Below, piece after piece: positions 1-64,000 of a DNA stretch of 64,000 nucleotides (position 1 is its first letter; each line of letters starts with the position of its first letter). Origin of the DNA: Streptomyces sp. NBC_00878 (GTDB taxonomy: Bacteria > Actinomycetota > Actinomycetes > Streptomycetales > Streptomycetaceae); assembly GCF_026341515.1 (NCBI RefSeq), contig NZ_JAPEOK010000001.1, positions 5,456,001-5,520,000 on the forward strand, read 5' to 3'. The translations under genes were made by a program, and so were the position numbers. The notes below the pieces were generated by a model, which was given only the letters and a program-made list of their open reading frames with translations, ran no database searches and was not told where the DNA came from.

Positions 1-424
1 CCGCGGTGATCTTCAGGGCCTTGTCGGCGGGCATGGCGCCGTACTGCGCGATGTCCTGGTCGAGGACCGAACCGAGCGGGCGGCCCTCGACGTACTCCAT
101 GACGATGTACGGGGTCGGCGCTCCGGCGCCCGCGGTGGAGCCGCCGTCGAGCAGCGTGTCCTCGCCGGTGTCGAAGACCGAGACGATGTTCGTGTGCGTG
201 AGCTTGGCCACCGCCTGGGCCTCGCGCCGGAAGCGCTCGCGGAAGGCCTGCTCACGGCCGAGCTCGGTGTGCAGTGTCTTGATCGCGACCTGTCGGTCGA
301 GCACCGAGTCGTACGCAAGATGGACCGAGGCCATGCCGCCTTCGCCGAGCAGGTCACGCAGTTGGTAGCGGCCGCCGGCGACCGAACGCCCCGCATACCG
401 GTCATGTGCGCCGTCCTGGCTCAT
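1..424 (-). CDS. Serine/threonine protein kinase, N-terminal part (cut by window start)
   Basis: The reverse strand encodes the N-lobe of a Hanks-type kinase. It has a glycine-rich loop (LLGEGGMASVHLAY), the ATP-anchoring lysine in QVAIKTL, and the hinge-like segment PYIVMEYVEGRPLG. The reading frame is open to base 1, so the catalytic loop and everything after it lie outside the window. ATG at 424-422 is chosen because the protein opens just before the kinase fold (MSQDGAHDRYAG...) and a GGGGGA sequence precedes it. It is divergent from a second kinase at 771, a pairing typical of paralogous kinases. Membrane anchoring and substrates cannot be judged from this fragment. Confidence 0.9.
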   Translation of the reverse strand, partial: MSQDGAHDRYAGRSVAGGRYQLRDLLGEGGMASVHLAYDSVLDRQVAIKTLHTELGREQAFRERFRREAQAVAKLTHTNIVSVFDTGEDTLLDGGSTAGAGAPTPYIVMEYVEGRPLGSVLDQDIAQYGAMPADKALKITA

Positions 425-770
425 GTCTCTGCGTCCCCCATCGGCGTGCGCCGTCACGCGGGCCGAACTGCTGCTGTGGCTCCCGCGGCGGTGATCCTTA
501 GTGTGATTCCCGGCCAAGTCTGCCGGAGGCCACTGACACGTCAAGCTCGGTGCCCGATCCGTGACCGTACGCGAAAGAAGAGTCGCGGAAGCGTTACAGG
601 TGCCGTCCGGCAGGTACACAGAATTTGCACCCGCGGACCGGCTGCGGGTTTCATGGCCGGTCCATCTCGGGTCGGCCTCGCGCACGGAGGCTGTAGCGTG
701 GCCCGACGGAGACCGTAACAACCACCGCGCGTACTTCGACCGGTGCGGACAGAAACGACGGCGAGGACTG
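425..770. promoter_or_regulatory. Intergenic region between divergent kinase genes
   Basis: These 346 bases separate two divergently transcribed kinase genes and must carry both promoters. I see no convincing palindrome or -35/-10 pair. An open frame runs through the right half into the downstream kinase, but it lacks kinase-like sequence before position 771. Confidence 0.4.
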
Positions 771-2330
771 ATGGCACAGCAGCAGCGCGCTCAGGGCCCG
801 TCCGACCCCGAGGCGACTGGCGGCGGTATGTCAGATGCGCCGGAGTTGTGGGGTAACGGCGGGCTGGTCGGGGACGGCCGATATCGGCTGACCCACAGAC
901 TGGGCCGGGGTGGTATGGCCGAGGTCTTCGGGGCCGAGGACGTCCGTCTGGGGCGGACGGTCGCGGTCAAGCTGCTCCGCTCCGACCTGGCCGAGGACCC
1001 CGTCTCCAAGGCTCGCTTCACGCGTGAGGCACAGTCGGTGGCCGGCCTCAACCACCACGCGGTGGTGGCGGTCTACGACTCCGGCGAGGACGTGGTCGGA
1101 CACCAGACCGTCCCGTACATCGTGATGGAGCTCGTCGAGGGCCACACGATCCGTGACCTGCTGCTCAACGCCGAGGCGCCCGGGCCCGAGCAGGCGCTCA
1201 TCATCGTCTCCGGGGTGCTGGAAGCGCTTGCGTATTCGCACCAGCACGGCATCGTGCACCGCGACATCAAGCCCGCGAACGTGATCATCACCAACACCGG
1301 TGCGGTCAAGGTGATGGACTTCGGCATCGCGCGCGCCCTGCACGGCGCCCAGTCCACGATGACTCAAACCGGCATGGTCATGGGCACGCCCCAGTACCTC
1401 TCGCCGGAGCAGGCGCTCGGCAAGGCGGTCGACCACCGCAGCGACCTGTACGCGACGGGCTGCCTCCTCTATGAACTCCTCGCGCTGCGGCCGCCGTTCA
1501 CCGGTGAGACGCCGCTGTCGGTGGTCTACCAGCATGTCCAGGACATTCCGGTGCCCCCTTCCGAGGTCTCGGACGCGGCGCCGCCGGAGCTGGACGGCCT
1601 GGTCATGCGCTCGCTCGCGAAGGAGCCGGACGACCGGTTCCAGACCGCGGAGGAGATGCGCGGGCTCACCCAGTACGGGCTGCAGATGCTGTACGACCAG
1701 GGTGGCCACACCGGGACCTGGAACACCGGTCCCGTGGAGATGTACGAGTCCGTGAACACCCCGGCGATGGGCTTCGCGGGCACCGCCGGGATGCCGCACC
1801 CCAGCGACTCGGGCACCACCCAGATCCCGTCACCGATACTGCCGCCCGGCCGTGGTGGCGGAGGCGACGACGGGGGCTTCGAGGGACACGGCAACCGGGG
1901 CAGCGGCCGCGGCAAGCTGTGGATCCTGGCGGTCTTCGCGGTGGTCGCGATCGCGGCGGGGGTCGCGCTGGCGCTGCAGAACGGCGCCGGGAACGGCGGC
2001 GGGAACGGCACGACGCAGTCGCCGACCGCCTCGCAGACCGAGAAGGAAGCGACTCCGAGCGAGGACCCGTCCGAGGAGCCGTCGGACGAGAACACCGAGA
2101 AGGACACCAGCACGGGCGGCAACTCGGACTTCACGCCGTCGTTCACACCATCGCCGAGCAAGTCCCCCACGCCCTCGGAGACCGAGCCGTCGGACCCGGA
2201 GGTGACGCCTTCGGACGAACCGACCGAGCCGACGGACCCGGAGGTGACGCCTTCGGAAGAACCGTCCGAGCCGGTGGAGACGGGCAACGACGGTGGCCAG
2301 ACCGGCGCGGATGCCGGCGGCGTGGGCTGA
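771..2330 (+). CDS. Membrane-anchored serine/threonine protein kinase
   Basis: 519-residue Hanks-type kinase. The glycine loop LGRGGMAEV is at about 44-52, ATP-binding lysine K67 lies in AVKLL, the catalytic loop HRDIKPANV starts at H163, and DFG is at 183-185, so all catalytic residues are present. One transmembrane helix (about 383-403) follows a Gly-rich linker. The outer tail of about 115 residues is rich in Thr, Ser, Pro, Glu and Asp, with a duplicated EVTPS(D/E)EP unit. There are no PASTA domains, so muropeptide sensing like PknB is not indicated. The start is ATG 771, preceded by GGCGAGGA; the frame is open upstream but unlike a kinase. The paired divergent kinase suggests a conserved two-kinase locus; substrates are unknown. 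Confidence 0.93.
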   Translation: MAQQQRAQGPSDPEATGGGMSDAPELWGNGGLVGDGRYRLTHRLGRGGMAEVFGAEDVRLGRTVAVKLLRSDLAEDPVSKARFTREAQSVAGLNHHAVVAVYDSGEDVVGHQTVPYIVMELVEGHTIRDLLLNAEAPGPEQALIIVSGVLEALAYSHQHGIVHRDIKPANVIITNTGAVKVMDFGIARALHGAQSTMTQTGMVMGTPQYLSPEQALGKAVDHRSDLYATGCLLYELLALRPPFTGETPLSVVYQHVQDIPVPPSEVSDAAPPELDGLVMRSLAKEPDDRFQTAEEMRGLTQYGLQMLYDQGGHTGTWNTGPVEMYESVNTPAMGFAGTAGMPHPSDSGTTQIPSPILPPGRGGGGDDGGFEGHGNRGSGRGKLWILAVFAVVAIAAGVALALQNGAGNGGGNGTTQSPTASQTEKEATPSEDPSEEPSDENTEKDTSTGGNSDFTPSFTPSPSKSPTPSETEPSDPEVTPSDEPTEPTDPEVTPSEEPSEPVETGNDGGQTGADAGGVG

Positions 2331-2354
2331 CCCGGCTTCCTTCTTCACGACCAT

Positions 2355-2404
2355 CACGCGCGCGCGTGGGACCCGGAATCGGGCTCCACGCGCGCGTGGC
2401 TTTT
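2355..2404. terminator. Hairpin terminator between convergent genes
   Basis: The arms CACGCGCGCGCGTGGG and CCACGCGCGCGTGG form a GC-rich stem followed by TTTT on the plus strand. It sits between the end of the kinase gene (2330) and the end of the oppositely oriented phosphotransferase gene (2450), so it may serve both. Confidence 0.7.
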
Positions 2405-2449
2405 CCCGTTCACGAGTTCCTGGGCCGAGCCGACGGACACGGGTGAGCG

Positions 2450-3475
2450 TCACCCGACGAACGCCTCGCACACCGCGTCGTACTCGCGCGTCCACCACAC
2501 CGCCAGCGCGGAGACCGCGGGGAACTGCGGGTCGGCGCGGGTGTCCCCGCGCTCGTAGTGCCAGCGCAGTATCCAGAAGTCGTTGAGCCGCTCCCACCAC
2601 ACGCGGTGCACGGCGGCCGAGAGCTCGGACGGGGTGGCCCGCGCGGATCGCCGGTACGCGCGCGCGTACGCCCGTACCTTCGTCAGGTCGAGCGTGCCGG
2701 CGGGACGTACGAAGAAGATCACCGCGGCGCGTACCGCCTCCTCGGCCTGCGGCTGGACGCCGAGCCGGTCCCAGTCGACGATCGCGGCGGGGGTGTCTCC
2801 CCGGTAGAGCACGTTGAAGGGGTGGAAGTCCCCGTGCACCCAGCCCACGGAGCCGCCCTGCGGGGGCCGTCGGTCCGCGTGCCGCTCCAGGAGGGCGCGC
2901 CGCTCCAGGAGGCGGTGGCGGGCCAGTTCGTCGAAGGCGTCCGCCGGGTGGTGGCGGCGTACCCGGGCGAGCAGGTCGTCGATGAGCGCGAAGGTGTCGG
3001 CGGGGTCCGCGCTCTCCGCGCGCTCCTCGGACTGCCGCGGCGGCATCACCCGCTCCAGGGACGCGTGTACGACGCCCAGGAGGGCCCCCAGGCGCCGGCA
3101 CTGCACCTCGGTGAGCTGGGCGCCGCTGCGGTGGCGTCCGTCGATCCAGGGGTGCAGCGCGTACGCGTGGCCGCCGATGACGGCGACCGTGCGGCCGTCG
3201 GTGCCGGTCAGCGGCGGGGCCACCGGGACGCCGAGGTCGGCCAGGCGCTGGGTCGCGCAGTGCTGGCGGGCGATCGCGGCGGGGTCGGCGGTCTCGGGGT
3301 CGAAATGGTGCTTGAGGAAGTACCGGCCCTGAGTGGTGGCGAGCCGGTAGCCGCGGTTCAGCAGCCCTTGGTCGACGGGTTCGCAGGCCAGCGGGACCCC
3401 GGCGGCGTACCGCCGCAGCAGGGCGCCCAGCGGGGGTGCGGGGGAGAGGGTGGGCGAAACAGATGAGCGCGGCAC
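2450..3475 (-). CDS. Phosphotransferase family protein (APH/choline kinase fold)
   Basis: 341 residues with the aminoglycoside phosphotransferase/homoserine kinase-like fold. The nucleotide-anchoring segment is GRYFLKHHF (about 50-58), the catalytic motif VHGDFHPFNV is at about 213-222, and the Mg-binding IVDWDRLG at 232-239. Motif spacing is normal for the family. The acceptor substrate cannot be inferred; Streptomyces have many such paralogues and most are not resistance genes. The GTG start at 3475 has only a weak ribosome binding site. The gene converges on the kinase gene, with a hairpin between them. Confidence 0.82.
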   Translation of the reverse strand: MPRSSVSPTLSPAPPLGALLRRYAAGVPLACEPVDQGLLNRGYRLATTQGRYFLKHHFDPETADPAAIARQHCATQRLADLGVPVAPPLTGTDGRTVAVIGGHAYALHPWIDGRHRSGAQLTEVQCRRLGALLGVVHASLERVMPPRQSEERAESADPADTFALIDDLLARVRRHHPADAFDELARHRLLERRALLERHADRRPPQGGSVGWVHGDFHPFNVLYRGDTPAAIVDWDRLGVQPQAEEAVRAAVIFFVRPAGTLDLTKVRAYARAYRRSARATPSELSAAVHRVWWERLNDFWILRWHYERGDTRADPQFPAVSALAVWWTREYDAVCEAFVG

Positions 3476-3597
3476 GCGCCAGATGTTAGGGCACCCGAGA
3501 GGCCCTTGACCTCGGGCTTGTCACGGACGGTACGTGTGTGGCAGCAGCGGGCCATGGCCGGTGGAGTGCACGGTGGTGTGCGGCACCACGGAGGGGT

Positions 3598-3647
3598 CGG
3601 CCTCTACGGAGTGCGCGGACAAGAGCGGCCTCTACGGAGTGCGCGGA
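3598..3647. repeat. 22-bp direct repeat, two copies, 28-bp period
   Basis: A 22-bp sequence beginning CGGCCTCTACGGAGTG occurs identically at 3598-3619 and 3626-3647. It lies just downstream of the stop of the damaged response-regulator gene. It may be a scar of local rearrangement; no function is visible. Confidence 0.7.
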
Positions 3648-3660
3648 AAACGCGGAAGGC

Positions 3661-4060
3661 TCAGCGCTGCTTCTCCGCCTGCATCCGGGCCACGTACGCG
3701 GCCGCCTGCGCACGCCACTCCCTACCGAGTTTGGAAAGCAGACTAACCCGAGGTGCCCGCCATGATCGCGTCGAACAGCGCCTCGTCGTCGGCGTAGGAC
3801 GTCAGCGTGAGGCATTTGATGCTTTCGTCCCGCGAGCGGATCTCGCGGCACACCTCGACTCCGCTGCCGTCCGGCAGCCGTACGTCGAGGACGGCGACGT
3901 CCGGGTGCGTGGCCGGAATTCGCGCCAGAGCGTCGGCCGCCGTACCGGCCTCGCCGACCACCACGATGTCGTCCTCCACCGAGAACAGTTCGTGAACACC
4001 GCGGCGGACCACCTCGTGGTCATCGAGAAGAAATACAGTGATTTTTCCCTCTTCGTGCAC
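3661..4060 (-). pseudogene. NarL/LuxR-type response regulator with internal deletion
   Basis: From GTG at about 4060 the reverse strand encodes a nearly complete receiver domain: [14 protein letters not shown] with the acidic pocket, then [14 protein letters not shown] with the phospho-acceptor Asp, ending [12 protein letters not shown] stop (3745-3743) follows. In another frame, 3741-3661 encodes LLSKLGREWRAQAAAYVARM and a few more residues to a stop, which is the C-terminal end of a LuxR-type helix-turn-helix domain. The segment normally linking them, roughly 80-90 residues holding the end of the receiver, linker and most of the DNA-binding domain, is missing. The natural reading is a deletion with frameshift, leaving a receiver-only product at best. 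The true start is uncertain; no clear ribosome binding site is seen. Confidence 0.85.
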
Positions 4061-4208
4061 GGAGTCAGTGCCACACACGATCTTTCCGACCGCCCCGGTC
4101 GAGCTCTTCCCGTCCCCGGGGTGACCGGGATAACGTGCCGGTGTTCCGGCCCCCTGCAAGGCTGTAACCAGTGCTGTGACCAGCGGCTGTTCCCGACCCG
4201 CGCGAAGT

Positions 4209-4247
4209 GATCGGATTTTCGAGTCGAAGGTACTCGGAAATCCGATC
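4209..4247. promoter_or_regulatory. Imperfect 16-bp inverted repeat upstream of bkdA
   Basis: GATCGGATTTTCGAGT (4209-4224) and ACTCGGAAATCCGATC (4232-4247) are inverted repeats matching at 15 of 16 positions, with a 7-base spacer. The site lies in the 378-base gap between the damaged regulator gene and bkdA, about 190 bases before the bkdA start. It could be an operator for the bkd operon or a hairpin. The rest of the gap shows no other clear feature apart from a GGAGGAG ribosome binding site before 4439. Confidence 0.6.
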
Positions 4248-4438
4248 AAATCGCAGGTCAGGATGGGTCTCGCAAAATGTGGAGCACTGGGTAACGTGGT
4301 GGTTGCAGGGCGCTCGCCGGGGCACCTGTTACGCCTGTTCCCGGCCGAGGGCACCCACCCCGTGCGCGGGTACGGAGATCAGGCGAGCCGCACTGGCCAC
4401 CCGGCAACCCCGGGGGCCGGACCGACGGAGGAGCACAC

Positions 4439-5605
4439 GTGACCGTGGAGAGTACTGCCGCGCGCAAGCCGCGACGCGGCGCGGGTACCAAGCGCACCGC
4501 TGCGAAGAAGCCGCCGGGCGCCCAGCCCGACCTCGTACAGCTGCTGACCCCCGAGGGCAAGCGCGTCAAGAATGGCGAATATGACGCGTACGTAGCCGAC
4601 ATCACCCCCGAAGAGCTCCGCGGCCTCTACCGCGACATGGTGCTCACCCGCCGCTTCGACGCGGAGGCCACCTCTCTCCAGCGCCAGGGCGAGCTGGGCC
4701 TGTGGGCCTCGCTGCTCGGCCAGGAGGCCGCCCAGATCGGCTCCGGACGGGCCACCCGCGAGGACGACTACGTCTTCCCGACCTACCGCGAGCACGGCGT
4801 GGCCTGGTGCCGCGGGGTCGACCCGACCAACCTCCTCGGCATGTTCCGCGGTGTGAACAACGGCGGCTGGGACCCGAACAGCAACAACTTCCACCTCTAC
4901 ACGATCGTCATCGGCTCGCAGACGCTGCACGCCACCGGCTACGCCATGGGCGTCGCCAAGGACGGCGCCGACTCGGCCGTGATCGCGTACTTCGGAGACG
5001 GCGCCTCCAGCCAGGGCGACGTCGCTGAATCGTTCACCTTCTCCGCGGTCTACAACGCTCCCGTCGTGTTCTTCTGCCAGAACAACCAGTGGGCCATCTC
5101 CGAGCCCACCGAGCGCCAGACCCGCGTCCCGCTCTACCAGCGCGCGCAGGGCTACGGCTTCCCGGGCGTCCGCGTCGACGGCAACGACGTCCTCGCCTGC
5201 CTGGCCGTCACCAAGTGGGCCCTGGAGCGGGCCCGCCGGGGCGAGGGGCCCACGCTCGTCGAGGCGTACACGTACCGCATGGGCGCCCACACCACCTCGG
5301 ACGACCCGACCAAGTACCGGGCTGACGAGGAGCGCGAGGCGTGGGCGGCGAAGGACCCGATCCAGCGCCTGCGCACGTACCTGGAGGCTTCAAACCACGC
5401 GGACGAGGGATTCTTCGCGGAACTCGAAGCCGAGAGCGAGGCGTTGGGAAGGCGAGTGCGCGAAGTGGTCCGTGCCATGCCGGACCCGGACCACTTCGCC
5501 ATCTTCGAGAACGTGTACGCGGACGGACACGCGCTCGTCGACGAGGAACGGGCCCAGTTCGCGGCCTACCAGGCGTCGTTCGCCGATGAAGGGGAGGGCA
5601 AGTAG
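4439..5605 (+). CDS. bkdA: Branched-chain 2-oxo acid dehydrogenase E1 alpha
   Basis: 388-residue E1 alpha subunit of the thiamin-diphosphate-dependent branched-chain keto acid dehydrogenase. It decarboxylates keto acids from Val, Leu and Ile and passes acyl groups to E2, supplying acyl-CoA starters for branched fatty acids and polyketides. The ThDP motif runs from GDG (186-188) through GDVAESFTFSAVYNAPVVFF to QNNQ. The E1 alpha signatures YREHG and YRMGAHTTSDDPTKYR are present. A basic, low-complexity extension of about 30 residues precedes the fold. The start is GTG 4439, behind GGAGGAG. It is the first gene of a three-gene operon; bkdB follows after 2 bases. A pyruvate dehydrogenase E1 alpha is the main alternative, but operon layout favours bkd. 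Confidence 0.93.
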   Translation: MTVESTAARKPRRGAGTKRTAAKKPPGAQPDLVQLLTPEGKRVKNGEYDAYVADITPEELRGLYRDMVLTRRFDAEATSLQRQGELGLWASLLGQEAAQIGSGRATREDDYVFPTYREHGVAWCRGVDPTNLLGMFRGVNNGGWDPNSNNFHLYTIVIGSQTLHATGYAMGVAKDGADSAVIAYFGDGASSQGDVAESFTFSAVYNAPVVFFCQNNQWAISEPTERQTRVPLYQRAQGYGFPGVRVDGNDVLACLAVTKWALERARRGEGPTLVEAYTYRMGAHTTSDDPTKYRADEEREAWAAKDPIQRLRTYLEASNHADEGFFAELEAESEALGRRVREVVRAMPDPDHFAIFENVYADGHALVDEERAQFAAYQASFADEGEGK

Positions 5606-5607
5606 CG

Positions 5608-6588
5608 ATGACCGCGGAAAAGATGGCGCTGGCCAAGGCGCTCAACGAATCGCTGCGCACGGCCCTCGACGCCGACCCCAAGGTCCTGATCATGGGTGAG
5701 GACGTCGGCAAGCTCGGCGGTGTGTTCCGGGTGACCGACGGCCTGCAGAAGGACTTCGGCGAGGAGCGGGTCATCGACACCCCGCTCGCCGAGTCGGGCA
5801 TCATCGGCACGGCGATCGGCCTCGCGCTGCGCGGCTACCGCCCGGTGGCGGAGATCCAGTTCGACGGCTTCGTCTTCCCGGCGTACGACCAGATCGTCAC
5901 GCAGCTCGCGAAGATGCACGCACGGGCGCTGGGCAAGATCAAGCTCCCCGTCGTGATCCGCATTCCGTACGGGGGCGGCATCGGCGCGGTCGAGCACCAC
6001 TCCGAGTCCCCGGAAGCGCTCTTCGCGCACGTCGCGGGCCTCAAGGTGGTCTCCCCGTCGAACGCCTCCGACGCGTACTGGATGATGCAGCAGGCCATCC
6101 AGAGCGACGACCCGGTGATCTTCTTCGAGCCCAAGCGGCGCTACTGGGACAAGTCCGAGGTGAACCGCGAGGCGATCCCCGGCCCGCTCCACAAGGCACG
6201 CGTGGTGCGCGAGGGCAGCGACCTGACACTGGCCGCGTACGGGCCGATGGTGAAGGTCTGCCAGGAGGCCGCGGCCGCCGCCCAGGAGGAGGGCAAGTCC
6301 CTCGAAGTGCTGGACCTGCGGTCCATGTCCCCGATCGACTTCGACTCCCTCCAGACCTCGGTCGAGAAGACCCGCCGCCTGGTCGTGGTCCACGAGGCAC
6401 CGGTGTTCCTGGGGACGGGCGCGGAGATCGCGGCCCGGATCACGGAGCGGTGCTTCTACCACCTGGAGGCGCCCGTGCTGCGGGTGGGCGGCTATCACGC
6501 GCCCTACCCGCCGGCACGGCTGGAGGATGAGTACCTGCCGGGTCTGGACCGGGTGCTCGACGCCGTCGACCGCTCGCTGGCGTACTGA
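5608..6588 (+). CDS. bkdB: Branched-chain 2-oxo acid dehydrogenase E1 beta
   Basis: 326 residues, the usual length for E1 beta. The N-terminal transketolase pyrimidine-binding domain contains LIMGEDVGKLGGVFRVTDGL and TPLAESGIIGTAIGLAL. The C-terminal transketolase domain has the segments LDLRSMSPID and VVVHEAPVFLGTGAEI. It forms the alpha2beta2 E1 with the product of the preceding gene. ATG 5608 follows an AGGGGAGGG sequence that overlaps the end of bkdA, suggesting translational coupling. Confidence 0.94.
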   Translation: MTAEKMALAKALNESLRTALDADPKVLIMGEDVGKLGGVFRVTDGLQKDFGEERVIDTPLAESGIIGTAIGLALRGYRPVAEIQFDGFVFPAYDQIVTQLAKMHARALGKIKLPVVIRIPYGGGIGAVEHHSESPEALFAHVAGLKVVSPSNASDAYWMMQQAIQSDDPVIFFEPKRRYWDKSEVNREAIPGPLHKARVVREGSDLTLAAYGPMVKVCQEAAAAAQEEGKSLEVLDLRSMSPIDFDSLQTSVEKTRRLVVVHEAPVFLGTGAEIAARITERCFYHLEAPVLRVGGYHAPYPPARLEDEYLPGLDRVLDAVDRSLAY

Positions 6589-6598
6589 GGAGAGGGTC

Positions 6599-8230
6599 GT
6601 GACGACGATGACTGAGACTGCCTCGGGACTTCGCGAGTTCAAGATGCCCGACGTGGGCGAGGGTCTGACCGAGGCGGAGATCCTCAAGTGGTACGTCCAG
6701 CCCGGTGACACGGTCACCGACGGCCAGGTGGTGTGCGAGGTCGAAACCGCCAAGGCCGCGGTCGAGCTGCCGATTCCCTTCGACGGGGTGGTGCACGAGC
6801 TGCGCTTCCCCGAGGGGACGACGGTGGACGTCGGCCAGGTGATCATCGCGGTGGATGTGGCGGGTGGCGGGGCCGCTCCGGTCGCGACACCGGTCGCGGC
6901 CCCGACCGAGGCGGGGGCTCCGGCCGGCTCGGCTCCGGCGACTCCCTCCGCTCCATCCACCCCATCGACCCCGTCCTCTCCCACTGCTCCGCTCGCTCCG
7001 GTGGCTCCGGTGGCTCCGGTGGCTCCGGTGGCTCCGGTGGCTCCGGTGGAGCAGACCGGGGCTCTTCCTGAGAAGCCCTCGGCTTCTGAAGCCTCGGATG
7101 CCTCCGAGGCTTCAGAGCGGAAGCCCAAGTCCGAGGGACGTAAGCCGGTTCTCGTCGGGTACGGCGTCGCGGAGTCCTCCACGAAGCGCCGCCCCCGCAG
7201 GGTGGTTCCGGCCCGGCAGCCCGAGGCGGCAGCGGCGGTCGCGGCCGTCCAGAGCGAGCTGAACGGGCATGCGGCTCCGGCGGCCCGCCCGCTCGCCAAG
7301 CCTCCGGTGCGCAAGCTGGCCAAGGATCTCGGCGTCGACCTGGCGACGGTCACGCCGTCCGGTCCCGACGGGGTCATCACGCGCGAGGACGTGCACGCGG
7401 CGGTGGCCCCGGCCGCTCCCGCCCAGGCGCCCCCGGTCACGGCGGCGCCCCCGCAGGCGCCCGCTCCCGTCCGGGCTCCGGCTCCCGCTCCGGCATCGGC
7501 GTCGGCCCCGGTCGTCACGTACGACGGTGTCCGGGAGACCCGTATCCCGGTCAAGGGCGTCCGTAAGGTCACGGCTCAGGCCGTGGTCAGTTCGGCGTTC
7601 ACCGCGCCGCATGTCACCGAGTTCGTCACGGTGGACGTGACGCGCACGATGAAGCTGGTCGAGGAGCTCAAGCAGGACAAGGAGATGCAGGGGCTGCGGG
7701 TCAACCCGCTGCTGCTGATCGCCAAGGCGCTGCTGGTCGCGGTCAAGCGCCACCCGGACATCAACGCCTCGTGGGACGAGGCCAACCAGGAGATCGTCCA
7801 GAAGCACTACGTGAACCTGGGTATCGCCGCCGCCACCCCCCGCGGCCTGATCGTCCCGAACATCAAGGACGCCCACACCAAGACCCTGCCCCAGCTCGCC
7901 GAGGCCCTCGGGAAGCTGGTCGCCACCGCGCGCGAGGGGAAGACGTCGCCGGCGGCCATGCAGGGCGGCACGGTGACGATCACGAATGTGGGTGTGTTCG
8001 GCGTCGACACCGGTACGCCGATTCTCAACCCCGGTGAGTCCGCGATCCTCGCGGTCGGATCGATCAAGCTCCAGCCGTGGGTCCACAAGGGCAAGGTCAA
8101 GCCTCGTCAGGTGACCACGTTGGCGTTGTCCTTCGATCACCGGCTGGTGGACGGGGAGCTGGGCTCCAAGGTGCTTGCCGATGTGGCGGCGATCCTGGAG
8201 CAGCCCAAGCGGTTGATTACTTGGGGGTAG
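6599..8230 (+). CDS. bkdC: Branched-chain 2-oxo acid dehydrogenase E2 (dihydrolipoamide acyltransferase)
   Basis: About 543 residues. An N-terminal lipoyl domain carries the lipoylated lysine K52 in EVETAKAAVE. An Ala/Pro-rich linker includes a slippage-prone run of VAP units. The peripheral subunit-binding domain is VRKLAKDLGVDLATVTPSG, and after a second Ala/Pro linker comes the catalytic domain with DHRLVDG (H514, D518). It transfers the acyl group from lipoyl to CoA. GTG 6599 is preferred because GAGGAGAGGG lies just upstream; ATG 6608 is an alternative. No E3 gene is present here, so the lipoamide dehydrogenase must be encoded elsewhere. Confidence 0.94.
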   Translation: MTTMTETASGLREFKMPDVGEGLTEAEILKWYVQPGDTVTDGQVVCEVETAKAAVELPIPFDGVVHELRFPEGTTVDVGQVIIAVDVAGGGAAPVATPVAAPTEAGAPAGSAPATPSAPSTPSTPSSPTAPLAPVAPVAPVAPVAPVAPVEQTGALPEKPSASEASDASEASERKPKSEGRKPVLVGYGVAESSTKRRPRRVVPARQPEAAAAVAAVQSELNGHAAPAARPLAKPPVRKLAKDLGVDLATVTPSGPDGVITREDVHAAVAPAAPAQAPPVTAAPPQAPAPVRAPAPAPASASAPVVTYDGVRETRIPVKGVRKVTAQAVVSSAFTAPHVTEFVTVDVTRTMKLVEELKQDKEMQGLRVNPLLLIAKALLVAVKRHPDINASWDEANQEIVQKHYVNLGIAAATPRGLIVPNIKDAHTKTLPQLAEALGKLVATAREGKTSPAAMQGGTVTITNVGVFGVDTGTPILNPGESAILAVGSIKLQPWVHKGKVKPRQVTTLALSFDHRLVDGELGSKVLADVAAILEQPKRLITWG

Positions 8231-8325
8231 CGGCTCGGCTGCGGGGTGGTGGGGGCTGGTCGCGCCCATGCGGCGGAGCCGCAGAATGTGACAGCCCCCC
8301 CGCCCCCGCCCCCCCCAAAAAAGCT

Positions 8326-8372
8326 GCGCAGTTCCCCGCGCCCCCATTTTTTGGGGGCGCGGGGAACTGCGC
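8326..8372. terminator. Perfect 20-bp stem-loop (interspersed Streptomyces hairpin repeat)
   Basis: The arm GCGCAGTTCCCCGCGCCCCC (8326-8345) pairs perfectly with 8353-8372 around a 7-base loop. It lies between the convergent ends of bkdC and the DD-peptidase gene and can serve as a bidirectional terminator. The same hairpin family recurs near 31222, 59940-60055 and 63205-63265, so it is also a dispersed repeat. The flank 8250-8295 (GGCGGAGCCGCAGAATGTGACAG) belongs to the same family. Confidence 0.8.
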
Positions 8373-8421
8373 GACCAGCCACACACGGCCCGCGGGCGAA
8401 CACCCTCGCGGAGCGACTCGC

Positions 8422-9318
8422 CTACCGCCTGAAGGCGTAGTCCATCAGCTTCTTCGCGTCCGACTCGCGGGCCGCGATGGAGGACGAGGTAAGCACGGTG
8501 CCGATCACCGTCTTCCCGTTGCGGGTGGCGGCGAAGACCAGGCAGTACTTGGCCTGGGCGCCGGAGCCGGTCTTCACGCCGATGGCGCCGCTGTAGCTGC
8601 TGAGCAGGCCGTTGGTGTTGTTCCAGGCAGCCATGGTGCGGATGCTGCCGGTCCTCGTCACGGTCCTCGCCGTGTACTTCTTCGTCTTCACGATCGCGCG
8701 GAAGCTGGCGCTCTTCATCGCGCTGCTGGCGATCTTCGTCAGGTCGCGCGGCGTCGAGTAGTTCGAGCCGCTGCTGATGCCGTCGAACGAGTCGAACTTC
8801 GTGTTCGTCAGGCCGAGGTCCCTGGCCTGCCTGTTCATCTTGCCGATGAACGACTTCACGCGGGCGGCACGCGTCGAGCCGGCGCCGAACTTGTCGGCGA
8901 GCGCGTACGCGGCGTCGCTGCCCGACGGCAGCATCAGCCCGTACAGCAGCTGGCGGACGGTGACCTTGTCGCCGACGATCAGCCGGGCCGACGAGGCGGT
9001 GTTGGCGACGATGTAGTCGCTGTACGCCTTCTGGATGGTGACCTTGGCGTCCAGGTTGAGGTTCGTCTGCGACAGCACGACCTTCGCGGTCATGATCTTC
9101 GTCGTGGAGCCGGTGGAGCGGCGGGTGTCCGCGGCCTTGGTGTAGAGCGTCCTGGCCGTGCCGTTGTTCATCACGTAGCCGCCCTTGGCGGCGATCGTGG
9201 GCGCGGCGACGGCCTGCGCGGGTGCGGCTGTGAGGGCACCGCTCGCGAGCACGGCTCCGGTGGTGACGACCACTGCGGCAGCTCTGCGAACTCGTGCGCC
9301 CTTTATTCCGGTTTTCAA
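8422..9318 (-). CDS. Serine-type D-Ala-D-Ala carboxypeptidase/transpeptidase (K15-like)
   Basis: 298-residue exported DD-peptidase of MEROPS family S11. The signal peptide has an RR motif and ends near APAQA (about 32-36). Catalytic S71 and K74 lie in STTK. The second motif is SGS (132-134), close to the Ser-Gly-Cys of the Streptomyces K15 enzyme rather than the usual SxN. The KTG triad is in GVKTGSG. It trims or cross-links peptidoglycan stem peptides outside the membrane. The start is taken as TTG 9318, giving MKTGIKGARVRR, the natural head of the signal peptide, with GGGG about 9 bases upstream. The frame is open far upstream, but that part is not protein-like. Confidence 0.88.
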   Translation of the reverse strand: MKTGIKGARVRRAAAVVVTTGAVLASGALTAAPAQAVAAPTIAAKGGYVMNNGTARTLYTKAADTRRSTGSTTKIMTAKVVLSQTNLNLDAKVTIQKAYSDYIVANTASSARLIVGDKVTVRQLLYGLMLPSGSDAAYALADKFGAGSTRAARVKSFIGKMNRQARDLGLTNTKFDSFDGISSGSNYSTPRDLTKIASSAMKSASFRAIVKTKKYTARTVTRTGSIRTMAAWNNTNGLLSSYSGAIGVKTGSGAQAKYCLVFAATRNGKTVIGTVLTSSSIAARESDAKKLMDYAFRR

Positions 9319-9342
9319 GTCGTTTACCCCGATTAGGTTGAA

Positions 9343-9358
9343 GGCACCGAGAGGTGCC
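9343..9358 (-). promoter_or_regulatory. Short hairpin in the DD-peptidase leader
   Basis: GGCACC and GGTGCC flank a 4-base loop about 25 bases upstream of the TTG start. It may affect translation or belong to a larger leader structure. Cell-wall hydrolase genes in Streptomyces often carry c-di-AMP riboswitches, but I could not identify the conserved elements here. Confidence 0.4.
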
Positions 9359-9543
9359 AAATGCCCCAAGATGGCGGCCACTTGAGAGCACCGCCTTCTC
9401 GTGTGACACGTAAGTAGCACAAAAGGATGTGCGTTTGCTGAACAGAAGCTCCTCTTTTTTTGCCCGGCCTCTTGCTGAGTCTGCTGCGTCCGCATCCTGG
9501 ACGGCCCACGACGATGCGTACGTGTTGTATCTATGCTGTCGCC

Positions 9544-10194
9544 ATGTCCTTGGCAGTGAAGCAACCCCCCGCCGCCGAACGCGTCTACGCGCACGTCAAG
9601 CAGGGCGTGCTGGAGCGCCGTTACGAGGGCGGGACCCTGCTCACCGAGGGCGAGTTGGCCGAGGCGGTCGGGGTTTCCCGGACGCCCGTGCGCGAGGCGC
9701 TGCTCAAACTGGAGGTCGAGGGCCTGATCCGGCTCTACCCGAAGAAGGGCGCCCTCGTCCTGCCCGTCTCCGCGCAGGAGATCGCGGACGTGGTGGAGAC
9801 CCGGCAGCTCGTAGAGGAGCACGCGATCCGCAAGGCGGTCCCGGCCTCCCCCGCGTTGATCGAGCGCCTCACCGAACTCCTCGCGAAGCAGAAGGAGCAG
9901 GCCGCCGCCGGAGACCTGGCCGGAGCCGCCGTCACCGACCGCTGCTTCCACGCCGAGATCGTCCGCAGCGGCGGCAACCAGATCCTCTCCCGCCTCTACG
10001 ACCAGCTGCGCGACCGCCAGTTGAGGATGGGCGTCGCCGTGATGCACGCCCACCCGGACCGGATCACCAAGACGCTCGTCGAACACCAGGAGATCCTCGA
10101 CGCGCTCCGCTCCGGCGACGCCGAGGCGGCCGTCGCCCTGGTCCACCGCCACGTCAGCTGGTTCTCCAACCTGGCGCGTGGGGACGTCCGATGA
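9544..10194 (+). CDS. GntR-family regulator (FCD/FadR-like)
   Basis: 216 residues. The N-terminal winged helix-turn-helix has the GntR hallmark LTEGELAEAVGVSRTPVREALLKLEVEGLI (about 34-63), followed by an all-helical FCD effector domain. FCD proteins usually bind small organic acids through a metal site. ATG 9544 fits the domain start. No ribosome binding site is seen, but TATGCT sits about 9 bases upstream, so the transcript may be leaderless. The stop overlaps the start of the MFS gene by 4 bases (ATGA), so the regulator probably controls that transporter and itself. Confidence 0.92.
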   Translation: MSLAVKQPPAAERVYAHVKQGVLERRYEGGTLLTEGELAEAVGVSRTPVREALLKLEVEGLIRLYPKKGALVLPVSAQEIADVVETRQLVEEHAIRKAVPASPALIERLTELLAKQKEQAAAGDLAGAAVTDRCFHAEIVRSGGNQILSRLYDQLRDRQLRMGVAVMHAHPDRITKTLVEHQEILDALRSGDAEAAVALVHRHVSWFSNLARGDVR

Positions 10195-11501
10195 GCTCGT
10201 CCTCCTCCTCGGCGCTCACCCTCCCCGGCGATCCGCCCGGCGGCCGACGCGCGATCACTGTCTGGTCGGTCGGCGTCTCCGTCTACTTCGTCGCGGTCAT
10301 CTTCCGTACGTCGCTGGGGGTGGCCGGCCTCGACGCCGCCGACCGTTTCCAAGTCAACGCCTCCGCGCTCTCGACCTTCTCGATCCTGCAGCTCCTCGTC
10401 TACGCGGGCATGCAGATACCCGTCGGCCTGCTGGTCGACCGGGTCGGCACCAAGAAGATGCTGACCCTCGGCGCCGTCCTGTTCACGATCGGGCAGCTGG
10501 GCTTCGCGTTCTCACCCTCGTACGGGATGGCGCTGGCCTCGCGCGCGCTGCTCGGGTGCGGTGACGCCATGACGTTCATCAGCGTGCTGCGCCTCGGCAC
10601 GCGCTGGTTCCCGGCCCGGCGCGGGCCGCTGGTCGCGCAGCTCGCCGGCCTGGTCGGCATGGCGGGCAACCTCGTCTCGACGCTCGTCATCGCCCGGTTG
10701 CTGCACGGCGTCGGCTGGACGACCGCCTTCGCGGGCAGCGCGGTCGCCGGCGTGGTCGTCCTCGTCCTGATGCTGCTGTTCCTGAAGGACCACCCCGAGG
10801 GACACGCACCGGAGCCCTTCCCGCACCACGGAGCGGCGTACGTGCGCCGCCAGGTCGCGGCGTCCTGGCGGGAACCCGGCACCCGGCTCGGGCTGTGGGT
10901 GCACTTCACGACCCAGTTCCCGGCGATGGTGTTCCTGCTGCTGTGGGGCCTGCCGTTCCTCGTCGAGGCCCAGGGCCTGTCGCGAGCGGCCGCCGGCGAA
11001 CTCCTCACCCTGATCGTGCTCTCCAACATGCTCGTCGGCCTGGTGTACGGGCAGATCGTCGCCCGGCACCACGCGGCGCGGCTGCCGCTGACGCTCGGTA
11101 CGGTGCTGTCGACGGCCGCCGTATGGGGCGCCACGCTCGCCTATCCCGCCGACCATGCGCCGATGTGGCTGCTGATCGTGCTGTGCGTCGTCCTCGGCGC
11201 CTGTGGACCCGCGTCGATGCTCGGCTTCGACTTCGCGCGGCCCGCGAACCCGCCCGAGCGTCAGGGCACCGCCTCCGGCATCACCAACATGGGCGGTTTC
11301 GTCGCCTCCATGACGACGCTGTTCGCGATCGGGGTGCTTCTGGACGCCACCGGGGGCGACTACGCGGCCGCGTTCTCCGTGGTGTACGTGCTCCAGGCGG
11401 TCGGCCTCAGCCAGATACTGCGGCTGAGGAAGCAGGCGGCTCGGCGGGAGCGGGAGCGGCTGGTTGCCAGCCGGGTGGAGACGGTGCACGTCCCCGCGTG
11501 A
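10191..11501 (+). CDS. Major facilitator superfamily transporter
   Basis: 436 residues with about 12 predicted membrane helices. The cytoplasmic loop after helix 2 has the MFS signature VGLLVDRVGTKKMLTLGA. The basic tail (RLRKQAARRERERL) is cytoplasmic. It is cotranscribed and translationally coupled with the upstream GntR/FCD regulator through an ATGA overlap, suggesting uptake or export of a small organic acid or related ligand. The substrate is not deducible from sequence. Confidence 0.9.
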   Translation: MSSSSSSALTLPGDPPGGRRAITVWSVGVSVYFVAVIFRTSLGVAGLDAADRFQVNASALSTFSILQLLVYAGMQIPVGLLVDRVGTKKMLTLGAVLFTIGQLGFAFSPSYGMALASRALLGCGDAMTFISVLRLGTRWFPARRGPLVAQLAGLVGMAGNLVSTLVIARLLHGVGWTTAFAGSAVAGVVVLVLMLLFLKDHPEGHAPEPFPHHGAAYVRRQVAASWREPGTRLGLWVHFTTQFPAMVFLLLWGLPFLVEAQGLSRAAAGELLTLIVLSNMLVGLVYGQIVARHHAARLPLTLGTVLSTAAVWGATLAYPADHAPMWLLIVLCVVLGACGPASMLGFDFARPANPPERQGTASGITNMGGFVASMTTLFAIGVLLDATGGDYAAAFSVVYVLQAVGLSQILRLRKQAARRERERLVASRVETVHVPA

Positions 11502-11504
11502 GCC

Positions 11505-11600
11505 TGGGGGCTGCCGCCCCCAGACCCCCGCTTGTCGGCCTGAACGGCCTCGTCCTCAAACTCCCCCACTCTCGGCTTCGCTCGAGCGGGGGGACCCCCA
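11505..11600. repeat. Terminator hairpin plus dispersed intergenic repeat
   Basis: TGGGGGC and GCCCCCA (11505-11522) flank a 4-base loop just after the MFS stop and form a plausible terminator. The following bases (CGGCCTGAACGGCCTCGTCC, then CTCAAACTCCCC) resemble a dispersed repeat I recognise from many Streptomyces intergenic regions. Confidence 0.55.
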
Positions 11601-11636
11601 CGACGGGCTGAAGTCAGCGCCGGACGAGCCAATAAG

Positions 11637-12461
11637 TCAGGGTGTGACCGCGAAGTTCCGCAGGATCGCCGCTGTCAGTTCCGGGTCGCCCTCGGTCTTC
11701 AGGCGGTCCGCCACAGCTTCCGGGGTGACGCGGCCGCAGGCCAGGCGGAAGTACGTTTCCCAGTCGAGGGTGAGGGTGGCGGCCGGGCCGAGGGACGGGG
11801 CACCGTCTATCGAACCGACGCCCTCGGCGTCGACCCGTACCGTGCGCAGGAACTCGACGGGCCCGTGGACGTCGAAGACGACCGCCGAGTTCGCCGGTGC
11901 GCCCGCGTCCTTGGCGACGACCTTGGGGAGCCTGCTGAGCAGTACGTCCCGGGCGATGTGCGCGCCCGGCGAGTCGAGGTTGCCCGGCCGGCCGAGGGCG
12001 GTGCGCAGGTCCTGCTCGTGCACCCAGAGGTCGAACGCCCGGTTGCGCATGGACTCTTCGAGGGTGACCTCGGTGCTGAGCGGGGCGCGCACGAGTGCGT
12101 CGGGCTGCCGCGACTCGTTCCGCAGCTGACGGTTGCGGCGGATGATCGTGTACTCCAGCTCGGAGGTCATCTCCGGAGCGGTGTGGTGACGGCGTACGTC
12201 GACCTGCATCTCCATGTACCGCTGGTGTTCGTTCGTCACGTGGTACAGGTCGCGGGGGAGTGTGTGGATCGGCCGGGGGTCGCCCAGCATCTCGCAGTCG
12301 AGGCCGATGACATGCGAGACCAGGTCGCGCACCGACCAGCCTGGGCAGGGAGTCCGCCGGTTCCACTCCCCTTCCACCAACGGCGACACCAACTCGGATA
12401 TCGCGTCGATGGAGTGGGTCCAGGCGTCGGCGTAGGACTGAAGGCTGGGATGCAGACTCAC
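11637..12461 (-). CDS. Maleylpyruvate isomerase-family, mycothiol-dependent-type enzyme
   Basis: 274 residues. The N-terminal DinB/MDMPI four-helix domain includes EWNRRTPCPGWSVRDLVSHV (about 32-51), whose PCPGW(S/T)V..L..H is the family hallmark with the first metal-binding His. A second conserved stretch is FDLWVHEQDLRTALGRPGN, with H and E as likely metal ligands. The C-terminal region is SCP2-like. Many such proteins use mycothiol; the specific reaction here is unknown. The GTG start at 12461 follows GAGGGG. It is monocistronic and divergent from the nitrilase-family gene. Confidence 0.85.
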   Translation of the reverse strand: MSLHPSLQSYADAWTHSIDAISELVSPLVEGEWNRRTPCPGWSVRDLVSHVIGLDCEMLGDPRPIHTLPRDLYHVTNEHQRYMEMQVDVRRHHTAPEMTSELEYTIIRRNRQLRNESRQPDALVRAPLSTEVTLEESMRNRAFDLWVHEQDLRTALGRPGNLDSPGAHIARDVLLSRLPKVVAKDAGAPANSAVVFDVHGPVEFLRTVRVDAEGVGSIDGAPSLGPAATLTLDWETYFRLACGRVTPEAVADRLKTEGDPELTAAILRNFAVTP

Positions 12462-12615
12462 GGAACGGGACCCCTCGGGCGGTTGGACGCGGGCAGTGCT
12501 CAGTCAGCGGGTGTCTTGGGACGCTAAGTTACGCTGCTGAGAGGCACCCCGGCAGTGCTTTCGTGTGACGATCGTAGGCCCGTATCAAAGGCTCGAATGC
12601 CAGGACGGTGGTACT

Positions 12616-13410
12616 GTGCGCGCCTCTCTGCTCCAGATCGCGGTGGACGAGGGCGAATCGGTCGACGCCCGCAGACGGCGTGCCGCCTCGCTCGTACGGG
12701 AACAAGCCGGTGCTGATCTGGTCGTTCTGCCCGAACTGTGGACGACGGGGGCCTTCTCGTTCGAGTCGTTCGGCGCCGAGGCCGAGCCGCTCGAAGGGCC
12801 CACGTACGAGGTGATGGCCAAGGCGGCGAGCGACGCGGGCGTGTGGCTGCACGCGGGTTCGATTCCCGAGCGGGATCCTGACGGGCCGCTCTACAACACC
12901 TCCCTCGTCTTCTCCCCCGACGGTGAACTGGCCGCCGCGTATCGGAAGATCCACCGGTTCGGCTTCGACAAGGGCGAGGCCGTGCTGATGGGGGCCGGGT
13001 CGGAGCTGGTCACCGTTCGGCTGCCGGAGATCACGATCGGCCTCGCCACGTGCTACGACCTTCGTTTTCCCGAGCTGTTCCGTGGGCTTGTGGACGCCGG
13101 GGCCGAGGCGGTTGTCCTGCCGGCCGGGTGGCCCGAGCGGCGGCGGTCGCACTGGACGCTGCTCGCTCGGGCGCGGGCGGTTGAGGACCAGATGTTCGTG
13201 CTCGCGTGTGGGACCGCTGGGACGCATGCGGGGGTGGCGCAGGCCGGGTACTCGGTCGTGGTCGATCCTTGGGGTGAGGTTCTCGCGGAGGCGGGGGGCG
13301 GTGAGGAGGTCCTCACCGTGGAGTTCGACCCCGCGAAGGTCGGCACGACGCGGGGGCAGTTCCCGGTGCTGAAGGACCGGGTGCTGGGGGTTGAGCGACC
13401 TCGTCGGTGA
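12616..13410 (+). CDS. Carbon-nitrogen hydrolase (nitrilase superfamily)
   Basis: About 264 residues with the full catalytic triad: E40 in VLPELW, K111 in YRKIHRF and C146 in ATCYDLRFPE. The fold is complete and of normal length for the cytosolic Nit2/omega-amidase-like branch. A likely role is hydrolysis of an omega-amide such as 2-oxoglutaramate, or a damaged metabolite; the substrate is inferred from the branch only. GTG 12616 is chosen because conserved sequence begins there (RASLLQIAV); the weak upstream signal is AGGACGG. Confidence 0.88.
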   Translation: MRASLLQIAVDEGESVDARRRRAASLVREQAGADLVVLPELWTTGAFSFESFGAEAEPLEGPTYEVMAKAASDAGVWLHAGSIPERDPDGPLYNTSLVFSPDGELAAAYRKIHRFGFDKGEAVLMGAGSELVTVRLPEITIGLATCYDLRFPELFRGLVDAGAEAVVLPAGWPERRRSHWTLLARARAVEDQMFVLACGTAGTHAGVAQAGYSVVVDPWGEVLAEAGGGEEVLTVEFDPAKVGTTRGQFPVLKDRVLGVERPRR

Positions 13411-13447
13411 CGTGGGTCGTTCGTCCGATCACCCAAGTTCCGTCAGC

Positions 13448-13948
13448 TCAGTCCCGCCCGTGTTCCTCCTCCGCCAGATGGATGACACACACCGCCACGG
13501 CGATCAGCAGTCCCGGATCGGCGTCGTCGCGTACGACCTCGACGCCGTACGTCTCCCGCACGCGGAGCCAGCGGCGCGAGATGTGGGCGAGGAGTTCGCC
13601 GTCGTACTCGACGACGAACTCCCGGTCGAGGATCTTGCCGCTGACGTCGAGCTCGGTACCGTCGGCGAGGGCCACGCGGTAGTGGTTGCGGAGGAGCGAG
13701 AGCCGTTTGCGGCGGATGGTTGCCAGGGGCTCGCCGCCCCGCTCGATGACCATCGTGTCCCGCAGGGAGAGCATCTTCTTGTGGATGTCGATCAGCACCC
13801 GCCCCTGCGGATCCTTCAGCTCGAAGGTGTCCCGCAGCCGCATCGCCTTGCCGTCGACGAGAAAGGCCCTCCGGCCGTGCTCGTCCTCGATCCAGTAGTC
13901 GTCACCGAAGCCCATAAGCCGGTCGCGTACGAGGAATTTCATGCTCAT
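13448..13948 (-). CDS. LURP-one-related (Tubby-like) family protein
   Basis: 166 residues built of regular beta segments typical of the LURP-one/Tubby C-terminal-like fold: LVRDRLMGFGDDYWIEDEHG, FLVDGKAMRLRDTFELKD, RDTMVIERGGEPLATIRRK. Bacterial members are single-domain proteins of unknown function, perhaps membrane or phospholipid associated. ATG 13948 follows GGGGAAG; ATG 13942 is an alternative. Its start overlaps the stop of the upstream GlxA-type gene by 4 bases, so the two are cotranscribed. Confidence 0.82.
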   Translation of the reverse strand: MSMKFLVRDRLMGFGDDYWIEDEHGRRAFLVDGKAMRLRDTFELKDPQGRVLIDIHKKMLSLRDTMVIERGGEPLATIRRKRLSLLRNHYRVALADGTELDVSGKILDREFVVEYDGELLAHISRRWLRVRETYGVEVVRDDADPGLLIAVAVCVIHLAEEEHGRD

Positions 13949-14970
13949 AGCGCTTCCCCGGCAGCCGGTCCGAAACGCCGTCGGTAGGCCGACGGGCTGA
14001 GTCCGGTCTCGCGGCGCAGCCGCGCCCGCAGGTTGGCGGCGGTGCCGAGGCCGCTGCGCTCGGCCACCACGTCGAGCCGTTCCTCGCCGCGTTCGATGAG
14101 CCGGCAGGCCAGCGCCACCCGCTCACCCGTCAGCCACGCCAGCGGAGTCGTGCCCAGCTGGGCACGGAAGCGGCGGTGGAGCGTGGCGGGTGACACTGCC
14201 GCACGCGTCGCGAGGCCCGCGACCGTCAGCGGTTCGCCGATCCGGGCCTGCGCCCAGGCCAGCAGCGGCGCCAGCGACTCGTCCGGTACGTCGGGCACGG
14301 GGCGCTCGACGAACTGCCGCTGTCCGCCGTCGCGATGTGCGGCGAAGACGAGCCGCCGGGACACGGCGTTCGCGATCTCGGCGCCGTGGTCGCGGCGCAC
14401 GATGTGCAGCCCCAGGTCGAGCGCGGCGGCGCTGCCGGCCGCGGTCAGCACGTCTCCCTCGTCGACGAAGAGGACGTCCGGCTCCAGGAGGACCTTCGGG
14501 TGGAGCTCCCGGAAGAGGTCGGCCCAGCGCCAGTGGGTGGTGGCCCGGCGCCCGTCCAGGATTCCGGTCTCGGCGAGCGCAAAGCTCCCGGTGCACAGGC
14601 TCACGACGCGGGCACCGCGGGCGTGGGTCCGCCGGACGGCGTCGAGTACGGCCTCGCCGCGAGGCACGGCGTTGTCGGGGCGGCCGGGGACGACGAGGGT
14701 GTCCGCGCCGTCCACCGCGTCGAGCCCGGGCACCCCGCTCAGCGTGAAGAAGCCGTGGTTCATCCGCACCCCGGGCGTGGGTGTGCACAAAGTCAGCTCG
14801 TACAGCGGCTCCGGCAGGCCGAGTTCCGGCCGGGGCAGCCCGAACAGCTCCGTCGCGACGCCGACTTCGAAGGGGTTGGTGCCCTCGTCGACGATCACCA
14901 CGACGCGGTGGGGCCTCTTTCCGGAGGACGAGCCGGGAGGCGAAGGGTGCTGCGAGGATCCTTGCGGCAT
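13945..14970 (-). CDS. GlxA-type AraC-family regulator with DJ-1/PfpI domain
   Basis: 341 residues. The N-terminal DJ-1/PfpI-like domain (about 20-190) contains the elbow motif VVSLCTGSFALAE. The C-terminal double helix-turn-helix AraC domain (about 230-335) contains VAGLATRAAVSPATLHRRF and ends with GLSPSAYRRRFG. Such proteins activate genes in response to small metabolites; the ligand is unknown. It is cotranscribed with the LURP-one gene by an ATGA overlap and divergent from a cupin gene 43 bases away, which is a likely target. Confidence 0.9.
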   Translation of the reverse strand: MPQGSSQHPSPPGSSSGKRPHRVVVIVDEGTNPFEVGVATELFGLPRPELGLPEPLYELTLCTPTPGVRMNHGFFTLSGVPGLDAVDGADTLVVPGRPDNAVPRGEAVLDAVRRTHARGARVVSLCTGSFALAETGILDGRRATTHWRWADLFRELHPKVLLEPDVLFVDEGDVLTAAGSAAALDLGLHIVRRDHGAEIANAVSRRLVFAAHRDGGQRQFVERPVPDVPDESLAPLLAWAQARIGEPLTVAGLATRAAVSPATLHRRFRAQLGTTPLAWLTGERVALACRLIERGEERLDVVAERSGLGTAANLRARLRRETGLSPSAYRRRFGPAAGEAL

Positions 14971-15013
14971 GTGCGATTCCTAGCACTCGTCCGGCCGTGC
15001 GCCATCGCCGACG

Positions 15014-15421
15014 ATGACCGGTATGAGCGCACCCACGGAACCTGTCTCCCTGTCCGCCGCCCTGGCCTCGTTCTCCCAGCGGTGGAGCCCCCGCATCGTC
15101 ACCGCCGTCAACGACTACGACGTCCGCGTGGCCAAGGTCGAGGGTGAACACCTCTGGCACGTCCACGACCACACCGACGAGTTCTTCCTGGTCCTGGACG
15201 GCGAACTGCACATCGCGCTGCGCGAGGCGGCCGGCGAGCGTACGGTCGTCCTGCCCACGGGCAGCGTCTTCACGGTCCCGCGCGGCACCGAGCACAAGCC
15301 GTACGCCCCGGTTCCCACCGAGATCCTCCTTCTGGAACCGACCGGCACGTCCACGGTCGGTGACCGCCACGAGGAGGTACCGGACCACGTGGACGCGACG
15401 ACGGGGCAAGCGTTGCGGTGA
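15014..15421 (+). CDS. Small cupin-domain protein
   Basis: About 135 residues forming one cupin barrel. Motif 1 is WHVHDHTDEFFLVLDGEL, with His, His and Glu metal ligands, and motif 2 is TVPRGTEHKPYA with the last His. It is probably a metal-binding dioxygenase, isomerase or sensor; the substrate is unknown. ATG 15014 and ATG 15023 are both possible, neither with a strong ribosome binding site. It is divergent from the GlxA-type regulator at 14970, suggesting control by it. Confidence 0.82.
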   Translation: MTGMSAPTEPVSLSAALASFSQRWSPRIVTAVNDYDVRVAKVEGEHLWHVHDHTDEFFLVLDGELHIALREAAGERTVVLPTGSVFTVPRGTEHKPYAPVPTEILLLEPTGTSTVGDRHEEVPDHVDATTGQALR

Positions 15422-15464
15422 GCCGTCACCGACGGGATGTCGCCGTGGGCCCCGGGTTCCCTCA

Positions 15465-15593
15465 GGATGCTGCTGGCGAATCCCGTCAGTTCCCGGTAAG
15501 TGGGCGCTGAGTCCCAGCGACACGCCGTACACCCGGCGTGTCGCTGGGACTCTCGCGACACTTGCGTTGCCTGACGGATTCGCCAACGCATCC
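15465..15593. mobile_element. MITE-like element, copy 1 (diverged)
   Basis: 129 bp. Terminal inverted repeats are GGATGCTGCTGGCGAATCC on the left and GGATTCGCCAACGCATCC on the right. A central hairpin has the arm GAGTCCCAGCGACACGCCG and its complement. It is flanked on both sides by CCTCA (15460-15464 and 15594-15598), a 5-bp target duplication. No coding capacity. It is the most diverged of three copies (others at 36751-36881 and 50079-50209). Confidence 0.88.
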
Positions 15594-15595
15594 CC

Positions 15596-15799
15596 TCACG
15601 AGGAGGGGCCGGGCGCCGCCGTGTTTTTCATGGCCGTGAGCAGGGCGTTCAGGGCGGTGGGGGCGGGCGAGAGGATGGTGGCCGGGGTGTCGCTCTCGCG
15701 GAGGTGGAGAGTGGTGGGGGTGGCGGCTATCTCCAGGCAGTCCTCATCGCCGCCGCCCCCGGAGAACGACGACTTCTGCCAGTGGAGAATGGGGGACAT
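15596..15799 (-). CDS. DUF397 small protein (locus 1)
   Basis: 67 residues with the DUF397 hallmarks HWQKSSFSGG, a Cys-containing CLEIA segment and LHLRESD. DUF397 proteins are encoded beside XRE/DUF5753 regulators throughout Streptomyces and are thought to act with them in development; the BldB-type mechanism is only partly known. It lies 10 bases downstream of the XRE gene, in the same direction. The MITE copy ends 2 bases beyond its stop codon. Confidence 0.85.
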   Translation of the reverse strand: MSPILHWQKSSFSGGGGDEDCLEIAATPTTLHLRESDTPATILSPAPTALNALLTAMKNTAAPGPSS

Positions 15800-15809
15800 G
15801 AGAGGCCTT

Positions 15810-16655
15810 TCACAGTTCCTGGGCGATACGGCGGATTAGGTCAAGGGAAGCGTCCTGTGTGGCGGCGGCACTGTCAACGCGTTCCCAGCGGGCTCGGTAG
15901 CGGTGCAGCTGGGCGGGGGCGTCGATGAAAACGGCTCCGTGTGTGGAGTCGAGTTGCGCGGTGTCCAGTTGAGGGACAGATCCGCCGACGTACTGCATGG
16001 CATGCCCCGCGCCTGCGAAACCGTCGACCGTGAACGGGATGACGCGGATCGAGACGTTGTCCCTTCTGGCCACCTGGAGGATGTGCTCAAGCTGAGTTCG
16101 GGCGACGTTTTCACCACCGACACGCATACGTAGCGCCGCTTCGTGGATGATCACGTCATATGGGGTCCCGGTGCTGAGCACCTGCTGGCGCTGCATCCGG
16201 AACGTGACGCGAGCCTCTCGATCATCCTCTGGAAGGTCGGGTTCCACGAAGATCGAAGCAGCGCGCACGTGTTCCTCGGTCTGCAGGACGCCAGGGATGT
16301 GCACAACCTGGAACGTGCGCACGTACGACGCGTGATGTTCCAGCTCGGCAAGGTCGAGGGCCGCAGGAGGCAGGGTGCCACGGTGCTCCTCCCACCAGCC
16401 TTGTCCCTGTGTGTTCGCCATCTGAGCCAGCGCGTTGACAAGTTGGGCATCGACACAGGCGTAGATACGAGTGAGCCTGCGCAGCCGCGCTTCGCTAATG
16501 CCGTTCTTCCCGGCCTCGATGTTGCTGATCTGCGCCTGGCTCGTGCCGAGAAACCCGGCCGCGTCGCGGGACACGACGCCTGCGGCCTCGCGCAATCTGC
16601 GCAGCTCAGCACCAATACGCAGCTGCCGCGCGGTGGGAGTGGTTCTCGGTGGCAT
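15810..16655 (-). CDS. XRE-family regulator with DUF5753 (locus 1)
   Basis: 281 residues. The N-terminal helix-turn-helix is ELRRLREAAGVVSRDAAGFL then GTSQAQISNIEAGKNGISEA (about 15-60). The rest is DUF5753, with the marks WWEEHRG, ELEHHASYVRTFQ, HIPGVLQTEEH, VIIHEAALRMRVGG and VRVIPFTVDGFAG. ATG 16655 is supported by AGGGAAG upstream and by matching its paralogue. It is divergent from an ATP-binding protein gene, completing the three-gene (ATP-binding / XRE / DUF397) arrangement seen again at 50229-51939. It probably regulates the shared intergenic promoters. Confidence 0.9.
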   Translation of the reverse strand: MPPRTTPTARQLRIGAELRRLREAAGVVSRDAAGFLGTSQAQISNIEAGKNGISEARLRRLTRIYACVDAQLVNALAQMANTQGQGWWEEHRGTLPPAALDLAELEHHASYVRTFQVVHIPGVLQTEEHVRAASIFVEPDLPEDDREARVTFRMQRQQVLSTGTPYDVIIHEAALRMRVGGENVARTQLEHILQVARRDNVSIRVIPFTVDGFAGAGHAMQYVGGSVPQLDTAQLDSTHGAVFIDAPAQLHRYRARWERVDSAAATQDASLDLIRRIAQEL

Positions 16656-16700
16656 GGCGTCTTCCCTATCACGGGGTTGAGTGCAGTTCGTCCGACGAGG

Positions 16701-16730
16701 TTGCGTGGGTGTAATTATCACCGCTACTGT
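16701..16730 (+). promoter_or_regulatory. Promoter with imperfect palindrome in the spacer (locus 1)
   Basis: TTGCGT (16701-16706) and TACTGT (16725-16730) are separated by 18 bases containing GGTG-N7-CACC. The second regulatory locus has the same boxes and spacing at 51352-51381. The direction fits transcription of the ATP-binding gene at 16895. Apart from this the 240-base gap is unremarkable. Confidence 0.55.
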
Positions 16731-16894
16731 CGTCATCGTACTCACGGAGAGTGTCCTCACGGTCACTATTCCGCAACTCCCGCACGCCCTCCTCTCGTTG
16801 GAAGCGCCACCCCGGCCGGTCGACCCCGGGGCGAAGGACACCGACGTGGCTGGGCTGGCGCAAACCCCCCTCACCCCACCGGAGTTGATGGTCC

Positions 16895-17341
16895 ATGCCC
16901 TCGTACACCCTCATCTGCCCGCCCCTCGACACCTCCCCTCACATCGCCCGCGACTTCGTCGCCACCGTCCTGCGCACACTGGAACTGGACCGTGCCCTCG
17001 TCGACGACGCGATCCTCTGTACCTCCGAACTCGTCACCAACGCCTGCGTGCATGCGAAGGGCGGTGACGGGACCGTGCTGTGGCTGGCGGTGGAGGAGGG
17101 ACGGCTGCGGGTGGTGGTGTACGACGGGGATGACAATCCGCCGGTGATAAGGGAACTCACGGCCCAGGCGTGGGAGGACTGCGGAGGCCGGGGCCTGTAC
17201 CTCGTGGACGCCATCACTCAGGGGCGGTGGGGGCATGCCCCTGACATCCCGTACGGCGGACAGTCGCACCCGGAGGGCAAGGCCGTCTGGTTCGACCTGC
17301 CCGCACGGCGACCGGCGTCGCCTTGGCCGGCGGCGCCTTGA
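16895..17341 (+). CDS. ATP-binding protein (anti-sigma-factor kinase-like, HATPase_c, locus 1)
   Basis: 148 residues of the RsbW/SpoIIAB-like HATPase fold. The N box is ILCTSELVTNACVHA, followed by LRVVVYDGDDNPP (D box) and GGRGLYLVDAI (G box). Stand-alone members pair with XRE/DUF397 genes in Streptomyces. The kinase or anti-sigma activity is inferred, not shown. It is divergent from the XRE gene at 16655. Confidence 0.85.
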   Translation: MPSYTLICPPLDTSPHIARDFVATVLRTLELDRALVDDAILCTSELVTNACVHAKGGDGTVLWLAVEEGRLRVVVYDGDDNPPVIRELTAQAWEDCGGRGLYLVDAITQGRWGHAPDIPYGGQSHPEGKAVWFDLPARRPASPWPAAP

Positions 17342-17373
17342 GCGCGCCTTGAGCGGTCGGCCGCGCACCGCCG

Positions 17374-17438
17374 CACCTCGACCCGGCACCTTGACCCAGC
17401 ACCTCGACCCGGCACCTCGACCCAGCACCTTGACCCAG
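17374..17438. repeat. 13-bp tandem repeat, five copies
   Basis: Five consecutive units of CACCTCGACCCGG or close variants fill the gap between two convergent genes. The period is not a multiple of three, so it is not coding. Confidence 0.85.
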
Positions 17439-17445
17439 CCCGGCC

Positions 17446-18747
17446 CTACCCCTCCAGGAACGCCACCAGCGAGTTCGCCAGCAGGAACGGGTCGGCCGCG
17501 CCGCACAGTTCGCGGGCGCTGTGCATCGACAGGATGGCCACGCCGATGTCGACCGTCTTGATGCCGTGGCGGGCCGCGGTGATGGGGCCGATGGTGGTGC
17601 CGCAGGGCATGGAGTTGTTGGAGACGAAGGTCTGGAAGGGCACGTCGGCCTTCTCGCAGGCGGCGGCCCACACGGCACGGCCCGAACCGTCCGTCGCGTA
17701 GCGGTTGTTGACGTTCACCTTGAGGATCGGGCCGTCGCCCGCGCGCGGGTGGTGCGTCGGGTCGTGCCGCTCGGCGTAGTTCGGGTGCACGGCGTGACCC
17801 GTGTCGGAGGAGAGACAGACCGTACCGGCGAACGCGCGGGCCCTGTCCTCGTACGATCCGCCGCGCGCGAACACCGAACGCTCCAGCACGCCGCCCAGCA
17901 GCGGTCCGTCCGCTCCCGTGTCCGACTGCGAACCGTTCTCCTCGTGGTCGAACGCCACAAGGACCGGGATGTGCGAGAGGGCGTCGTCGGTGGTGGTCGC
18001 CACGGCCGCCAGCGCCGCCGTACCGGCGTGCACGGACAGCAGGTTGTCCATGCGCGGGCCCGCGAGCAGTTCCTTGTCGCGGCCCAGGTAAGCGGGCGGC
18101 TCGATGGAGTGCACCATCAGGTCCCAGCCGGTGGTCTCGCCCTCGGCCAGCCCGGACTCCTCCTCCAGGAACCGGATCAGGTCGCCGTCGCGGACGTCGT
18201 CGCCCAGGCCCCAGATGGGCTGCAGATGCCGCTGTTTGTCGAGCTTGAGGCCGTCCGAGGTGACGGAACGGTCCAGGTGGATGGCGAGTTGGGGCACGCG
18301 CAGCAACGGCCGGTCGATGTTCACCAGACGCGTCGAACCGTTCCGCAGCGACAGCCGCCCGGCGAGGCCCAGGTCCCGGTCGAGCCAGGAGTTGAGCAGC
18401 GGGCCGCCGTAGACCTCGACCGCGACCTGACGCCAGCCGTGCGCACCGCTGTCCGGACGCGGTTTCACCCGCAGGTTGGGGGAGTCGGTGTGCGCCCCGA
18501 CGATCCGGAAGGGGGTGTGCGGCTCGGCGCCCTCCGGCACGTACCAGGCCACGATCGCGCCCCCGCGCAGTACGTACTTTCCGCCGCTCGTGCCGTCCCA
18601 CGCGTCGGTCTCCGCGACCTGCCGGAAGCCTGCCTTCTCCAGCCGCTCGGCGGCATTCGCCACCGCGTGGTACGGGGACGGGCTCGCCGCCAGGAAGGAC
18701 ATGAGGTCGTCGGTGTGTCCGCGGTCGAAGCGGGGCGGTGTGCGCAT
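17446..18747 (-). CDS. apeB: M18-family aspartyl aminopeptidase
   Basis: 433 residues, normal length for family M18. Metal ligands are visible in GAHTDSPNLRVKP (His, Asp), the catalytic Glu pair in FDHEENGSQ, and a late His in MHSARELCG. It removes N-terminal acidic residues from peptides in the cytoplasm and uses two zinc ions. The ATG start at 18747 begins a typical M18 N-terminus (DDLMSFLAASPSPYHAV). It is monocistronic; a strong hairpin lies just upstream. Confidence 0.93.
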   Translation of the reverse strand: MRTPPRFDRGHTDDLMSFLAASPSPYHAVANAAERLEKAGFRQVAETDAWDGTSGGKYVLRGGAIVAWYVPEGAEPHTPFRIVGAHTDSPNLRVKPRPDSGAHGWRQVAVEVYGGPLLNSWLDRDLGLAGRLSLRNGSTRLVNIDRPLLRVPQLAIHLDRSVTSDGLKLDKQRHLQPIWGLGDDVRDGDLIRFLEEESGLAEGETTGWDLMVHSIEPPAYLGRDKELLAGPRMDNLLSVHAGTAALAAVATTTDDALSHIPVLVAFDHEENGSQSDTGADGPLLGGVLERSVFARGGSYEDRARAFAGTVCLSSDTGHAVHPNYAERHDPTHHPRAGDGPILKVNVNNRYATDGSGRAVWAAACEKADVPFQTFVSNNSMPCGTTIGPITAARHGIKTVDIGVAILSMHSARELCGAADPFLLANSLVAFLEG

Positions 18748-18770
18748 GGGTTCACCTTAACGACGTACGA

Positions 18771-18800
18771 GGGCCCGTTCCCGGGGATGGGAACGGGCCC
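18771..18800. terminator. Perfect 12-bp stem-loop
   Basis: GGGCCCGTTCCC and GGGAACGGGCCC flank a 6-base loop. It lies between the end of the acyl-CoA dehydrogenase gene (19172) and the aminopeptidase start (18747). It can terminate transcription coming from upstream. Confidence 0.7.
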
Positions 18801-18904
18801 TGGTGAGGGGTCTGTACAGACGGCGGGGACGCGTGGGGATGGGACGGGATGGGTCGGGGCGGGTGGGGATGATCCGCCGCGAAGGCGGCGGATGACGCTT
18901 CCGC

Positions 18905-19075
18905 GGAGGGTGCCGGCCGCAGGCTCCCGCGGCTGCCGGCCGCAGGCTCCCGTGGGTGCCGGATGCACGCTCCCACGGGCATCGGCTGCACGCTCCCACG
19001 GGCGTCGGCTGCACGCTCCCACGGGCGTCGGCCGGACGCTCGCGCTCGCGGGCGTCGGCCGGACGCTCGCCGGTG
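18905..19075. repeat. Tandem repeats of about 23-27 bp
   Basis: Degenerate repeats around GCACGCTCCCACGGGCGTCG occur about seven times, the central ones nearly identical. They fill most of the 424-base gap between apeB and the acyl-CoA dehydrogenase gene; the rest holds the 18771-18800 hairpin and low-complexity sequence. Open frames crossing it are periodic Arg/Ala/Ser sequence and are not credible proteins. Confidence 0.8.
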
Positions 19076-19171
19076 ACCGGTCGACTGCCTCGAAGGCCGC
19101 GGTCCGCTGCGGTCCGCCGCGGCAGTCGAGGCCACCCGGCCACCCGCCTGCGCCTGCGCCTGCGCCTGTGC

Positions 19172-21013
19172 CTAGAAGGCCGCCTCGTCCAGTTCCATCA
19201 GGTCCAGCTCGACGGCCTCGGCGAGCTTGCGCGCGCCGGTGACGCCCGGCAGGACGTTGGCCGCGAAGAACTTCGCCGCGGCGATCTTGCCGGTGTAGAA
19301 CGACACGTCTTTGGAGGACAGAGCCTTCGTGGAGGCCGTCTCCAGCTTCTCGGCGGCGACGGCGGCGCCCTTGAGGAGCAGGTAGCCGACGACGACGTCA
19401 CCGGAGGCCATCAGCAGGCGGGTGGTGTTGAGGCCCACCTTGTAGATGTTCTTGACGTCCTGCTCGGTCGCCGCGAGGTCGGTGAGCATCAGGCCCACGA
19501 TGGCCTCCAGGTCGACGGCCGCCTTGGCGAGGTACTCGCGGGCGCCGGACAGCTCCTCGCCGCCGGTGCCGAGCGCCAGGAACTTCTTGATGTCCTCGGC
19601 GAGGGAGTTGAGGGCCGCGCCCTGGTTACGGACGATCTTCCGGAAGAAGAAGTCCTGGCCCTGGATCGCGGTCGTGCCCTCGTACAGGGTGTCGATCTTG
19701 GCGTCGCGGATGTACTGCTCGATCGGGTACTCCTGCAGGAAGCCGGAGCCGCCGAACGTCTGCAGGGACTGGGCGAGCTGCTCGTAGCCCTGCTCGGAGC
19801 CGTAGCCCTTCACGATCGGCAGGAGCAGGTCGTTCATCGCCTCCAGAGCGGTGGCGTCCTCGCCCTCGGCCTCCTTTATCTGGATCTCGTCCTGGAGCGC
19901 GGCGGTGTGCAGCACCAGGGCGCGCATGCCCTCCGCGTACGCCTTCTGCGTCATCAGCGAGCGGCGCACGTCCGGGTGGTGCGTGATGGTGACCTTGGGC
20001 GCGGTCTTGTCCATGAACTGCGCGAGGTCGGGGCCCTGGACGCGCTCCTTGGCGTACTCCAGTGCGTTCAGGTAGCCGGTCGACAGCGTCGAGATGGCCT
20101 TCGTGCCGACCATCATGCGGGCGAACTCGATGATGCGGAACATCTGGCGGATGCCGTCGTGCTTGTCGCCGATCAGCCAGCCCTTGGCCGGGTGGCGGTC
20201 GCCGAACGTCATCTCGCAGGTGTTGGAGGCCTTGAGGCCCATCTTGTGCTCGACGTTCGTCGCGTAGGCGCCGTTGCGCTCGCCCAGCTCGCCGGTCTCG
20301 AAGTCGAACTCGTACTTCGGCACGAGGAAGAGGGACAGGCCCTTGGTACCGGGGCCGGCACCCTCGGGGCGGGCGAGGACGTAGTGGAGGATGTTCTCCG
20401 ACATGTCGTGCTCACCGGACGTGATGAAACGCTTGACGCCCTCGATGTGCCAGGAGCCGTCCGCCTGCTCGACCGCCTTCGTCCGCCCCGCGCCCACGTC
20501 CGAGCCTGCGTCCGGCTCGGTGAGCACCATGGTGGAGCCCCACTGCTTGTCCACGGCGATCTTCGCGATGTGCTTCTGGACCTCGTTGCCCTCGTCGAAG
20601 AGGATGCCCGCGAAGGCCGGGCCGGAGGAGTACATCCACACGGCGGGGTTGGCGCCGAGCACCAGCTCCGCGTACGCCCAGATCAGGGAGCGGGGGGCGG
20701 TGGTGCCGCCGATCTCCTCGGGCAGGCCGAGCCGCCAGTACTCGGAGTCCATGAAGGCCTGGTAGGACTTCTTGAACGATGCCGGTACGGGGGCGGTGTT
20801 GGTCTCCGGGTCGAAGACCGGGGGGTTGCGGTCGGCGTCCGCGAAGGACTCCGCCAGCTCGTTCTCCGAGAGGCGGGTCAGCTCTTCGAGGATGCTCTTG
20901 GCGGTCTCGGTGTCCATCTCCGCGAACGGGCCGGTGCCGTACAGCTTGTCGCGCCCGAGCACCTCGAAGAGGTTGAACTCGATGTCGCGGAGATTCGACT
21001 TGTAGTGCCCCAT
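19172..21013 (-). CDS. Acyl-CoA dehydrogenase (long, about 600-residue type)
   Basis: 613 residues, the long form with an extended N-terminus and an extra C-terminal domain (FadE5-like). The FAD/acyl-CoA signatures are [12 protein letters not shown] (about 172-183), [12 protein letters not shown] and the late [20 protein letters not shown]. The likely catalytic glutamate is in [15 protein letters not shown]. It introduces the alpha-beta double bond in fatty acid beta-oxidation, with electrons passing to ETF. ATG 21013 follows GGAG. Monocistronic. Confidence 0.92.
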
Positions 21014-21293
21014 GGCGACGGCTCCGTAAGTGATCGGGGAGGTGGTGAGTCCTCGGTGACGAGTCCTCGACCTGGTTCGAGTCTGGGCTGGTGCGCATCC
21101 GGTTCACGTACCAGCTAGTAGCTACGATGATGCTACCCGCCGGTAATAAGGTGCAACCCCTGACTGCCCAAAGTGTGAGCAGCGTCTACATTTCGGAGTC
21201 CACCCTCGGGTGCGGGCGGACGGCTCCGCCACCTGTTCGAAGAAATCCACAGCGGGCGGCCAGGTGGCCCGCCTCGCCAGTACGCTTGCCCCC

Positions 21294-21791
21294 ATGTACG
21301 GCTACGACCAGAACGTGGGACCGGGGCAGCAGCAGTACGCGCAGTCCCAGCCGCCGCCGCAGCAGCAGATGCCCGGTGGTGTCGGCGGGGTCGGCGGATA
21401 CGGCCGGCAGCCACCGCTCTACCCCGAACCGTCGCCGCCGTCGCTCGCGGACGCGGTGCGCGCGTTCACTACGGGGTCGCTGACGCCCGAGGACTTCCAG
21501 CAGGCCTTCGCGACCTCCAAGGTCTACTGCCCGCGCGGTGACAACCCCGGCTTCCTGGCGCTGCACAACACCCAGCAGCCCGTGATCCCGATGTTCACCT
21601 CGCTCAAGGAGCTGCGCCGGTACGCCGGCAAGGAGTCCAAGTACTTCGTGATCACCGGCGCCGAGGTGATCGACCTGCTCCCCACCGGCTACGGCTTCGT
21701 CCTCGACATGGAGGGTGAGCACCGCATCGTCTTCGACGCGAAGGCGGTCGAGCAGATGGTCGATTTCGCGATGCGCCGGATGTACGGCTGA
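21294..21791 (+). CDS. SseB-like domain protein
   Basis: 165 residues. The first 45 are Gln/Gly/Pro-rich and disordered. The rest resembles an SseB N-terminal domain, with the pattern TTGSLTPEDFQQAFATSKVY then PVIPMFTSLKELRRYAG. Function unknown; actinobacterial SseB-like proteins are sometimes linked to type VII secretion genes, which are absent here. TACGCT lies just upstream of ATG 21294, suggesting a leaderless transcript. The 280-base gap to the divergent dehydrogenase gene holds both promoters. Confidence 0.72.
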   Translation: MYGYDQNVGPGQQQYAQSQPPPQQQMPGGVGGVGGYGRQPPLYPEPSPPSLADAVRAFTTGSLTPEDFQQAFATSKVYCPRGDNPGFLALHNTQQPVIPMFTSLKELRRYAGKESKYFVITGAEVIDLLPTGYGFVLDMEGEHRIVFDAKAVEQMVDFAMRRMYG

Positions 21792-21902
21792 CCGCGTCCG
21801 CTCCACGGGCGGCCCGCGGGCGCCGCTTCGCGCGGAGGGCAAGCGCGTACCGCTCCGTACGACCGGCCCGTACGACCGGCCCGTGCAGGCAGCCCGTACG
21901 AC

Positions 21903-21974
21903 CGTCCCGCACGTCCCGCACGTCCCGCACGTCCCGCACGTCCCGCACGTCCCGCACGTCCCGCACGTCCCGCT
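21903..21974. repeat. 9-bp tandem repeat, eight copies
   Basis: CGTCCCGCA is repeated seven times perfectly, plus an eighth with one change. It is intergenic, between the SseB-like gene and a terminator hairpin. Slippage-prone, with no visible function. Confidence 0.92.
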
Positions 21975-21983
21975 CCACGAATG

Positions 21984-22011
21984 ACGCCCGGAGGGAATGC
22001 CCTCCGGGCGT
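21984..22011 (+). terminator. Perfect 12-bp stem terminator
   Basis: ACGCCCGGAGGG and CCCTCCGGGCGT flank a 4-base loop, followed by TCTGCGTTG. It separates the SseB-like gene from pirin. Confidence 0.85.
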
Positions 22012-22075
22012 TCTGCGTTGTGGGTGGCAGAAAGTTCGAGATTCAACTAAACTTCGAGCACAAGGAGGTACCGAC

Positions 22076-23047
22076 ATGCCTGCAGTGACCGTCGAGAACC
22101 CGCTGACCCTGCCCCGTGTGGCGGCGTCGGCCGAGGCCGTGTCCCGTCCCGTGCTCGCCGTGACCACCGCGCCGAGCGGTTTCGAGGGTGAGGGTTTCCC
22201 GGTCCGCCGCGCGTTCGCCGGGATCAACTACCGCCATCTCGACCCGTTCATCATGATGGACCAGATGGGTGAGGTGGAGTACGCGCCGGGCGAGCCGAAG
22301 GGCACCCCGTGGCACCCCCACCGCGGTTTCGAGACCGTGACCTACATCATCGACGGCGTCTTCGACCACCAGGACTCGAACGGTGGCGGCGGCACCATCA
22401 CCAACGGCGACACCCAGTGGATGACGGCGGGCTCGGGCCTCTTGCACATCGAGGCTCCGCCGGAGTCGCTCGTCCTGTCGGGCGGGCTGTTCCACGGGCT
22501 CCAGCTGTGGGTGAACCTGCCTGCCAAGGACAAGATGATGCCCCCGCGCTATCAGGACATCCGCGGTGGCCAGGTGCAGCTCCTGACCACTCCGGACGGC
22601 GGCGCGCTCCTGCGCGTCATCGCCGGTGAGCTGGACGGCCACGAGGGTCCCGGCATCACGCACACGCCGATCACCATGATCCACGCGACCGTGGCGCCCG
22701 GTGCCGAACTCACGCTCCCGTGGCGCGAGGACTTCAACGCCCTCGCATACGTGTTGGCCGGTCGTGGATCGGTCGGTGCGGATCGTCGTCAGTTGCACAT
22801 GGGACAGACGGCTGTCTTCGGCGCGGGTTCCTCGCTGACCGTCCGCGCGGACGAGAAGCAGGACTCGAACACCCCGGACCTGGAGGTCGTCATCCTGGGC
22901 GGCCAGCCGATCCGGGAGCCGATGGCGCACTACGGGCCGTTCGTCATGAACTCCCGCGAGGAACTCCAGCAGGCGTTCGACGACTTCCAGAAGGGCCGCC
23001 TGGGGACCATTCCGGCGGTGCACGGAATGTCCGAGGGTGGGCTGTAG
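22076..23047 (+). CDS. Pirin family protein (bicupin)
   Basis: 323 residues. The N-terminal cupin carries the pirin signature HPHRGFETVTYIIDG (metal-binding His residues) and WMTAGSGLLHIE (His and Glu). The C-terminal cupin follows at about 180-290. Bacterial pirins act as quercetinase-like dioxygenases or as redox-responsive regulators of central metabolism. ATG 22076 follows AAGGAGG. The upstream AT-rich stretch has two TTCGAG direct repeats (about 22035-22058), a possible stress operator. A strong terminator follows at 23086. Confidence 0.93.
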   Translation: MPAVTVENPLTLPRVAASAEAVSRPVLAVTTAPSGFEGEGFPVRRAFAGINYRHLDPFIMMDQMGEVEYAPGEPKGTPWHPHRGFETVTYIIDGVFDHQDSNGGGGTITNGDTQWMTAGSGLLHIEAPPESLVLSGGLFHGLQLWVNLPAKDKMMPPRYQDIRGGQVQLLTTPDGGALLRVIAGELDGHEGPGITHTPITMIHATVAPGAELTLPWREDFNALAYVLAGRGSVGADRRQLHMGQTAVFGAGSSLTVRADEKQDSNTPDLEVVILGGQPIREPMAHYGPFVMNSREELQQAFDDFQKGRLGTIPAVHGMSEGGL

Positions 23048-23085
23048 TCGCCTTTGGACGCCGGGTCTTCCGGTACGGTGCGACA

Positions 23086-23124
23086 AGGCCCGAAGCCGCA
23101 ACTTGGTTTTGCGGCTTCGGGCCT
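23086..23124 (+). terminator. 15-bp stem Rho-independent terminator of pirin
   Basis: AGGCCCGAAGCCGCA pairs with TGCGGCTTCGGGCCT around a 9-base loop, followed by GTTTCG. Confidence 0.9.
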
Positions 23125-23157
23125 GTTTCGCTGTGTCCCTGCTACGGCACTACGGGA

Positions 23158-24102
23158 CTACGGCAACACGTAGACCGGGGCTCCGTCGGGCGCGCAGCCC
23201 GTCTGCCGCACACACCCCCGCTTGAGCAGCATCCGCACGCAGTCGTGGACGCGCTCCTGCGGCAGACCCGTACGAGTGGCGATCTCCTCCAGCGGGTAGC
23301 GGGCCCCGCCGCGCAGGAGCGCCGGGGCCAGATAGGCCGCCACGGCGTGAACGTCTCCGGTGACGACGAGATTCTTCGCCTTCCAGGTGGCAAGGAGTTG
23401 CTGGGGCGTCAGCTCGGGCTCCGGTGCCGCGGCGGGTCGAGAACGGCCATGTGAAGGTTTGAGCGCCTCGGCGATCTGCTGCAGTGCCTCGGCCATCACG
23501 TTCTGGCTGCGGCTGATCTGCCGCAGCAGGTCGCCGCGCTCCTCCTGGAAGGCGAGCAGCAGCTCGTCCGCCCGGATGTTCCGCTCTTCGAGCCGCACGA
23601 TGGCATCGGCGACCTGCTGGGGCATGACGTATGCGGTGGCGGCGTCGGGCGTGGGTTGGACGGGGGCCGGTTCCAGGGAGTAGGAACCGGTGCGTTGGAT
23701 GGTGGCGACGACCTCGGAGACCCACGCCTTGAAAGGGGCGCACTCGGGCTTCGTGCACCCGTTGACGAGTGCGATGAGACCGCGCAGGTTCACCATCTTC
23801 ATCGACTTCTTGAGCCCGTGACCTGCAATTTTGCTCGAAGCGTCTACTCCATAGACGCTTCGAGCAAGATCCTCAAGGCTCTGCTGGCAATCTGCTGCAA
23901 CATGCCAGAGAAGCGCTTGCCTCGTGTTTGCATAGCCGAGGTCCGCGGCGACATCCGTCGCCGGAAACCAGCGCTCCTCACTCGGCAGCGTCAGCCTTCG
24001 TACCCGCGCCCCCGTGGCCGCGAACACGAAGTCGTTGATGTCGATCGCGTCCTGTCGCGGTGCCGCCGCACTGTTCGGCGGCATGTTGTTCTGCTCGTGC
24101 AT
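23158..24102 (-). CDS. BRO-N domain (phage antirepressor-like) protein
   Basis: 314 residues. The N-terminal BRO-N domain (about 20-130) includes RWFPATDVAADLGYANTRQA and MVNLRGLIALVNGCTKPECA followed by FKAWVSEVVATIQRTGSY. A helical, partly coiled-coil middle follows (about 165-215). The C-terminus resembles a winged helix (YPLEEIATRTGLPQERVHDC then VRMLLKRGCV). BRO-N domains occur in phage antirepressors, and Streptomyces have several chromosomal copies. It probably binds DNA; the target is unknown. Gene positions 23831-23867 contain a perfect 16-bp inverted repeat. Confidence 0.85.
   Translation of the reverse strand: MHEQNNMPPNSAAAPRQDAIDINDFVFAATGARVRRLTLPSEERWFPATDVAADLGYANTRQALLWHVAADCQQSLEDLARSVYGVDASSKIAGHGLKKSMKMVNLRGLIALVNGCTKPECAPFKAWVSEVVATIQRTGSYSLEPAPVQPTPDAATAYVMPQQVADAIVRLEERNIRADELLLAFQEERGDLLRQISRSQNVMAEALQQIAEALKPSHGRSRPAAAPEPELTPQQLLATWKAKNLVVTGDVHAVAAYLAPALLRGGARYPLEEIATRTGLPQERVHDCVRMLLKRGCVRQTGCAPDGAPVYVLP
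23831..23867. repeat. Perfect 16-bp inverted repeat inside the BRO-N gene
   Basis: TTGCTCGAAGCGTCTA and its exact complement flank 5 bases (CTCCA). It lies within coding sequence for LARSVYGVDASS. A 32-base perfect palindromic pairing inside a gene is unlikely by chance. It could be an operator, an mRNA hairpin or a recombination site. Confidence 0.85.
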
Positions 24103-24237
24103 CGAGCGTCACCTCCGCCCCGGAACGTAGGCATGCGGAGGCGCAACTCATGTCCACAGCAAGGATGTTCACCCGATAGGGGGCAGGGGTATCGATTCTG
24201 CCGCGCATGGCCCGGACCAGGCGGCCGGTCCCTGACG

Positions 24238-25650
24238 TTACGTGCGGGCCCGCACCCGTACCCTCATCGGTCCCGTCGCCTGGAGGGTGATGCCCGCTGC
24301 CAGGGGGATTTCCGTGTCCAGGGTCTCCAGTTCGTACGAGCGGAGCAGGGTTGCCAGGGCGAGTACGGACTCCAGCATTGAGAAGTGCTGGCCTATGCAG
24401 GCGCGGGGGCCGCCGCCGAAGGGGAACCAGGCGTAGCGGTGGCGGGTCGCCTCGCGTTCGGGGGTGAAACGGTCGGGGTCGAAGCGGTCCGGGTCGTCCC
24501 ACAGGTCCGGGTGGCGGTGGGTGACCCAGGGCAGGATCAGGACGTCCGCGTCTGCCGGGATCACGTGTCCGTCGATCTCGGCGGCCTCGACGGACCGGCG
24601 GCCGACCACCGGAGCCGCCGGGTACAGCCGCATGGTCTCCTTCAGCACCCTTGTCAGGTACGGGAGTTCCTCCAGGTCTGCGGCCGAGGGCGTACGCCCG
24701 GGCGGCAGTCGGTCGGCCTCCTCGTGGGCCCGCTTCTGGGCCTCCGGGTGGCGGGAGAGGAGATGGAGCGCGAAGGCCATGGACGTTGCGGTCGTCTCGT
24801 GGCCCGCGACGAGGAAGACCAGGACCTGATCGCGCAGCTCGGTCGCGTCGAGGCTGCCGTCCTCCTCGCTGTTCGCCCGGGAGAGGAGGGAGAGCAGGTC
24901 GTCGGCCCCGGGGGAGGCGGACGTTGGCGTGGAGGCGGACGTCCCGTCGGCTGCTCTGCGTTCCGCGATTATTCGGTCGCAGACCGCGTACACCGCCTGT
25001 GTCGCCTCCTCCGCCCGGCGGTTGGACGGAAGCGGCCAGGAACGCGGCGGGTTGACGGGGGAGAAGCCGCGCCGCGTCACGTACTCGCTGACCACGGGGA
25101 AGGTGTTGTGGATGACGTCGACCGCGGCCTCGACGTCCGCGCCGAACAGGATGCGGGAGACCGCGCGTAGCGCGAGTCGGTCCATCTCCCGCCTCACGTC
25201 GACCACCCTGTCGGCTGCTCCTTCGGCCGCGTCCCGCCAGCGTTCCACCGTGCCGTCGGCCTCCAGTGTTACCGCCGTGGCATAGGTGTTCACCTGCCGC
25301 TTCGTGAACAGCGGCTGGATCAGGCGGCGTTGGCGCAGGTAGTCGGCGTCCTGGGCGGTGAGCAGGCCGTTGCCTGCGGACAGCCGCAGTTCCTCGTAGA
25401 ACTGGTTGTCCTTGCGGAAGTTGGCCGCCTGCGAGCCCAGCACCTGCTGCACGCCCTCCGCGGAGAAGACGCAGTGCAGCACCGTACGGAGTCCCGGTGG
25501 GCCCGCGGAGAAACGCACCACGTCGCCGTGGTCCCGGCGGGCGCGGAGGAAGACGTTCAGCGAGTCGCGCCGCAGATCGAGTGCCGAGCCGAGCAGGGGG
25601 AGGCCTTTGGGCCCTGGTATCTCAGTGATGGCGGCCATGGTTCGCATCAT
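24238..25650 (-). CDS. Cytochrome P450
   Basis: 470 residues with all P450 motifs: I-helix VFLVAGHETTATS, the ExxR in LKETMRLYPAAPVVGR, the PERF-like DPDRFTPER, and the heme-binding loop FPFGGGPRACIGQHF with the Cys ligand. Length and motif style are closer to the CYP102/CYP4-like long forms than to typical CYP105/107. No ferredoxin or reductase gene is adjacent, so redox partners are elsewhere; the substrate is unknown. ATG 25650 or 25647 are possible, and 25635 (MAAITEIPGPKG) is also plausible. Confidence 0.9.
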   Translation of the reverse strand: MMRTMAAITEIPGPKGLPLLGSALDLRRDSLNVFLRARRDHGDVVRFSAGPPGLRTVLHCVFSAEGVQQVLGSQAANFRKDNQFYEELRLSAGNGLLTAQDADYLRQRRLIQPLFTKRQVNTYATAVTLEADGTVERWRDAAEGAADRVVDVRREMDRLALRAVSRILFGADVEAAVDVIHNTFPVVSEYVTRRGFSPVNPPRSWPLPSNRRAEEATQAVYAVCDRIIAERRAADGTSASTPTSASPGADDLLSLLSRANSEEDGSLDATELRDQVLVFLVAGHETTATSMAFALHLLSRHPEAQKRAHEEADRLPPGRTPSAADLEELPYLTRVLKETMRLYPAAPVVGRRSVEAAEIDGHVIPADADVLILPWVTHRHPDLWDDPDRFDPDRFTPEREATRHRYAWFPFGGGPRACIGQHFSMLESVLALATLLRSYELETLDTEIPLAAGITLQATGPMRVRVRART

Positions 25651-25728
25651 TCCGCACGGTCCCCCGACACTTCCCCCTTTCAGCCCTTCCGGAGCGCCGC
25701 CCCGTCTGACGCATGATCAGGTGGAGCC

Positions 25729-26913
25729 GTGCAGACCCTGCTTCCCGATTCCGCCCGGCTCCTGCCCGAGCCCGTACGGCGCGTGGCCGCCTGGTGCGTC
25801 GTCGTGCTGCTGGTCACCGGGGTCGTGGCGGTCGGGGTGCGGCTGTGCGTGGAGTTCAAGACGGCGGTGGTGCCGGTGCTGCTCGCCCTCCTCGGGACGG
25901 CGCTGCTCGGGCCGTTGTACCGGCGGCTGGTGCGGGCGAAGGTGAGCCGGTCGATCGCGGCCGGCGTGACGTGCGTCGCCGTGCTCGGCGTCGTCGGCGG
26001 GGCCACGTACATCGTGGTGGCCGCGTTGATCGACACCGGTGACGAGATCACCGCCTCGCTCAAGCAGGCCGCCAGGTCGCTGTCCGAGCACTTCGGGGCG
26101 GCCGGCACCTCGCTCGACGACCTCGCCTCCAACGCCAAGGAGCTGCTGGGCAAGTTCGGCGGGACGGCGGCGTCCGGGGTGATCAGCGGGATCAGCGTCG
26201 TGGGCCAGGCCATCGCCATGGCCGTCCTCGCGCTGCTGCTCGTCTTCTTCTTCCTGCGGGACTCCCACCGGGCGGCCGGGACCCTGCGCTCGCTGGTACC
26301 CCGGAACTCGGGGGACACGGTCGAGGCGATGGCGCGGCGGGCCTACCAGGCCGTCGAGGGTTTCATGCGCGGGACGACGCTCATCGCGCTCATCGACGCG
26401 ATCTGCATCACCGTGGGTCTGTTCGTGCTGCGGGTGCCGGGGGCCGTCGGGCTCGGCGCGCTCGTGTTCGTCGGCGCGTACATCCCGTACCTGGGCGCTT
26501 TCCTCTCCGGTGCGGTGGCGATTCTGGTGGCCCTCGCGGACCGCGGTTTCGTGATCGCGCTGTGGGCGCTCGGGGTCGTGCTGGCCGTGCAGGTCCTGGA
26601 GGGACATGTGCTCCAGCCGATGATCCAGAGCCGGACCGTGCAGATGCATCCAGCTGTCGTCATGCTGGCCATCACCGCGGGCGCGTCGGTGGCGGGCATC
26701 CTCGGGATGCTGCTGGCGGTGCCCCTGACGGCGGCGGCGTTCGGTGTGATCGCGGAACTGCGGGGGCGTTACGCGTCCTCGGAGACCTCGGAGACCTCGG
26801 AGACCTCGGAGACCTCGGAGACCTCCGGGACCTCGGGGACTCCAGAGGCGTCGGCGGCTCCGGGCAGTCCGGAAGCCCCAGGTTCGTCCTCCCCGTCCGA
26901 CCCCTCCTCATAG
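25729..26913 (+). CDS. AI-2E family transporter
   Basis: 394 residues with about 7-8 membrane helices of the AI-2E (YdiK/PerM) type. It has the family segment VGAYIPYLGAFLSGAVAILV then VLEGHVLQPMIQS and HPAVVMLAITAG (about 240-330). Members export small solutes or act as ion antiporters; the role here is unknown. The GTG start at 25729 sits right at the first hydrophilic head. The C-terminus is a run of SET repeats coded by 9-bp DNA units that overlap the 3' end of the opposite gene by 145 bp. Confidence 0.87.
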   Translation: MQTLLPDSARLLPEPVRRVAAWCVVVLLVTGVVAVGVRLCVEFKTAVVPVLLALLGTALLGPLYRRLVRAKVSRSIAAGVTCVAVLGVVGGATYIVVAALIDTGDEITASLKQAARSLSEHFGAAGTSLDDLASNAKELLGKFGGTAASGVISGISVVGQAIAMAVLALLLVFFFLRDSHRAAGTLRSLVPRNSGDTVEAMARRAYQAVEGFMRGTTLIALIDAICITVGLFVLRVPGAVGLGALVFVGAYIPYLGAFLSGAVAILVALADRGFVIALWALGVVLAVQVLEGHVLQPMIQSRTVQMHPAVVMLAITAGASVAGILGMLLAVPLTAAAFGVIAELRGRYASSETSETSETSETSETSGTSGTPEASAAPGSPEAPGSSSPSDPSS

Positions 26914-29024
26914 AGCTCGAACCAGATGCTCTTGCCCTCGCCCCGCGGGTCCACCCCCCACGCGTCCGCGAGCAGTTCCATCAGGACCAAGCCCCGCCCG
27001 GAGGACGCCAGTTCGCCGGGATGGCGCTTGTGGGGCAGGTCGTCGCTCCCGTCCGACACCTGGATCCGTATCCGACGGGACCCGGCCCCGCCCGTCATCT
27101 CGGCGACGAGCAGCGCGTCCGCGTCCGTGTGGACGAGGACGTTCGTGACCATCTCGGAGACCAGCAGGACCGCCGAGTCGACCTGGTCGGCGGAGGCCCA
27201 GTCGTGCAGGAACTCCCGCAGCTGCTGCCGGGCCCCGGCGACCCGCTGGTGATCGGCCTGCGCGACGGTCACCATGGTGCGGCGCACGGAGGGCCGCTCG
27301 GTCACGGTGTCGCCGCGGCCCTCCCCCGACCTGCTCAGCAGCAGGACCGCTATGTCGTCCTCGCGCCGGTCCGCCAGCGGCCCGGTCGTGTGGTGCGAGG
27401 AGGGCCCGTGTACGGCCTGGACCAGCGCGTCGGCGAGCTCCTCCATATCGCCGTCGTGGCTCTCCAGGATCTTGCGGATCCGTCGCCAGCCGGTGTCCAG
27501 GTCGTGCCCGCCGGTCTCGATGAGCCCGTCCGTGCAGATCAGCATGGTCTCGCCGGGCTCCAGGACGAGCCGCGTCGTCGGATAGTCGGCGTCCGGATCG
27601 ATGCCGAGCGGCAGCCCGCCCGCGGTCGTCCGGGTCAGCACGGTCCCGTCGGCCATACGGAAAGCCGGGTCCGGATGCCCGGCCCTGGCTATCTCGAGGA
27701 CCCCGCTCTCCGGATCGACCTCCACGTACAGGCAGGTCGCGAAGCGCAGGTCCGCGATCTCCTCGTCGTATGTGATCCCGTACAGGAAGCGCGAGGCGCG
27801 CGAGAGGACCGCGTCCGGGCGGTGTCCCTCGGAGGCGTACGCCCGCAGGGCTATCCGGAGCTGGCCCATCAGCCCGGCGGCGCGTACGTCATGTCCCTGG
27901 ACGTCGCCGATGACAAGCGCGAAGCGGCCTGTGCCGGGGCTCGTCCGGGAGGTGCCGCCGGGCAGCGGGATCATGTCGTACCAGTCGCCGCCCACCTGGA
28001 GTCCGCCGCCCGTGGGTACGTACCGGGCCGCGACGCTCATCCCCGGGATCTGCGGTCCCAGGGTGGGCAGCATCGAGCGCTGGAGGCCGTCCGTGAGCTC
28101 CCGCTCGGACTCGGCGACTCCGGCCCGCGAGAGCGCCTGCGCCAGCATCCGCGCCACCGTCGTCAGCACGGAGCGCTCGTCGGGCGTGAAGGTGACGGGG
28201 TACGTGAAGGCCGCCATCCAGGCGCCCATCGTGCGCCCCGCGAACGTGAGCGGCAGGAAGGCCCAGGACTGGCGGTCGAAGTGCCGGGCGAGGGGCCAGG
28301 AGGCCGGATATCGGTCGCGGTAGTGGTCGGGTGAGGAGAGATAGACGGCCCGGCCGGTGCGGACGACCTCCGCGGCCGGATAGTCCGTGTCCAGCTGCAT
28401 CTGGGTGAAGGGTTCCTCGTCCCCCGGCTTGTGCCCGTGATGGCCGATGACCGTCAGACGGTCGCCCTCCGCGCCGAAGACCGCGAGCCCGTCCGGCGAG
28501 AAGCCCGGCATCGACAGGCCGGCCGCGACCCGCAGCACTTCCGCCGTGGAGCGCGCCTCGGCCAGCGCCCGCCCCGCGTCCAGCAGGAACGCCTCGCGCG
28601 AGCGTCTCCAGTCGCCCGTGACAGGCGTACGCGCGGCGGCACCCGGCTGCGGCTCGGTGACCTCCTGCATGGTGCCGATCAGCTGGTACGACCTGTTGCG
28701 CGGGTCGATCGACGGCTTGGAGCGGCTGCGTACGGTACGGATGACGTGGCCCTGGTCGTCCATGACGCGCAGCCGCATCTCGGCGAGCGTGCCCTCGGCG
28801 GCGGCGAGCTGGACGACCCCGTTGACCTCGTTCCAGTCGACAGGGTGGAAACGGGCCCGTACGCCCGCCTCCGTCAGGACGGTCGGCTCCGCGGGCAGGC
28901 CGAGGAGCCGGGAGGCCTCGGCGTCGAGGGTGACCTTCCCGGCGGCGTCGTCCCACCTCCACACGCCGGTGGCGAGGGTGGCGAGGACGTCCCCAATAGA
29001 GGGAAGGGGATCACCGATGCGCAT
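26769..29024 (-). CDS. PAS-GAF-PP2C (SpoIIE) phosphatase with C-terminal HATPase domain
   Basis: About 751 residues. PAS domain at about 10-110 (TGVWRWDDAAGKVTLDAEAS...), GAF at about 150-310, an RsbU/SpoIIE-type PP2C phosphatase with GGDWYDM and VIGDVQGHDVRAAGLM (about 345-560), and an RsbW-like HATPase with LLVSEMVTNVLVHT and SGRGLVLMELLAD (about 600-715). Such fusions control anti-anti-sigma phosphorylation by both adding and removing phosphate; the partner sigma factor is unknown. ATG 29024 fits the PAS start and has TACAGT upstream; an in-frame ATG at 29168 would run through parS DNA and is less likely. The C-terminus is a VSE repeat antisense to the SET repeat of the transporter gene. 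Confidence 0.9.
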   Translation of the reverse strand: MRIGDPLPSIGDVLATLATGVWRWDDAAGKVTLDAEASRLLGLPAEPTVLTEAGVRARFHPVDWNEVNGVVQLAAAEGTLAEMRLRVMDDQGHVIRTVRSRSKPSIDPRNRSYQLIGTMQEVTEPQPGAAARTPVTGDWRRSREAFLLDAGRALAEARSTAEVLRVAAGLSMPGFSPDGLAVFGAEGDRLTVIGHHGHKPGDEEPFTQMQLDTDYPAAEVVRTGRAVYLSSPDHYRDRYPASWPLARHFDRQSWAFLPLTFAGRTMGAWMAAFTYPVTFTPDERSVLTTVARMLAQALSRAGVAESERELTDGLQRSMLPTLGPQIPGMSVAARYVPTGGGLQVGGDWYDMIPLPGGTSRTSPGTGRFALVIGDVQGHDVRAAGLMGQLRIALRAYASEGHRPDAVLSRASRFLYGITYDEEIADLRFATCLYVEVDPESGVLEIARAGHPDPAFRMADGTVLTRTTAGGLPLGIDPDADYPTTRLVLEPGETMLICTDGLIETGGHDLDTGWRRIRKILESHDGDMEELADALVQAVHGPSSHHTTGPLADRREDDIAVLLLSRSGEGRGDTVTERPSVRRTMVTVAQADHQRVAGARQQLREFLHDWASADQVDSAVLLVSEMVTNVLVHTDADALLVAEMTGGAGSRRIRIQVSDGSDDLPHKRHPGELASSGRGLVLMELLADAWGVDPRGEGKSIWFELYEEGSDGEDEPGASGLPGAADASGVPEVPEVSEVSEVSEVSEVSEDA
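26781..26825. repeat. 9-bp tandem repeat coding on both strands
   Basis: Five units of GGAGACCTC encode SET repeats at the end of the AI-2E protein on the plus strand and VSE repeats at the end of the phosphatase on the minus strand. Confidence 0.92.
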
Positions 29025-29151
29025 TGACCCACTGTATGAAGAGGTGAACGAAGGGTGCCACCGAGGCAGGCGAGGGGTGGGTGAGCGCTGAGCGACAGCG
29101 GGGGCGGAAGTATTGCGAACAGCGATCTTGGGGCGGCCGGTAGGCTTGCCA

Positions 29152-29167
29152 TGTTTCACGTGAAACA
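29152..29167. other. parS site (perfect match)
   Basis: TGTTTCACGTGAAACA is the consensus ParB-binding parS of Streptomyces and relatives. ParB nucleates here to organise and segregate the origin region. Two variants lie within 65 bases. Confidence 0.93.
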
Positions 29168-29174
29168 CGGTCCG

Positions 29175-29190
29175 TGTTCCACGTGAAACA
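29175..29190. other. parS-like site
   Basis: TGTTCCACGTGAAACA differs from the parS consensus at one base. It starts 23 bases after the start of the perfect site. Confidence 0.85.
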
Positions 29191-29211
29191 GCCCGCGAGC
29201 TTCATGCCGCG

Positions 29212-29227
29212 AGTTTCCCGTGAAACA
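29212..29227. other. parS-like site
   Basis: AGTTTCCCGTGAAACA differs from the consensus at two bases. It lies about 30 bases before the aspS start. Confidence 0.7.
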
Positions 29228-29259
29228 GCCCCCGATCTGCGAAGACTGGATGAACGACG

Positions 29260-31023
29260 ATGCATCGGTACAGGTCCCACACCTGCGGCGAGCTCCGCGC
29301 CTCTGACGTCGGCAGCGACGTCCGGCTGAGCGGCTGGCTGCACAATCGCCGAGACCTGGGCGGCATCCTCTTCATCGATCTGCGCGACCACTACGGCATC
29401 ACGCAGCTCGTCGCCCGCCCCGGCACCCCCGCGTACGAGGCCCTGGACAAGCTCTCCAAGGAGTCCACGGTCCGCATCGACGGCAAGGTCGTCTCACGCG
29501 GCACGGAGAACGTGAACGCGGAGCTGCCGACCGGTGAGATCGAGGTCGAGGTGAGCGAGGTCGAGCTGCTCGGTGCGGCCGCCCCCCTCCCCTTCACGAT
29601 CAACACCGAGGACGGGGTCAACGAGGAGCGGCGCCTGGAGTACCGCTTCCTGGACCTGCGCCGCGAGCGCATGCACCGCAACATCCTGCTGCGTACGTCG
29701 GTCATCTCGGCCATCCGTCACAAGATGACGGCGCTGGGCTTCAACGAGATGGCGACGCCGATCCTGAGCGCCACCTCCCCGGAGGGCGCGCGTGACTTCG
29801 TCGTCCCGTCCCGCCTGAACCCGGGCAGGTTCTACGCCCTCCCCCAGGCACCGCAGCAGTTCAAGCAGCTGCTGATGATCTCCGGCTTCGACCGGTACTT
29901 CCAGATCGCGCCCTGCTTCCGTGACGAGGACGCGCGCGCGGACCGTTCGCCGGGCGAGTTCTACCAGCTCGACGTGGAGATGTCCTTCGTCGAGCAGGAG
30001 GACGTGTTCCAGCCCATCGAGAAGCTCATGACCGAGCTGTTCGAGGAGTTCGGCAAGGGCCGTCATGTGACGTCCCCGTTCCCGCGCATCCCGTTCCGCG
30101 AGGCGATGCTGAAGTACGGCTCCGACAAGCCGGACCTGCGGGCCCAGCTGGAGCTCGTCGACATCACGGACGTCTTCGAGGGCTCGGAGTTCAAGGCATT
30201 CGCGGGCAAGCACGTACGCGCCCTCGCGGTGCCGGACGTGTCCGCGCAGCCGCGGAAGTTCTTCGACCAGCTCGGTGACTACGCGGTCTCGCAGGGTGCG
30301 AAGGGCCTGGCCTGGGTGCGGGTGGCCGAGGACGGTTCGCTGACGGGCCCGATCGCCAAGTTCCTGACCGAGGAGAACGTCGCCGAGCTGACCAAGCGCC
30401 TGTCGCTGGCCGCCGGTCACGCCGTCTTCTTCGGCGCGGGCGAGTTCGACGAGGTCTCGAAGATCATGGGCGCGGTGCGGGTCGAGACCGCCAAGCGTGC
30501 CGGGCACTTCGAGGAGAACGTCTTCCGCTTCTGCTGGATCATCGACTTCCCGATGTACGAGAAGGACGAGGACACCGGGAAGATCGACTTCTCGCACAAC
30601 CCGTTCTCGATGCCGCAGGGCGGTCTGGAGGCCCTGGAGACCCAGGACCCGCTGGACATCCTCGGCTGGCAGTACGACATCGTCTGCAACGGCGTCGAGC
30701 TGTCCTCCGGCGCCATCCGGAACCACGAGCCGGACATCATGCTCAAGGCTTTCGAGATCGCTGGCTACGACCGCGAGACCGTCGAGGAGCAGTTCGCGGG
30801 CATGCTCCGCGCTTTCCGCTTCGGCGCCCCGCCGCACGGCGGTATCGCCCCGGGCGTCGACCGCATCGTCATGCTCCTCGCCGACGAGCCGAACATCCGG
30901 GAGACCATCGCGTTCCCGCTGAACGGCAACGCGCAGGACCTGATGATGGGCGCGCCGACGGAGCTGGACGAGACGCGGCTGCGTGAGCTGCACCTTTCGG
31001 TGCGCAAGCCGCAGCCGAAGTAG
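29260..31023 (+). CDS. aspS: Aspartate--tRNA ligase
   Basis: 587 residues, normal for bacterial AspRS. The N-terminal OB-fold anticodon domain (about 1-110) has [19 protein letters not shown]. Class II motifs follow: motif 2 [19 protein letters not shown] and motif 3 [14 protein letters not shown], with the bacterial GAD insertion between them. The segment [13 protein letters not shown] is typical. Because of bacterial origin it may be discriminating or non-discriminating; GatCAB genes are not in the window. ATG 29260; the ribosome binding site is weak. Confidence 0.97.
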
Positions 31024-31135
31024 GGCCCTGCGGGCCCCGCTCTCAGGTCTGGCTCTCGGGTCCGGTTCTTGGGTCCGGTTCTTGGGTCCGGTATGCGGGT
31101 CCGGCTTGTGGGTCCGGCTCTCGGGTCGGGCCCGC
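31023..31135. repeat. Short hairpin plus 14-bp imperfect tandem repeats after aspS
   Basis: GGGCCC-TGC-GGGCCC (31023-31037) lies at the aspS stop and may be a terminator. It is followed by about six imperfect units of TTCTTGGGTCCGG-like sequence. Confidence 0.65.
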
Positions 31136-31179
31136 CAAGCGCTCCGCTGAAGGGCCGTGCTTCGTCTGCGGGAGCGTTG

Positions 31180-31250
31180 TGGCTGGGCGCGCCCACGCGG
31201 CGGAGCCGCAAATGTCACAGCCCCGCGCCCCTAAAGGGGCGCGGGTCCGA
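31180..31250. repeat. Interspersed Streptomyces intergenic hairpin repeat
   Basis: The segment carries the motif GGCGCGCCCACGCGGCGGAG and a hairpin of CCCGCGCCCC and GGGGCGCGGG around TAAA (31222-31245). It matches the families at 8250-8372, 59940-60055 and 63205-63265. It lies between convergent aspS and the small gene at 31261, so it may terminate both. Confidence 0.75.
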
Positions 31251-31260
31251 CCTTGCCTTC

Positions 31261-31554
31261 TCAGCTTGGGTCGTCAACGTCCTCGCGGTCCGGCAGGGGT
31301 GGGAGTCGCAGGTCGCCCGGTACCGGGCCCTTGTCGTCCTGGCCTCGGGCGTAGCGGTGTATGCGTACCTGGAGGTTCATGCGCCGGGACTCCTTGCTGA
31401 GTCGGCGGCGCTCGCGTCGGCCGGCTTCGTCGTCATCGTCCAGTTCGTTGTACTGTCGGCGGGCCTCCCAGAAGGAACGCTCCTGGGCGGCTGCCGCCTC
31501 CCCGGGCGTGACGTCCTCCGGGTCGTCCCGGCTCCCGCCGGATTCGTCTGTCAT
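31261..31554 (-). CDS. Small charged hypothetical protein
   Basis: 97 residues, very hydrophilic. There is a central helical, highly charged stretch (ERSFWEARRQYNELDDDDEA, then GRRERRRLSKESRRM) and no signal peptide, membrane segment or recognised domain. Codon use looks genuine (high GC at third positions). The ATG at 31554 has no ribosome binding site, but CACTCT lies about 10 bases upstream, so a leaderless transcript is possible. Function unknown. Confidence 0.6.
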   Translation of the reverse strand: MTDESGGSRDDPEDVTPGEAAAAQERSFWEARRQYNELDDDDEAGRRERRRLSKESRRMNLQVRIHRYARGQDDKGPVPGDLRLPPLPDREDVDDPS

Positions 31555-31923
31555 GGGTCACAGAGTGGCACGAACCGGAGAGCACGGAGAGTGAATATCC
31601 TGGCGCCGCCATGTGGGTGACGCCGGTTCTTCGTGCGCCGTAGAGATCCGGACAGCGCGTGTGTGCCGTGCCTGTGGCCTGCCCGGGCGTGTCGGGCTGC
31701 GTCCCTGGTGGGTGCCGCCGTGCGCGGCTTGCCCTGGCAGAAAACGCGCCCTGTTTCACGCTCCTCAACTCTCCCTTGTGCGACGTCACTTACCGGCCAT
31801 TTGCCTGTTTGACGACGAAGCGTTCCGCCCCACACGCTCCTTGGGCACGCGGTCTCCCTGTTGCTCAGGGTGACTCCGGATGGGCCCCAGGCTGCCCGGG
31901 GCCGGACGAGAGGAAGACCAACG
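31555..31923 (+). promoter_or_regulatory. Upstream region of the RiPP-like operon
   Basis: No credible gene is seen in these 369 bases. TTGACG (about 31809) with CACGCT 18 bases later is a weak promoter candidate. CCCTGTTGCTCAGGG (31857-31871) and GGCCCC-N8-GGGGCC-type pairing near 31880-31902 could fold just ahead of the precursor ribosome binding site (GAGGAAG). Confidence 0.4.
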
Positions 31924-32094
31924 ATGGCCCGTAGCGCGGAAAAGCAGCAGAGGCCGGTCCGCAAGTCGCTGACCGAGCGCACCCAGGACGAGCTGGAGAT
32001 CGCAGGGTTCGACGAGGTCGAGACCCCCGAGGCGGACATCGTCAGCCTCGGCGGCGCCAGCTACACCAAGATGCTCGGCAAGATCTACGCCTGA
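31924..32094 (+). CDS. Candidate RiPP precursor peptide
   Basis: 56 residues, preceded by GAGGAAG. The N-terminal two thirds is charged, as in leader peptides (KSLTERTQDELEIAGFDEVE, about 14-33). The C-terminal part is SLGGASYTKMLGKIYA (41-56), with Tyr47 and Tyr55, Ser46, Thr48, Lys49 and Lys53 and no Cys. The GG at 43-44 is a possible cleavage point, giving a 12-residue core ASYTKMLGKIYA; that boundary is a guess. It is the first gene of the operon and is separated from the enzyme genes by a strong hairpin. I do not recognise the precursor family. The absence of Cys sets it apart from methanobactin-type MNIO substrates. Confidence 0.78.
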   Translation: MARSAEKQQRPVRKSLTERTQDELEIAGFDEVETPEADIVSLGGASYTKMLGKIYA

Positions 32095-32102
32095 CCGCTC
32101 CC

Positions 32103-32138
32103 CTCGGGGCTCCGGCGTCTGAGGCGCCGGGCCCCGAG
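32103..32138 (+). terminator. Hairpin between precursor and modification genes (candidate attenuator)
   Basis: CTCGGGGC-T-CCGGCG pairs with CGCCGG-GCCCCGAG (14 pairs, one bulge) around a 7-base loop. No T-run follows, so partial termination or mRNA stabilisation is more likely than full termination. Such hairpins commonly keep precursor mRNA in excess of enzyme mRNA in RiPP operons. Confidence 0.7.
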
Positions 32139-32170
32139 ATCCGTCGCGCCGGACCTCGGAGAGCCCGTCG

Positions 32171-32476
32171 ATGCTGCGCATCACCTCGGAACTGCCCTAC
32201 TTGGACCAGGCAGGTCACGTCTACGTGCCGCTCGTCGGACCGGCACGGTCCTGTCTGAAGCTCAACCGTCACGCGTCAGACGTCTGGCGCGAAGCGCTGC
32301 GCCGCCCCGTGGACCTCGACACGCTGCCCGAGCCGGACCGGGACTTCCTGCTCGGCTTCACCCGACGCGGCGTCCTGCACACCGAGCCCGCGTCCGAGCC
32401 ACAGCCTGAGGCCGAGCCCGCGTCAGCCTCAGGGCATGCGTCCGCGTCGGAGGGAGCGGTCGGATGGACACGCTGA
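32171..32476 (+). CDS. PqqD-like RiPP recognition element protein
   Basis: 101 residues. The first 70 match the PqqD/RRE pattern of three beta strands then helices: LRITSELPYLDQAGHVYVPL, CLKLNRHASDVWREALRR, and RDFLLGFTRRGVL. The tail is Glu/Pro/Ala/Ser-rich and disordered. RRE proteins bind the leader peptide and deliver it to the enzymes. GGAGA precedes ATG 32171. The stop lies 13 bases inside the next gene, indicating translational coupling to the radical SAM enzyme. Short length makes the family call moderate. Confidence 0.75.
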   Translation: MLRITSELPYLDQAGHVYVPLVGPARSCLKLNRHASDVWREALRRPVDLDTLPEPDRDFLLGFTRRGVLHTEPASEPQPEAEPASASGHASASEGAVGWTR

Positions 32477-34245
32477 CACGGCCGGCCATCGCCTTCGTCA
32501 ACCCCTCGGTCGGCTTCGCCGACCGTCGAAAGTCCAAGCCCATCGGGCTGGCCTACATCATGGCCTACCTGGAGAAATCCGGATTCCCCAGCTTGGGCTT
32601 CGACTTCGGGGACTCCGAGGACGACGCCGTCGAACTCGCCGCGCTCTACGGGCTCGACCGCTTCGACGTCGTCGGTTTCTCCGTCTACAACGAGTCGTTC
32701 CGCGCGGCGATCGCCATGGCCGAGTGGATCAAGAGCCGTCGACCGGAGTGCCTGATCGTCCTCGGCGGCCCGCACGCCACCGCCGTGCACGAACACATCC
32801 TGCGCCGCTACTCCTGCGTCGACGTCGTGGTCCGACGCGAGGGAGAGGAGGCCATGCTCGATCTCGTCCGAGGCCTGACCCTGAGCTCGGGCTCGGGCTC
32901 GGGCTCGGACGTGGACGTAGAGGTGGACGTAGAGGTGGACGTGGACGTGGACGTAGAGGTGGACGACCGCGCCAAGCTGACCGGGATCAAGGGCACCACC
33001 TGGCGCGCTCCCGACGGCAGCGGCCTCCTGGTCAACGAGGACCGGGACTTCGTGCCCGACCTCGACCAGATCCCGTTCCCCGACGCCGAGTTCATCTCGC
33101 ACTCCGGCTACCCCGACCTCACGTACTACGACGAGGTGCAGGGCCGGCTGAAGGCCGCGCTGACGATCTGCAGCAGCCGCAGCTGTCCGTACAACTGCTC
33201 CTTCTGCGGTGTGCTCACCATCGGCCGCAAGTACCGCTCGCGCGAGGCGGAGCGGGTCGTCGCCGAGCTGCTCCACTTCCGCGAGCGGCACGGCGTCAAC
33301 TACGAGCACGTGTACTTCAGCGACGCCAACTTCTTCGTCTCGCCGACCCGTGCCCTGGAGGTCGCCGAGGCGCTGTACGAGGCCGATCCGCAGGTCACCT
33401 TCAGTTTCGGCACCCGGGTCAACCAGATCCTCAAGGCCGCCGAGGTACTGCCCCGGCTCAAGGAACGCGGGCTGCGGTTCATCGAGCTCGGCATCGAGTC
33501 CGCCTCGGAACCGGTCCTCGAACGGCTCGCCAAGCATGTGAAGCCCGAGGTCAACGTCGCGGCCGTACGCCTGCTGAAGCGCCTGGGCATCGAGATCTCC
33601 CTCGACTTCATCATGCTGGACCCGGCCACCACTCTGCCCGACATCCGCGCCAACCTGGAGTTCCTGCGCGAGGCAGGGTTCTACGACTACGTGCCGCACG
33701 ACCACCTCTACACCGCGCTCGTCCTCTACGAGGGCACGCCGATCCGTGACTTCTACGCCCAGCGGTTCGGCGTCGTCTTCGACCCCGACGATCTGCCCAG
33801 CCCCTTCACGCTCTTCGAACTGCCCGAGGTGCAGCGGTTCAGCGACACGCTGCGGGCCTTCCGCAAGCGGTGGCAGGACCGGATCGACGGCGCCCTGGCC
33901 CAGGGGGAACTCGCGCTCGCCTCCATGGCCGACGGTTCGGACGACTGGGACTTCCCCCGTGAGCCGCACGCCCGGCTGCAACTCGACGTCGTGTCGCTGC
34001 GGCACGCGCCCAACCTCTTCATGGAACGGCTGCTGGAGGACGCCGAAGCCGGATTCCCACGGCTGAACGAGGGCGGAGACGAGGGCGGAGACAAGAGAGA
34101 AGAGGGCGGACTCGAAGCGCTGCTGCCCCGCCTGGGACACGACCACGTCCATCTGCACGACCTGATCGAACGCACCGAGGCCGTCGCGCGGGAGGCAGGC
34201 TTCGTGCAGGCCCCGGGCGCCGCCGCTCCGCACGGGAGGGACTAG
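32464..34245 (+). CDS. B12-binding radical SAM enzyme (RiPP maturase)
   Basis: 593 residues. The N-terminal Rossmann-like cobalamin-binding domain (about 8-140) contains IVLGGPHATAVHEHI. The radical SAM core carries C241-x3-C245-x2-C248 (CPYNCSFC), followed by YFSDANFFV, GLRFIELGIESASEPVLERL and SLDFIMLDPATTLPDIRANL. The C-terminal 150 residues have no recognised SPASM cysteines. Between the domains lies an acidic, repeat-coded insert of DV/EV units (about 145-168). Members of this class C-methylate, cross-link or rearrange peptides using 5'-deoxyadenosyl radical and often methylcobalamin. The context suggests action on Tyr or neighbouring residues of the precursor; the reaction is not known. 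Confidence 0.9.
   Translation: MDTLTRPAIAFVNPSVGFADRRKSKPIGLAYIMAYLEKSGFPSLGFDFGDSEDDAVELAALYGLDRFDVVGFSVYNESFRAAIAMAEWIKSRRPECLIVLGGPHATAVHEHILRRYSCVDVVVRREGEEAMLDLVRGLTLSSGSGSGSDVDVEVDVEVDVDVDVEVDDRAKLTGIKGTTWRAPDGSGLLVNEDRDFVPDLDQIPFPDAEFISHSGYPDLTYYDEVQGRLKAALTICSSRSCPYNCSFCGVLTIGRKYRSREAERVVAELLHFRERHGVNYEHVYFSDANFFVSPTRALEVAEALYEADPQVTFSFGTRVNQILKAAEVLPRLKERGLRFIELGIESASEPVLERLAKHVKPEVNVAAVRLLKRLGIEISLDFIMLDPATTLPDIRANLEFLREAGFYDYVPHDHLYTALVLYEGTPIRDFYAQRFGVVFDPDDLPSPFTLFELPEVQRFSDTLRAFRKRWQDRIDGALAQGELALASMADGSDDWDFPREPHARLQLDVVSLRHAPNLFMERLLEDAEAGFPRLNEGGDEGGDKREEGGLEALLPRLGHDHVHLHDLIERTEAVAREAGFVQAPGAAAPHGRD
32886..32967. repeat. Coding microsatellite in the radical SAM gene
   Basis: Runs of GGCTCG (SG) then GACGTGGACGTAGAGGTG-like units (DVEVDV) lie between the B12 and radical SAM domains. 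Unit lengths are multiples of three, so the frame stays open. Confidence 0.85.
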
Positions 34246-34248
34246 CGC

Positions 34249-35160
34249 ATGGCAGGCACTGGCCATATGACCACAGCAGTCAGTACAGGGTCCCCGATCC
34301 CCGAACCGGGTCCGCCCGGTGTCCACGGGATCTGCTTCAGCTGTGACTCGATCAAGGACATGGACATCGCCGAGGAGACGGCGACCAGGCTCGGTTCCAC
34401 CGCCACCTGGTACAGCGTCGGTGTCCTCGCCACGGACCAGGAACTCGCCCTGCGCTGTGCGGAGTTCTGCCGTCGGCACGGGCTGCACGCGCTGTTCCAC
34501 CCGCTGGACCTGGACGTGTGCGGCACCGACCCGCTCGACGACCGGCTGCTGCGCCTGCTCGGCGAGCGCGCCGACGAACTCAACTCGCCCTGGCTCAACA
34601 TCGACCTCGCGATGTGGGTCCGCGAGGGGGAGACCCTGCTGGAGTCGCTGGTGCCCATGCCGCTCGTCGACGAGGCCGTCGACTGGGCGGTGGACCGGAT
34701 CAAGCACGCCCAGGACGTCATCGGCCGCCCCCTGACCATCGAGAACGCGCCCTATCCGTTCGTCGTCGGCGACCGGGACATCCTCACCCTGATGACGCGG
34801 ATCGCGGAACGGGCCGACTGCCTGATGACCATCGACGTCGGCCACCTCTACGGACTGCGGGTCCAGCGCGGGCTGCCCCCGGTGCTGCCGAGCGACGACG
34901 ACATCGCCTGGGACCGGGTCGTCGAGGCGCATATGAGCGGCACGTTCGTCCGGCGCTTCGAGGGCGGCGTACGCCTTGTCGACGACAAGCACGACTGGCC
35001 GGTCAGCGACGAGGTGTGGGAACTGGCCGACGCGCTGCTCCCCCGCGCTCCCCACCTGCGGTCGGTGATGGCCGAGGCGGAGGGCATGACCGCCGACGAA
35101 CTGACCGACAGCGTACGGCGATTCGCCCGCCGGGCCGGCCACTGGTGGAGCGCCTCATGA
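34249..35160 (+). CDS. DUF692 multinuclear non-heme iron oxidase (MNIO)
   Basis: 303 residues, TIM-barrel fold related to xylose isomerase. The DUF692 metal-binding landmarks are ENAPYPF (E165, N166), TIDVGH (D196, H199), VVEAH (H228) and the hallmark DKHDWPVSDEVW (H248 with following D). LHALFHPLDLD supplies an early His. MNIOs use two or three irons and O2 for peptide modifications; MbnB forms oxazolone/thioamide, TglH removes carbon beta of Cys, and others hydroxylate or cleave side chains. Here the precursor lacks Cys, so another chemistry is expected. GGAGGG precedes ATG 34249; the next gene overlaps by ATGA and looks like its partner. Confidence 0.85.
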   Translation: MAGTGHMTTAVSTGSPIPEPGPPGVHGICFSCDSIKDMDIAEETATRLGSTATWYSVGVLATDQELALRCAEFCRRHGLHALFHPLDLDVCGTDPLDDRLLRLLGERADELNSPWLNIDLAMWVREGETLLESLVPMPLVDEAVDWAVDRIKHAQDVIGRPLTIENAPYPFVVGDRDILTLMTRIAERADCLMTIDVGHLYGLRVQRGLPPVLPSDDDIAWDRVVEAHMSGTFVRRFEGGVRLVDDKHDWPVSDEVWELADALLPRAPHLRSVMAEAEGMTADELTDSVRRFARRAGHWWSAS

Positions 35161-36071
35161 CCCGCGAAGCGACCCTCGATACCTCCGATACCTCCGATAC
35201 CCCCGATACCTTCGATGTCGGTTCAGTAGCCGCTCTCGACTACGTCCGGGTGACCGACACGACCTGGCGCATCCTCAACGCCACCCCCGGACGGCGGGCC
35301 GAACTCCTCGACGCGCTGCCCCCGGCCGAGCGGGCGGTCGTCGCCGAGGGCACCAGCGGGCCGGGCTTCGACATGGAGCAGGCCCGGCGCCGCAAGACCG
35401 TCGCCAACGTGCTGAACGTCAGCTTCCCGGTCACCTTCTTCGCGTACTACGGCCGGACCGGCGCGGACGGCCTGCACACCTTCCTGGACAGTGAGTTCTG
35501 GCAGCGGCGGCCTGCCCAGCCGGGGTCCGTGTTCCCGCCCGCGGCCACCGCGTCGGCCGCCTTCGCCGGTTTCCTGCGCGCCACCGACTGGATCGCCCGG
35601 CAGGAGGACTGGGTCGGCGAGGCTTTCGCCTTCGAGGACGCCTACCTCTTCGGCGGCATCACGGCCGACGCCCGCCCGTCCCGCGCGGGCTCCCCCGACC
35701 GCCCCCGTCTGGTGCCCGGCGCCTGGACCGCCGAGGCCGCGTTCGACGTCCCCGCGTACGGCAGGCTGCTGCGGGAGCGGGGCACGGTGGATCCGTGGAC
35801 CGAGGCGCTGCTGCTGGTCAAACGCCGTCCCGCGCCGCTCGCCGTCATCTCGGTCCCGGTCTCGGCACCGGCCGGGGAACGCGTCCGCCGGGTCCGGCTC
35901 ACGGGTGACACCGTCGCCGCGCTGCGCTGGCTGTGGGACACCGACGTACCGCTCCCCGAGGACGTCGCCACGACGCCCACCTACGCCAAGGCGCTCGGCG
36001 CCGGACTGGTGGACGGGGCGGGACTGGTGGACGGGGCGGCCGGAGTGGTGGACGGGGCCGAGCGCCAGTGA
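35157..36071 (+). CDS. Putative MNIO partner protein
   Basis: 304 residues. After a DTS-repeat head (about 6-18), the pattern NVSFPVTFFAYYGRTGADGL, FLDSEFWQRRPAQPGSVFPP, then FAGFLRA and WVGEAFAFEDAYLF resembles the helical half of the partner proteins encoded next to MNIOs (MbnC/TglI/HvfC type), which help hold the peptide substrate. The C-terminal half is beta-rich. The start overlaps the MNIO stop (ATGA), and its own stop overlaps the MFS start (GTGA), as expected for a stoichiometric partner. The C-terminus has LVDGA/VVDGA repeats. The family assignment rests on context and pattern. Confidence 0.65.
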   Translation: MTREATLDTSDTSDTPDTFDVGSVAALDYVRVTDTTWRILNATPGRRAELLDALPPAERAVVAEGTSGPGFDMEQARRRKTVANVLNVSFPVTFFAYYGRTGADGLHTFLDSEFWQRRPAQPGSVFPPAATASAAFAGFLRATDWIARQEDWVGEAFAFEDAYLFGGITADARPSRAGSPDRPRLVPGAWTAEAAFDVPAYGRLLRERGTVDPWTEALLLVKRRPAPLAVISVPVSAPAGERVRRVRLTGDTVAALRWLWDTDVPLPEDVATTPTYAKALGAGLVDGAGLVDGAAGVVDGAERQ

Positions 36072-37603
36072 CCTCTGGGACCTCTCGCGGCCCGGAACAC
36101 GAGAGCACGAGCCCCGGTCCGCCGCGCCCCGCCGACCAGGACCCAACCGACCGCGCCGACCGCGCCGACCGCGTCAACCGCGTCCGCCGCGGCTATCTGC
36201 TGGTCTCCGGTCTCGACTACTTCGCCGACATGCTCCTCACCGTCACGTCGGTCCTGCTGCTGCAGTCGCTGGGTATGGGTTCGGGCGCGGTGTTCGCCCT
36301 CATCGCCGCGGTGTGGATCGTCGAAGGGGTCTCCGAGATCCCCACCGGCGTCCTGGCCGACCTGCTGGGCCGACGCACCTCGGTCGCGATCAGCTTCGTC
36401 CTGCGGGCGGTCGGCTACAGCGCCCTGTTCTTCAGCGGCAGCGTGTACGTCGCTGCCGCCGGAGTCCTGCTCTCCGCGCTGGGCGGCACCTTCGCGTCCG
36501 GCGCCCTGGAGGCCTGGGCCGTGGACGAGACCGGGGCCAAGGACCCGCGCGGCCTGGACCGGCTCTTCGCCCAGGGAAAGATCGCCGAGAACGCGGGCCT
36601 GGTCCTGGGCACGCTGACCGGCGCCGCACTGGGCACGCTGGACCTGGCGCTGCCCCAGATCGTCGCGGGCCTGAGCTGCGCAGTGGCGGCCGTACTGTCC
36701 CTGCGGCTCATGCCCGGGCGCCCGGACCCGGACCGCCCCCCGGCCCCGGGGGATGCTGGTGGCGAATCCGCCGGGCGAAGTAATTGTCGCGTGAGTCCCA
36801 GCGACACGCCGGGTTTACGGCGTGTCGCTGGGACTCAGGGCCCACTTGCTGGAGGTCTGACGGGATTCGCCAACAGCATCCGGGGGCACCGGGAAGCCTT
36901 CGCGCCACGGCTGCGCGAATCGTTCGGCGAGGTCATGACCGGGACCCGGCTCACTCTGCGGGGCGACAAGGTGCTGATCGCCCTGATCGTCGCCGCCGCA
37001 CTCCTGTGGCTGTTCCGGGGCATCCCCGGCGTCCAGTGGACGGTGGTGTACGAGGGACTCGTCGGCGGCAATCTCCTGGTGCTCGGCGCGATGCGCAGCG
37101 TCGGCTCCCTGCTGGAGATCCCGTTGCTCGGCTGGACCCTGAGCCTGCAGAAGCGCCGGGCGTCCGCGCGCCGTACGGTCATCGTCACCGCTTCGACGGT
37201 CGGCGCCCTCGCACTCGTCTGCGCCGCCGTGGTGAAGGAACCGGCCGTCTCGGTCGTCTGCTACGTGTGCTTCTCCACGGCGTTCGGCCTGTGCATGCCC
37301 GGGGTGCGGGCGGCCATGAACGAACGGATCGAGAGCCGGCACCGCGCCACCGTTCTGTCCGTGGCCTCACTGTTCAACAGCGTGTTCACCGGTGGCGGCC
37401 TGATCCTGACCGGGCTGGCCGTCGGCGACCTCGGCAGCGCCGCCCTCGCCTGGCCGCTCGCCGCCGCCGGTTTCGGCGCCGCGGGACTGTGGGTGGCCGC
37501 CCTGGCCGTACGCCCCGGGACCGCACCGCCCACCGCCCCGCCCGCCGGACCGACCCGGCCCACGACGTCGACGACCGGGCCCCAGGAGGTGCCCACGCCA
37601 TGA
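36068..37603 (+). CDS. MFS exporter of the RiPP-like cluster, with in-frame MITE
   Basis: 511 residues. Helices 1-6 lie at about 30-215, with the MFS loop GVLADLLGRRTSVAI, and helices 7-12 at about 310-490. Between the halves, residues of about 228-271 are encoded by a 131-bp MITE-like element. The cytoplasmic loop tolerates such an insertion, and the frame stays open through it. The element carries the only TTA codon in the gene (36815-36817). GTG 36068 overlaps the previous stop by 4 bases; the stop overlaps the next start (ATGA). Probably exports the mature peptide or confers self-resistance. Whether the protein still folds is not known. Confidence 0.87.
   Translation: MTSGTSRGPEHESTSPGPPRPADQDPTDRADRADRVNRVRRGYLLVSGLDYFADMLLTVTSVLLLQSLGMGSGAVFALIAAVWIVEGVSEIPTGVLADLLGRRTSVAISFVLRAVGYSALFFSGSVYVAAAGVLLSALGGTFASGALEAWAVDETGAKDPRGLDRLFAQGKIAENAGLVLGTLTGAALGTLDLALPQIVAGLSCAVAAVLSLRLMPGRPDPDRPPAPGDAGGESAGRSNCRVSPSDTPGLRRVAGTQGPLAGGLTGFANSIRGHREAFAPRLRESFGEVMTGTRLTLRGDKVLIALIVAAALLWLFRGIPGVQWTVVYEGLVGGNLLVLGAMRSVGSLLEIPLLGWTLSLQKRRASARRTVIVTASTVGALALVCAAVVKEPAVSVVCYVCFSTAFGLCMPGVRAAMNERIESRHRATVLSVASLFNSVFTGGGLILTGLAVGDLGSAALAWPLAAAGFGAAGLWVAALAVRPGTAPPTAPPAGPTRPTTSTTGPQEVPTP
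36751..36881. mobile_element. MITE-like element, copy 2 (inside the exporter gene, reverse orientation)
   Basis: 131 bp. Terminal repeats are GGATGCTGGTGGCGAATCC and GGATTCGCCAACAGCATCC, and the inner hairpin is GAGTCCCAGCGACACGCCG with its complement. Read in reverse it differs from copy 3 at only about five of 131 bases. Flanks CCGGG and GGGGG do not form an exact 5-bp duplication; CCGGGGG occurs at both element edges if the outer two bases are included. Confidence 0.88.
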
Positions 37604-39159
37604 CCGCCGCCGCGCCCGCGCCCGCGCCCGTACCTGTGCCTGTGCCTGTGCCCTGGTCCGTACCCGTGCCAGTGTCCGAACCCGTACGTGTGCCCGTACC
37701 CGTACCCGCACCCGTCGTATACGTCGAGGACCTGCTCGCGGATCTCCAGTTGGCGCGTGCCGGGCTCCCCGGCCGCGACCCGGTGCCGGCGGCACGGCGT
37801 GCCCGGGAGGCTGCCGGTGAGTTGGCCGAGATGGGCCTTACCCGGTTCGTCGCCGAGCTGCTGGGCGAGACGGAGCCCGTGCCCGCCCCCGTAGCCGTAC
37901 TCGACCTGGAGGCAGACGAGGACGGCCGACGCGCCTCGTACGGGATCTGGTGCGCCGAGGCCCGCGAGCTGACCGATGAGGTCTGGCGGTGGCTGATCGA
38001 GCGGCGCCGCGCCGCCGCCGAACTCCCTTGGTGGTGCGGCGAGTCGGCGCTCCCGCTGCCCCACGACTCCGTACGGCGGCTCGCCGAGGTGACGGCCCCG
38101 GTGCGGGACCTCTCGGAGCTCGCCGCCGCCTGGGCCCGGCCGACCGGGCTGCGCGGCAGCGCCACCGCGGAGTACAACTGGCGCTGGCTGCTGCTCGGCA
38201 AGGGGCTGCTCGGGCCGTCCGACGAAGCGCCCGGCGAAGCGTCCGGCGAAGCGTCCGACGGGGTCTCAGGTGAGGCGCTGCCTCCGTTGCCCCCGCTGAA
38301 CGAGCTCATCACCCTGCTCGTCGGGGCGGCGCGGCGGTGCGGGCTGCTGCCGCTCGCCCACCAGGTGAAGGTGTTGCGGCGCCCGAACACCCCGTCCATG
38401 GTCATGCCCGTACGGCTGCCCGGGGTCTCGTTGCTGTCCCTGCCGACCGCGGTCACTCCGGTGACGGTCCAGTACGTGCAGCACGAGCTGGCCCATCTCG
38501 CCGAGCACGCGCTGCGTCCGGCCGACGCCCCGCTCGTCGAACGGTGGACGTTCGATCCGCTGCGGTCGGAGGGCTGGGCCCTGCTGCTGGAGCACCTGGC
38601 GGGATCGACCGCGTTTCTCGCCCGGCTGGGAATCGACGAGGAGACCGCGGCAGCCCTCGCCCGCTTCTACGCCGAGGAGGAGCGCTTCAGCCGCGGGCTG
38701 ATGGCGGCCGACCTGGCACTCGACGCGGACCTCGCGGGCTGTCGTACGTCGGCCGAGGCGCTGGACGCGGCGTCGGCCGTGGCCGTCGGCACCGGACTGC
38801 GCTGGGCTCCGGAACTCCTCCTGCTGCGGCAGACCCGCGTCCTGCACTGGCGCTCCTACCTCGCGGGTTACGCCTGGCGAGATGCCGTCCGCGCCGAACT
38901 CGACGCCCGTTTCGGCGACGGCGATGACAACAACTGTGCTGAGGGCGACGGCAACAGCTGTGGTGAGGGCGACGGCAACAGCTGTGGTGAGGGCGATGGC
39001 TGGGCGGACCGGGAGGAGGCCTGGGCGCTGTTGCGGAGCGCGCTGGCCCGAACCGGGGCGGCAGGGTCCGCCGCGGGATTCCTGGACGCACTACGGGTTC
39101 CCGAGCCGACGACGCCGTACGCACCCGATCCCACGAGGAGGCCTGATGACGACGGCTGA
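37600..39159 (+). CDS. HExxH (gluzincin-like) protease-like protein of the RiPP-like cluster
   Basis: 519 residues. A Pro/Val low-complexity head (VPVPVPVPW) is followed by a helical region. The putative metal site is HELAH at 295-299 with a third ligand E324 in RSEGWALLLE, 25 residues later, as in gluzincin-type zinc peptidases (M3/M32/DUF885-like EGWA). Further insertions are GEASGEAS and a run of EGDGNSCG repeats (about 445-470). It is a candidate leader peptidase, since no other protease is in the operon. The exact family is not recognised. ATG 37600 overlaps the MFS stop, and its 3' end overlaps the next gene by 14 bases. Confidence 0.72.
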   Translation: MTAAAPAPAPVPVPVPVPWSVPVPVSEPVRVPVPVPAPVVYVEDLLADLQLARAGLPGRDPVPAARRAREAAGELAEMGLTRFVAELLGETEPVPAPVAVLDLEADEDGRRASYGIWCAEARELTDEVWRWLIERRRAAAELPWWCGESALPLPHDSVRRLAEVTAPVRDLSELAAAWARPTGLRGSATAEYNWRWLLLGKGLLGPSDEAPGEASGEASDGVSGEALPPLPPLNELITLLVGAARRCGLLPLAHQVKVLRRPNTPSMVMPVRLPGVSLLSLPTAVTPVTVQYVQHELAHLAEHALRPADAPLVERWTFDPLRSEGWALLLEHLAGSTAFLARLGIDEETAAALARFYAEEERFSRGLMAADLALDADLAGCRTSAEALDAASAVAVGTGLRWAPELLLLRQTRVLHWRSYLAGYAWRDAVRAELDARFGDGDDNNCAEGDGNSCGEGDGNSCGEGDGWADREEAWALLRSALARTGAAGSAAGFLDALRVPEPTTPYAPDPTRRPDDDG

Positions 39160-40237
39160 GACCAAGACTGAGACCAAGACTGAGACCAAGACTGAGACCA
39201 AGACTGAGACCAAGACTGAGACCAAGACTGAGAGGGTGCCCGAGAAGGCGACCGAGCCCGTGGGCACGGAGACCGCCGGGCAGCGGAACGGGCAGCAGAA
39301 CGGGCAGCGGAACGGCCAGCGGAACGGCCAGCAGGACGGCCAGCAGGACGGGCGGCAAGACGGCCAGCAGGACGGACTGCGACTGCTCTGCCGCGAGCCC
39401 CGTATCGCCGACGACCTGCCCTGGGGCGAGGCGCACGCCGTCTTCGACGCCGCGCCGGATGTCGCCGGGATCGTGTCCCGGCAGGACCTGGAGGACTGGC
39501 TGGACTGCAGCCTGCTCCACTACCCGGTGCTGAACGCGATGCGCGGCGGCACTCCGGTGCCGCCCGAGGCGCTGACCCGGGTCATGTACGTGTCCGGCGA
39601 CCCCCGAGGCGGCTACGTGGACGGGGCGAAGGTCCGCTTCCAGTTGGCCGCCGGGGCCACCGTGGTCGTACAGAACCTGCACGAGTGGCACCGCCCCGCG
39701 CAACACCTGTGCCGTCGCCTGGCACGGCTGTTCTCGGCCAAAGCGGGGGCCGTGGCGTTCTGGACACGGGCGGGGGAGGACGGTCTGCGTGTCCACCGCG
39801 ACGACGGCCACCTGTTCGTCGTGCAGATCTCCGGGACCAAGCGCTGGTATCTGTACGACACGCCGCGCGAGCCGGACGGCTGGAGCCCCGGTTACGTCGA
39901 GGACCTGGAGAGCGCCGAGACCGTGGACCTGCGGCCCGGCCAGGTGCTGTATCTGCCTGAGGGCATCGCCCACCACACACGCACCCTCGACACGGAGTCC
40001 GTGCACGTCACCGTCGCGATCCGGGAACCCCGGCTGCGGGACACGGCCGAGCTGGCCGTACGCGCCTGCCTCGCGCGCATCGCGGACCACGCGACCCTGT
40101 CCGGGACCGGCGCCGAGCGGGAGCAGACCGCCGACGAGCTGCTCACCCGGCTCGCCGACGCGCTCGGGCGCGTGGACCGCGCCGCCCTGGTCCGCGATCT
40201 GTCGCGCCGCGCCGCTCAGACGCGCGGCAGCCGTTGA
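39146..40237 (+). CDS. JmjC/cupin-type Fe(II)/2-oxoglutarate oxygenase-like protein
   Basis: 363 residues. Residues 4-30 are KTET repeats, and about 46-78 are NGQ/DGQ repeats; both are coded by 12-bp units and probably disordered. The rest is a JmjC-like (cupin_4) domain with the metal motif H217-x-D219 in RVHRDDGHLFVVQISGTKRW and a distal His in LPEGIAHHTRTL (H276 or H277). Homologues such as YcfD/ROXA hydroxylate ribosomal proteins; in RiPP pathways similar enzymes hydroxylate peptide side chains. Here it may hydroxylate the precursor. The start ATG 39146 follows GAGGAGG and lies 14 bases inside the previous gene. Last gene of the operon. Confidence 0.82.
   Translation: MTTAETKTETKTETKTETKTETKTETKTERVPEKATEPVGTETAGQRNGQQNGQRNGQRNGQQDGQQDGRQDGQQDGLRLLCREPRIADDLPWGEAHAVFDAAPDVAGIVSRQDLEDWLDCSLLHYPVLNAMRGGTPVPPEALTRVMYVSGDPRGGYVDGAKVRFQLAAGATVVVQNLHEWHRPAQHLCRRLARLFSAKAGAVAFWTRAGEDGLRVHRDDGHLFVVQISGTKRWYLYDTPREPDGWSPGYVEDLESAETVDLRPGQVLYLPEGIAHHTRTLDTESVHVTVAIREPRLRDTAELAVRACLARIADHATLSGTGAEREQTADELLTRLADALGRVDRAALVRDLSRRAAQTRGSR
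39158..39381. repeat. Two coding 12-bp microsatellites at the start of the JmjC gene
   Basis: About six units of GAGACCAAGACT (39158-39231) and about eight of CGGAACGGGCAG-like sequence (about 39283-39381) encode the KTET and NGQ/DGQ repeats. Confidence 0.88.
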
Positions 40238-40340
40238 GATCCGGGGCCTGCGAACGATTCGCGCCACGTTCCCCATGTGCACAGCAACCCACAGTCCCTG
40301 CCCACGCCCCTGACAGTCTCCTTCCCTAGCTTCCCTGTCC

Positions 40341-41354
40341 ATGACGGGAAACCAGGAAAACCAAGAAGGCCAGGGAAACCAAACGACCCAAGGGCCGAAA
40401 CACAAGCGGAACGTGACGCGCCGCAAGGTCGTCATGGCGGGTGGCGCGGCGGTTGCCGCGGTGGGCGTGGGCGCCACGGTCGCCGCGACCGCGAACGCGG
40501 GCCAGACGAGCACGACCAAGGGCAAGTCGCCGACCGCCTCCCCCACCTCCACCTCCTCGGAGACGTGCTACAAGCTCACGTCGGAGACCACCGAGGGCCC
40601 GTATTACATCGACGCGGACAAGATCCGCCAGGACATCACCGAGGACAGAGAGGGCATCCCGCTGACCCTCCGCCTCAAGGTGATCGACAACGAGACCTGC
40701 AAGCCCATCAGAAACGCGGCCGTCGACATCTGGCACTGTGACGCGCTGGGCCTCTACTCCGGCTACGAGGACTCCTCCACCGGCGGCGGTGGCGGCACTC
40801 CGCCCACCGGAACGCCCACGGATGTTCCGACCGGTACGCCGACCGGCTCCCCGCCGGAGGGTGGCGGCGGCGGTGCGGGCCACCAGGAGCCCACCGACGA
40901 CAAGCGCTACCTGCGCGGCACGTGGCGGACGGACAAGCAGGGCTTCGTCACGTTCAAGACGGTCTTCCCCGGCTGGTACCGGGGCCGTTGCGTCCACATC
41001 CACACCAAGGTGCACGTCAGCGGCACCTGGACGGACGCCGGCTACGAGGGTGGCAACACCTGCCACACAGGCCAGTTCTTCTTCGACGAGGAGTCGGTGC
41101 TCGCGTCCGCGGAGGTCGAGCCGTACTCCACGTCGACGACCGAGCGCACGACGCTCACCGAGGACACCATCTACGACCAGTCCGGCACGGCCGGCGGTCT
41201 CCTCAAGCTCAAGTACAAGAAGAACGGCATCGCGAAGGGTGTCACCGGCACCATCACGATGGGCGTCGACCCGGAGGCGACCCACGACGGCACGGACGAC
41301 GCGGTACAGCCGGGCGCTTCGGCGTCGGCTTCCGCGTCGGCTTCGGCCGGCTGA
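40341..41354 (+). CDS. Secreted intradiol ring-cleavage dioxygenase
   Basis: 337 residues. A Tat-type signal (NVTRRKVVMAGGAAVAAVGV, about 24-43) indicates folded export. The intradiol dioxygenase core has the first Tyr ligand in TTEGPYYIDAD and the Tyr/His/His set in GWYRGRCVHIHTKVH; a Gly/Pro/Thr insert splits the core at about 145-185. Members cleave catechol-type rings with Fe(III); secreted Streptomyces forms act on lignin-derived aromatics. ATG 40341 has TAGCTT upstream, suggesting a leaderless transcript. It is not obviously part of the RiPP operon. Confidence 0.88.
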   Translation: MTGNQENQEGQGNQTTQGPKHKRNVTRRKVVMAGGAAVAAVGVGATVAATANAGQTSTTKGKSPTASPTSTSSETCYKLTSETTEGPYYIDADKIRQDITEDREGIPLTLRLKVIDNETCKPIRNAAVDIWHCDALGLYSGYEDSSTGGGGGTPPTGTPTDVPTGTPTGSPPEGGGGGAGHQEPTDDKRYLRGTWRTDKQGFVTFKTVFPGWYRGRCVHIHTKVHVSGTWTDAGYEGGNTCHTGQFFFDEESVLASAEVEPYSTSTTERTTLTEDTIYDQSGTAGGLLKLKYKKNGIAKGVTGTITMGVDPEATHDGTDDAVQPGASASASASASAG

Positions 41355-41359
41355 TGACG

Positions 41360-41394
41360 GGGCGGGCCCGGTTCGGTGGGATCCGGGTCCGCCC
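41360..41394 (+). terminator. 12-bp stem-loop after the dioxygenase gene
   Basis: GGGCGGGCCCGG pairs with CCGGGTCCGCCC (11 of 12 matched) around an 11-base loop, just after the stop at 41354. No T-run follows. Confidence 0.6.
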
Positions 41395-41575
41395 ACCTCT
41401 GTGCGGGTGGCGTTTGTGCAGGTGGCGGCGGTCGAGGCGCGTCGCCGCCTGCCGCGCTCGGACTCGCAGCCGGCGCACAGGCTTCTCGTCGGTAGCGCAC
41501 AGTGGCGGGGCGTGTGATGGGAACTGTGGCGGGGTGTGATGGCCCCGCCCGGTACCGAAAGCGCCGGAGGAAGCC

Positions 41576-42007
41576 ATGGGGTTCACGCTGCTCGCACTGT
41601 TCCTGATCGCCGGGGCGGTGGTCGCGGCCATCGTGCGGCGGCGGTCGAAGGGCGCGGCCACCATGTCCGACCTGGACGCGGAGGCCGAGGCAAACCGCTG
41701 GGTGGTACGGCTCGGCGGCAGCCTGTCCGCCTCCGATGTGAGGGCGCGGGCAGGGGCAGACAGGACCGCGGCCCGGGAGCTGTCGGCCGCCGCCGAGCGC
41801 CACCGCACCGCCCGGCACCAACTCGCCACGGCCCGCACCCCCGCCGAGTACGCGGTGGTGACGCGCACGGCCCTGGAGGGCATGCACCACATCCACGCGG
41901 CCCGCACGGCCTTCGACCTCGACGTTCGCTCCGCCGCCTTGCCGGACCTGCACACGAGCGCGAGCACAGCCGGGGGCGGCCGCCCGCACGAGGTCTCGCC
42001 CCGGTAG
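41576..42007 (+). CDS. Small single-pass membrane protein, unknown function
   Basis: 143 residues. One N-terminal membrane helix (FTLLALFLIAGAVVAAIV, 3-20) is followed by RRRSKG and a mostly helical cytoplasmic part with Ala/Arg-rich segments. No recognised domain. GGAGGAA precedes ATG 41576. Function unknown; a perfect AT-rich palindrome starts 18 bases after the stop. Confidence 0.7.
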   Translation: MGFTLLALFLIAGAVVAAIVRRRSKGAATMSDLDAEAEANRWVVRLGGSLSASDVRARAGADRTAARELSAAAERHRTARHQLATARTPAEYAVVTRTALEGMHHIHAARTAFDLDVRSAALPDLHTSASTAGGGRPHEVSPR

Positions 42008-42025
42008 GGCGTCGCGATGGGGAGT

Positions 42026-42063
42026 CTATGTAGATTGAATCTACGTAGATTCAATCTACATAG
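42026..42063. promoter_or_regulatory. Perfect 38-bp AT-rich palindrome (double operator-like)
   Basis: CTATGTAGATTGAATCTAC (42026-42044) is followed directly by its exact complement (42045-42063). It also contains two tandem 15-bp palindromes, GTAGATTGAATCTAC and GTAGATTCAATCTAC. It is strikingly AT-rich in a very GC-rich genome. It looks like a dimeric-repressor operator, for example of the PadR or TetR kind, but no such gene is adjacent. Confidence 0.88.
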
Positions 42064-42203
42064 TGCCCGCCACGGGCGTCCGGGCCGAGGTTCACGCCGC
42101 CGGAGCCAGTTCGCATCAGACGCTCTTTCGTAAGGTGGAGTCGGTATCCCTCGGCACCGTGAAGTCCCGGGATTTCATCCACCGTTTGGCGAAGGACCTG
42201 TGA
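42063..42203 (+). pseudogene. Remnant of XRE/DUF5753 regulator gene (C-terminal end only)
   Basis: The frame ending at TGA 42201-42203 encodes HQTLFRKVESVSLGTVKSRD followed by FIHRLAKDL, closely matching the C-terminus of the XRE protein at 50435-51286 (RTLFRKVEAVSLEPERSRDF). The helix-turn-helix and most of DUF5753 are missing. Homology begins at about 42111, soon after the palindrome. It is the relic of a third XRE/DUF397 locus. Confidence 0.85.
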
Positions 42204-42412
42204 GGCATCCCATGGCGCAGTCCCTCCACTGGCAGAAGTCCTCGTTCTCCGGCGGCGCCGACGGCAACGAATGCGTGGAACTTGCCGCTGCCCTCCACAC
42301 CTTGCTGATCCGTGAGAGCGACCAGCCCACCCACGTGATAGCCGTCGACCAGCTCGGCCTCGTCGCCCTCCTCCATCACGTCCGCGCTCGGGGCGCGGAC
42401 ACAACCGGCTGA
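42200..42412 (+). CDS. DUF397 small protein (orphan, locus 3)
   Basis: 70 residues with HWQKSSFSGG, CVELAA and LLIRESDQ hallmarks. The GTG start at 42200 overlaps the stop of the XRE remnant by 4 bases, as in intact loci; ATG 42212 is an alternative. It has lost its regulator partner and its ATP-binding gene, so it may no longer function or may serve another XRE protein. Confidence 0.8.
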   Translation: MRHPMAQSLHWQKSSFSGGADGNECVELAAALHTLLIRESDQPTHVIAVDQLGLVALLHHVRARGADTTG

Positions 42413-42550
42413 GTTCACCCGTCGTTTGGGTTTTCTACTTCTCAAGTTCCCTTAAGGGGTGGCAAAGGCGGCTCACAGGGAGACCCTCGATCGTCGTCGG
42501 CATGAGCCCATTCATCGCAGTCGACGGTAGATCCGAGGGAGACGCCTGAC
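42413..42550 (+). promoter_or_regulatory. Upstream region of the polyphosphate-polymerase operon
   Basis: GTTCACCCGTC (42413-42423) resembles one unit of a Streptomyces PHO box, followed in register by the poor match GTTTGGGTTTT. GAGGGAG precedes ATG 42551. Confidence 0.35.
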
Positions 42551-43219
42551 ATGGACCGGTTGCTTCTCGTGGTCGCCGATCTGGTCGCCATCTCCGTCCT
42601 GACCTTCGTGGTCTACTTCCCCCGCCACCACCGCAGAGACCTGGTCGCCGCGTTCCTCGGCGTCAACGTCGGCGTGCTCGCCGTGGCGATGGTGCTCGGC
42701 TCGACATCGGTCGGGATCGGCATGGGGATGGGGCTCTTCGGGGTCCTGTCGATCATCAGGCTCCGGTCGTACGAGATCGCGCAGCACGAGATCGCGTACT
42801 ACTTCTCCGCGCTGGCCCTCGGCCTGCTGACCGGGCTGTCCGAGTCCCTCGACCTCCTCCACACCGGGCTGATGCTGCTCGTCGTGGCCACGCTCTACGC
42901 CGGCGACCACCCCCGCCTCTACCCCCGCCACCGGCAGCGGGAACTGCGCCTGGACTCCGCGTACACCGACGAGCAGGCCCTGCGCGCCCACCTCGAAGTG
43001 CTGCTGGGCGGACGGGTGCTGAACCTGTCGGTCAAGGGCATCGACCTCGTCAACGACACGACACTCGTCGAGGTCCGGTACGTAACATCCGCGTCCGCGC
43101 CCAAATCGACGTCCGCATCCGTGTCCGGGGTGGCCGCCAAGCCCGAACACGCAGGGTCCCGTACCGACGACGACCCCCGTACGGACGACTCCCGCAGCGG
43201 GCGCGGAGTGCGGGCATGA
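42551..43219 (+). CDS. DUF4956 membrane protein
   Basis: 222 residues with about four to five membrane helices (about 5-130). It shows the DUF4956 pattern MGLFGVLSIIRLRSYEIAQH then EIAYYFSALALGLL. A cytoplasmic domain of about 60 residues and a disordered tail follow. DUF4956 proteins are typically encoded beside VTC-domain polyphosphate polymerases, as here. The exact role is unknown, perhaps transport or assembly with the polymerase. Its stop overlaps the next start (ATGA). Confidence 0.83.
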   Translation: MDRLLLVVADLVAISVLTFVVYFPRHHRRDLVAAFLGVNVGVLAVAMVLGSTSVGIGMGMGLFGVLSIIRLRSYEIAQHEIAYYFSALALGLLTGLSESLDLLHTGLMLLVVATLYAGDHPRLYPRHRQRELRLDSAYTDEQALRAHLEVLLGGRVLNLSVKGIDLVNDTTLVEVRYVTSASAPKSTSASVSGVAAKPEHAGSRTDDDPRTDDSRSGRGVRA

Positions 43220-44004
43220 CAGCCCCCGACCCCGTCGCACGCGTGCTCGGCGTGCTGCCGACCATCGGGCTCGACGAACTCGTCGCGCAGGCCGGGCTGT
43301 TGACCCGGCTGGACCGCAAGTACATGTTGCCGGTCGCCGAGTTGCCCCACGTCCTGGGCGGCCTCGACGAGGACACGCGAGTCCTGGACGTGGACGGCAC
43401 ACGGGAGTTCGCATACCGGTCCGTCTACTTCGACACCCCGGAGATGGACGGGTACCTGGGCGCCGCCCGCCACCGCCGACGGCGGTTCAAGCTGCGGATC
43501 CGTACGTATCTCGACTCCGGGCGGCACTACTTCGAGGTCAAGACGCGGGGCCCGCGCGGCACCACCGTCAAACAGCGCATCCCGTACGAGGGAGACGTCC
43601 GGCGGCTCGGACCCGACGCCCGCGCGTACGCGGACACCGTGCTCGCCGAGGCCGGGATCAACTCCGGGCGCCTCCGTTTCGTACCCGCGCTGACCACGTA
43701 CTACCGGCGTACGACGCTCTTCCTCCCGGCCACCGGGAGCCGGTTGACCGTCGACACGGATCTGGTGTGGACGCTGCCCGACGGGACCGCGCTGCGGACG
43801 CCGGACCGCGCCATCGTCGAGACGAAGGCGGGCCGGGCGGGCTCGGGTGCCGACCGGCTGCTCTGGTCGCTGAAGCACCGGCCCTGTCCCGTGTCGAAGT
43901 ACGGCACGGGGCTCGCCGCCCTCCGTCCCGACCTGCCCTCCAACCGCTGGCTGCCCGTACTGCGGCGCCACTTTCCGACCGCGCTCGACGGGAGTCCCGC
44001 ATGA
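43216..44004 (+). CDS. VTC-domain polyphosphate polymerase-like protein
   Basis: 262 residues forming the VTC tunnel domain (CYTH/triphosphate-tunnel-metalloenzyme-like). Basic phosphate-binding residues are in TRLDRKYMLP, FAYRSVYFDTPEMDGYLGA, RRRFKLRIRTYLDSG, and the acidic metal ligands in YFEVKTRG and IVETKAG; the C-terminal SKYGTG is typical of VTC. It may polymerise polyphosphate from ATP; soluble bacterial VTC proteins are less studied than the yeast complex. Coupled by ATGA overlaps to both neighbours. Confidence 0.85.
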   Translation: MTAPDPVARVLGVLPTIGLDELVAQAGLLTRLDRKYMLPVAELPHVLGGLDEDTRVLDVDGTREFAYRSVYFDTPEMDGYLGAARHRRRRFKLRIRTYLDSGRHYFEVKTRGPRGTTVKQRIPYEGDVRRLGPDARAYADTVLAEAGINSGRLRFVPALTTYYRRTTLFLPATGSRLTVDTDLVWTLPDGTALRTPDRAIVETKAGRAGSGADRLLWSLKHRPCPVSKYGTGLAALRPDLPSNRWLPVLRRHFPTALDGSPA

Positions 44005-45881
44005 ACACCTACCTGAGCAAGTCCTCGCGGACGGCACGACGGTTTCGTACGAAGGCGGCCGGTGCCCTCGCCTCGCTGGTGCTCGCCACGGCGGCGCTGG
44101 CCGGGTGTTCGTCGGGGAGCGACGCGGATTCCGACTCCGGCTCCTCGTCGGGCTCTTCCGGTACGAGTGGGGCTGCGGCCGCCGTGGACGGGGGTCAGGA
44201 CGCCGCCGCCGTGCTCGCCGCCAACAAGGAGTCGCACGCGAAGGACTCCGACGCCGAGTGGGACGAGTCGGACGCCGTCGCGATCGAGCTCGACGGCGAC
44301 TCGGCTTCGGCCGACGGTGACGGGGTGACGGTGAAGGGGGCCACCGTGACCATCACCGGTGGCGGCACCTATCGGATCAGCGGCACCCTCTCCGACGGGC
44401 AGATCGTCGTCAACGCCCCTGACCAGAAAGTGAAGTTGGTGCTCGACGGGGCGAAGATATCCCACTCCTCCGGTGCGGCGATCGACGTCACCGAGGCGGA
44501 CGAGGCCGTCGTGATCCTCGCCGACGGCAGCGAGAACACCCTCGGCGACGCCGACTCGTACGCCGATGACGCCGAGGCGAACGCCGCGTTGTACAGCGCC
44601 GCCGACCTCACCGTCACGGGCGAGGGGAAGCTCACCGTGCGCGGCAACGGAAACGACGGGATCGCCGGCACGGACGGTCTGGTGATCGCCTCCGGCACGG
44701 TCGTGGTCGACGCCGTCGACGACGGTATCCGGGGCAAGGACTACCTGATCGTCGAGGGCGGCGCGGTGACCGTCACGGCCGGTGGCGACGGGCTCAAGGC
44801 CGACAACTCCGAGGACAAGGACTCCGGTTACGTCGCGGTCGGCGGCGGCACGGTGAAGGTGACCGCCAAGGGCGACGGGGTCGACGCGGCCACCGACCTG
44901 GTCGCCACCGGCGGCTCGCTGACCGTCGAGAGCGGCGGCGGAAGCGGTACGCAGCCCTCGGACGACGCGTCCACGAAGGGGCTGAAGGCGGGCGTGATCA
45001 ACGTCCTGGAGGGCGGTACCGTCTCGGTCGACGCCTCCGACGACGCCGTCCACAGCGACGGCGCGGTGCACGTCAACGGCGCGAAGGTGACGGCCGCGAG
45101 CGGTGACGACGGGACGCACGCGGAGGGCGATCTGACCGTCGACAAGGGGACGTTGAAGATCACGTCGGCGGTCGAGGGCGTGGAGGGCGCCGACATCTCC
45201 GTGAACGGCGGCACGGTGGAGATCCGTTCCAGCGACGACGGGATCAACGCGGCCGGTGGTACCGGGACTTCGGATGCCGGGGGTGGCGGTGGCGGCGGTG
45301 GCTTCGGCGGCGGCCCGGGTGGCGGAGGTGGCGGCGAGGACGTCGGCGACTTCAAGCTGACCGTCAGCGGCGGCACCCTGGTGGTCGACTCCGAGGGAGA
45401 CGGCCTCGACTCCAACGGCACCGCCGAGATCACCGGCGGCACGGTCGTCGTCAACGGCCCGCAGCAGGGCGGCAACGGCGCCCTCGACGTCAACGGCGAC
45501 TTCGGCATCAGCGGCGGATTGCTGCTGGCCGCCGGCAGCGCGGGCATGGCCGTCGCCCCGTCCGCCGACTCAGAACAGGGCTGGCTCTCCGCGACCCTCG
45601 ACGCGGCGGTCCCGGCGGGCACGACCCTCCACGTCGTCGACTCCGACGGCAAGGTCGTCGCCACGTACGTCACCTCGAAGTCGATCCAGAACGTCGTCCA
45701 TTCCTCCTCCGCGGTGAAGAAGGGCGAGGAGTACGCGATCTACTCGGGCGGCACGAAGTCCGGTACCAGCACCGGGGGTTTGGCGTCCTCGGGCTCCCTG
45801 GGCTCGGCCGAACGGATCGCCACGGTAACGGCGGGCGAGGCCCCGGAGGGAGGGTTCGGGGGCGGCGGCCGGCGCCCATAG
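44001..45881 (+). CDS. Beta-helix carbohydrate-binding-type lipoprotein
   Basis: 626 residues. The lipoprotein signal ends in LAGCS (lipobox, Cys about 33). An acidic Asp/Ser linker is followed by many parallel beta-helix repeats of the form GGTVxVxAxxDGxxxxG (about 100-560), as in the Cthe_2159-like carbohydrate-binding family. A Gly-rich segment is at about 425-445. Operon context with DUF4956 and VTC genes is shared with CotH-type surface proteins elsewhere. Likely surface-exposed, possibly binding acidic polysaccharide or polyphosphate; the ligand is unproven. It is translationally coupled to the VTC gene. Confidence 0.8.
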   Translation: MNTYLSKSSRTARRFRTKAAGALASLVLATAALAGCSSGSDADSDSGSSSGSSGTSGAAAAVDGGQDAAAVLAANKESHAKDSDAEWDESDAVAIELDGDSASADGDGVTVKGATVTITGGGTYRISGTLSDGQIVVNAPDQKVKLVLDGAKISHSSGAAIDVTEADEAVVILADGSENTLGDADSYADDAEANAALYSAADLTVTGEGKLTVRGNGNDGIAGTDGLVIASGTVVVDAVDDGIRGKDYLIVEGGAVTVTAGGDGLKADNSEDKDSGYVAVGGGTVKVTAKGDGVDAATDLVATGGSLTVESGGGSGTQPSDDASTKGLKAGVINVLEGGTVSVDASDDAVHSDGAVHVNGAKVTAASGDDGTHAEGDLTVDKGTLKITSAVEGVEGADISVNGGTVEIRSSDDGINAAGGTGTSDAGGGGGGGGFGGGPGGGGGGEDVGDFKLTVSGGTLVVDSEGDGLDSNGTAEITGGTVVVNGPQQGGNGALDVNGDFGISGGLLLAAGSAGMAVAPSADSEQGWLSATLDAAVPAGTTLHVVDSDGKVVATYVTSKSIQNVVHSSSAVKKGEEYAIYSGGTKSGTSTGGLASSGSLGSAERIATVTAGEAPEGGFGGGGRRP

Positions 45882-45922
45882 GGGTCGTACCGGGGGCCCA
45901 CCGGGGTCCTACAGCCTCGGGA

Positions 45923-46399
45923 TCAGGTCTCGTACAGGCCGTCCCAGGGCGGGCCGAAGCCCAGGCGGTCCGGGTAGAGCTCGGCCCATGGCCCCCCTTC
46001 GTCCTCGCCGGTCGACAGGCCGAACAGCACGCCGTCGACGGTGAGCCCGAAGGGGCGGATGGCGATGTCCGTGTAGCGGCGCCGGGGGAGGCTTCTGAGG
46101 AGTTTGGCCAGGTGGGCCTGGGCTCGGGCGAGGACCGAGTCCGGGCCGTGCGGGGCGCGCTGCTGTTCGGCCCAGGTACCGGCGCACCAGATGTCCGAGT
46201 CGCGGTAGCGGCCGTCGGCGTCGAAGGTGTGGAGCACCGTGTAGAGCCGTTTGTGCTCTTCCCAGCCGTCGTCGGGCCGGTACCCCTCGGGGAAGGCGTA
46301 CGTGACCGACCCCAGGAACTGCCCCTCCGCGTAGTGACCGATGGCCTCGGTGCGGTGGCGCGGCTCGTAGGCGATCGGGATGACCTCGGGGACTGCCAT
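45923..46399 (-). CDS. Conserved hypothetical protein
   Basis: 158 residues, soluble, alternating strands and helices (PIAYEPRHRTEAIGHYAEG, then FLGSVTYAFPEGYRPDDGW). No recognised domain or catalytic motif. ATG 46399 is preferred because TATGGT lies 6 bases upstream, typical of a leaderless promoter; ATG 46429 is possible. Function unknown. Confidence 0.65.
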   Translation of the reverse strand: MAVPEVIPIAYEPRHRTEAIGHYAEGQFLGSVTYAFPEGYRPDDGWEEHKRLYTVLHTFDADGRYRDSDIWCAGTWAEQQRAPHGPDSVLARAQAHLAKLLRSLPRRRYTDIAIRPFGLTVDGVLFGLSTGEDEGGPWAELYPDRLGFGPPWDGLYET

Positions 46400-46828
46400 G
46401 GCGAAACCATACGGATGAATAGTGGACATGCCACAGGCGGGGCCACCGTAAGCGCACCGTAAGTGTCCGCGGGCTCCGGACAGCCGCGAGGCATAGTTCG
46501 AAGAGGTCCGCCTCGCTTGCCTCGTTCCCGGCGATCGTGCGGAGGCAGATCGACGGCCGCACGGCAACACCACTCCCGGCGGCTCGGCCCGGGAGACCGT
46601 ACCCACCCGACCGCGTCCGCCTTGGTGTCGCTTGCCGCGTGCCCGTTTTCCATTCGCTTTCGCGCAGGAATCCATTGGGGTATCGGGTGTCGGCCGATGT
46701 GTTGATCGTACGGAGGAGGCCTTCAGTCGTTGCGTCCGCGATCCGATGTTTGCTAAGGAAGCTCGAACTCGCTTCCGGAGTATTCGTATATATGTACATC
46801 TGTACATTCGGATCAAAAGGAGCACTGT
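46400..46828 (+). promoter_or_regulatory. Long upstream region of a secreted protein gene, with TGTACA operator-like palindrome
   Basis: No gene is supported in these 429 bases. The right end is AT-rich, with ATGTACA (46792-46798), TC, and TGTACAT (46801-46807) forming a perfect 7-bp inverted repeat just ahead of the AAAAGGAGC ribosome binding site. It is likely an operator or part of the core promoter. The left part must hold the promoter of the gene ending at 45923. Confidence 0.55.
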
Positions 46829-47578
46829 ATGAGTCCTGAACCCAGGACCAGGTACCTTCTCGGCCCCCTCCCCGCCCGCGCCGCGTGGCTGGCCGGCGGG
46901 GCCGTCGCCTCGCTCGCCCTCGTGCTTGCCGGAATCGCGAATCCGGCGGCGGCCACACAGGGAACCGGTACGTCGGTCACCGGCGCGTCGGCCAGTGACG
47001 AGTGCAGGAAGCCGCGGGAGCAGAACGGCTCGCAACAGAACGGCTCGCAGCAGAACGGCTCGCAGCAGAACGGCTCGCAGCAGAACGGCTCGCAGCGTCC
47101 GCAGGACTCTCAGCGTCCGCAGGACTCGCAGCGTCCGAACGCGGAGGGGCGGGCCCCGTCGCTCGACGACGCCGCGCGTCACGACTCGTGTGGCGACGGC
47201 CGTCAGGGCCGTCAGGGCAATCGGGACGAGTGCTCCGACATCGACTCGGTCCTGCCGGGCGACAACGAGGAGTTCAGTGCCGTGCTGACCGGCGGGACCG
47301 CGTTCGCCGGGCGGCGGAGCGTCCCCCCGGTGAGCCCCTACGAGTGGCAGGACCTCACCGACTCCGACAATCCGCACTTCCCCAGGAATGCCTGCGCCAT
47401 CTCCATCTCGGCCCTGGAGGGCGACGTGGGGAGCGACGTCTGGATCAAGGTGGTGACCACGACCGGCCGGGTCTGGGAGACGCACGGTGACGCGAACGGA
47501 ACCTCGTTCATCTGGGACGAGGGGTGGACGCGACTGACCACACCGGAGCCGGAGCCGGTTGCCCACAAGACCAGTTGA
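46829..47578 (+). CDS. Secreted repeat-containing protein of unknown function
   Basis: 249 residues. The signal peptide (LAGGAVASLALVLAGIANPA) ends near AAA/TQ (about 43). A linker has about six QNGSQ units and three RPQDSQ units, coded by 15- and 18-bp repeats. The C-terminal 110 residues are a compact domain with two or three Cys and no recognised family. AAAAGGAGC precedes ATG 46829. Function unknown; the TGTACA palindrome upstream suggests tight regulation. Confidence 0.72.
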   Translation: MSPEPRTRYLLGPLPARAAWLAGGAVASLALVLAGIANPAAATQGTGTSVTGASASDECRKPREQNGSQQNGSQQNGSQQNGSQQNGSQRPQDSQRPQDSQRPNAEGRAPSLDDAARHDSCGDGRQGRQGNRDECSDIDSVLPGDNEEFSAVLTGGTAFAGRRSVPPVSPYEWQDLTDSDNPHFPRNACAISISALEGDVGSDVWIKVVTTTGRVWETHGDANGTSFIWDEGWTRLTTPEPEPVAHKTS

Positions 47579-47608
47579 TGCCTGCCCGGTCCGCCGCGCG
47601 CCGCGCCA

Positions 47609-47709
47609 CGGCGGCACGCGGTGTACCGGGGTACGGCGGCACGCGGTGTACCGGGGTACGGCGGCACGCGGTGTACCGGGGTGCGGCGGCATGCGGTGTA
47701 CCGGGCCGG
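47609..47709. repeat. 25-bp tandem repeat, four copies
   Basis: GTGTACCGGGGTACGGCGGC-type units start at 47621, 47646, 47671 and 47696, an exact 25-base period. They lie between the secreted-protein gene and the next gene. The period is not a multiple of three, and all frames give repetitive sequence, so it is not coding. Confidence 0.9.
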
Positions 47710-47814
47710 TCGTGTCGCGGGGCGATCGCGCAGCCCGAACGACTGATCGAGCGTTATCTTTTCGTTATCGCGTGGGCGATATCCCACCACATGCCGTACT
47801 CACTCTTGCTGGGC

Positions 47815-48534
47815 ATGAACTCAACTGCCCGCCGCGCGAAACCGTCCTCGACCGGGCGGTCCTCACCCGTGCTCGGCGGCCTGGCCGCGCTGGTCGTGTT
47901 GGTGATCGCCGCCATGGCCGCGACCTGCGATGAGTCTTCGTCCTCCTCGTCCTCCTCGGGATCCACGGCGGAGTCGGGTCCCGGTACGTTCACCACGGCC
48001 GGTGGCGAGAGCGGGACCGTGGGCCAGGGCGACCGGGTCATGAGCTACAAGGTCCTCGTCGAGGACGGCCTCAAGCAGTCGCCCGCCGATGTCGCCCGTC
48101 AGGTGGAGGGCATACTCGCCGACCCGCGCGGCTGGACGGCCGACGGCGAGTCGGCGTTCCGGCGCGTCTCCAGCGGTACGGCCGACTTCGTCGTACGGCT
48201 CGCCACCCCGGGAACGGTGGACAGGATCTGCGGCGCGTCCGGCCTGGACACCGGCGGCGAGGTCAACTGCAGTGTGGGCAAGGACGTCATGGTCAACCTC
48301 AAGCGGTGGACGCTGGCGACGCCGGTCTACGCCGACGACGTGAACGCCTACCGGGCGCTGATCATCAACCACGAGGTCGGCCACTTCCTCGGCCACGGCC
48401 ATGTGACCTGCCCCGGGAAGGGCCAACCGGCCCCGGCGATGATGCAGCAGATCAAGGGCATGCACGGCTGCAGGCCGAACGTCTGGCCGTACGACACCGA
48501 GGGCCGGTTCATCACGGGCCCCGCCGTGCCCTGA
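47815..48534 (+). CDS. DUF3152 domain protein, zinc-metalloprotease-like, exported
   Basis: 239 residues. An N-terminal membrane/lipoprotein-type segment (LGGLAALVVLVIAAMAATC) is followed by a Ser-rich linker. The DUF3152 domain holds HEVGHFLGHGHVTCPGKG, an extended HExxHxxGxxH zinc motif, and CGASGLDTGGEVNC. Probably a secreted or surface peptidase, though DUF3152 activity is poorly studied. ATG 47815 precedes the hydrophobic segment; ATG 47791 is an alternative. Confidence 0.83.
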   Translation: MNSTARRAKPSSTGRSSPVLGGLAALVVLVIAAMAATCDESSSSSSSSGSTAESGPGTFTTAGGESGTVGQGDRVMSYKVLVEDGLKQSPADVARQVEGILADPRGWTADGESAFRRVSSGTADFVVRLATPGTVDRICGASGLDTGGEVNCSVGKDVMVNLKRWTLATPVYADDVNAYRALIINHEVGHFLGHGHVTCPGKGQPAPAMMQQIKGMHGCRPNVWPYDTEGRFITGPAVP

Positions 48535-48684
48535 CGGACGCCCGAAGACTCTCATGGCCACAACTCATGGCCACAACTCATGGCAACCTTTCCGGATCCC
48601 GCGACCACAGATGAGTCGGAAGCCCTGTTCACGGGGGCTCCACGCAACGCACGAGCCCCACCAGAACCACGTAAGGACTCATCC

Positions 48685-50037
48685 GTGGCATCCCCGGCAT
48701 CCCCCTCCCACCGCAGGTCCCTCCGCAAGCGGCGCACCGCTCTCCTCTCCGCCGCTGCCGTGGCGGCCGCGGGTCTCGGCGCCGTCCCCTTCGTGATGAA
48801 CGCGAACGCCGGTGCCGTCGACCTGGCTCACCAGGCGCTGCCCGCCAAGGACGGCTGGGCGGCCTCCGGTTCGGGCACGACCGGCGGTTCGACGGCCGAC
48901 GCCGCGCACACCCTCACCGTCAGCACCCGCGCCGAGCTGGTGAAGGCGCTAGGCGCGGCGACCAACTCCACCCCGAAGATCATCAAGATCAAGGGCACGA
49001 TCGACGCGAACACGGACAACGCGGGCAAGAAGCTGACCTGCGCCGACTACGCCTCCGGCACGGGGTACTCGCTGTCCGCGTATCTGAAGGCGTTCGACCC
49101 GGCCACGTACGGCAAGAAGGCTCCCTCGGGCACGCAGGAGAAGGCCCGCGCGGCCGCCCAGACCAAGCAGAAGAAGAACATCGTCTTCAGGGTGCCTGCC
49201 AACACCACCATCGTCGGCGTCCCGGGCACCAAGGCGGGGATCACCGGCGGCAGTCTGCAGGTGCAGGACGTCGACAACGTCATCATCCGCAACCTCGCCC
49301 TCACCGCCACCGAGGACTGCTTCCCGCAGTGGGACCCGACGGACGGTTCCCTGGGCGAGTGGAACTCGAACTACGACTCGGTGTCGCTGCGCGGTGCGAC
49401 GCATGTGTGGGCGGACCACAACACGTTCAGCGACGCGCCGTTCTTCGACAAGTCCGAGCAGACGTACTTCGGCCGCAAGTACCAGATCCACGACGGCGCC
49501 CTCGACATCACCAACGGCTCGGACCTGGTGACCGTCGAGCGCAACCAGTTCACCAACCACGACAAGACGATGCTGATCGGCAGCAGCGACACCGACAGCG
49601 TCGGCAAGCTGCGCGTCTCCATCCACCACAACGTGTGGAAGGGCATCACCCAGCGCGCCCCGCTGGCCCGCATCGGCCAGATCCACCTCTACAACAACGT
49701 GTACGACACGACGACCCTCAACGGGTACGCCCCCAAGTACAGCCTCGACTCCCGCGCCAAGGCCCAGGTGGTCGCGGAGCACAACTCCTGGACGCTCCCG
49801 TCCGGCGCGAAGGTCGCGAAGCTCCTGAGCGGCGACGGAACCGGCTCGGTCGCCGGCACGGGCAACCTCGTCAACGGCACGTCGACGGACCTCGTCGCCG
49901 CATACAACGCGGCGAACTCGAAGAAGATCAAGACGACCGTGAACTGGACGCCGACCCTGACGGCGGGCCTCCAGACCTCGGCGAAGACCCTGTCGGCGGA
50001 GCTGCTGGGCACGACGGGGGCTGGGGTTCTCTCCTGA
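48685..50037 (+). CDS. Pectate lyase, PL1 family, secreted
   Basis: 450 residues. The signal peptide has RRSLRKRRTALLSAAAVAAA and a cleavage near ANAGA. The PL1 right-handed beta-helix has the calcium-site region DCFPQWDPTDG.. NSNYDSVSLRGATHVWADHN and the PL1 catalytic/fold signatures VSIHHNVWKGITQRAPLARI. It cleaves polygalacturonate by beta-elimination outside the cell. GTG 48685 is chosen, with AAGGA upstream; the open frame starting at 48580 includes a tandem CATGGCCACAACT repeat and is not signal-like. Confidence 0.92.
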   Translation: MASPASPSHRRSLRKRRTALLSAAAVAAAGLGAVPFVMNANAGAVDLAHQALPAKDGWAASGSGTTGGSTADAAHTLTVSTRAELVKALGAATNSTPKIIKIKGTIDANTDNAGKKLTCADYASGTGYSLSAYLKAFDPATYGKKAPSGTQEKARAAAQTKQKKNIVFRVPANTTIVGVPGTKAGITGGSLQVQDVDNVIIRNLALTATEDCFPQWDPTDGSLGEWNSNYDSVSLRGATHVWADHNTFSDAPFFDKSEQTYFGRKYQIHDGALDITNGSDLVTVERNQFTNHDKTMLIGSSDTDSVGKLRVSIHHNVWKGITQRAPLARIGQIHLYNNVYDTTTLNGYAPKYSLDSRAKAQVVAEHNSWTLPSGAKVAKLLSGDGTGSVAGTGNLVNGTSTDLVAAYNAANSKKIKTTVNWTPTLTAGLQTSAKTLSAELLGTTGAGVLS

Positions 50038-50078
50038 CCCCGCCCCACTGAAGGCGTGCGAGTGGCCCGGGACTTGGC

Positions 50079-50209
50079 GGATGCTGTTGGCGAATCCCGT
50101 CAGACCTCCGGCAAGTGGGCCGTGAGTCCCAGCGACACGCCGTAAACCCGGCGTGTCGCTGGGACTCCCGCGACAATTACTGCGCCCGGCGGATTCGCCA
50201 ACAGCATCC
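50079..50209. mobile_element. MITE-like element, copy 3 (intact)
   Basis: 131 bp. Perfect 19-bp terminal inverted repeats are GGATGCTGTTGGCGAATCC and GGATTCGCCAACAGCATCC. A perfect 19-bp inner hairpin has arm GAGTCCCAGCGACACGCCG around 6 bases. Both flanks are TTGGC (50074-50078 and 50210-50214), a 5-bp target duplication. It lies between the pectate lyase gene and the second XRE locus. Confidence 0.92.
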
Positions 50210-50228
50210 TTGGCGTCCCGGGCCACTT

Positions 50229-50438
50229 TCATACGCCGCCGAGGCTGCCGGAGCGTATGCCGTGGAGGAGGTGGGCGAGGGGGGTGGGGGTGGTGACGAG
50301 CTGTATGGAGGGGGCGTCGCTCTCGCGGAGGTGGATGGTGTGGGGGGTGGAGGCGAGTTCGACGCAGTTGTTGCCGTCGGCGCCGCCTGAGAAGGACGAC
50401 TTCTGCCAGTTGCCGGGGGTGGTCACGGCGCGCCTCAC
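50229..50438 (-). CDS. DUF397 small protein (locus 2)
   Basis: 69 residues with NWQKSSFSGG, CVELA and IHLRESDAP hallmarks. The start overlaps the XRE stop by 4 bases (ATGA), so the two are translationally coupled. A MITE copy lies 20 bases beyond its stop, as at locus 1. Confidence 0.87.
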   Translation of the reverse strand: MRRAVTTPGNWQKSSFSGGADGNNCVELASTPHTIHLRESDAPSIQLVTTPTPLAHLLHGIRSGSLGGV

Positions 50439-51286
50439 AGTTCCTTGGTCAGTCTGCGGATGAAGTCACGAGACCGTTCGGGTTCGAGTGACACTGCCTC
50501 CACTTTACGGAAGAGCGTTCGAAAGGCGCCGAGTTGTGCTTCGGAATCAATGAAGGCCGTGCCGTGGGCTGTATCGCGAAGCGCCGTATCCAGTTTGGGT
50601 ACGGCGCCACCCGCGTACGTCATTGAGCTCCAGGCTCCGCCGAAGTCGTCCAGGTCAAAAGGGATGACGCGCACGGTGATGTGATCCGCTTCGGAGAGTT
50701 CCAGGATGCGGGTGAGCTGAGTTCGTGCGGCGGTTCGGTTGCCGACTCTGATGCGGAGAGCGGCCTCGTGGATCACTGCTTCGTAGGGGATGGGCGTGGG
50801 GCCAGTGATGATCACCTTGCGATCCATGCGGTGGGTCACGCGCAACCCCAGGTCGTTGTGGGGGAGTTCGGGAACGCGGTACGAGAAGAGGCCGCGAGCG
50901 TAATCCTCCGTCTGGAAGAGGCCGGGGACGTGCAGGAACTCGACATCGAACCGGTAGGTGGCGTGGTGCTCCAACTCGGCGATGTCCAGGAATGAAACCG
51001 GCAATATGCCCTGGTACTTCTCCCACCAGCCGCGCGTCCGGTCGGTTGCCATCGCTACCAGCGCCTCGATCAACTCCTCGTCGGTGCAGGCGTAGTTGGC
51101 GGCAAGCCGACGAACAGTGTTCTCGCTCATGCCCACGACCCCGGACTCGATCTGACTCAACCGTGCCGAGTCCGTTCCCAGAGCCGCGGCGGCCTCGCGT
51201 CCCTTGAGCCCTGCGGCCTCACGCAGCCTCTGCAATTCGGCGCCGAGACGCATCTGGCGCGCGGTGGGTTGCCGCCTCCGAGCCAT
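50435..51286 (-). CDS. XRE-family regulator with DUF5753 (locus 2)
   Basis: 283 residues. The helix-turn-helix is ELQRLREAAGLKGREAAAAL then GTDSARLSQIESGVVGMSEN (about 18-60). DUF5753 marks are WWEKYQG, ELEHHATYRFDVEF, HVPGLFQTEDYARG, AVIHEAALRIRVGN and VRVIPFDLDDFGG. It is divergent from an ATP-binding gene. The shared gap has a perfect palindrome at 51358-51375, a probable autoregulatory operator. Confidence 0.92.
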   Translation of the reverse strand: MARRRQPTARQMRLGAELQRLREAAGLKGREAAAALGTDSARLSQIESGVVGMSENTVRRLAANYACTDEELIEALVAMATDRTRGWWEKYQGILPVSFLDIAELEHHATYRFDVEFLHVPGLFQTEDYARGLFSYRVPELPHNDLGLRVTHRMDRKVIITGPTPIPYEAVIHEAALRIRVGNRTAARTQLTRILELSEADHITVRVIPFDLDDFGGAWSSMTYAGGAVPKLDTALRDTAHGTAFIDSEAQLGAFRTLFRKVEAVSLEPERSRDFIRRLTKEL

Positions 51287-51351
51287 GGGTTTCTCCTCGT
51301 CTCAACGGCCTTGGAAGGGTGCCTCGTTCGGGGGCAGATTACGACAGCAGG

Positions 51352-51381
51352 TTGCGTGAGACCAATTTTGGTCTCTACTGT
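51352..51381 (+). promoter_or_regulatory. Promoter with perfect palindrome filling the spacer (locus 2)
   Basis: TTGCGT (51352-51357) and TACTGT (51376-51381) flank exactly 18 bases, and those 18 bases are the palindrome GAGACCAATTTTGGTCTC (8-bp arms, 2-base centre). The same -35/-10 and spacing recur at 16701-16730. A repressor bound here would block polymerase directly. Confidence 0.68.
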
Positions 51382-51522
51382 CGGTGATGCGACGCACACG
51401 TTGCGGAACTTCGGGACCTCCGGAAGCGCACCACTCCGTCCTGCCATGACGGCCGTGACACAGCCACCGCCCGCCACCCGCAGCAGACCTCCAACTCCCC
51501 ACACCTGAACCGGAGTTCACGC

Positions 51523-51939
51523 ATGCCGCAAAACGCCACCGAACCCTGGGAATACACGCTCGACATCCCCCACGACCCCCGCGCGGTGACGGTCTGCCGC
51601 CGAACCCTCCGCCTCATCCTCACGATCCACGGCCTGATCCGCCTCACGGACGTCGCCGAACTCCTCGCAACAGAGCTGATCTCCAACGCCGTACGCCACA
51701 CAAAGGGCCCCGCCGCCCTACGCCTCCGCTGGCGCGACGGAGTCCTCCGTATCGGAGCGTGGGACGCGAACCCCGAACCCCCCGACCCCGCACCGGCGTT
51801 GGACCAGACCTCCCTGGACTCGGAAACGGGCCGAGGCCTGACCCTCGTCCAGGCCTGCGCCGACGTCTGGGGCTGGCACCCGCTGGCCAGAGGCACTGAC
51901 AGGGGCAAGTACGTGTGGTGTGACCTTGGCGCCGCGTAG
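51523..51939 (+). CDS. ATP-binding protein (HATPase_c, locus 2)
   Basis: 138 residues, RsbW-like HATPase: N box LLATELISNAVRHTKGP, D box LRIGAWDANPEPP, G box TGRGLTLVQACAD. It forms the third member of the ATP-binding / XRE / DUF397 locus. A kinase or anti-sigma role is inferred. Confidence 0.86.
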   Translation: MPQNATEPWEYTLDIPHDPRAVTVCRRTLRLILTIHGLIRLTDVAELLATELISNAVRHTKGPAALRLRWRDGVLRIGAWDANPEPPDPAPALDQTSLDSETGRGLTLVQACADVWGWHPLARGTDRGKYVWCDLGAA

Positions 51940-51973
51940 CGCGTTGATCACGCCGACAAAGAAAGGAGACCCG

Positions 51974-52870
51974 ATGGTCAGCTCGTCGCACGAGGCCCTG
52001 CACCGGATCTTCCAGAAGGATCCCGCGCTGCTCACCCGCACACTTCAACGCGTACTGCACATCCCGTTCCCCGAACCCAGGGATATCGCGATCCTGAACG
52101 CGGACCTCACGGAGATCGAGCCCGTCGAACGGCGGGTGGACACCCTGTTACGGGTGGAGACGGACGTGGGGACATACCTCCTGGTCGTCGAGGCACAGGG
52201 GAAGGTGGACGAGGGAAAGCGAGGCAGCTGGGCCTACTACCTCTCGTACCTGTACGCGAAGTACCGCTGCGAGCCGATCCTGATCGTGCTGACCCAGACC
52301 AGTGCCACAGCTCGCTGGGCGGCTCGGCCCATCCGGTTCGGGCTGCCCGTCTGGAACTCGCTCACCCTGCGGCCGTTGGTTCTGGGCCCGGACAATGTGC
52401 CGCTGATCACGGACGAACGCGAGGCCGCACAGGACGTGCCGCTCGCCGCGTTCTCGGCGATGACACATGGCAGGGGCCCGCAGTCCGCAGCCATACTGGA
52501 GAGCCTGGCAGCCGCTCTGCGGACCATCGACCCCGACACCGCGGCGGTCCTCGCGCAGTTCACCGAGTCATGCCTGGTCGACCCCCAGGCGCAGCAGATC
52601 TGGAGGGACCTGATGACGGCGATCAACTACTTCTTCCGGCACGAGGTTGCCGAGAAGGTGCGGGAGGAAGGACGTGAGGAAGGGCGCGAAGAGGGACGCA
52701 TCGAGGACCGCGCCGAGATGACCTTGAACATCCTTCAGTGGCGAGGCATCGAGGTCCCGGACTCGGTACGCGTGCGCGTTCGCACGTGCACGGACCTCGA
52801 CGAACTCGAACTCTGGGCGCAGCGAGCGGTGCACGCGACCGAGGCGGCGCAGCTCTTCACTGAGAGCTGA
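51974..52870 (+). CDS. Rpn-like nuclease/putative transposase (PD-(D/E)XK fold), contains TTA codon
   Basis: 298 residues. The N-terminal half has the Rpn/PD-(D/E)XK pattern: FPEPRDIAILNADLTEIEPV, then RVETDVGTYLLVVEAQGKVD, with Asp and ExQ catalytic-type residues, and YLYAKYRCEPILIVLT. The C-terminal half is helical with a charged EEGREEGREEGR repeat (about 235-246), as in Rpn proteins. These promote RecA-independent recombination or act as phage-defence-like nucleases. The TTA leucine codon 59 (52148-52150) makes translation dependent on bldA tRNA. GGAG precedes ATG 51974. Confidence 0.83.
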   Translation: MVSSSHEALHRIFQKDPALLTRTLQRVLHIPFPEPRDIAILNADLTEIEPVERRVDTLLRVETDVGTYLLVVEAQGKVDEGKRGSWAYYLSYLYAKYRCEPILIVLTQTSATARWAARPIRFGLPVWNSLTLRPLVLGPDNVPLITDEREAAQDVPLAAFSAMTHGRGPQSAAILESLAAALRTIDPDTAAVLAQFTESCLVDPQAQQIWRDLMTAINYFFRHEVAEKVREEGREEGREEGRIEDRAEMTLNILQWRGIEVPDSVRVRVRTCTDLDELELWAQRAVHATEAAQLFTES

Positions 52871-52889
52871 CGGCAACGTCGGCCTGTGT

Positions 52890-52942
52890 GGGTCCGTAGC
52901 GGACCCGGTCGCCCGGTCCGTTCGGCGGGCGGGCGGGCGGGC
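52890..52942 (+). terminator. Short hairpin and G-quadruplex-like run
   Basis: GGGTCCG-TAG-CGGACCC (52890-52906) is a possible terminator for the nuclease gene. Four GGGC units follow at 52927-52942, a potential G-quadruplex on the plus strand. Confidence 0.55.
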
Positions 52943-53064
52943 GAGGGCGTTCTGGCGTCGGCTCGGGAACACCCGGTCCGTTCTGGTCGTTCTTGTGTAC
53001 GAGTCGGCCCCGGCCTCCATGCGTGGTGGCCGGTCCCGAGACACGGCTGTCGATCCTGGGTGCC

Positions 53065-53784
53065 ATGTCCCGTTCCCGAGTAGTTTCCGGCGCGCTCGCA
53101 GGCGCTGTCGTCGTGCTGCTCCTGGTGCTGCCGGGCTGTTCCAGCGAGACCGTGTCCACGGACACCTCTGTCAAGCCTCCGCGGGACTCCTCCGGGACGG
53201 CCCAGGTACCGACGGCTCCCGTCACTCCGGCCCCGGACACGTCCTCCGCCAGCCCGGCTCCATCGGAGAGCGACAGCCGGACCAGGACCGCCCTGCTCGC
53301 CATTCCGGCGATCGGGCTCAAGGAGCTGCGCGTCGTGCCGTACGAGGGGACGACCGACGACTGGCCGGGCACGCGGATACAGAACCGTGGCGTCGGGGCC
53401 AGCCCGTACGGGAGTCGTGGTGGGGTCGGGCCCGGTGAGGTCGGGAACTATCTCGTCACGGCCCACCGTCTGTCCGCCGACGGCCCGCTGCGCGACCTTC
53501 CGGCCCTCGACGAGGGCGACTCGGTCGTCGTCACGTCCGGCGGCACGGTGTACGAGTACGAGATCACCGGCACCAGGGAGACCTCCTTCCGCTCCGAGCG
53601 CTCACTCGCCGAGCAGCGGGCGGCGGTTCCGGGCTTCCCGGGCAGGACCCCCACCCAGGCCATGATCACCATCTCCACGTGCGCGACCCCCGAGGACAAC
53701 GCGGCCGGAAACTTCTGGCGCGACGACCGGGGCAACCCCGAACACCGCATCGACAAGATCGGCGTACTGACGTCGACGACGTAG
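53065..53784 (+). CDS. Class E-type sortase
   Basis: 239 residues. The N-terminal hydrophobic segment VVSGALAGAVVVLLLVLPGC is a signal anchor or lipobox, followed by a Pro/Thr/Ser linker. The sortase fold has the catalytic His in YLVTAHRLS, Cys in TISTCATPE and Arg in NPEHRIDKI. It cleaves a sorting signal (LAXTG-type in class E) and joins proteins to the wall. Its substrates are not in the window; the ATG at 53065 is the first plausible start. Confidence 0.87.
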   Translation: MSRSRVVSGALAGAVVVLLLVLPGCSSETVSTDTSVKPPRDSSGTAQVPTAPVTPAPDTSSASPAPSESDSRTRTALLAIPAIGLKELRVVPYEGTTDDWPGTRIQNRGVGASPYGSRGGVGPGEVGNYLVTAHRLSADGPLRDLPALDEGDSVVVTSGGTVYEYEITGTRETSFRSERSLAEQRAAVPGFPGRTPTQAMITISTCATPEDNAAGNFWRDDRGNPEHRIDKIGVLTSTT

Positions 53785-53791
53785 GAGGCGG

Positions 53792-55525
53792 TTACTCCGG
53801 GGCGCTGCCGAAGCGCTCCTTGTACGACTCCACGTCCTCGTCCGTGATCTTGGCGAAGAGGACCGGGGGGACCGTGAAGGGGGTGCCCGCGGGGAGGAAG
53901 GTCAGGGACTTGGCCCCGTCCGCCGTCACCCAGGTCGCCGTGTCGTTCGGCAGGGTGAAGGCTGCGCGCATCGCCTTGGACGAGGCCGGGATGAAGGGCT
54001 CCGAGACCACCGCGTAGAGGTGGATGAGGTTCATCGCCGTGCGGAGGGTGAGGGCCGCGCCGTCCGGGTTGGTCTTGATCTCCAGCCAGGGGGCCTTCTC
54101 CTCCAGGTAGGAGTTGCCGGCCGACCACAGGGCGCGCAGGGCGGTCGCCGCCTTGCGGAACTGGAGGGCCTCCATCTGGGTCTCGTACTCCGAGAGAAGG
54201 GCGGCGATCTCCTCGCCCAGCTTCGTCTCGGGGCCGCCCGCCTCCGCGCCCGCCGGGACCTCCTCGCCGAAGCGCTTCTTCGAGAAGGAGAGGACTCGGT
54301 TGACGAAGTTCCCGAGGGTGTCCGCCAGGTCCTTGTTCACCGTGGCCGTGAAGTGCTCCCAGGTGAAGGACGAGTCGTCGGACTCCGGGGCGTTGGCGAT
54401 CAGGAAGTAGCGCCAGTAGTCGGCGGGGAGGATCTCCAGGGCGTGGTCGGTGAAGACGCCGCGCTTCTGGGACGTGGAGAACTTTCCGCCGTAGTACGTC
54501 AGCCAGTTGAAGGCCTTGACGTAGTCGACCTTCTTCCACGGTTCGCGGACGCCCAGCTCCGTGGCGGGGAACATCACCGTGTGGAAGGGGACGTTGTCCT
54601 TCGCCATGAACTCCGTGTAGCGGACCGGGTTCTCGCCGGCGTCCGCCTCGTACCACCAGGACTTCCAGTCGCGGTTCTCCGGGTCCTTGTCCGACCACTC
54701 CTTCGTCGCGCCGATGTACTCGATCGGGGCGTCGAACCAGACGTAGAAGACCTTGCCCTCGGCCGCCAGCTCCGGCCACGTGTCCGCCGGGACCGGGACG
54801 CCCCAGTCGAGGTCACGGGTGATCGCGCGGTCGTGCAGGCCTTCGTTCAGCCACTTGCGGGCGATGGAGGAGGCCAGCTGCGGCCACTCCGGAGCCTGTT
54901 CGGAGGTACGCGCCACCCACTCCTCCACCTCGTGCTGGAGCTTCGACTGGAGGAGGAAGAGGTGCTTCGTCTCCCGGACCTCCAGCTCCGTCGAACCGGA
55001 GATCGCCGAGCGGGGGTTGATCAGGTCGGTCGGGTCCAGGACGCGGGTGCAGTTCTCGCACTGGTCGCCGCGGGCCTTGTCGTAGCCGCAGTGGGGGCAG
55101 GTGCCCTCGACGTAGCGGTCCGGGAGGAAGCGGCCGTCCACCGGGGAGTACACCTGGCGGATCGCCCGCTCTTCGATGAAGCCGTTCTCGTTCAGACGGC
55201 GGGCGAAGTGCTGGGTGATCTCGCGGTTCTGGGGGGACGAGCTGCGGCCGAAGTAGTCGAAGGCCAGCTCGAAGCCGTCGTAGACCGCCTTCTGGGCGTC
55301 GTGCGCCTGGGCGCAGAACTCGTCGACCGGGAGGCCCTGCTCCTTCGCCGCCAGTTCGGCCGGGGTGCCGTGCTCGTCCGTCGCGCAGATGTAGAGCACG
55401 TCGTGGCCGCGCTGGCGGAGGTACCTGGCGTACACGTCCGCCGGGAGCATGGACCCCACCATGTTGCCCAGGTGCTTGATCCCGTTGATGTACGGAAGGG
55501 CGCTGGTGATGAGGTGTCGAGCCAT
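53792..55525 (-). CDS. metG: Methionine--tRNA ligase
   Basis: 577 residues. HIGH-like signature [11 protein letters not shown] (about 12-22), zinc knuckle [17 protein letters not shown], and KMSKS-like KFSTSQKRG (about 335). Stem-contact and anticodon-binding helices follow. The KFSTSQ variant is, from memory, usual in actinobacterial MetRS. It charges tRNA-Met. It is convergent with the sortase gene (8-base gap). Confidence 0.95.
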
Positions 55526-55687
55526 TGCGGGCTGCTCCCGGGTCGTTACATGGGGTGACGGTTTTCGGTGGGTGGTGCTTCGATCGTCGACCGTCTTACG
55601 AACCTTGAAATCGTAGCCGACACGGGTGGGCCGCCCGCTCCCCCTTTTATGGGGTGGAAGCGGGCGGCCCGGTGGGTCGTGGCTGAG

Positions 55688-55753
55688 GGTTGTTCCCGTG
55701 GGTTGTTCCTGCGGGTTGTTTCTGTGGGTTGTTTCTGTGGGTTGCTTCTGTGG
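55688..55753. repeat. 14-bp tandem repeats in the metG upstream gap
   Basis: About four units of GGGTTGTTTCTGTG-like sequence lie between metG and the VWA gene. No other feature is seen in this 240-base gap. Confidence 0.7.
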
Positions 55754-55765
55754 GGCTACGTGGGT

Positions 55766-57511
55766 CTACGGGCGCCAGTTCGCCAGTACGCCCTCGTAGA
55801 TCTCCGTGTCCGTGAGCTCGCGCGGGGTCGGGCCCGCGTGGAAGAAGGCGGTGTTGTCCGTCTTGAGCTTGCGGAGGTAGTCGAAGGCCTTGTTGTCGTG
55901 CTCGCCGAACGCGATGAACGAGAAGAAGACGCCGGGGTGGTTCTTCGCCGCGTCGGCGAGGGACTGGGTGGCGGGGGTCTTGGCGTCGGGGGCGCCGTCC
56001 GTCTGGAAGATCACGAGGGCTGGGGACGTGGGGGCGTCCGACTTCTCGTGGTGGGTGAGGACTTCCTGTACGGCGGCGTGGTAGCTCGTACGTCCCATGC
56101 GGCCGAGGCCGGCGTGGAGTTCGTCGATCTTGTTCTCGTGGTCGGCGAGGGCGAGTTCGCCGGTGCCGTCCAGTTCGGTGGAGAAGAAGACGACGTGGAC
56201 CGTGGTGTCGGGGTCCAGGTGGGCCGCGAGGGCGAGGGTCTGCTCGCCGAGGGCCTGGGCGGAGCCGTCCTTGTAGTACGGGCGCATGGAGGCGGAGCGG
56301 TCCAGGACGAGGTAGACCTTGGCTCGGGTGCCGGTGAGGTTGTGCTTTTCGAGGGTGGAGGTGGCGGCCTTGTAGGCGGTGAGGAGGCCGGGGGCGTGGG
56401 CCTTGACCTTGGCGAGGGTGGTGGCGGGGGCCGTTTCCTCGGACTCGGCTCCGCCGATGGGCTCCGCCGGGAGGGGGGCCGGGGTGGGCTCGGCCGCGGG
56501 CTCGTCCGCCTCCGCCTGCGCCTGCGCCTGTGCCTGTGCCTGTGCCTGTGCGGTAACGAGCTCGGGCTCGGGCGTGACCTCGGCGACGACCGGCTCGGGC
56601 TCCGGTGCGACCTCGGCCACGACGGGCTCAGGCTCGGGCTCGACCACAGGCTCTGGCGTCGGCTCCGGCTCCGGCTCCGGTGTCACGTCAGCGGCAACAG
56701 GCTCGGGCTCGGCTTCGGCGACGGGCTCAGGCTCGACCACCGGCTCGGCCTCGACGACCGGCTCGGACTCGGCCTCGGGCGCGGTCTCGGCCTTCGGCTC
56801 GGCTTCGACCAGGGGCTCGGCCTTGGCCTTGGCCTCCGGCTCTGCCTCCGCGACGGGCTCGGGCTTCACCTCGGGCTCGGGCTCGACGACCGGCTCGGCT
56901 TCGACCACGGGCTCGGCCTTGGCTTCCACGACCGGCTCGGCTTCGACGACCGGCTCAGCCTTGGTCTCGACGACCGGCTCAGCCTTGGTCTCGACCACCG
57001 GCTCAGCCTTGGTCTCGACGACCGGCTCAGCCTCGATCACCGGCTCAGCCTTCGCCTCCACCACAGGCTCGGCCTCCACGACCGGCTCAGCCTTGGCCAC
57101 CGGCTCGGCCACCGGCTCGGCCGTCGCCTCGGCAACCGGCTCGGCCTCGATTTCCCGTTCGGCCGTCGGCGACGACTGCTTGGGGACCGTCACATTGTCG
57201 AAGGCCGCCGACACCAGGTCTTCCACCGCTGATGCCTTTGACGCCGTTGACGTTGGTGACGCCTTTGACGTTGTTGATGCCTTGGGCTCGGTGGTGGGGG
57301 CCGGTACCGAGACCTCCGGCTGGGTCGGCCGAGTCGGCTGAGCCGGTTCGGTCGACGGGCTCGGCTCAGTTGCCGTAGGCACCGGCTCGGGAGCCGTCTC
57401 CTGTCGGGCCGCCGGCACGCTCGGCTCGGCGGCAGGGGTGGCGGCAGCAGCGGCAGCGTCCCCCTTGCGTGACTTTCCGAACGCATTCCGCAGGCGGGTG
57501 AGAATGCCCAT
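55766..57511 (-). CDS. VWA-domain protein with long Glu/Pro/Ala/Val repeat region
   Basis: 581 residues. A short basic N-terminus ([17 protein letters not shown]) is followed by a low-complexity region of about 330 residues built from [14 protein letters not shown] and EPEPVA units, with an AQAQAQ run. The VWA domain (about 395-575) has the MIDAS motif [10 protein letters not shown] and resembles TerF-type proteins of tellurite-resistance systems, here without other ter genes. The charged linker is probably an extended spacer. ATG 57511 follows AAGGG; ATG 57529 is possible. Confidence 0.86.
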
Positions 57512-57672
57512 GTGCGCAACCCTTCGCATGAGTTGGTTCCGTCAATCCCTGGCCAGGACGGACACGTAAGGTTAGCCGCCGGATTTGGAGATCTTGGGCA
57601 GGGTCGATTAAGCCCGTCAACTTAGGTTTCCCTTACCTCCCCTTTGCCTCGACTCCCCTGCGGACGTCCCGG

Positions 57673-57694
57673 GTTCACTCATCGTTCACCTCGC
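57673..57694 (+). promoter_or_regulatory. PHO-box-like direct repeat upstream of phoX
   Basis: GTTCACTCATC and GTTCACCTCGC are two contiguous 11-bp units matching the Streptomyces PhoP-binding pattern. A TAGCGT -10-like element follows at about 57721-57726. The gene ahead is a PhoX phosphatase, so phosphate-starvation control is expected. Confidence 0.75.
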
Positions 57695-57757
57695 GGCTGC
57701 GCCCTCGCACGCGCGTCCGCCTAGCGTCACGCCCGACACAGACATAGGGGAGGGAAC

Positions 57758-59842
57758 GTGCGCAACCTGCTGCCTCTGATCGGCTCGACCGGCTCACACC
57801 CGGGCGGTCGTTCCGAGATGACCTGCCGGTACCGCTGTGGTGACGCCTGCTTTCACCCGGCACCCAACACCAGCGCCAACGAATACGTCGGCGACGTCAT
57901 CGCCGGAGCGCTCAGCCGCCGTTCCATGATGCGCGCCGCGGCCGCGGTGACCGTGACCGCGGCGGCCGGAGGCGCGGTCGTCGGCGCCGGCGCGACCCCC
58001 GCCGCCGCCCAGCCCGCTGCCCAGCCCGCCGAAGGCGCTGCCGCCGCGTTCTCGAAGGGCAAGGCCGCGCGCGGCCTCCGCTTCACCCCCGTCGCGCCGA
58101 ACACCGCCGACGTCGTGACCGTCCCCGAGGGCTACGGCCAGAACGTGGTCGTCCGCTGGGGCGAGCCCATCCTCCGTGGTGCCCCGGCCTTCGACCCGGA
58201 CAAGCAGACCGCCAAGGCGCAGGAGGGTCAGTTCGGGTACAACTGCGACTTCCTCGCGCTGCTCCCGCTGCCGGGCGAGCGCGGTCGCCAGGTGCTCGTG
58301 GCGAACCACGAGTACACGGACGAAGTCCTGATGTTCAAGGGATACGACCCCGCCAACCCCACCCGCGAGCAGGCCGAGATCGCCTGGGCCGCCCACGGTC
58401 TGGGCGTCGTCGTGGTCGAGGAGGACCGCGGGAGCGGCAAGCTCACCGTCGTCCCCCGCCACCACCTCAACCGCCGCGTCACCGCGACCACCGAGTTCAA
58501 GGTAACCGGTCCGGCGGCCGGCTCCAGCCTCCTCAAGACCTCCGTCGACCCGACCGGCAAGAAGGTCCTCGGCACGCTCAACAACTGCGCCGGCGGCGAG
58601 ACCCCCTGGGGCACCACGCTGCACGGCGAGGAGAACTTCAACCAGTACTTCGCCAACGCCGGCCGTCCCACGGACGCGCGCTACGGCATCGGCACCGGCG
58701 CCTCCGAGCGCAAGTGGGAGCGTTTCGACAAGCGCTTCGACGTCGCCCAGGAGCCGAACGAGGTGCACCGCTTCGGCTACATCGTCGAGCTGGACCCCTA
58801 CGACCCCACCTCGACGCCCCGCAAGCGCACCGCGCTCGGCCGGTTCAAGCACGAGGGCGCGACCATCCGACTCACGGAGGACGGCCGCCCGGTCGCCTAC
58901 ACGGGTGACGACGAGCGCTTCGACTACATGTACAAGTTCGTCGGCAGCAAGCGGATGCGCCACGGCAACAGCCGCGCCGCCCGCGAGCACAACCTGACCC
59001 TCCTCGACGAGGGCACGCTGTACGTCGCCAAGCTCACCGGCGACTCCCCGGCGATCGAGATCGACGGCACCGGCAAGCTCCCCGCGGACGGCGAGTTCGA
59101 CGGCAGCGGTACGTGGATCCCGCTGGCCACCGCCACCGCCAAGGGCGCCGTGTCGCACGTCGAGGGCATGACCGCCGAGGAGGTGTACGTCTTCACGCGC
59201 CTCGCCGGTGACAAGGTCGGCGCCACGAAGATGGACCGCCCCGAGGACATCCAGCCCTCCCCGTACACCGGCAAGGTGTACGTCGCCCTGACGAACAACA
59301 CCAACCGCGGTGTCGGCTCCAACGCCAAGGTGGACGAGGCCAACCCGCGCAACGCCAACAAGCACGGGCACATCCTGGAGCTCACCGAGCGCCGCAACCG
59401 CGCCGACTCCACGACCTTCGCCTGGTCGCTGTTCCTCGTCGCGGGCGACCCGAAGGACCCTGCCACGTACTTCGCGGGCTACCCGAAGGACAAGGTCAGC
59501 CAGATCTCCTGCCCGGACAACGTGGCCTTCGACCCGCACGGCAACCTGTGGATCTCCACCGACGGTGCCCAGCTCGGGTCCCACGACGGCCTGTTCGGCG
59601 TGGCGACCAAGGGCGAACGGCGCGGTGAGCTGAAGCAGTTCCTCACCGTGCCGAAGGGCGCCGAGACCTGCGGCCCGCTCGTCCAGGACCGCCGCGTCCT
59701 CGTGTCGGTCCAGCACCCGGGCGAGATCACCGGCGCGACCGTCGAAAACCCGGCAAGCACCTGGCCCGACGGCCCCGGCAAGATCGTCCGCCCGTCGGTG
59801 GTGGCGGTCTGGCGCAAGGACGGCTGCGACATCGGCGTGTGA
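57758..59842 (+). CDS. phoX: PhoX-family alkaline phosphatase (DUF839), Tat-secreted
   Basis: 694 residues. The Tat signal SRRSMMRAAAAVTVTAAAGG (about 53-72) is preceded by a head with three Cys. The PhoX (DUF839) domain includes NCAGGETPWGTTLHGEE, YGYN-like FGYNCDFLALLPLPG, FDYMYKFVGSKRM and CPDNVAFDPHGNLWISTDGA. It hydrolyses phosphomonoesters outside the cell with Ca/Fe cofactors. The start is GTG 57758 behind AGGGGAGGG. Expected to be PhoP-controlled from the PHO-box-like repeat at 57673. Confidence 0.9.
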   Translation: MRNLLPLIGSTGSHPGGRSEMTCRYRCGDACFHPAPNTSANEYVGDVIAGALSRRSMMRAAAAVTVTAAAGGAVVGAGATPAAAQPAAQPAEGAAAAFSKGKAARGLRFTPVAPNTADVVTVPEGYGQNVVVRWGEPILRGAPAFDPDKQTAKAQEGQFGYNCDFLALLPLPGERGRQVLVANHEYTDEVLMFKGYDPANPTREQAEIAWAAHGLGVVVVEEDRGSGKLTVVPRHHLNRRVTATTEFKVTGPAAGSSLLKTSVDPTGKKVLGTLNNCAGGETPWGTTLHGEENFNQYFANAGRPTDARYGIGTGASERKWERFDKRFDVAQEPNEVHRFGYIVELDPYDPTSTPRKRTALGRFKHEGATIRLTEDGRPVAYTGDDERFDYMYKFVGSKRMRHGNSRAAREHNLTLLDEGTLYVAKLTGDSPAIEIDGTGKLPADGEFDGSGTWIPLATATAKGAVSHVEGMTAEEVYVFTRLAGDKVGATKMDRPEDIQPSPYTGKVYVALTNNTNRGVGSNAKVDEANPRNANKHGHILELTERRNRADSTTFAWSLFLVAGDPKDPATYFAGYPKDKVSQISCPDNVAFDPHGNLWISTDGAQLGSHDGLFGVATKGERRGELKQFLTVPKGAETCGPLVQDRRVLVSVQHPGEITGATVENPASTWPDGPGKIVRPSVVAVWRKDGCDIGV

Positions 59843-59855
59843 TGTGAGTTGAGTG

Positions 59856-59898
59856 AGGACGGGGGCGCCTTCTTCGGAAGGGGGCGCCCCTTCGTCCT
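59856..59898 (+). terminator. Terminator hairpin after phoX
   Basis: AGGACGGGGGCGCC pairs with GGCGCCCCTTCGTCCT with a small interior mismatch, followed by TTTGTC. Confidence 0.8.
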
Positions 59899-59934
59899 TT
59901 GTCTTTGGTCTTTCAGGGGCGGTCCTATCTGAGA

Positions 59935-60060
59935 CGGGGCACCCCCAGGCTTTTAGGGGCGCGGGGCTGTGACATTGTGCGGCTCCGCCGCGTGGGCGCG
60001 CCCAGCCCCATGTCTTTAGGGGCGCGGGGAACTGCGCGACCAGCCCCCACGGCGCCGCAC
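59935..60060. repeat. Interspersed Streptomyces hairpin repeats, two copies
   Basis: CTTTTAGGGGCGCGGGGCTG with GTGACATTGTGCGGCTCCGC, then TTAGGGGCGCGGGGAACTGC with GCGACCAGCCCCCAC, match the families at 8250-8372 and 31180-31250. They lie between convergent phoX and the LysR gene. Confidence 0.78.
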
Positions 60061-60118
60061 CCGACACACAACCCGGCGGCAGCCAACCCGCACATCACCC
60101 ACAAGCCGGCGGCAGCCA

Positions 60119-61045
60119 TCACGCCCCCACCCGATCCAGCCACTCCCGATACCCCGGCGCCTCCAGCGCAACCTCCGCGTACGCCTCCCACAGCTCGGGA
60201 AACACCGGCTCCAACTCCTCCTCCGTACGCGCCGCGAGCAACAGCCGTACGCCGAGAGGGTCCCCATGGATCCGCCGTACGGCCATCTCCGGCCGGGGCT
60301 GACACGTCGGCTGGCACACCGTGACGACCTCACCGGTCGCGACCAGCGACGCAGCCGTGTGGTAATCCCCGTGCAGCACACGGGGGTTGAGCCCCGCCGC
60401 CCGCAGCATGCGATGCACGGCGTCCCACTCGCCGTCGACCGTCGGATCGATCATCCACCGGTCTTCGGCCAGATCGGAGAGCTGGACCTCCGAGTGCGCG
60501 GCCGCCGGATGGTCGGCGGGCAGGGAGACGAACTGCGGCTCGCGTTCGACCAGGACGCGCACCGCCAGCCCGTCCGGCACGCGCAGCGGACAGCCTTCCA
60601 CCTCGTGTACGAAGGCGACGTCGAGCCGGCCGTCCGCGAGCGTGCGGAGCAGGGCGTTCGCGGATACGTCCATCTGGAGCACCGGCTCCAGGCGGTGCCG
60701 CGAACGCAGCCGGCGCAGCCAGCCCGCGAGGGCGCGGCTCGCGGTGGAGCCGATCCGCAGCTGGGGACCGTCGTCGTCCGTCGCGGCGGCCCGTGCCTCC
60801 GCGACCAGCGAACGCATTTCGGCCACCAGCGGGCGGGCGCGGCCGAGGACGATACGGCCGAGCGGAGTCGGCCGGCAGCCGGTGCGTTCACGGCGGAAGA
60901 GGGGGCCGCCGAGTTCCTGCTCGATGCGCTTGAGCTGAGTGCTCAACGAGGGCTGGGCGACGCCGAGTTGACGGGCCGCCCGGTGCAGGCTGCCGGTGTC
61001 GGCGATGGCGCACAGCGCGCGGAGGTGCCTCACCTCGAGCTCCAT
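60119..61045 (-). CDS. snpR: LysR-family regulator, activator of the neutral protease gene
   Basis: 308 residues. The N-terminal winged helix-turn-helix is LRALCAIADTGSLHRAARQL followed by GVAQPSLSTQLKRIEQELGG (about 8-50). The C-terminal periplasmic-binding-like effector domain (about 95-300) follows. It is divergent from the snapalysin gene, the classic Streptomyces snpR-snpA arrangement, where the LysR protein activates snpA. The signal is not known. ATG 61045. Confidence 0.88.
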   Translation of the reverse strand: MELEVRHLRALCAIADTGSLHRAARQLGVAQPSLSTQLKRIEQELGGPLFRRERTGCRPTPLGRIVLGRARPLVAEMRSLVAEARAAATDDDGPQLRIGSTASRALAGWLRRLRSRHRLEPVLQMDVSANALLRTLADGRLDVAFVHEVEGCPLRVPDGLAVRVLVEREPQFVSLPADHPAAAHSEVQLSDLAEDRWMIDPTVDGEWDAVHRMLRAAGLNPRVLHGDYHTAASLVATGEVVTVCQPTCQPRPEMAVRRIHGDPLGVRLLLAARTEEELEPVFPELWEAYAEVALEAPGYREWLDRVGA

Positions 61046-61141
61046 GCGGTGAGCCTAGGACGGTCACACGGGCCGCACCAGACGCACAAACCGCAACCGA
61101 TGGGGGCGAGTTGCGTGGGAAACTGAGCGCTAGTGGGCTTT

Positions 61142-61197
61142 TGATGATCGTTCTTGACCGGGTGATAGCTGCGTCCTATCTCCGATTGCCATCATCA
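61142..61197. promoter_or_regulatory. LysR-type operator region of snpR/snpA
   Basis: GATAG (61164-61168) and CTATC (61176-61180) form an inverted repeat with a T-N11-A core, nested inside TGATGAT (61142-61148) and ATCATCA (61191-61197). The symmetry suggests two dimers binding between the divergent genes. Confidence 0.68.
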
Positions 61198-61261
61198 CAG
61201 CTGCCCCACAGGCGCCGAGACTCACCGATGACGACTTCACCCCCCACTCAAGGAGTCATCG

Positions 61262-61936
61262 ATGCGACTGTCCATCGGTCTGTCCTCTCCCGCTCTCTCG
61301 GCCGCGATCGGCCTCGGTCTCACGGCCGCCCTGTTCGGGGCGGTCCCGGCCTCCGCGGCGCCCGCCCCGCTGTCCGACGCCCCCGTCGCCGGCTACAGCA
61401 GCTACAGCGGTTCCGGCGAAGAGGCCAAGGCCAACCAGGCGTTCTTCGACGCCGTCCTGACGTCCGTGGCCGAGAAGCGGGCCGCGAACCCGAGAGCTGC
61501 CGCCGTCACGGTCATCTACAACGCCTCGGCCGCGCCCTCGTTCAGCGCCGAGATAGCCCGCAGCACGCAGATCTGGAACAGCTCGGTCACGAACGTGAAG
61601 CTCCAGGCCGGCTCCAACGCCGACTTCACGTACCGCGAGGGGAACGACCCCCGCGGTTCGTACGCCTCCTCGAACGGGCACGGCCGGGGGTACATCTTCC
61701 TCGACTACGCGCAGAACGAGATCTACGACTCCGTGCGCGTGACCGCCCACGAGACCGGGCACGTGCTCGGGCTGCCCGACCACTACCAGGGGCCGTGCTC
61801 CGAGCTGATGTCGGGCGGCGGACCCGGCGCTTCCTGCACGAACCCGAACCCGGACGCGAACGAGCGGGCCCGGGTGAACGCACTGTGGGCCAACGGTCTC
61901 GCGAAGGCCCTGGCCAAGGTGAACCAGGACCGCTAG
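61262..61936 (+). CDS. snpA: Snapalysin (small neutral metalloprotease, M7)
   Basis: 224 residues. The signal peptide ends near ASAAPA (about 30-34), followed by a short propeptide. The M7 zinc motif is [12 protein letters not shown] (HExxHxxGxxD), with [10 protein letters not shown] after it containing the Met-turn. Secreted protease that attacks milk-like proteins. GGAG precedes ATG 61262. Activated by the divergent LysR gene. Confidence 0.93.
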
Positions 61937-62042
61937 GTCCTCCCAGCTGTAACACCCCACCCCCCACTGGCGTGGGCCGTCCCTCCTGCACAGGGGCGGC
62001 TCACGTCGTTTTGTGCTCCAGGGCATGATCCGCCGGACAGGC

Positions 62043-63155
62043 CTAGGCGCTCTTGAACAGGGTCAGGTCCACTACCAGCGTCCGGTGGTCCGTGTTGTCG
62101 AGGTCCAGGAAGCGGGTTCTGTTCGCCGAGAAGTCCCGGGACACGAGAACGTGGTCGATCTGGGCGCCGAGCGGCGGGGCCGTTCTGGCCGGCCAGCTCG
62201 GGGTGCGGGCGTCGCCGGTGAGGCGGGCGGCGTCCTGGAAACCGGCGTCCAGGATGCGGCGGAAGGCCGCGTGGTCCTGGGAGGCGTTGAAGTCGCCCGC
62301 GAGGATGGCGGGGCGGGCGCGGTTCGCCGCCGCGTAGTCGCGGAGGTCGGACAACTCCTCGCGCCAGGTGGACAGGTGGGCCGGGAGCGGCGGCATGGGA
62401 TGGGCCAGCTGGAGACGGATCTCGTGTCCTTTCACGTCCGCGGTGGCACCGGGCATACCCATGGTGGCGGGAAGGCCGGCGGCCGGCTTGAGCGGATGCC
62501 GACTGAGGATGACGGAACCGTCGGAACCCAAGCCTGCGACGCTCTGCTGGTAGGGGTAGGAGCCCTTGCCGCCGCCGACACCGACCTCCCTCTCTCCTGC
62601 CCCTTCTCCTTCTCCTGCTCCTTCCTCTCCTTCCTTGCCGAAGGTCTGCGCCAGCTTCGCCACGCACGTGTACTCGCATTCCTGGACGAAGACGAGGTCC
62701 GGGCGCTGGTCCCGGATCGCGTCGATCAGCTCGTCCGTGGCCTGGCCGAACTCGACGTTCGAGGTGAGGACGCGGAGTTCGACGACCGGCGTGCCCTTCG
62801 GCGCCGTCGTCCTGCCGTACGGCTCGATGTACCAGGCCAGCGCGCCGAGCGCGGCCACGCCCCAGACGAGGCCGAGGCGCCAGCGGGTGAGGGCGGCGAG
62901 GAGGAGGGCGAGGGCGGTGGCGGCGAGGAGCCAGGGCAGGAACGCGAGCAGCTGGGGTACGGGGGTGATGGCGTCGGTGTCCGCGATGCGGCACCCGACG
63001 ACCGCGCTCACGCCGAGGAGCAGCAGCCCGGCGAACCAGGCGCCGGCCCGTGTGCCCCCGCGCCGTGACACCGGGACGTCGTCCGTCCACTCGTCCACCT
63101 CAGCAGTTGCGCCGCGCAAGTTTGCCCCCGTTCCGTTTGCTGGATCCTCCCTCAT
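62043..63155 (-). CDS. Membrane-anchored endonuclease/exonuclease/phosphatase-fold protein
   Basis: 370 residues. Three N-terminal membrane helices (about 35-110) are followed by the EEP fold: LTSNVEFG, VFVQECE with the metal-binding Glu, GDFNAS, QIDHVLVS and the C-terminal DHRTLVVDLTLF. A Glu/Gly repeat insertion occurs at about 175-195. Actinobacterial members are of unknown specificity, with possible lipid or sugar-phosphate substrates. ATG 63155 is chosen; a GTG at 63098 is a shorter option, and the frame is open upstream into repeat DNA. Confidence 0.83.
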   Translation of the reverse strand: MREDPANGTGANLRGATAEVDEWTDDVPVSRRGGTRAGAWFAGLLLLGVSAVVGCRIADTDAITPVPQLLAFLPWLLAATALALLLAALTRWRLGLVWGVAALGALAWYIEPYGRTTAPKGTPVVELRVLTSNVEFGQATDELIDAIRDQRPDLVFVQECEYTCVAKLAQTFGKEGEEGAGEGEGAGEREVGVGGGKGSYPYQQSVAGLGSDGSVILSRHPLKPAAGLPATMGMPGATADVKGHEIRLQLAHPMPPLPAHLSTWREELSDLRDYAAANRARPAILAGDFNASQDHAAFRRILDAGFQDAARLTGDARTPSWPARTAPPLGAQIDHVLVSRDFSANRTRFLDLDNTDHRTLVVDLTLFKSA

Positions 63156-63204
63156 AGACGGGGGACGCAGGGGGACGGTTGAGGGCTGCTGCCGGGTGCG
63201 GGCG

Positions 63205-63265
63205 CGTCGTGGCTGGTCGCGCAGCCCCGCTTTCAGGGGCGCGGGGAACTGCGCGACCAGCCCCC
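63205..63265. repeat. Interspersed Streptomyces hairpin repeat
   Basis: GGCTGGTCGCGCAGCCCCGC then TTTCAGGGGCGCGGGGAACT and GCGCGACCAGCC form an extended hairpin of the same family as 8326-8372. It separates two minus-strand genes and may end the alpha/beta hydrolase transcript. Confidence 0.8.
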
Positions 63266-63278
63266 ACCGGGCCCGCAC

Positions 63279-64000
63279 TCAGAGGCGACGCAGAAGCGCG
63301 GCCACGGCCGCATTGAACGCCTCCGGCTGTTCAAGGTTCGGCATGTGGGCCGCTCGCGGGATGACGTGCAGGGCGGAGCCGGGGATCGCCGCGTGCATCG
63401 CCCGCGCGTCCGCGACCGGCGTGTACTCGTCGTCCTCGCCCACCACCACGAGCGTCGGAACCGTGACGCGGGTCAGCAGTTCGCGATAGTCGGGGCGTTC
63501 CGCCCGCCCCCGCAGGGCCGCCGCCGCTCCTTCCGGGGACGTGCCCGTCATCATGCGGTGCACATGGGCCGCCACGTCCGGGTCGGCGTACGGGGCGACC
63601 ATCTTGTGCAGGACCTCGTCGGCGTACGGGCGCATTCCCTCCCGTAGCAGACGGTCGGCCATGTCGTTGCGGGACTTCCTGCCGACCGCGCTCTCGGCCG
63701 CCGGGAACGTGTCCGCCAGCACCAGCGCCCGGACGCGCTCGGGAAACCGCCGGTAGCACTCCATGACGATCTGGCCACCCATGGACAGCCCCGCCAGCGC
63801 GAACTCCCGTACGCCCAGGTCGTCGAGGAGTTCCGCGATGTCCTCCGCGAAGGTGGCGAGCGGCGTGACCCCGGGTACCACCGGGGACCTGCCATAGCCG
63901 CGCAGGTCAGGGGCGATCACCCGGCGGTCCGGGGAGAAGGCGGCCACCTGCGGGGCCCACATCGTGTGGTCGAACGGGTGGCCGTGGATCAGGACAAGGG
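63279..64000 (-). CDS. Alpha/beta hydrolase (partial, N-terminus beyond window)
   Basis: The open frame continues to base 64000 (LVLIHGHPFDHTMW at the visible start). The nucleophile elbow is AGLSMGG, the oxyanion-hole region HGHPFD, the acid is in VGEDDEYTP and the catalytic His in PRAAHMPNLEQP. It looks like a 3-oxoadipate enol-lactonase or haloperoxidase-type hydrolase; the substrate is unknown. Confidence 0.88.
   Translation of the reverse strand, partial: LVLIHGHPFDHTMWAPQVAAFSPDRRVIAPDLRGYGRSPVVPGVTPLATFAEDIAELLDDLGVREFALAGLSMGGQIVMECYRRFPERVRALVLADTFPAAESAVGRKSRNDMADRLLREGMRPYADEVLHKMVAPYADPDVAAHVHRMMTGTSPEGAAAALRGRAERPDYRELLTRVTVPTLVVVGEDDEYTPVADARAMHAAIPGSALHVIPRAAHMPNLEQPEAFNAAVAALLRRL

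What the first reader, a model, noticed from the sequence alone, without database searches (positions are those of the whole stretch)
31924..40237. Eight-gene RiPP-like operon pairing a MNIO (DUF692) with a B12 radical SAM enzyme, HExxH protease and JmjC oxygenase
Seen: a 56-residue small gene followed by PqqD-like, B12-binding radical SAM, DUF692, putative partner, MFS, HExxH and JmjC genes, almost all with 4-14 base overlaps, flanked by housekeeping aspS and unrelated genes. Known: each family occurs in RiPP pathways, and MNIOs act with partner proteins. My unverified recollection is that MNIO plus B12-radical SAM combinations occur in a few pathways, such as biphenomycin-like peptides with modified aromatic residues. 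Inference: this exact gene set and precursor may define an undescribed RiPP class with three oxidative enzymes acting on a Cys-free, Tyr-bearing core.
Basis: partly seen in the sequence, partly recalled or inferred. Interest (0 to 1): 0.95.

Follow-up and report, generated by a model that had tools for sequence, protein, structure and literature searches.

The report
Undescribed YTKML-core RiPP gene cluster
A Streptomyces operon very probably makes a small, oxidised peptide natural product from a short gene-encoded peptide whose tail (ASYTKMLGKIY) is almost unchanged across dozens of relatives; its product and chemistry are unknown.

Summary
In detail: eight co-directional genes at 31924-40237, and the MNIO passes PF05114 (96 bits, cut-off 25). 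The 56-aa ORF is a real precursor: 59 protein clusters match its profile, and in 62 sequences G43, A45, K49, M50 and L51 never vary, Tyr47 stays in 61 and residue 55 is aromatic in 60. Six genomes carry precursor-to-HExxH with the MNIO (JmjC in five). Two distant clusters keep precursor, PqqD-like, B12-radical SAM, MFS and HExxH genes but have two MNIO pairs, or a P450 and no MNIO seen. A ninth, divergent small gene (31261-31554) accompanies these MNIO-bearing clusters. The partner model best matches known MNIO partners; the HExxH model has the M2/M3/M32 peptidase fold, so 'protease' is reasonable but unproven. The logic resembles biphenomycin and aminopyruvatide pathways, but arginase, TldD and FHAFRF/YHxYxY cores are absent. 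Best reading: an undescribed RiPP family built on a YTKML core with swappable oxidative enzymes. Which residue each enzyme changes, and what the product does, are inferred. Eight motif strings of the precursor gave no paper in the library searched.

The parts
31924..32094 (+). Precursor peptide, 56 aa: leader with ELEIAGFDEVETPEAD, conserved tail VSLGGASYTKMLGKIYA
   Evidence: Conserved in 4 close relatives and 1 distant locus, in a fifth close relative L043 and a second distant locus L048, and in 59 protein clusters at E<=0.01; position counts
32103..32138 (+). Strong hairpin in the spacer between the precursor and the PqqD-like gene; may stabilise or attenuate the transcript (inferred)
   Evidence: A comparable hairpin folds in 7 of the 7 loci looked at (L048 was not); whole spacer z -1.93, 8 of 200 shuffles as stable; arms were cut by hand
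32171..32476 (+). PqqD-like small protein, probable leader-binding element (RRE)
   Evidence: Homologues in the 7 other precursor-bearing loci; weak PF05402 match in 2 of 8
32464..34245 (+). B12-binding radical SAM enzyme with a CPYNCSFC motif
   Evidence: PF02310 + PF04055; best NCBIfam ApyD 116 bits, far below its cut-off of 750; 52% and 54% identity in the two distant clusters
34249..35160 (+). MNIO (DUF692 / MbnB_TglH_ChrH family) oxidative enzyme
   Evidence: PF05114 96 bits; of 21 aligned rows, candidate ligands H84 D119 D196 H199 D246 H248 E276 E278 are invariant, E165 is kept in 19 and H228 in 20; own clade, support 100/99
35157..36071 (+). MNIO partner protein (predicted)
36068..37603 (+). 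MFS transporter, probable exporter or self-resistance
   Evidence: PF07690 2e-21; 39% and 38% identity in the two distant clusters
37600..39159 (+). HExxH metalloprotein with the M2/M3/M32 peptidase fold; probable maturation peptidase
39146..40237 (+). JmjC Fe(II)/2-oxoglutarate oxygenase, accessory
   Evidence: PF08007 4e-18; H217, D219, K232, H276 and H277 invariant in 5 of 5 rows (motif roles recalled); in one open frame with the HExxH gene in L043; no match in L032, L035, L048
31261..31554 (-). Divergent 97-aa gene of unknown function, probable ninth member of the cluster
   Evidence: 63-88% identical over most of its length in L031-L035 and L043, partial 68% in L037/L044; three of these places (L034, L035, L037/L044) have no aspS match beside them or were not tested for it; no match in L048 or the Frankia locus above chance level; absent in 9 of 9 relatives without the cluster; no Pfam hit

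Best explanation
The operon makes a ribosomally made, post-translationally modified peptide of an undescribed family. Shown: a conserved 56-aa precursor, MNIO, B12-radical SAM, JmjC, MFS and HExxH genes, and their recurrence together. Inferred: the leader (ELxIAGFxEVExPxAD) is held by the PqqD-like protein and by the MNIO partner. The B12-radical SAM enzyme, present in all eight precursor-bearing loci, makes the founding change on the near-invariant ASYTKML segment, most likely beta-C-methylation of Tyr47 or a C-C cross-link that includes it. The MNIO-partner pair then oxidises the same segment, and the JmjC enzyme hydroxylates a lysine (49 or 53). The M3/M32-like HExxH enzyme trims the leader, and the MFS protein exports the product. 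Confidence by step: RiPP 0.95; B12-rSAM acts on YTKML 0.7; MNIO hydroxylation within it 0.5; HExxH is a peptidase 0.6; JmjC acts on Lys 0.4.
For: Precursor family of 59 clusters; in 62 sequences G43, A45, K49, M50, L51 are invariant, Y47 kept in 61, T48 in 60, aromatic at 55 in 60. Blocks A-G in window, L031, L032, L033, L034, L043. Precursor and MNIO hits share a contig length on 8 contigs, and precursor and HExxH on 6 (my reading of the 59, 30 and 38 rows); locus tags in S. polygonati (08150/08180) and Streptomyces sp. IBSNAI002 (02230/02200) put precursor and HExxH six genes apart if tags rise in steps of 5, as in the window. Constant core in two distant clusters with exchanged oxygenases: L035 two MNIO-partner pairs plus a weak YqcI_YcgG hit, L048 a P450; one search found no MNIO match at E<=1e-10 anywhere in G313, the genome of L048. 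Partner fold. HExxH fold. HExxH-JmjC in a single frame in L043.
Against: No product or in vitro activity is known. Residue assignments rest on conservation, which also marks recognition sites (in the apy pathway a conserved Cys is needed but unmodified, PMC10635010, passages). Two precursors lacking an aromatic at 55 (P0052, P0088) share a contig length with an MNIO hit, which argues against Tyr55 as the obligatory MNIO target. In the HExxH family 4 of 25 homologues have HAxxH, P0120 and P0124 have lost metal-site residues. No JmjC match in L032, L035 and L048 although K49 and K/R53 stay conserved there. In L033 the partner gene matches in two frames, so it may be broken or misread there.
Confidence: 0.78

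Rival explanations
1. It is a member of the biphenomycin-like family: MNIO makes ortho-tyrosines, B12-rSAM joins them, JmjC and HExxH hydroxylate.
For: Same enzyme kinds and operon logic (PMC12257519, PMC12707348, passages); two aromatic residues (47 and 55) in the core.
Against: No arginase or TldD among the eight genes, no FHAFRF/FHTFMF/YHxYxY core. In the 55-row tree the MNIO clade (26 rows, 100/99) is apart from that of a YHTYTY-type cluster (4 rows, 100/100), whose MNIO is 31% identical over 188 residues and whose two matches to our rSAM are 26% and 22%. The midpoint-rooted drawing does put the YHTYTY clade on the family's side, on a branch of 0.016, and long branches meet there, so a deep link is not excluded.
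Confidence: 0.12
2. The HExxH protein is an alpha-ketoglutarate-dependent hydroxylase, not a protease, so leader removal is done by a peptidase encoded elsewhere.
For: aKG-HExxH hydroxylases occur in MNIO clusters (BpmH, PesO, PflC: PMC12257519, PMC13060819, PMC12636437, passages and sections); the catalytic Glu is Ala in 4 of 25 homologues that keep H295, H299, E302 and E324; single frame with JmjC in L043.
Confidence: 0.3
3. The peptide is a carrier: only a few C-terminal residues are oxidised and released as a small amino-acid-like metabolite (as with 3-thiaglutamate).
For: The MNIO system ApyHI acts at a C-terminal Asp (PMC10635010, passages) and TglHI on a Cys for 3-thiaglutamate (PMC10880893, search listing).
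Against: Conservation is strongest in the middle (ASYTKMLG); residue 56 has 10 different residue types in 62 sequences and one sequence ends before it; no amino-acid-adding enzyme recognised among the eight genes.
Confidence: 0.12
4. The small ORF is not a precursor but a regulatory or chaperone peptide.
For: No product known.
Against: Leader-plus-invariant-core pattern, place at the operon head, and co-occurrence with the B12-rSAM even where no MNIO is seen.
Confidence: 0.03

Closest known systems
Biphenomycin (bip/bpm/pbs) biosynthesis
   Same: Operon with short precursor, MFS, B12-rSAM, MNIO, RRE partner, JmjC and (bip/bpm) an HExxH protein
   Different: No arginase or TldD, different core (ASYTKMLGKIY), MNIO outside the YHTYTY-type clade, HExxH of M2/M3/M32-like predicted fold
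Aminopyruvatide (apy) biosynthesis
   Same: B12-rSAM whose NCBIfam model (ApyD) is our best hit; MNIO + partner; a P450 in one variant of our family
   Different: Hit is 116 bits against a 750 cut-off; window precursor has no Cys and no C-terminal Asp; no methyltransferase family hit among the eight genes; PqqD-like protein separate, not fused
Nitrilobacillin (pes) and pfl/pos clusters
   Same: MNIO together with an HExxH protein on one precursor
   Different: No asparagine-synthetase-like or nitroreductase gene here; no B12-rSAM among the genes those papers list (passages read)
M2/M3/M32 peptidases (ACE, oligoendopeptidase F, carboxypeptidase Taq)
   Same: Predicted fold and HExxH...E metal site of gene G
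   Different: About 10% identity, activity untested, catalytic Glu lost in some relatives

Membership tests
RiPP biosynthetic gene cluster | Short gene-encoded precursor with conserved leader and core next to modifying enzymes | tested here: met
   co-location
RiPP biosynthetic gene cluster | Enzymes modify the precursor | not testable with these tools
   Needs expression and mass spectrometry
MNIO (PF05114) | Family profile and iron-ligand residues | tested here: met
   96 bits, cut-off 25; ligand positions counted, mapped to the PbsC ligands named in PMC12257519 by order and spacing, which is inference
MNIO partner protein (MbnC/TglI/DUF2063 type) | Partner fold | tested here: met
Biphenomycin-like | FHAFRF, FHTFMF or YHxYxY core | tested here: not met
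   0 of 62 precursors as listed
Biphenomycin-like | MNIO in the same clade as biphenomycin-like MNIOs | tested here: inconclusive
   Separate well-supported clades, but only one comparison cluster had its YHTYTY precursor seen, no BipE or PbsC sequence was at hand, and deep joins of the tree are unsure
Biphenomycin-like | Arginase and TldD-type protease in the operon | tested here: not met
   No such family hit among the eight genes; arginase is absent from the published FHTFMF and YHxYxY clusters too
Aminopyruvatide-like | B12-rSAM passes the ApyD model; precursor with CBX2-3G motif and C-terminal Asp | tested here: not met
   116 bits against 750; window precursor has no Cys and ends in Ala
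M2/M3/M32 metallopeptidase | Fold and HExxH...E metal site | tested here: met
   (window protein; some relatives have lost site residues)
M2/M3/M32 metallopeptidase | Peptidase activity | not testable with these tools
   Needs assay
alpha-KG HExxH hydroxylase (IPR026337) | Family profile or fold | tested here: inconclusive
   The only NCBIfam hit for 9 members is an unrelated chance-level one; none appeared among the listed solved matches; whether the family is represented in those sets was not checked

The most novel reading that the evidence does not exclude
This is an example of a distinct, undescribed RiPP class: one near-invariant core (ASYTKMLG[K/R]x[Y/W/F]) with a fixed B12-radical SAM / PqqD-like / HExxH / MFS kit, a divergent small companion gene, and interchangeable oxidative modules (MNIO + JmjC, tandem MNIOs, P450), matured by an M3/M32-like peptidase, giving a modified Tyr-Thr-Lys-Met scaffold with chemistry not yet reported.
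Probability: 0.65. Interest if true: 0.72.

Novelty: new variant of a known kind. Interest (0 to 1): 0.62.

Why it matters
The reactions of MNIO enzymes cannot at present be predicted from sequence (stated in PMC13060819, passages). A family with an almost fixed peptide substrate and naturally swapped oxygenases (MNIO, tandem MNIO, P450, with and without JmjC) is a ready comparison set: nearly the same core is offered to different enzyme sets, so each enzyme's job can be read by difference. It also puts an M3/M32-like HExxH protein in the maturation slot that TldD fills in biphenomycin clusters, and one of its nearest characterised analogues by gene content makes potent antibiotics (biphenomycins, PMC12707348).

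Tried and rejected
Filing it as biphenomycin-like: not done, because the core motif, arginase and TldD do not fit and the MNIO clade is separate as far as the tree can be read.

Filing the HExxH protein as an aKG-HExxH hydroxylase by analogy with BipH: held as a rival only, because the model has the M2/M3/M32 peptidase fold. No known aKG-HExxH structure appeared in the rows shown there, which does not exclude it.

MNIO acts on the C-terminal aromatic residue: weakened, because P0052 (...GKINN) and P0088 (...GKTAS) share contig lengths with MNIO hits P0010 and P0023. Weak hint the other way: L048, the one precursor-bearing locus without an MNIO match, is also the only one of 62 with Val48; n = 1.

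MNIO relatives on plasmids: 225 records, all below 60% identity and none with one place covering 80% of the query; rSAM: 7 records, 24.6-28.7% identity. Rfam: 0 hits in 31000-41000. PADLOC: of 4 proteins only the rSAM has a hit, PDC-M51A at 3e-11. MAFFT of the spacer aligned the distant L035 badly, so no covariation count was made. Synonymous differences in the precursor among close relatives are too few for a dN/dS test (0-5 in 44 codons), and one pair (window/L031) has 2 non-synonymous and 0 synonymous.

Rarity: precursor found in 3 of 392 Streptomyces genomes (own included), 1 of 396 of the phylum (own only), 1 of 61 relatives (own only), 3 of 355 of the family (own, plus two whose 3.2 kb are identical to L033 and L034). 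These draws overlap.

Literature: searches; the lists were capped (12 of 17, 25 of 148, 10 of 19, 9 of 14, 10 of 21 papers shown). Exact strings (YTKMLG, ASYTKM, KMLGKIY, YTKMLGK; EVETPEAD, SLGSASYT, IVSLGGAS, VVSLGSAS) gave 0 papers; supplements and most subscription papers are not searched.
Full report
What is there. The window lies in a Streptomyces chromosome (G000:C1:5456001-5520000, 11.1 Mb assembly). Eight genes run on the + strand between aspS (29260-31023) and an ORF at 40341. Pfam and NCBIfam confirm a B12-binding radical SAM enzyme, an MNIO (PF05114, 96 bits against a cut-off of 25), an MFS transporter and a JmjC oxygenase; the precursor, the PqqD-like protein, the partner and the HExxH protein have no family hit above cut-off.

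The precursor is real. It is 87-95% identical in S. phaeochromogenes NRRL B-1248 (L031), S. beigongshangae (L032), S. tauricus (L033), Wenjunlia vitaminophila (L034) and an unnamed Streptomyces (L043), and its C-terminal part is kept in Streptomyces sp. WM6378 (L035). A profile search found 59 homologous small proteins at E<=0.01. Across 62 sequences (59 hits, window, L035, L048; some nearly the same), Gly43, Ala45, Lys49, Met50 and Leu51 are invariant; Tyr47 and Gly52 are kept in 61, Thr48 in 60, Ser46 in 58; residue 53 is Lys or Arg in all; residue 55 is Tyr, Trp or Phe in 60. The leader consensus is ELxIAGFxEVExPxAD. Exceptions: P0037 has Cys47, P0052 and P0088 lack the aromatic at 55, P0056 has Ser52, P0044 has Ala48, L048 has Val48.

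Gene content. tblastn of the eight proteins against the loci shows A to G in the window, L031, L032, L033, L034 and L043, and H in all of these but L032. In L033 the partner matches in two frames (residues 1-129 and 119-288), so it may be frame-shifted or misread. Five of these six (window, L031, L032, L033, L043) share aspS next door; W. vitaminophila does not, which suggests transfer or relocation. In L043 the HExxH and JmjC matches lie in one open frame, a likely fusion.

Two distant clusters matter most. L035 keeps precursor, PqqD-like protein (38%), rSAM (52%), MFS (39%) and HExxH (27%) and has two MNIO-partner pairs plus a protein with a sub-threshold YqcI_YcgG hit (22.7 bits, cut-off 27), with no JmjC match. 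L048 keeps precursor (ASYVKMLGRTWTAT), PqqD-like protein (44%), rSAM (54%), MFS (38%) and HExxH (32%) but shows no MNIO, partner or JmjC match in the 18 kb held, and one search found no MNIO match at E<=1e-10 in that genome (G313, 99% complete, about 700 contigs). A P450 follows there (best solved match E 5e-17; no Pfam hit) and runs off the contig, so further genes could lie beyond. L037 (S. netropsis; L044 is a contig of the same length) has two MNIO matches (residues 146-291 and 17-230), partners, HExxH and MFS without precursor or rSAM matches, apparently a remnant. L036/L042 (Frankia) have only MNIO and partner.

A ninth gene. A divergent 97-aa ORF at 31261-31554 (-) is 63-88% identical over most of its length in L031-L035 and L043 and 68% over 53 residues beside the S. 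netropsis remnant (L037/L044). It has only chance-level matches in L048 and the Frankia locus. It was absent in 9 of 9 other genomes searched, none with the precursor in earlier searches, and has no Pfam hit. In L034, which has no aspS match, and in L035 it still stands by the cluster, so it is probably part of it. Its function is unknown; invariant residues sit in an Arg-rich stretch and in GPV..DL.LPPLP.

Independent linkage. Contig lengths in the protein tables coincide for precursor and MNIO on 8 contigs and for precursor and HExxH on 6 (my reading; equal length is strong but indirect evidence). In S. polygonati the locus tags of precursor and HExxH are 08150 and 08180, in Streptomyces sp. 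IBSNAI002 02230 and 02200; with a step of 5 this is six genes apart, as in the window.

MNIO clade. In a 55-row tree the family forms one clade of 26 rows (100/99). Three other unnamed Streptomyces MNIOs (L015, L018, and L017 = L050) form a separate clade (100/100); L050 encodes a precursor ending GAAYHTYTYIAAENTEDIPE, which fits the YHxYxY class of PMC12257519. In the midpoint-rooted drawing that clade lies on the family's side, and the tree warns of long branches that meet, so deep joins should not be read. Our rSAM is 26% and 22% identical to its two matches in L050.

How it most likely works: see Best explanation. The B12-rSAM is the constant chemistry. Precedents, all from passages read: ApyD beta-methylates Tyr (PMC10635010); PbsB and BipD cross-link ortho-tyrosines (PMC12257519, PMC12707348); MNIOs hydroxylate aromatic rings (PMC12257519) and Asp (PMC13060819), and homocitrulline (PMC13174530, abstract). 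BipG, a JmjC enzyme, hydroxylates ornithine (PMC12707348), hence the guess of a lysine target here. These are analogies, not tests.

Regulatory feature. A strong hairpin lies between precursor and PqqD-like gene in the 7 loci examined (L048 not examined). The shuffles used hand-cut hairpins and so overstate the signal; the whole 76-base window spacer is only mildly unusual (8 of 200 shuffles as stable).

Novelty. Eight exact core and leader strings occur in no paper of the library, and the searches for MNIO with JmjC, HExxH, B12-rSAM and the named strains listed the bip, pbs, apy, pes, pfl and std systems but not this one, in lists that were capped. Supplements were not searched. The enzyme families are known; the precursor family, the constant kit, the divergent companion and the swapped oxygenases are, as far as searched, new. 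I rate it a new variant of a known kind.

Noticed in passing
L050 (G068:C1), precursor near 5624, MNIO near 8162-8707: A YHTYTY-core cluster with an MNIO and two matches to our B12-rSAM, fitting the YHxYxY class of PMC12257519, in an unnamed Streptomyces; closely related MNIOs in L015 and L018.
   Followed up: partly
window 32907-39375: Many short tandem repeats inside the operon's coding genes (e.g. 39156-39233 and 39277-39375 in the JmjC gene, 38920-39000 in the HExxH gene, 32907-32965 in the rSAM gene), giving low-complexity stretches that vary between relatives; similar arrays occur elsewhere in the window.
   Followed up: partly
L037 / L044, about 8.3-14.2 kb (L037): S. netropsis locus looks like a decayed relative: two partial MNIO matches with partners, HExxH and MFS without precursor or rSAM, while a precursor of another S. 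netropsis record exists (P0071).
   Followed up: partly
L036 4760-6598: Frankia sp. CIT1 has the MNIO and partner alone, with no precursor profile hit; a different use of the same MNIO subfamily.
   Followed up: no
P0120, P0123-P0127: HExxH homologues with altered metal or catalytic residues; their contig lengths do not recur in the precursor list, so they may belong to another pathway.
   Followed up: no
L033 11005-11854: The MNIO partner of S. tauricus matches in two overlapping frames, so it may be frame-shifted or a sequencing error.
   Followed up: no
window 31031-31131: 13-base tandem array (7.8 copies) between aspS and the operon.
   Followed up: no
window 42551-45881: Three co-directional ORFs (42551, 43216, 43767) downstream that by eye look like a membrane protein, a VTC-like protein and a large repetitive exported protein; not tested.
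   Followed up: no
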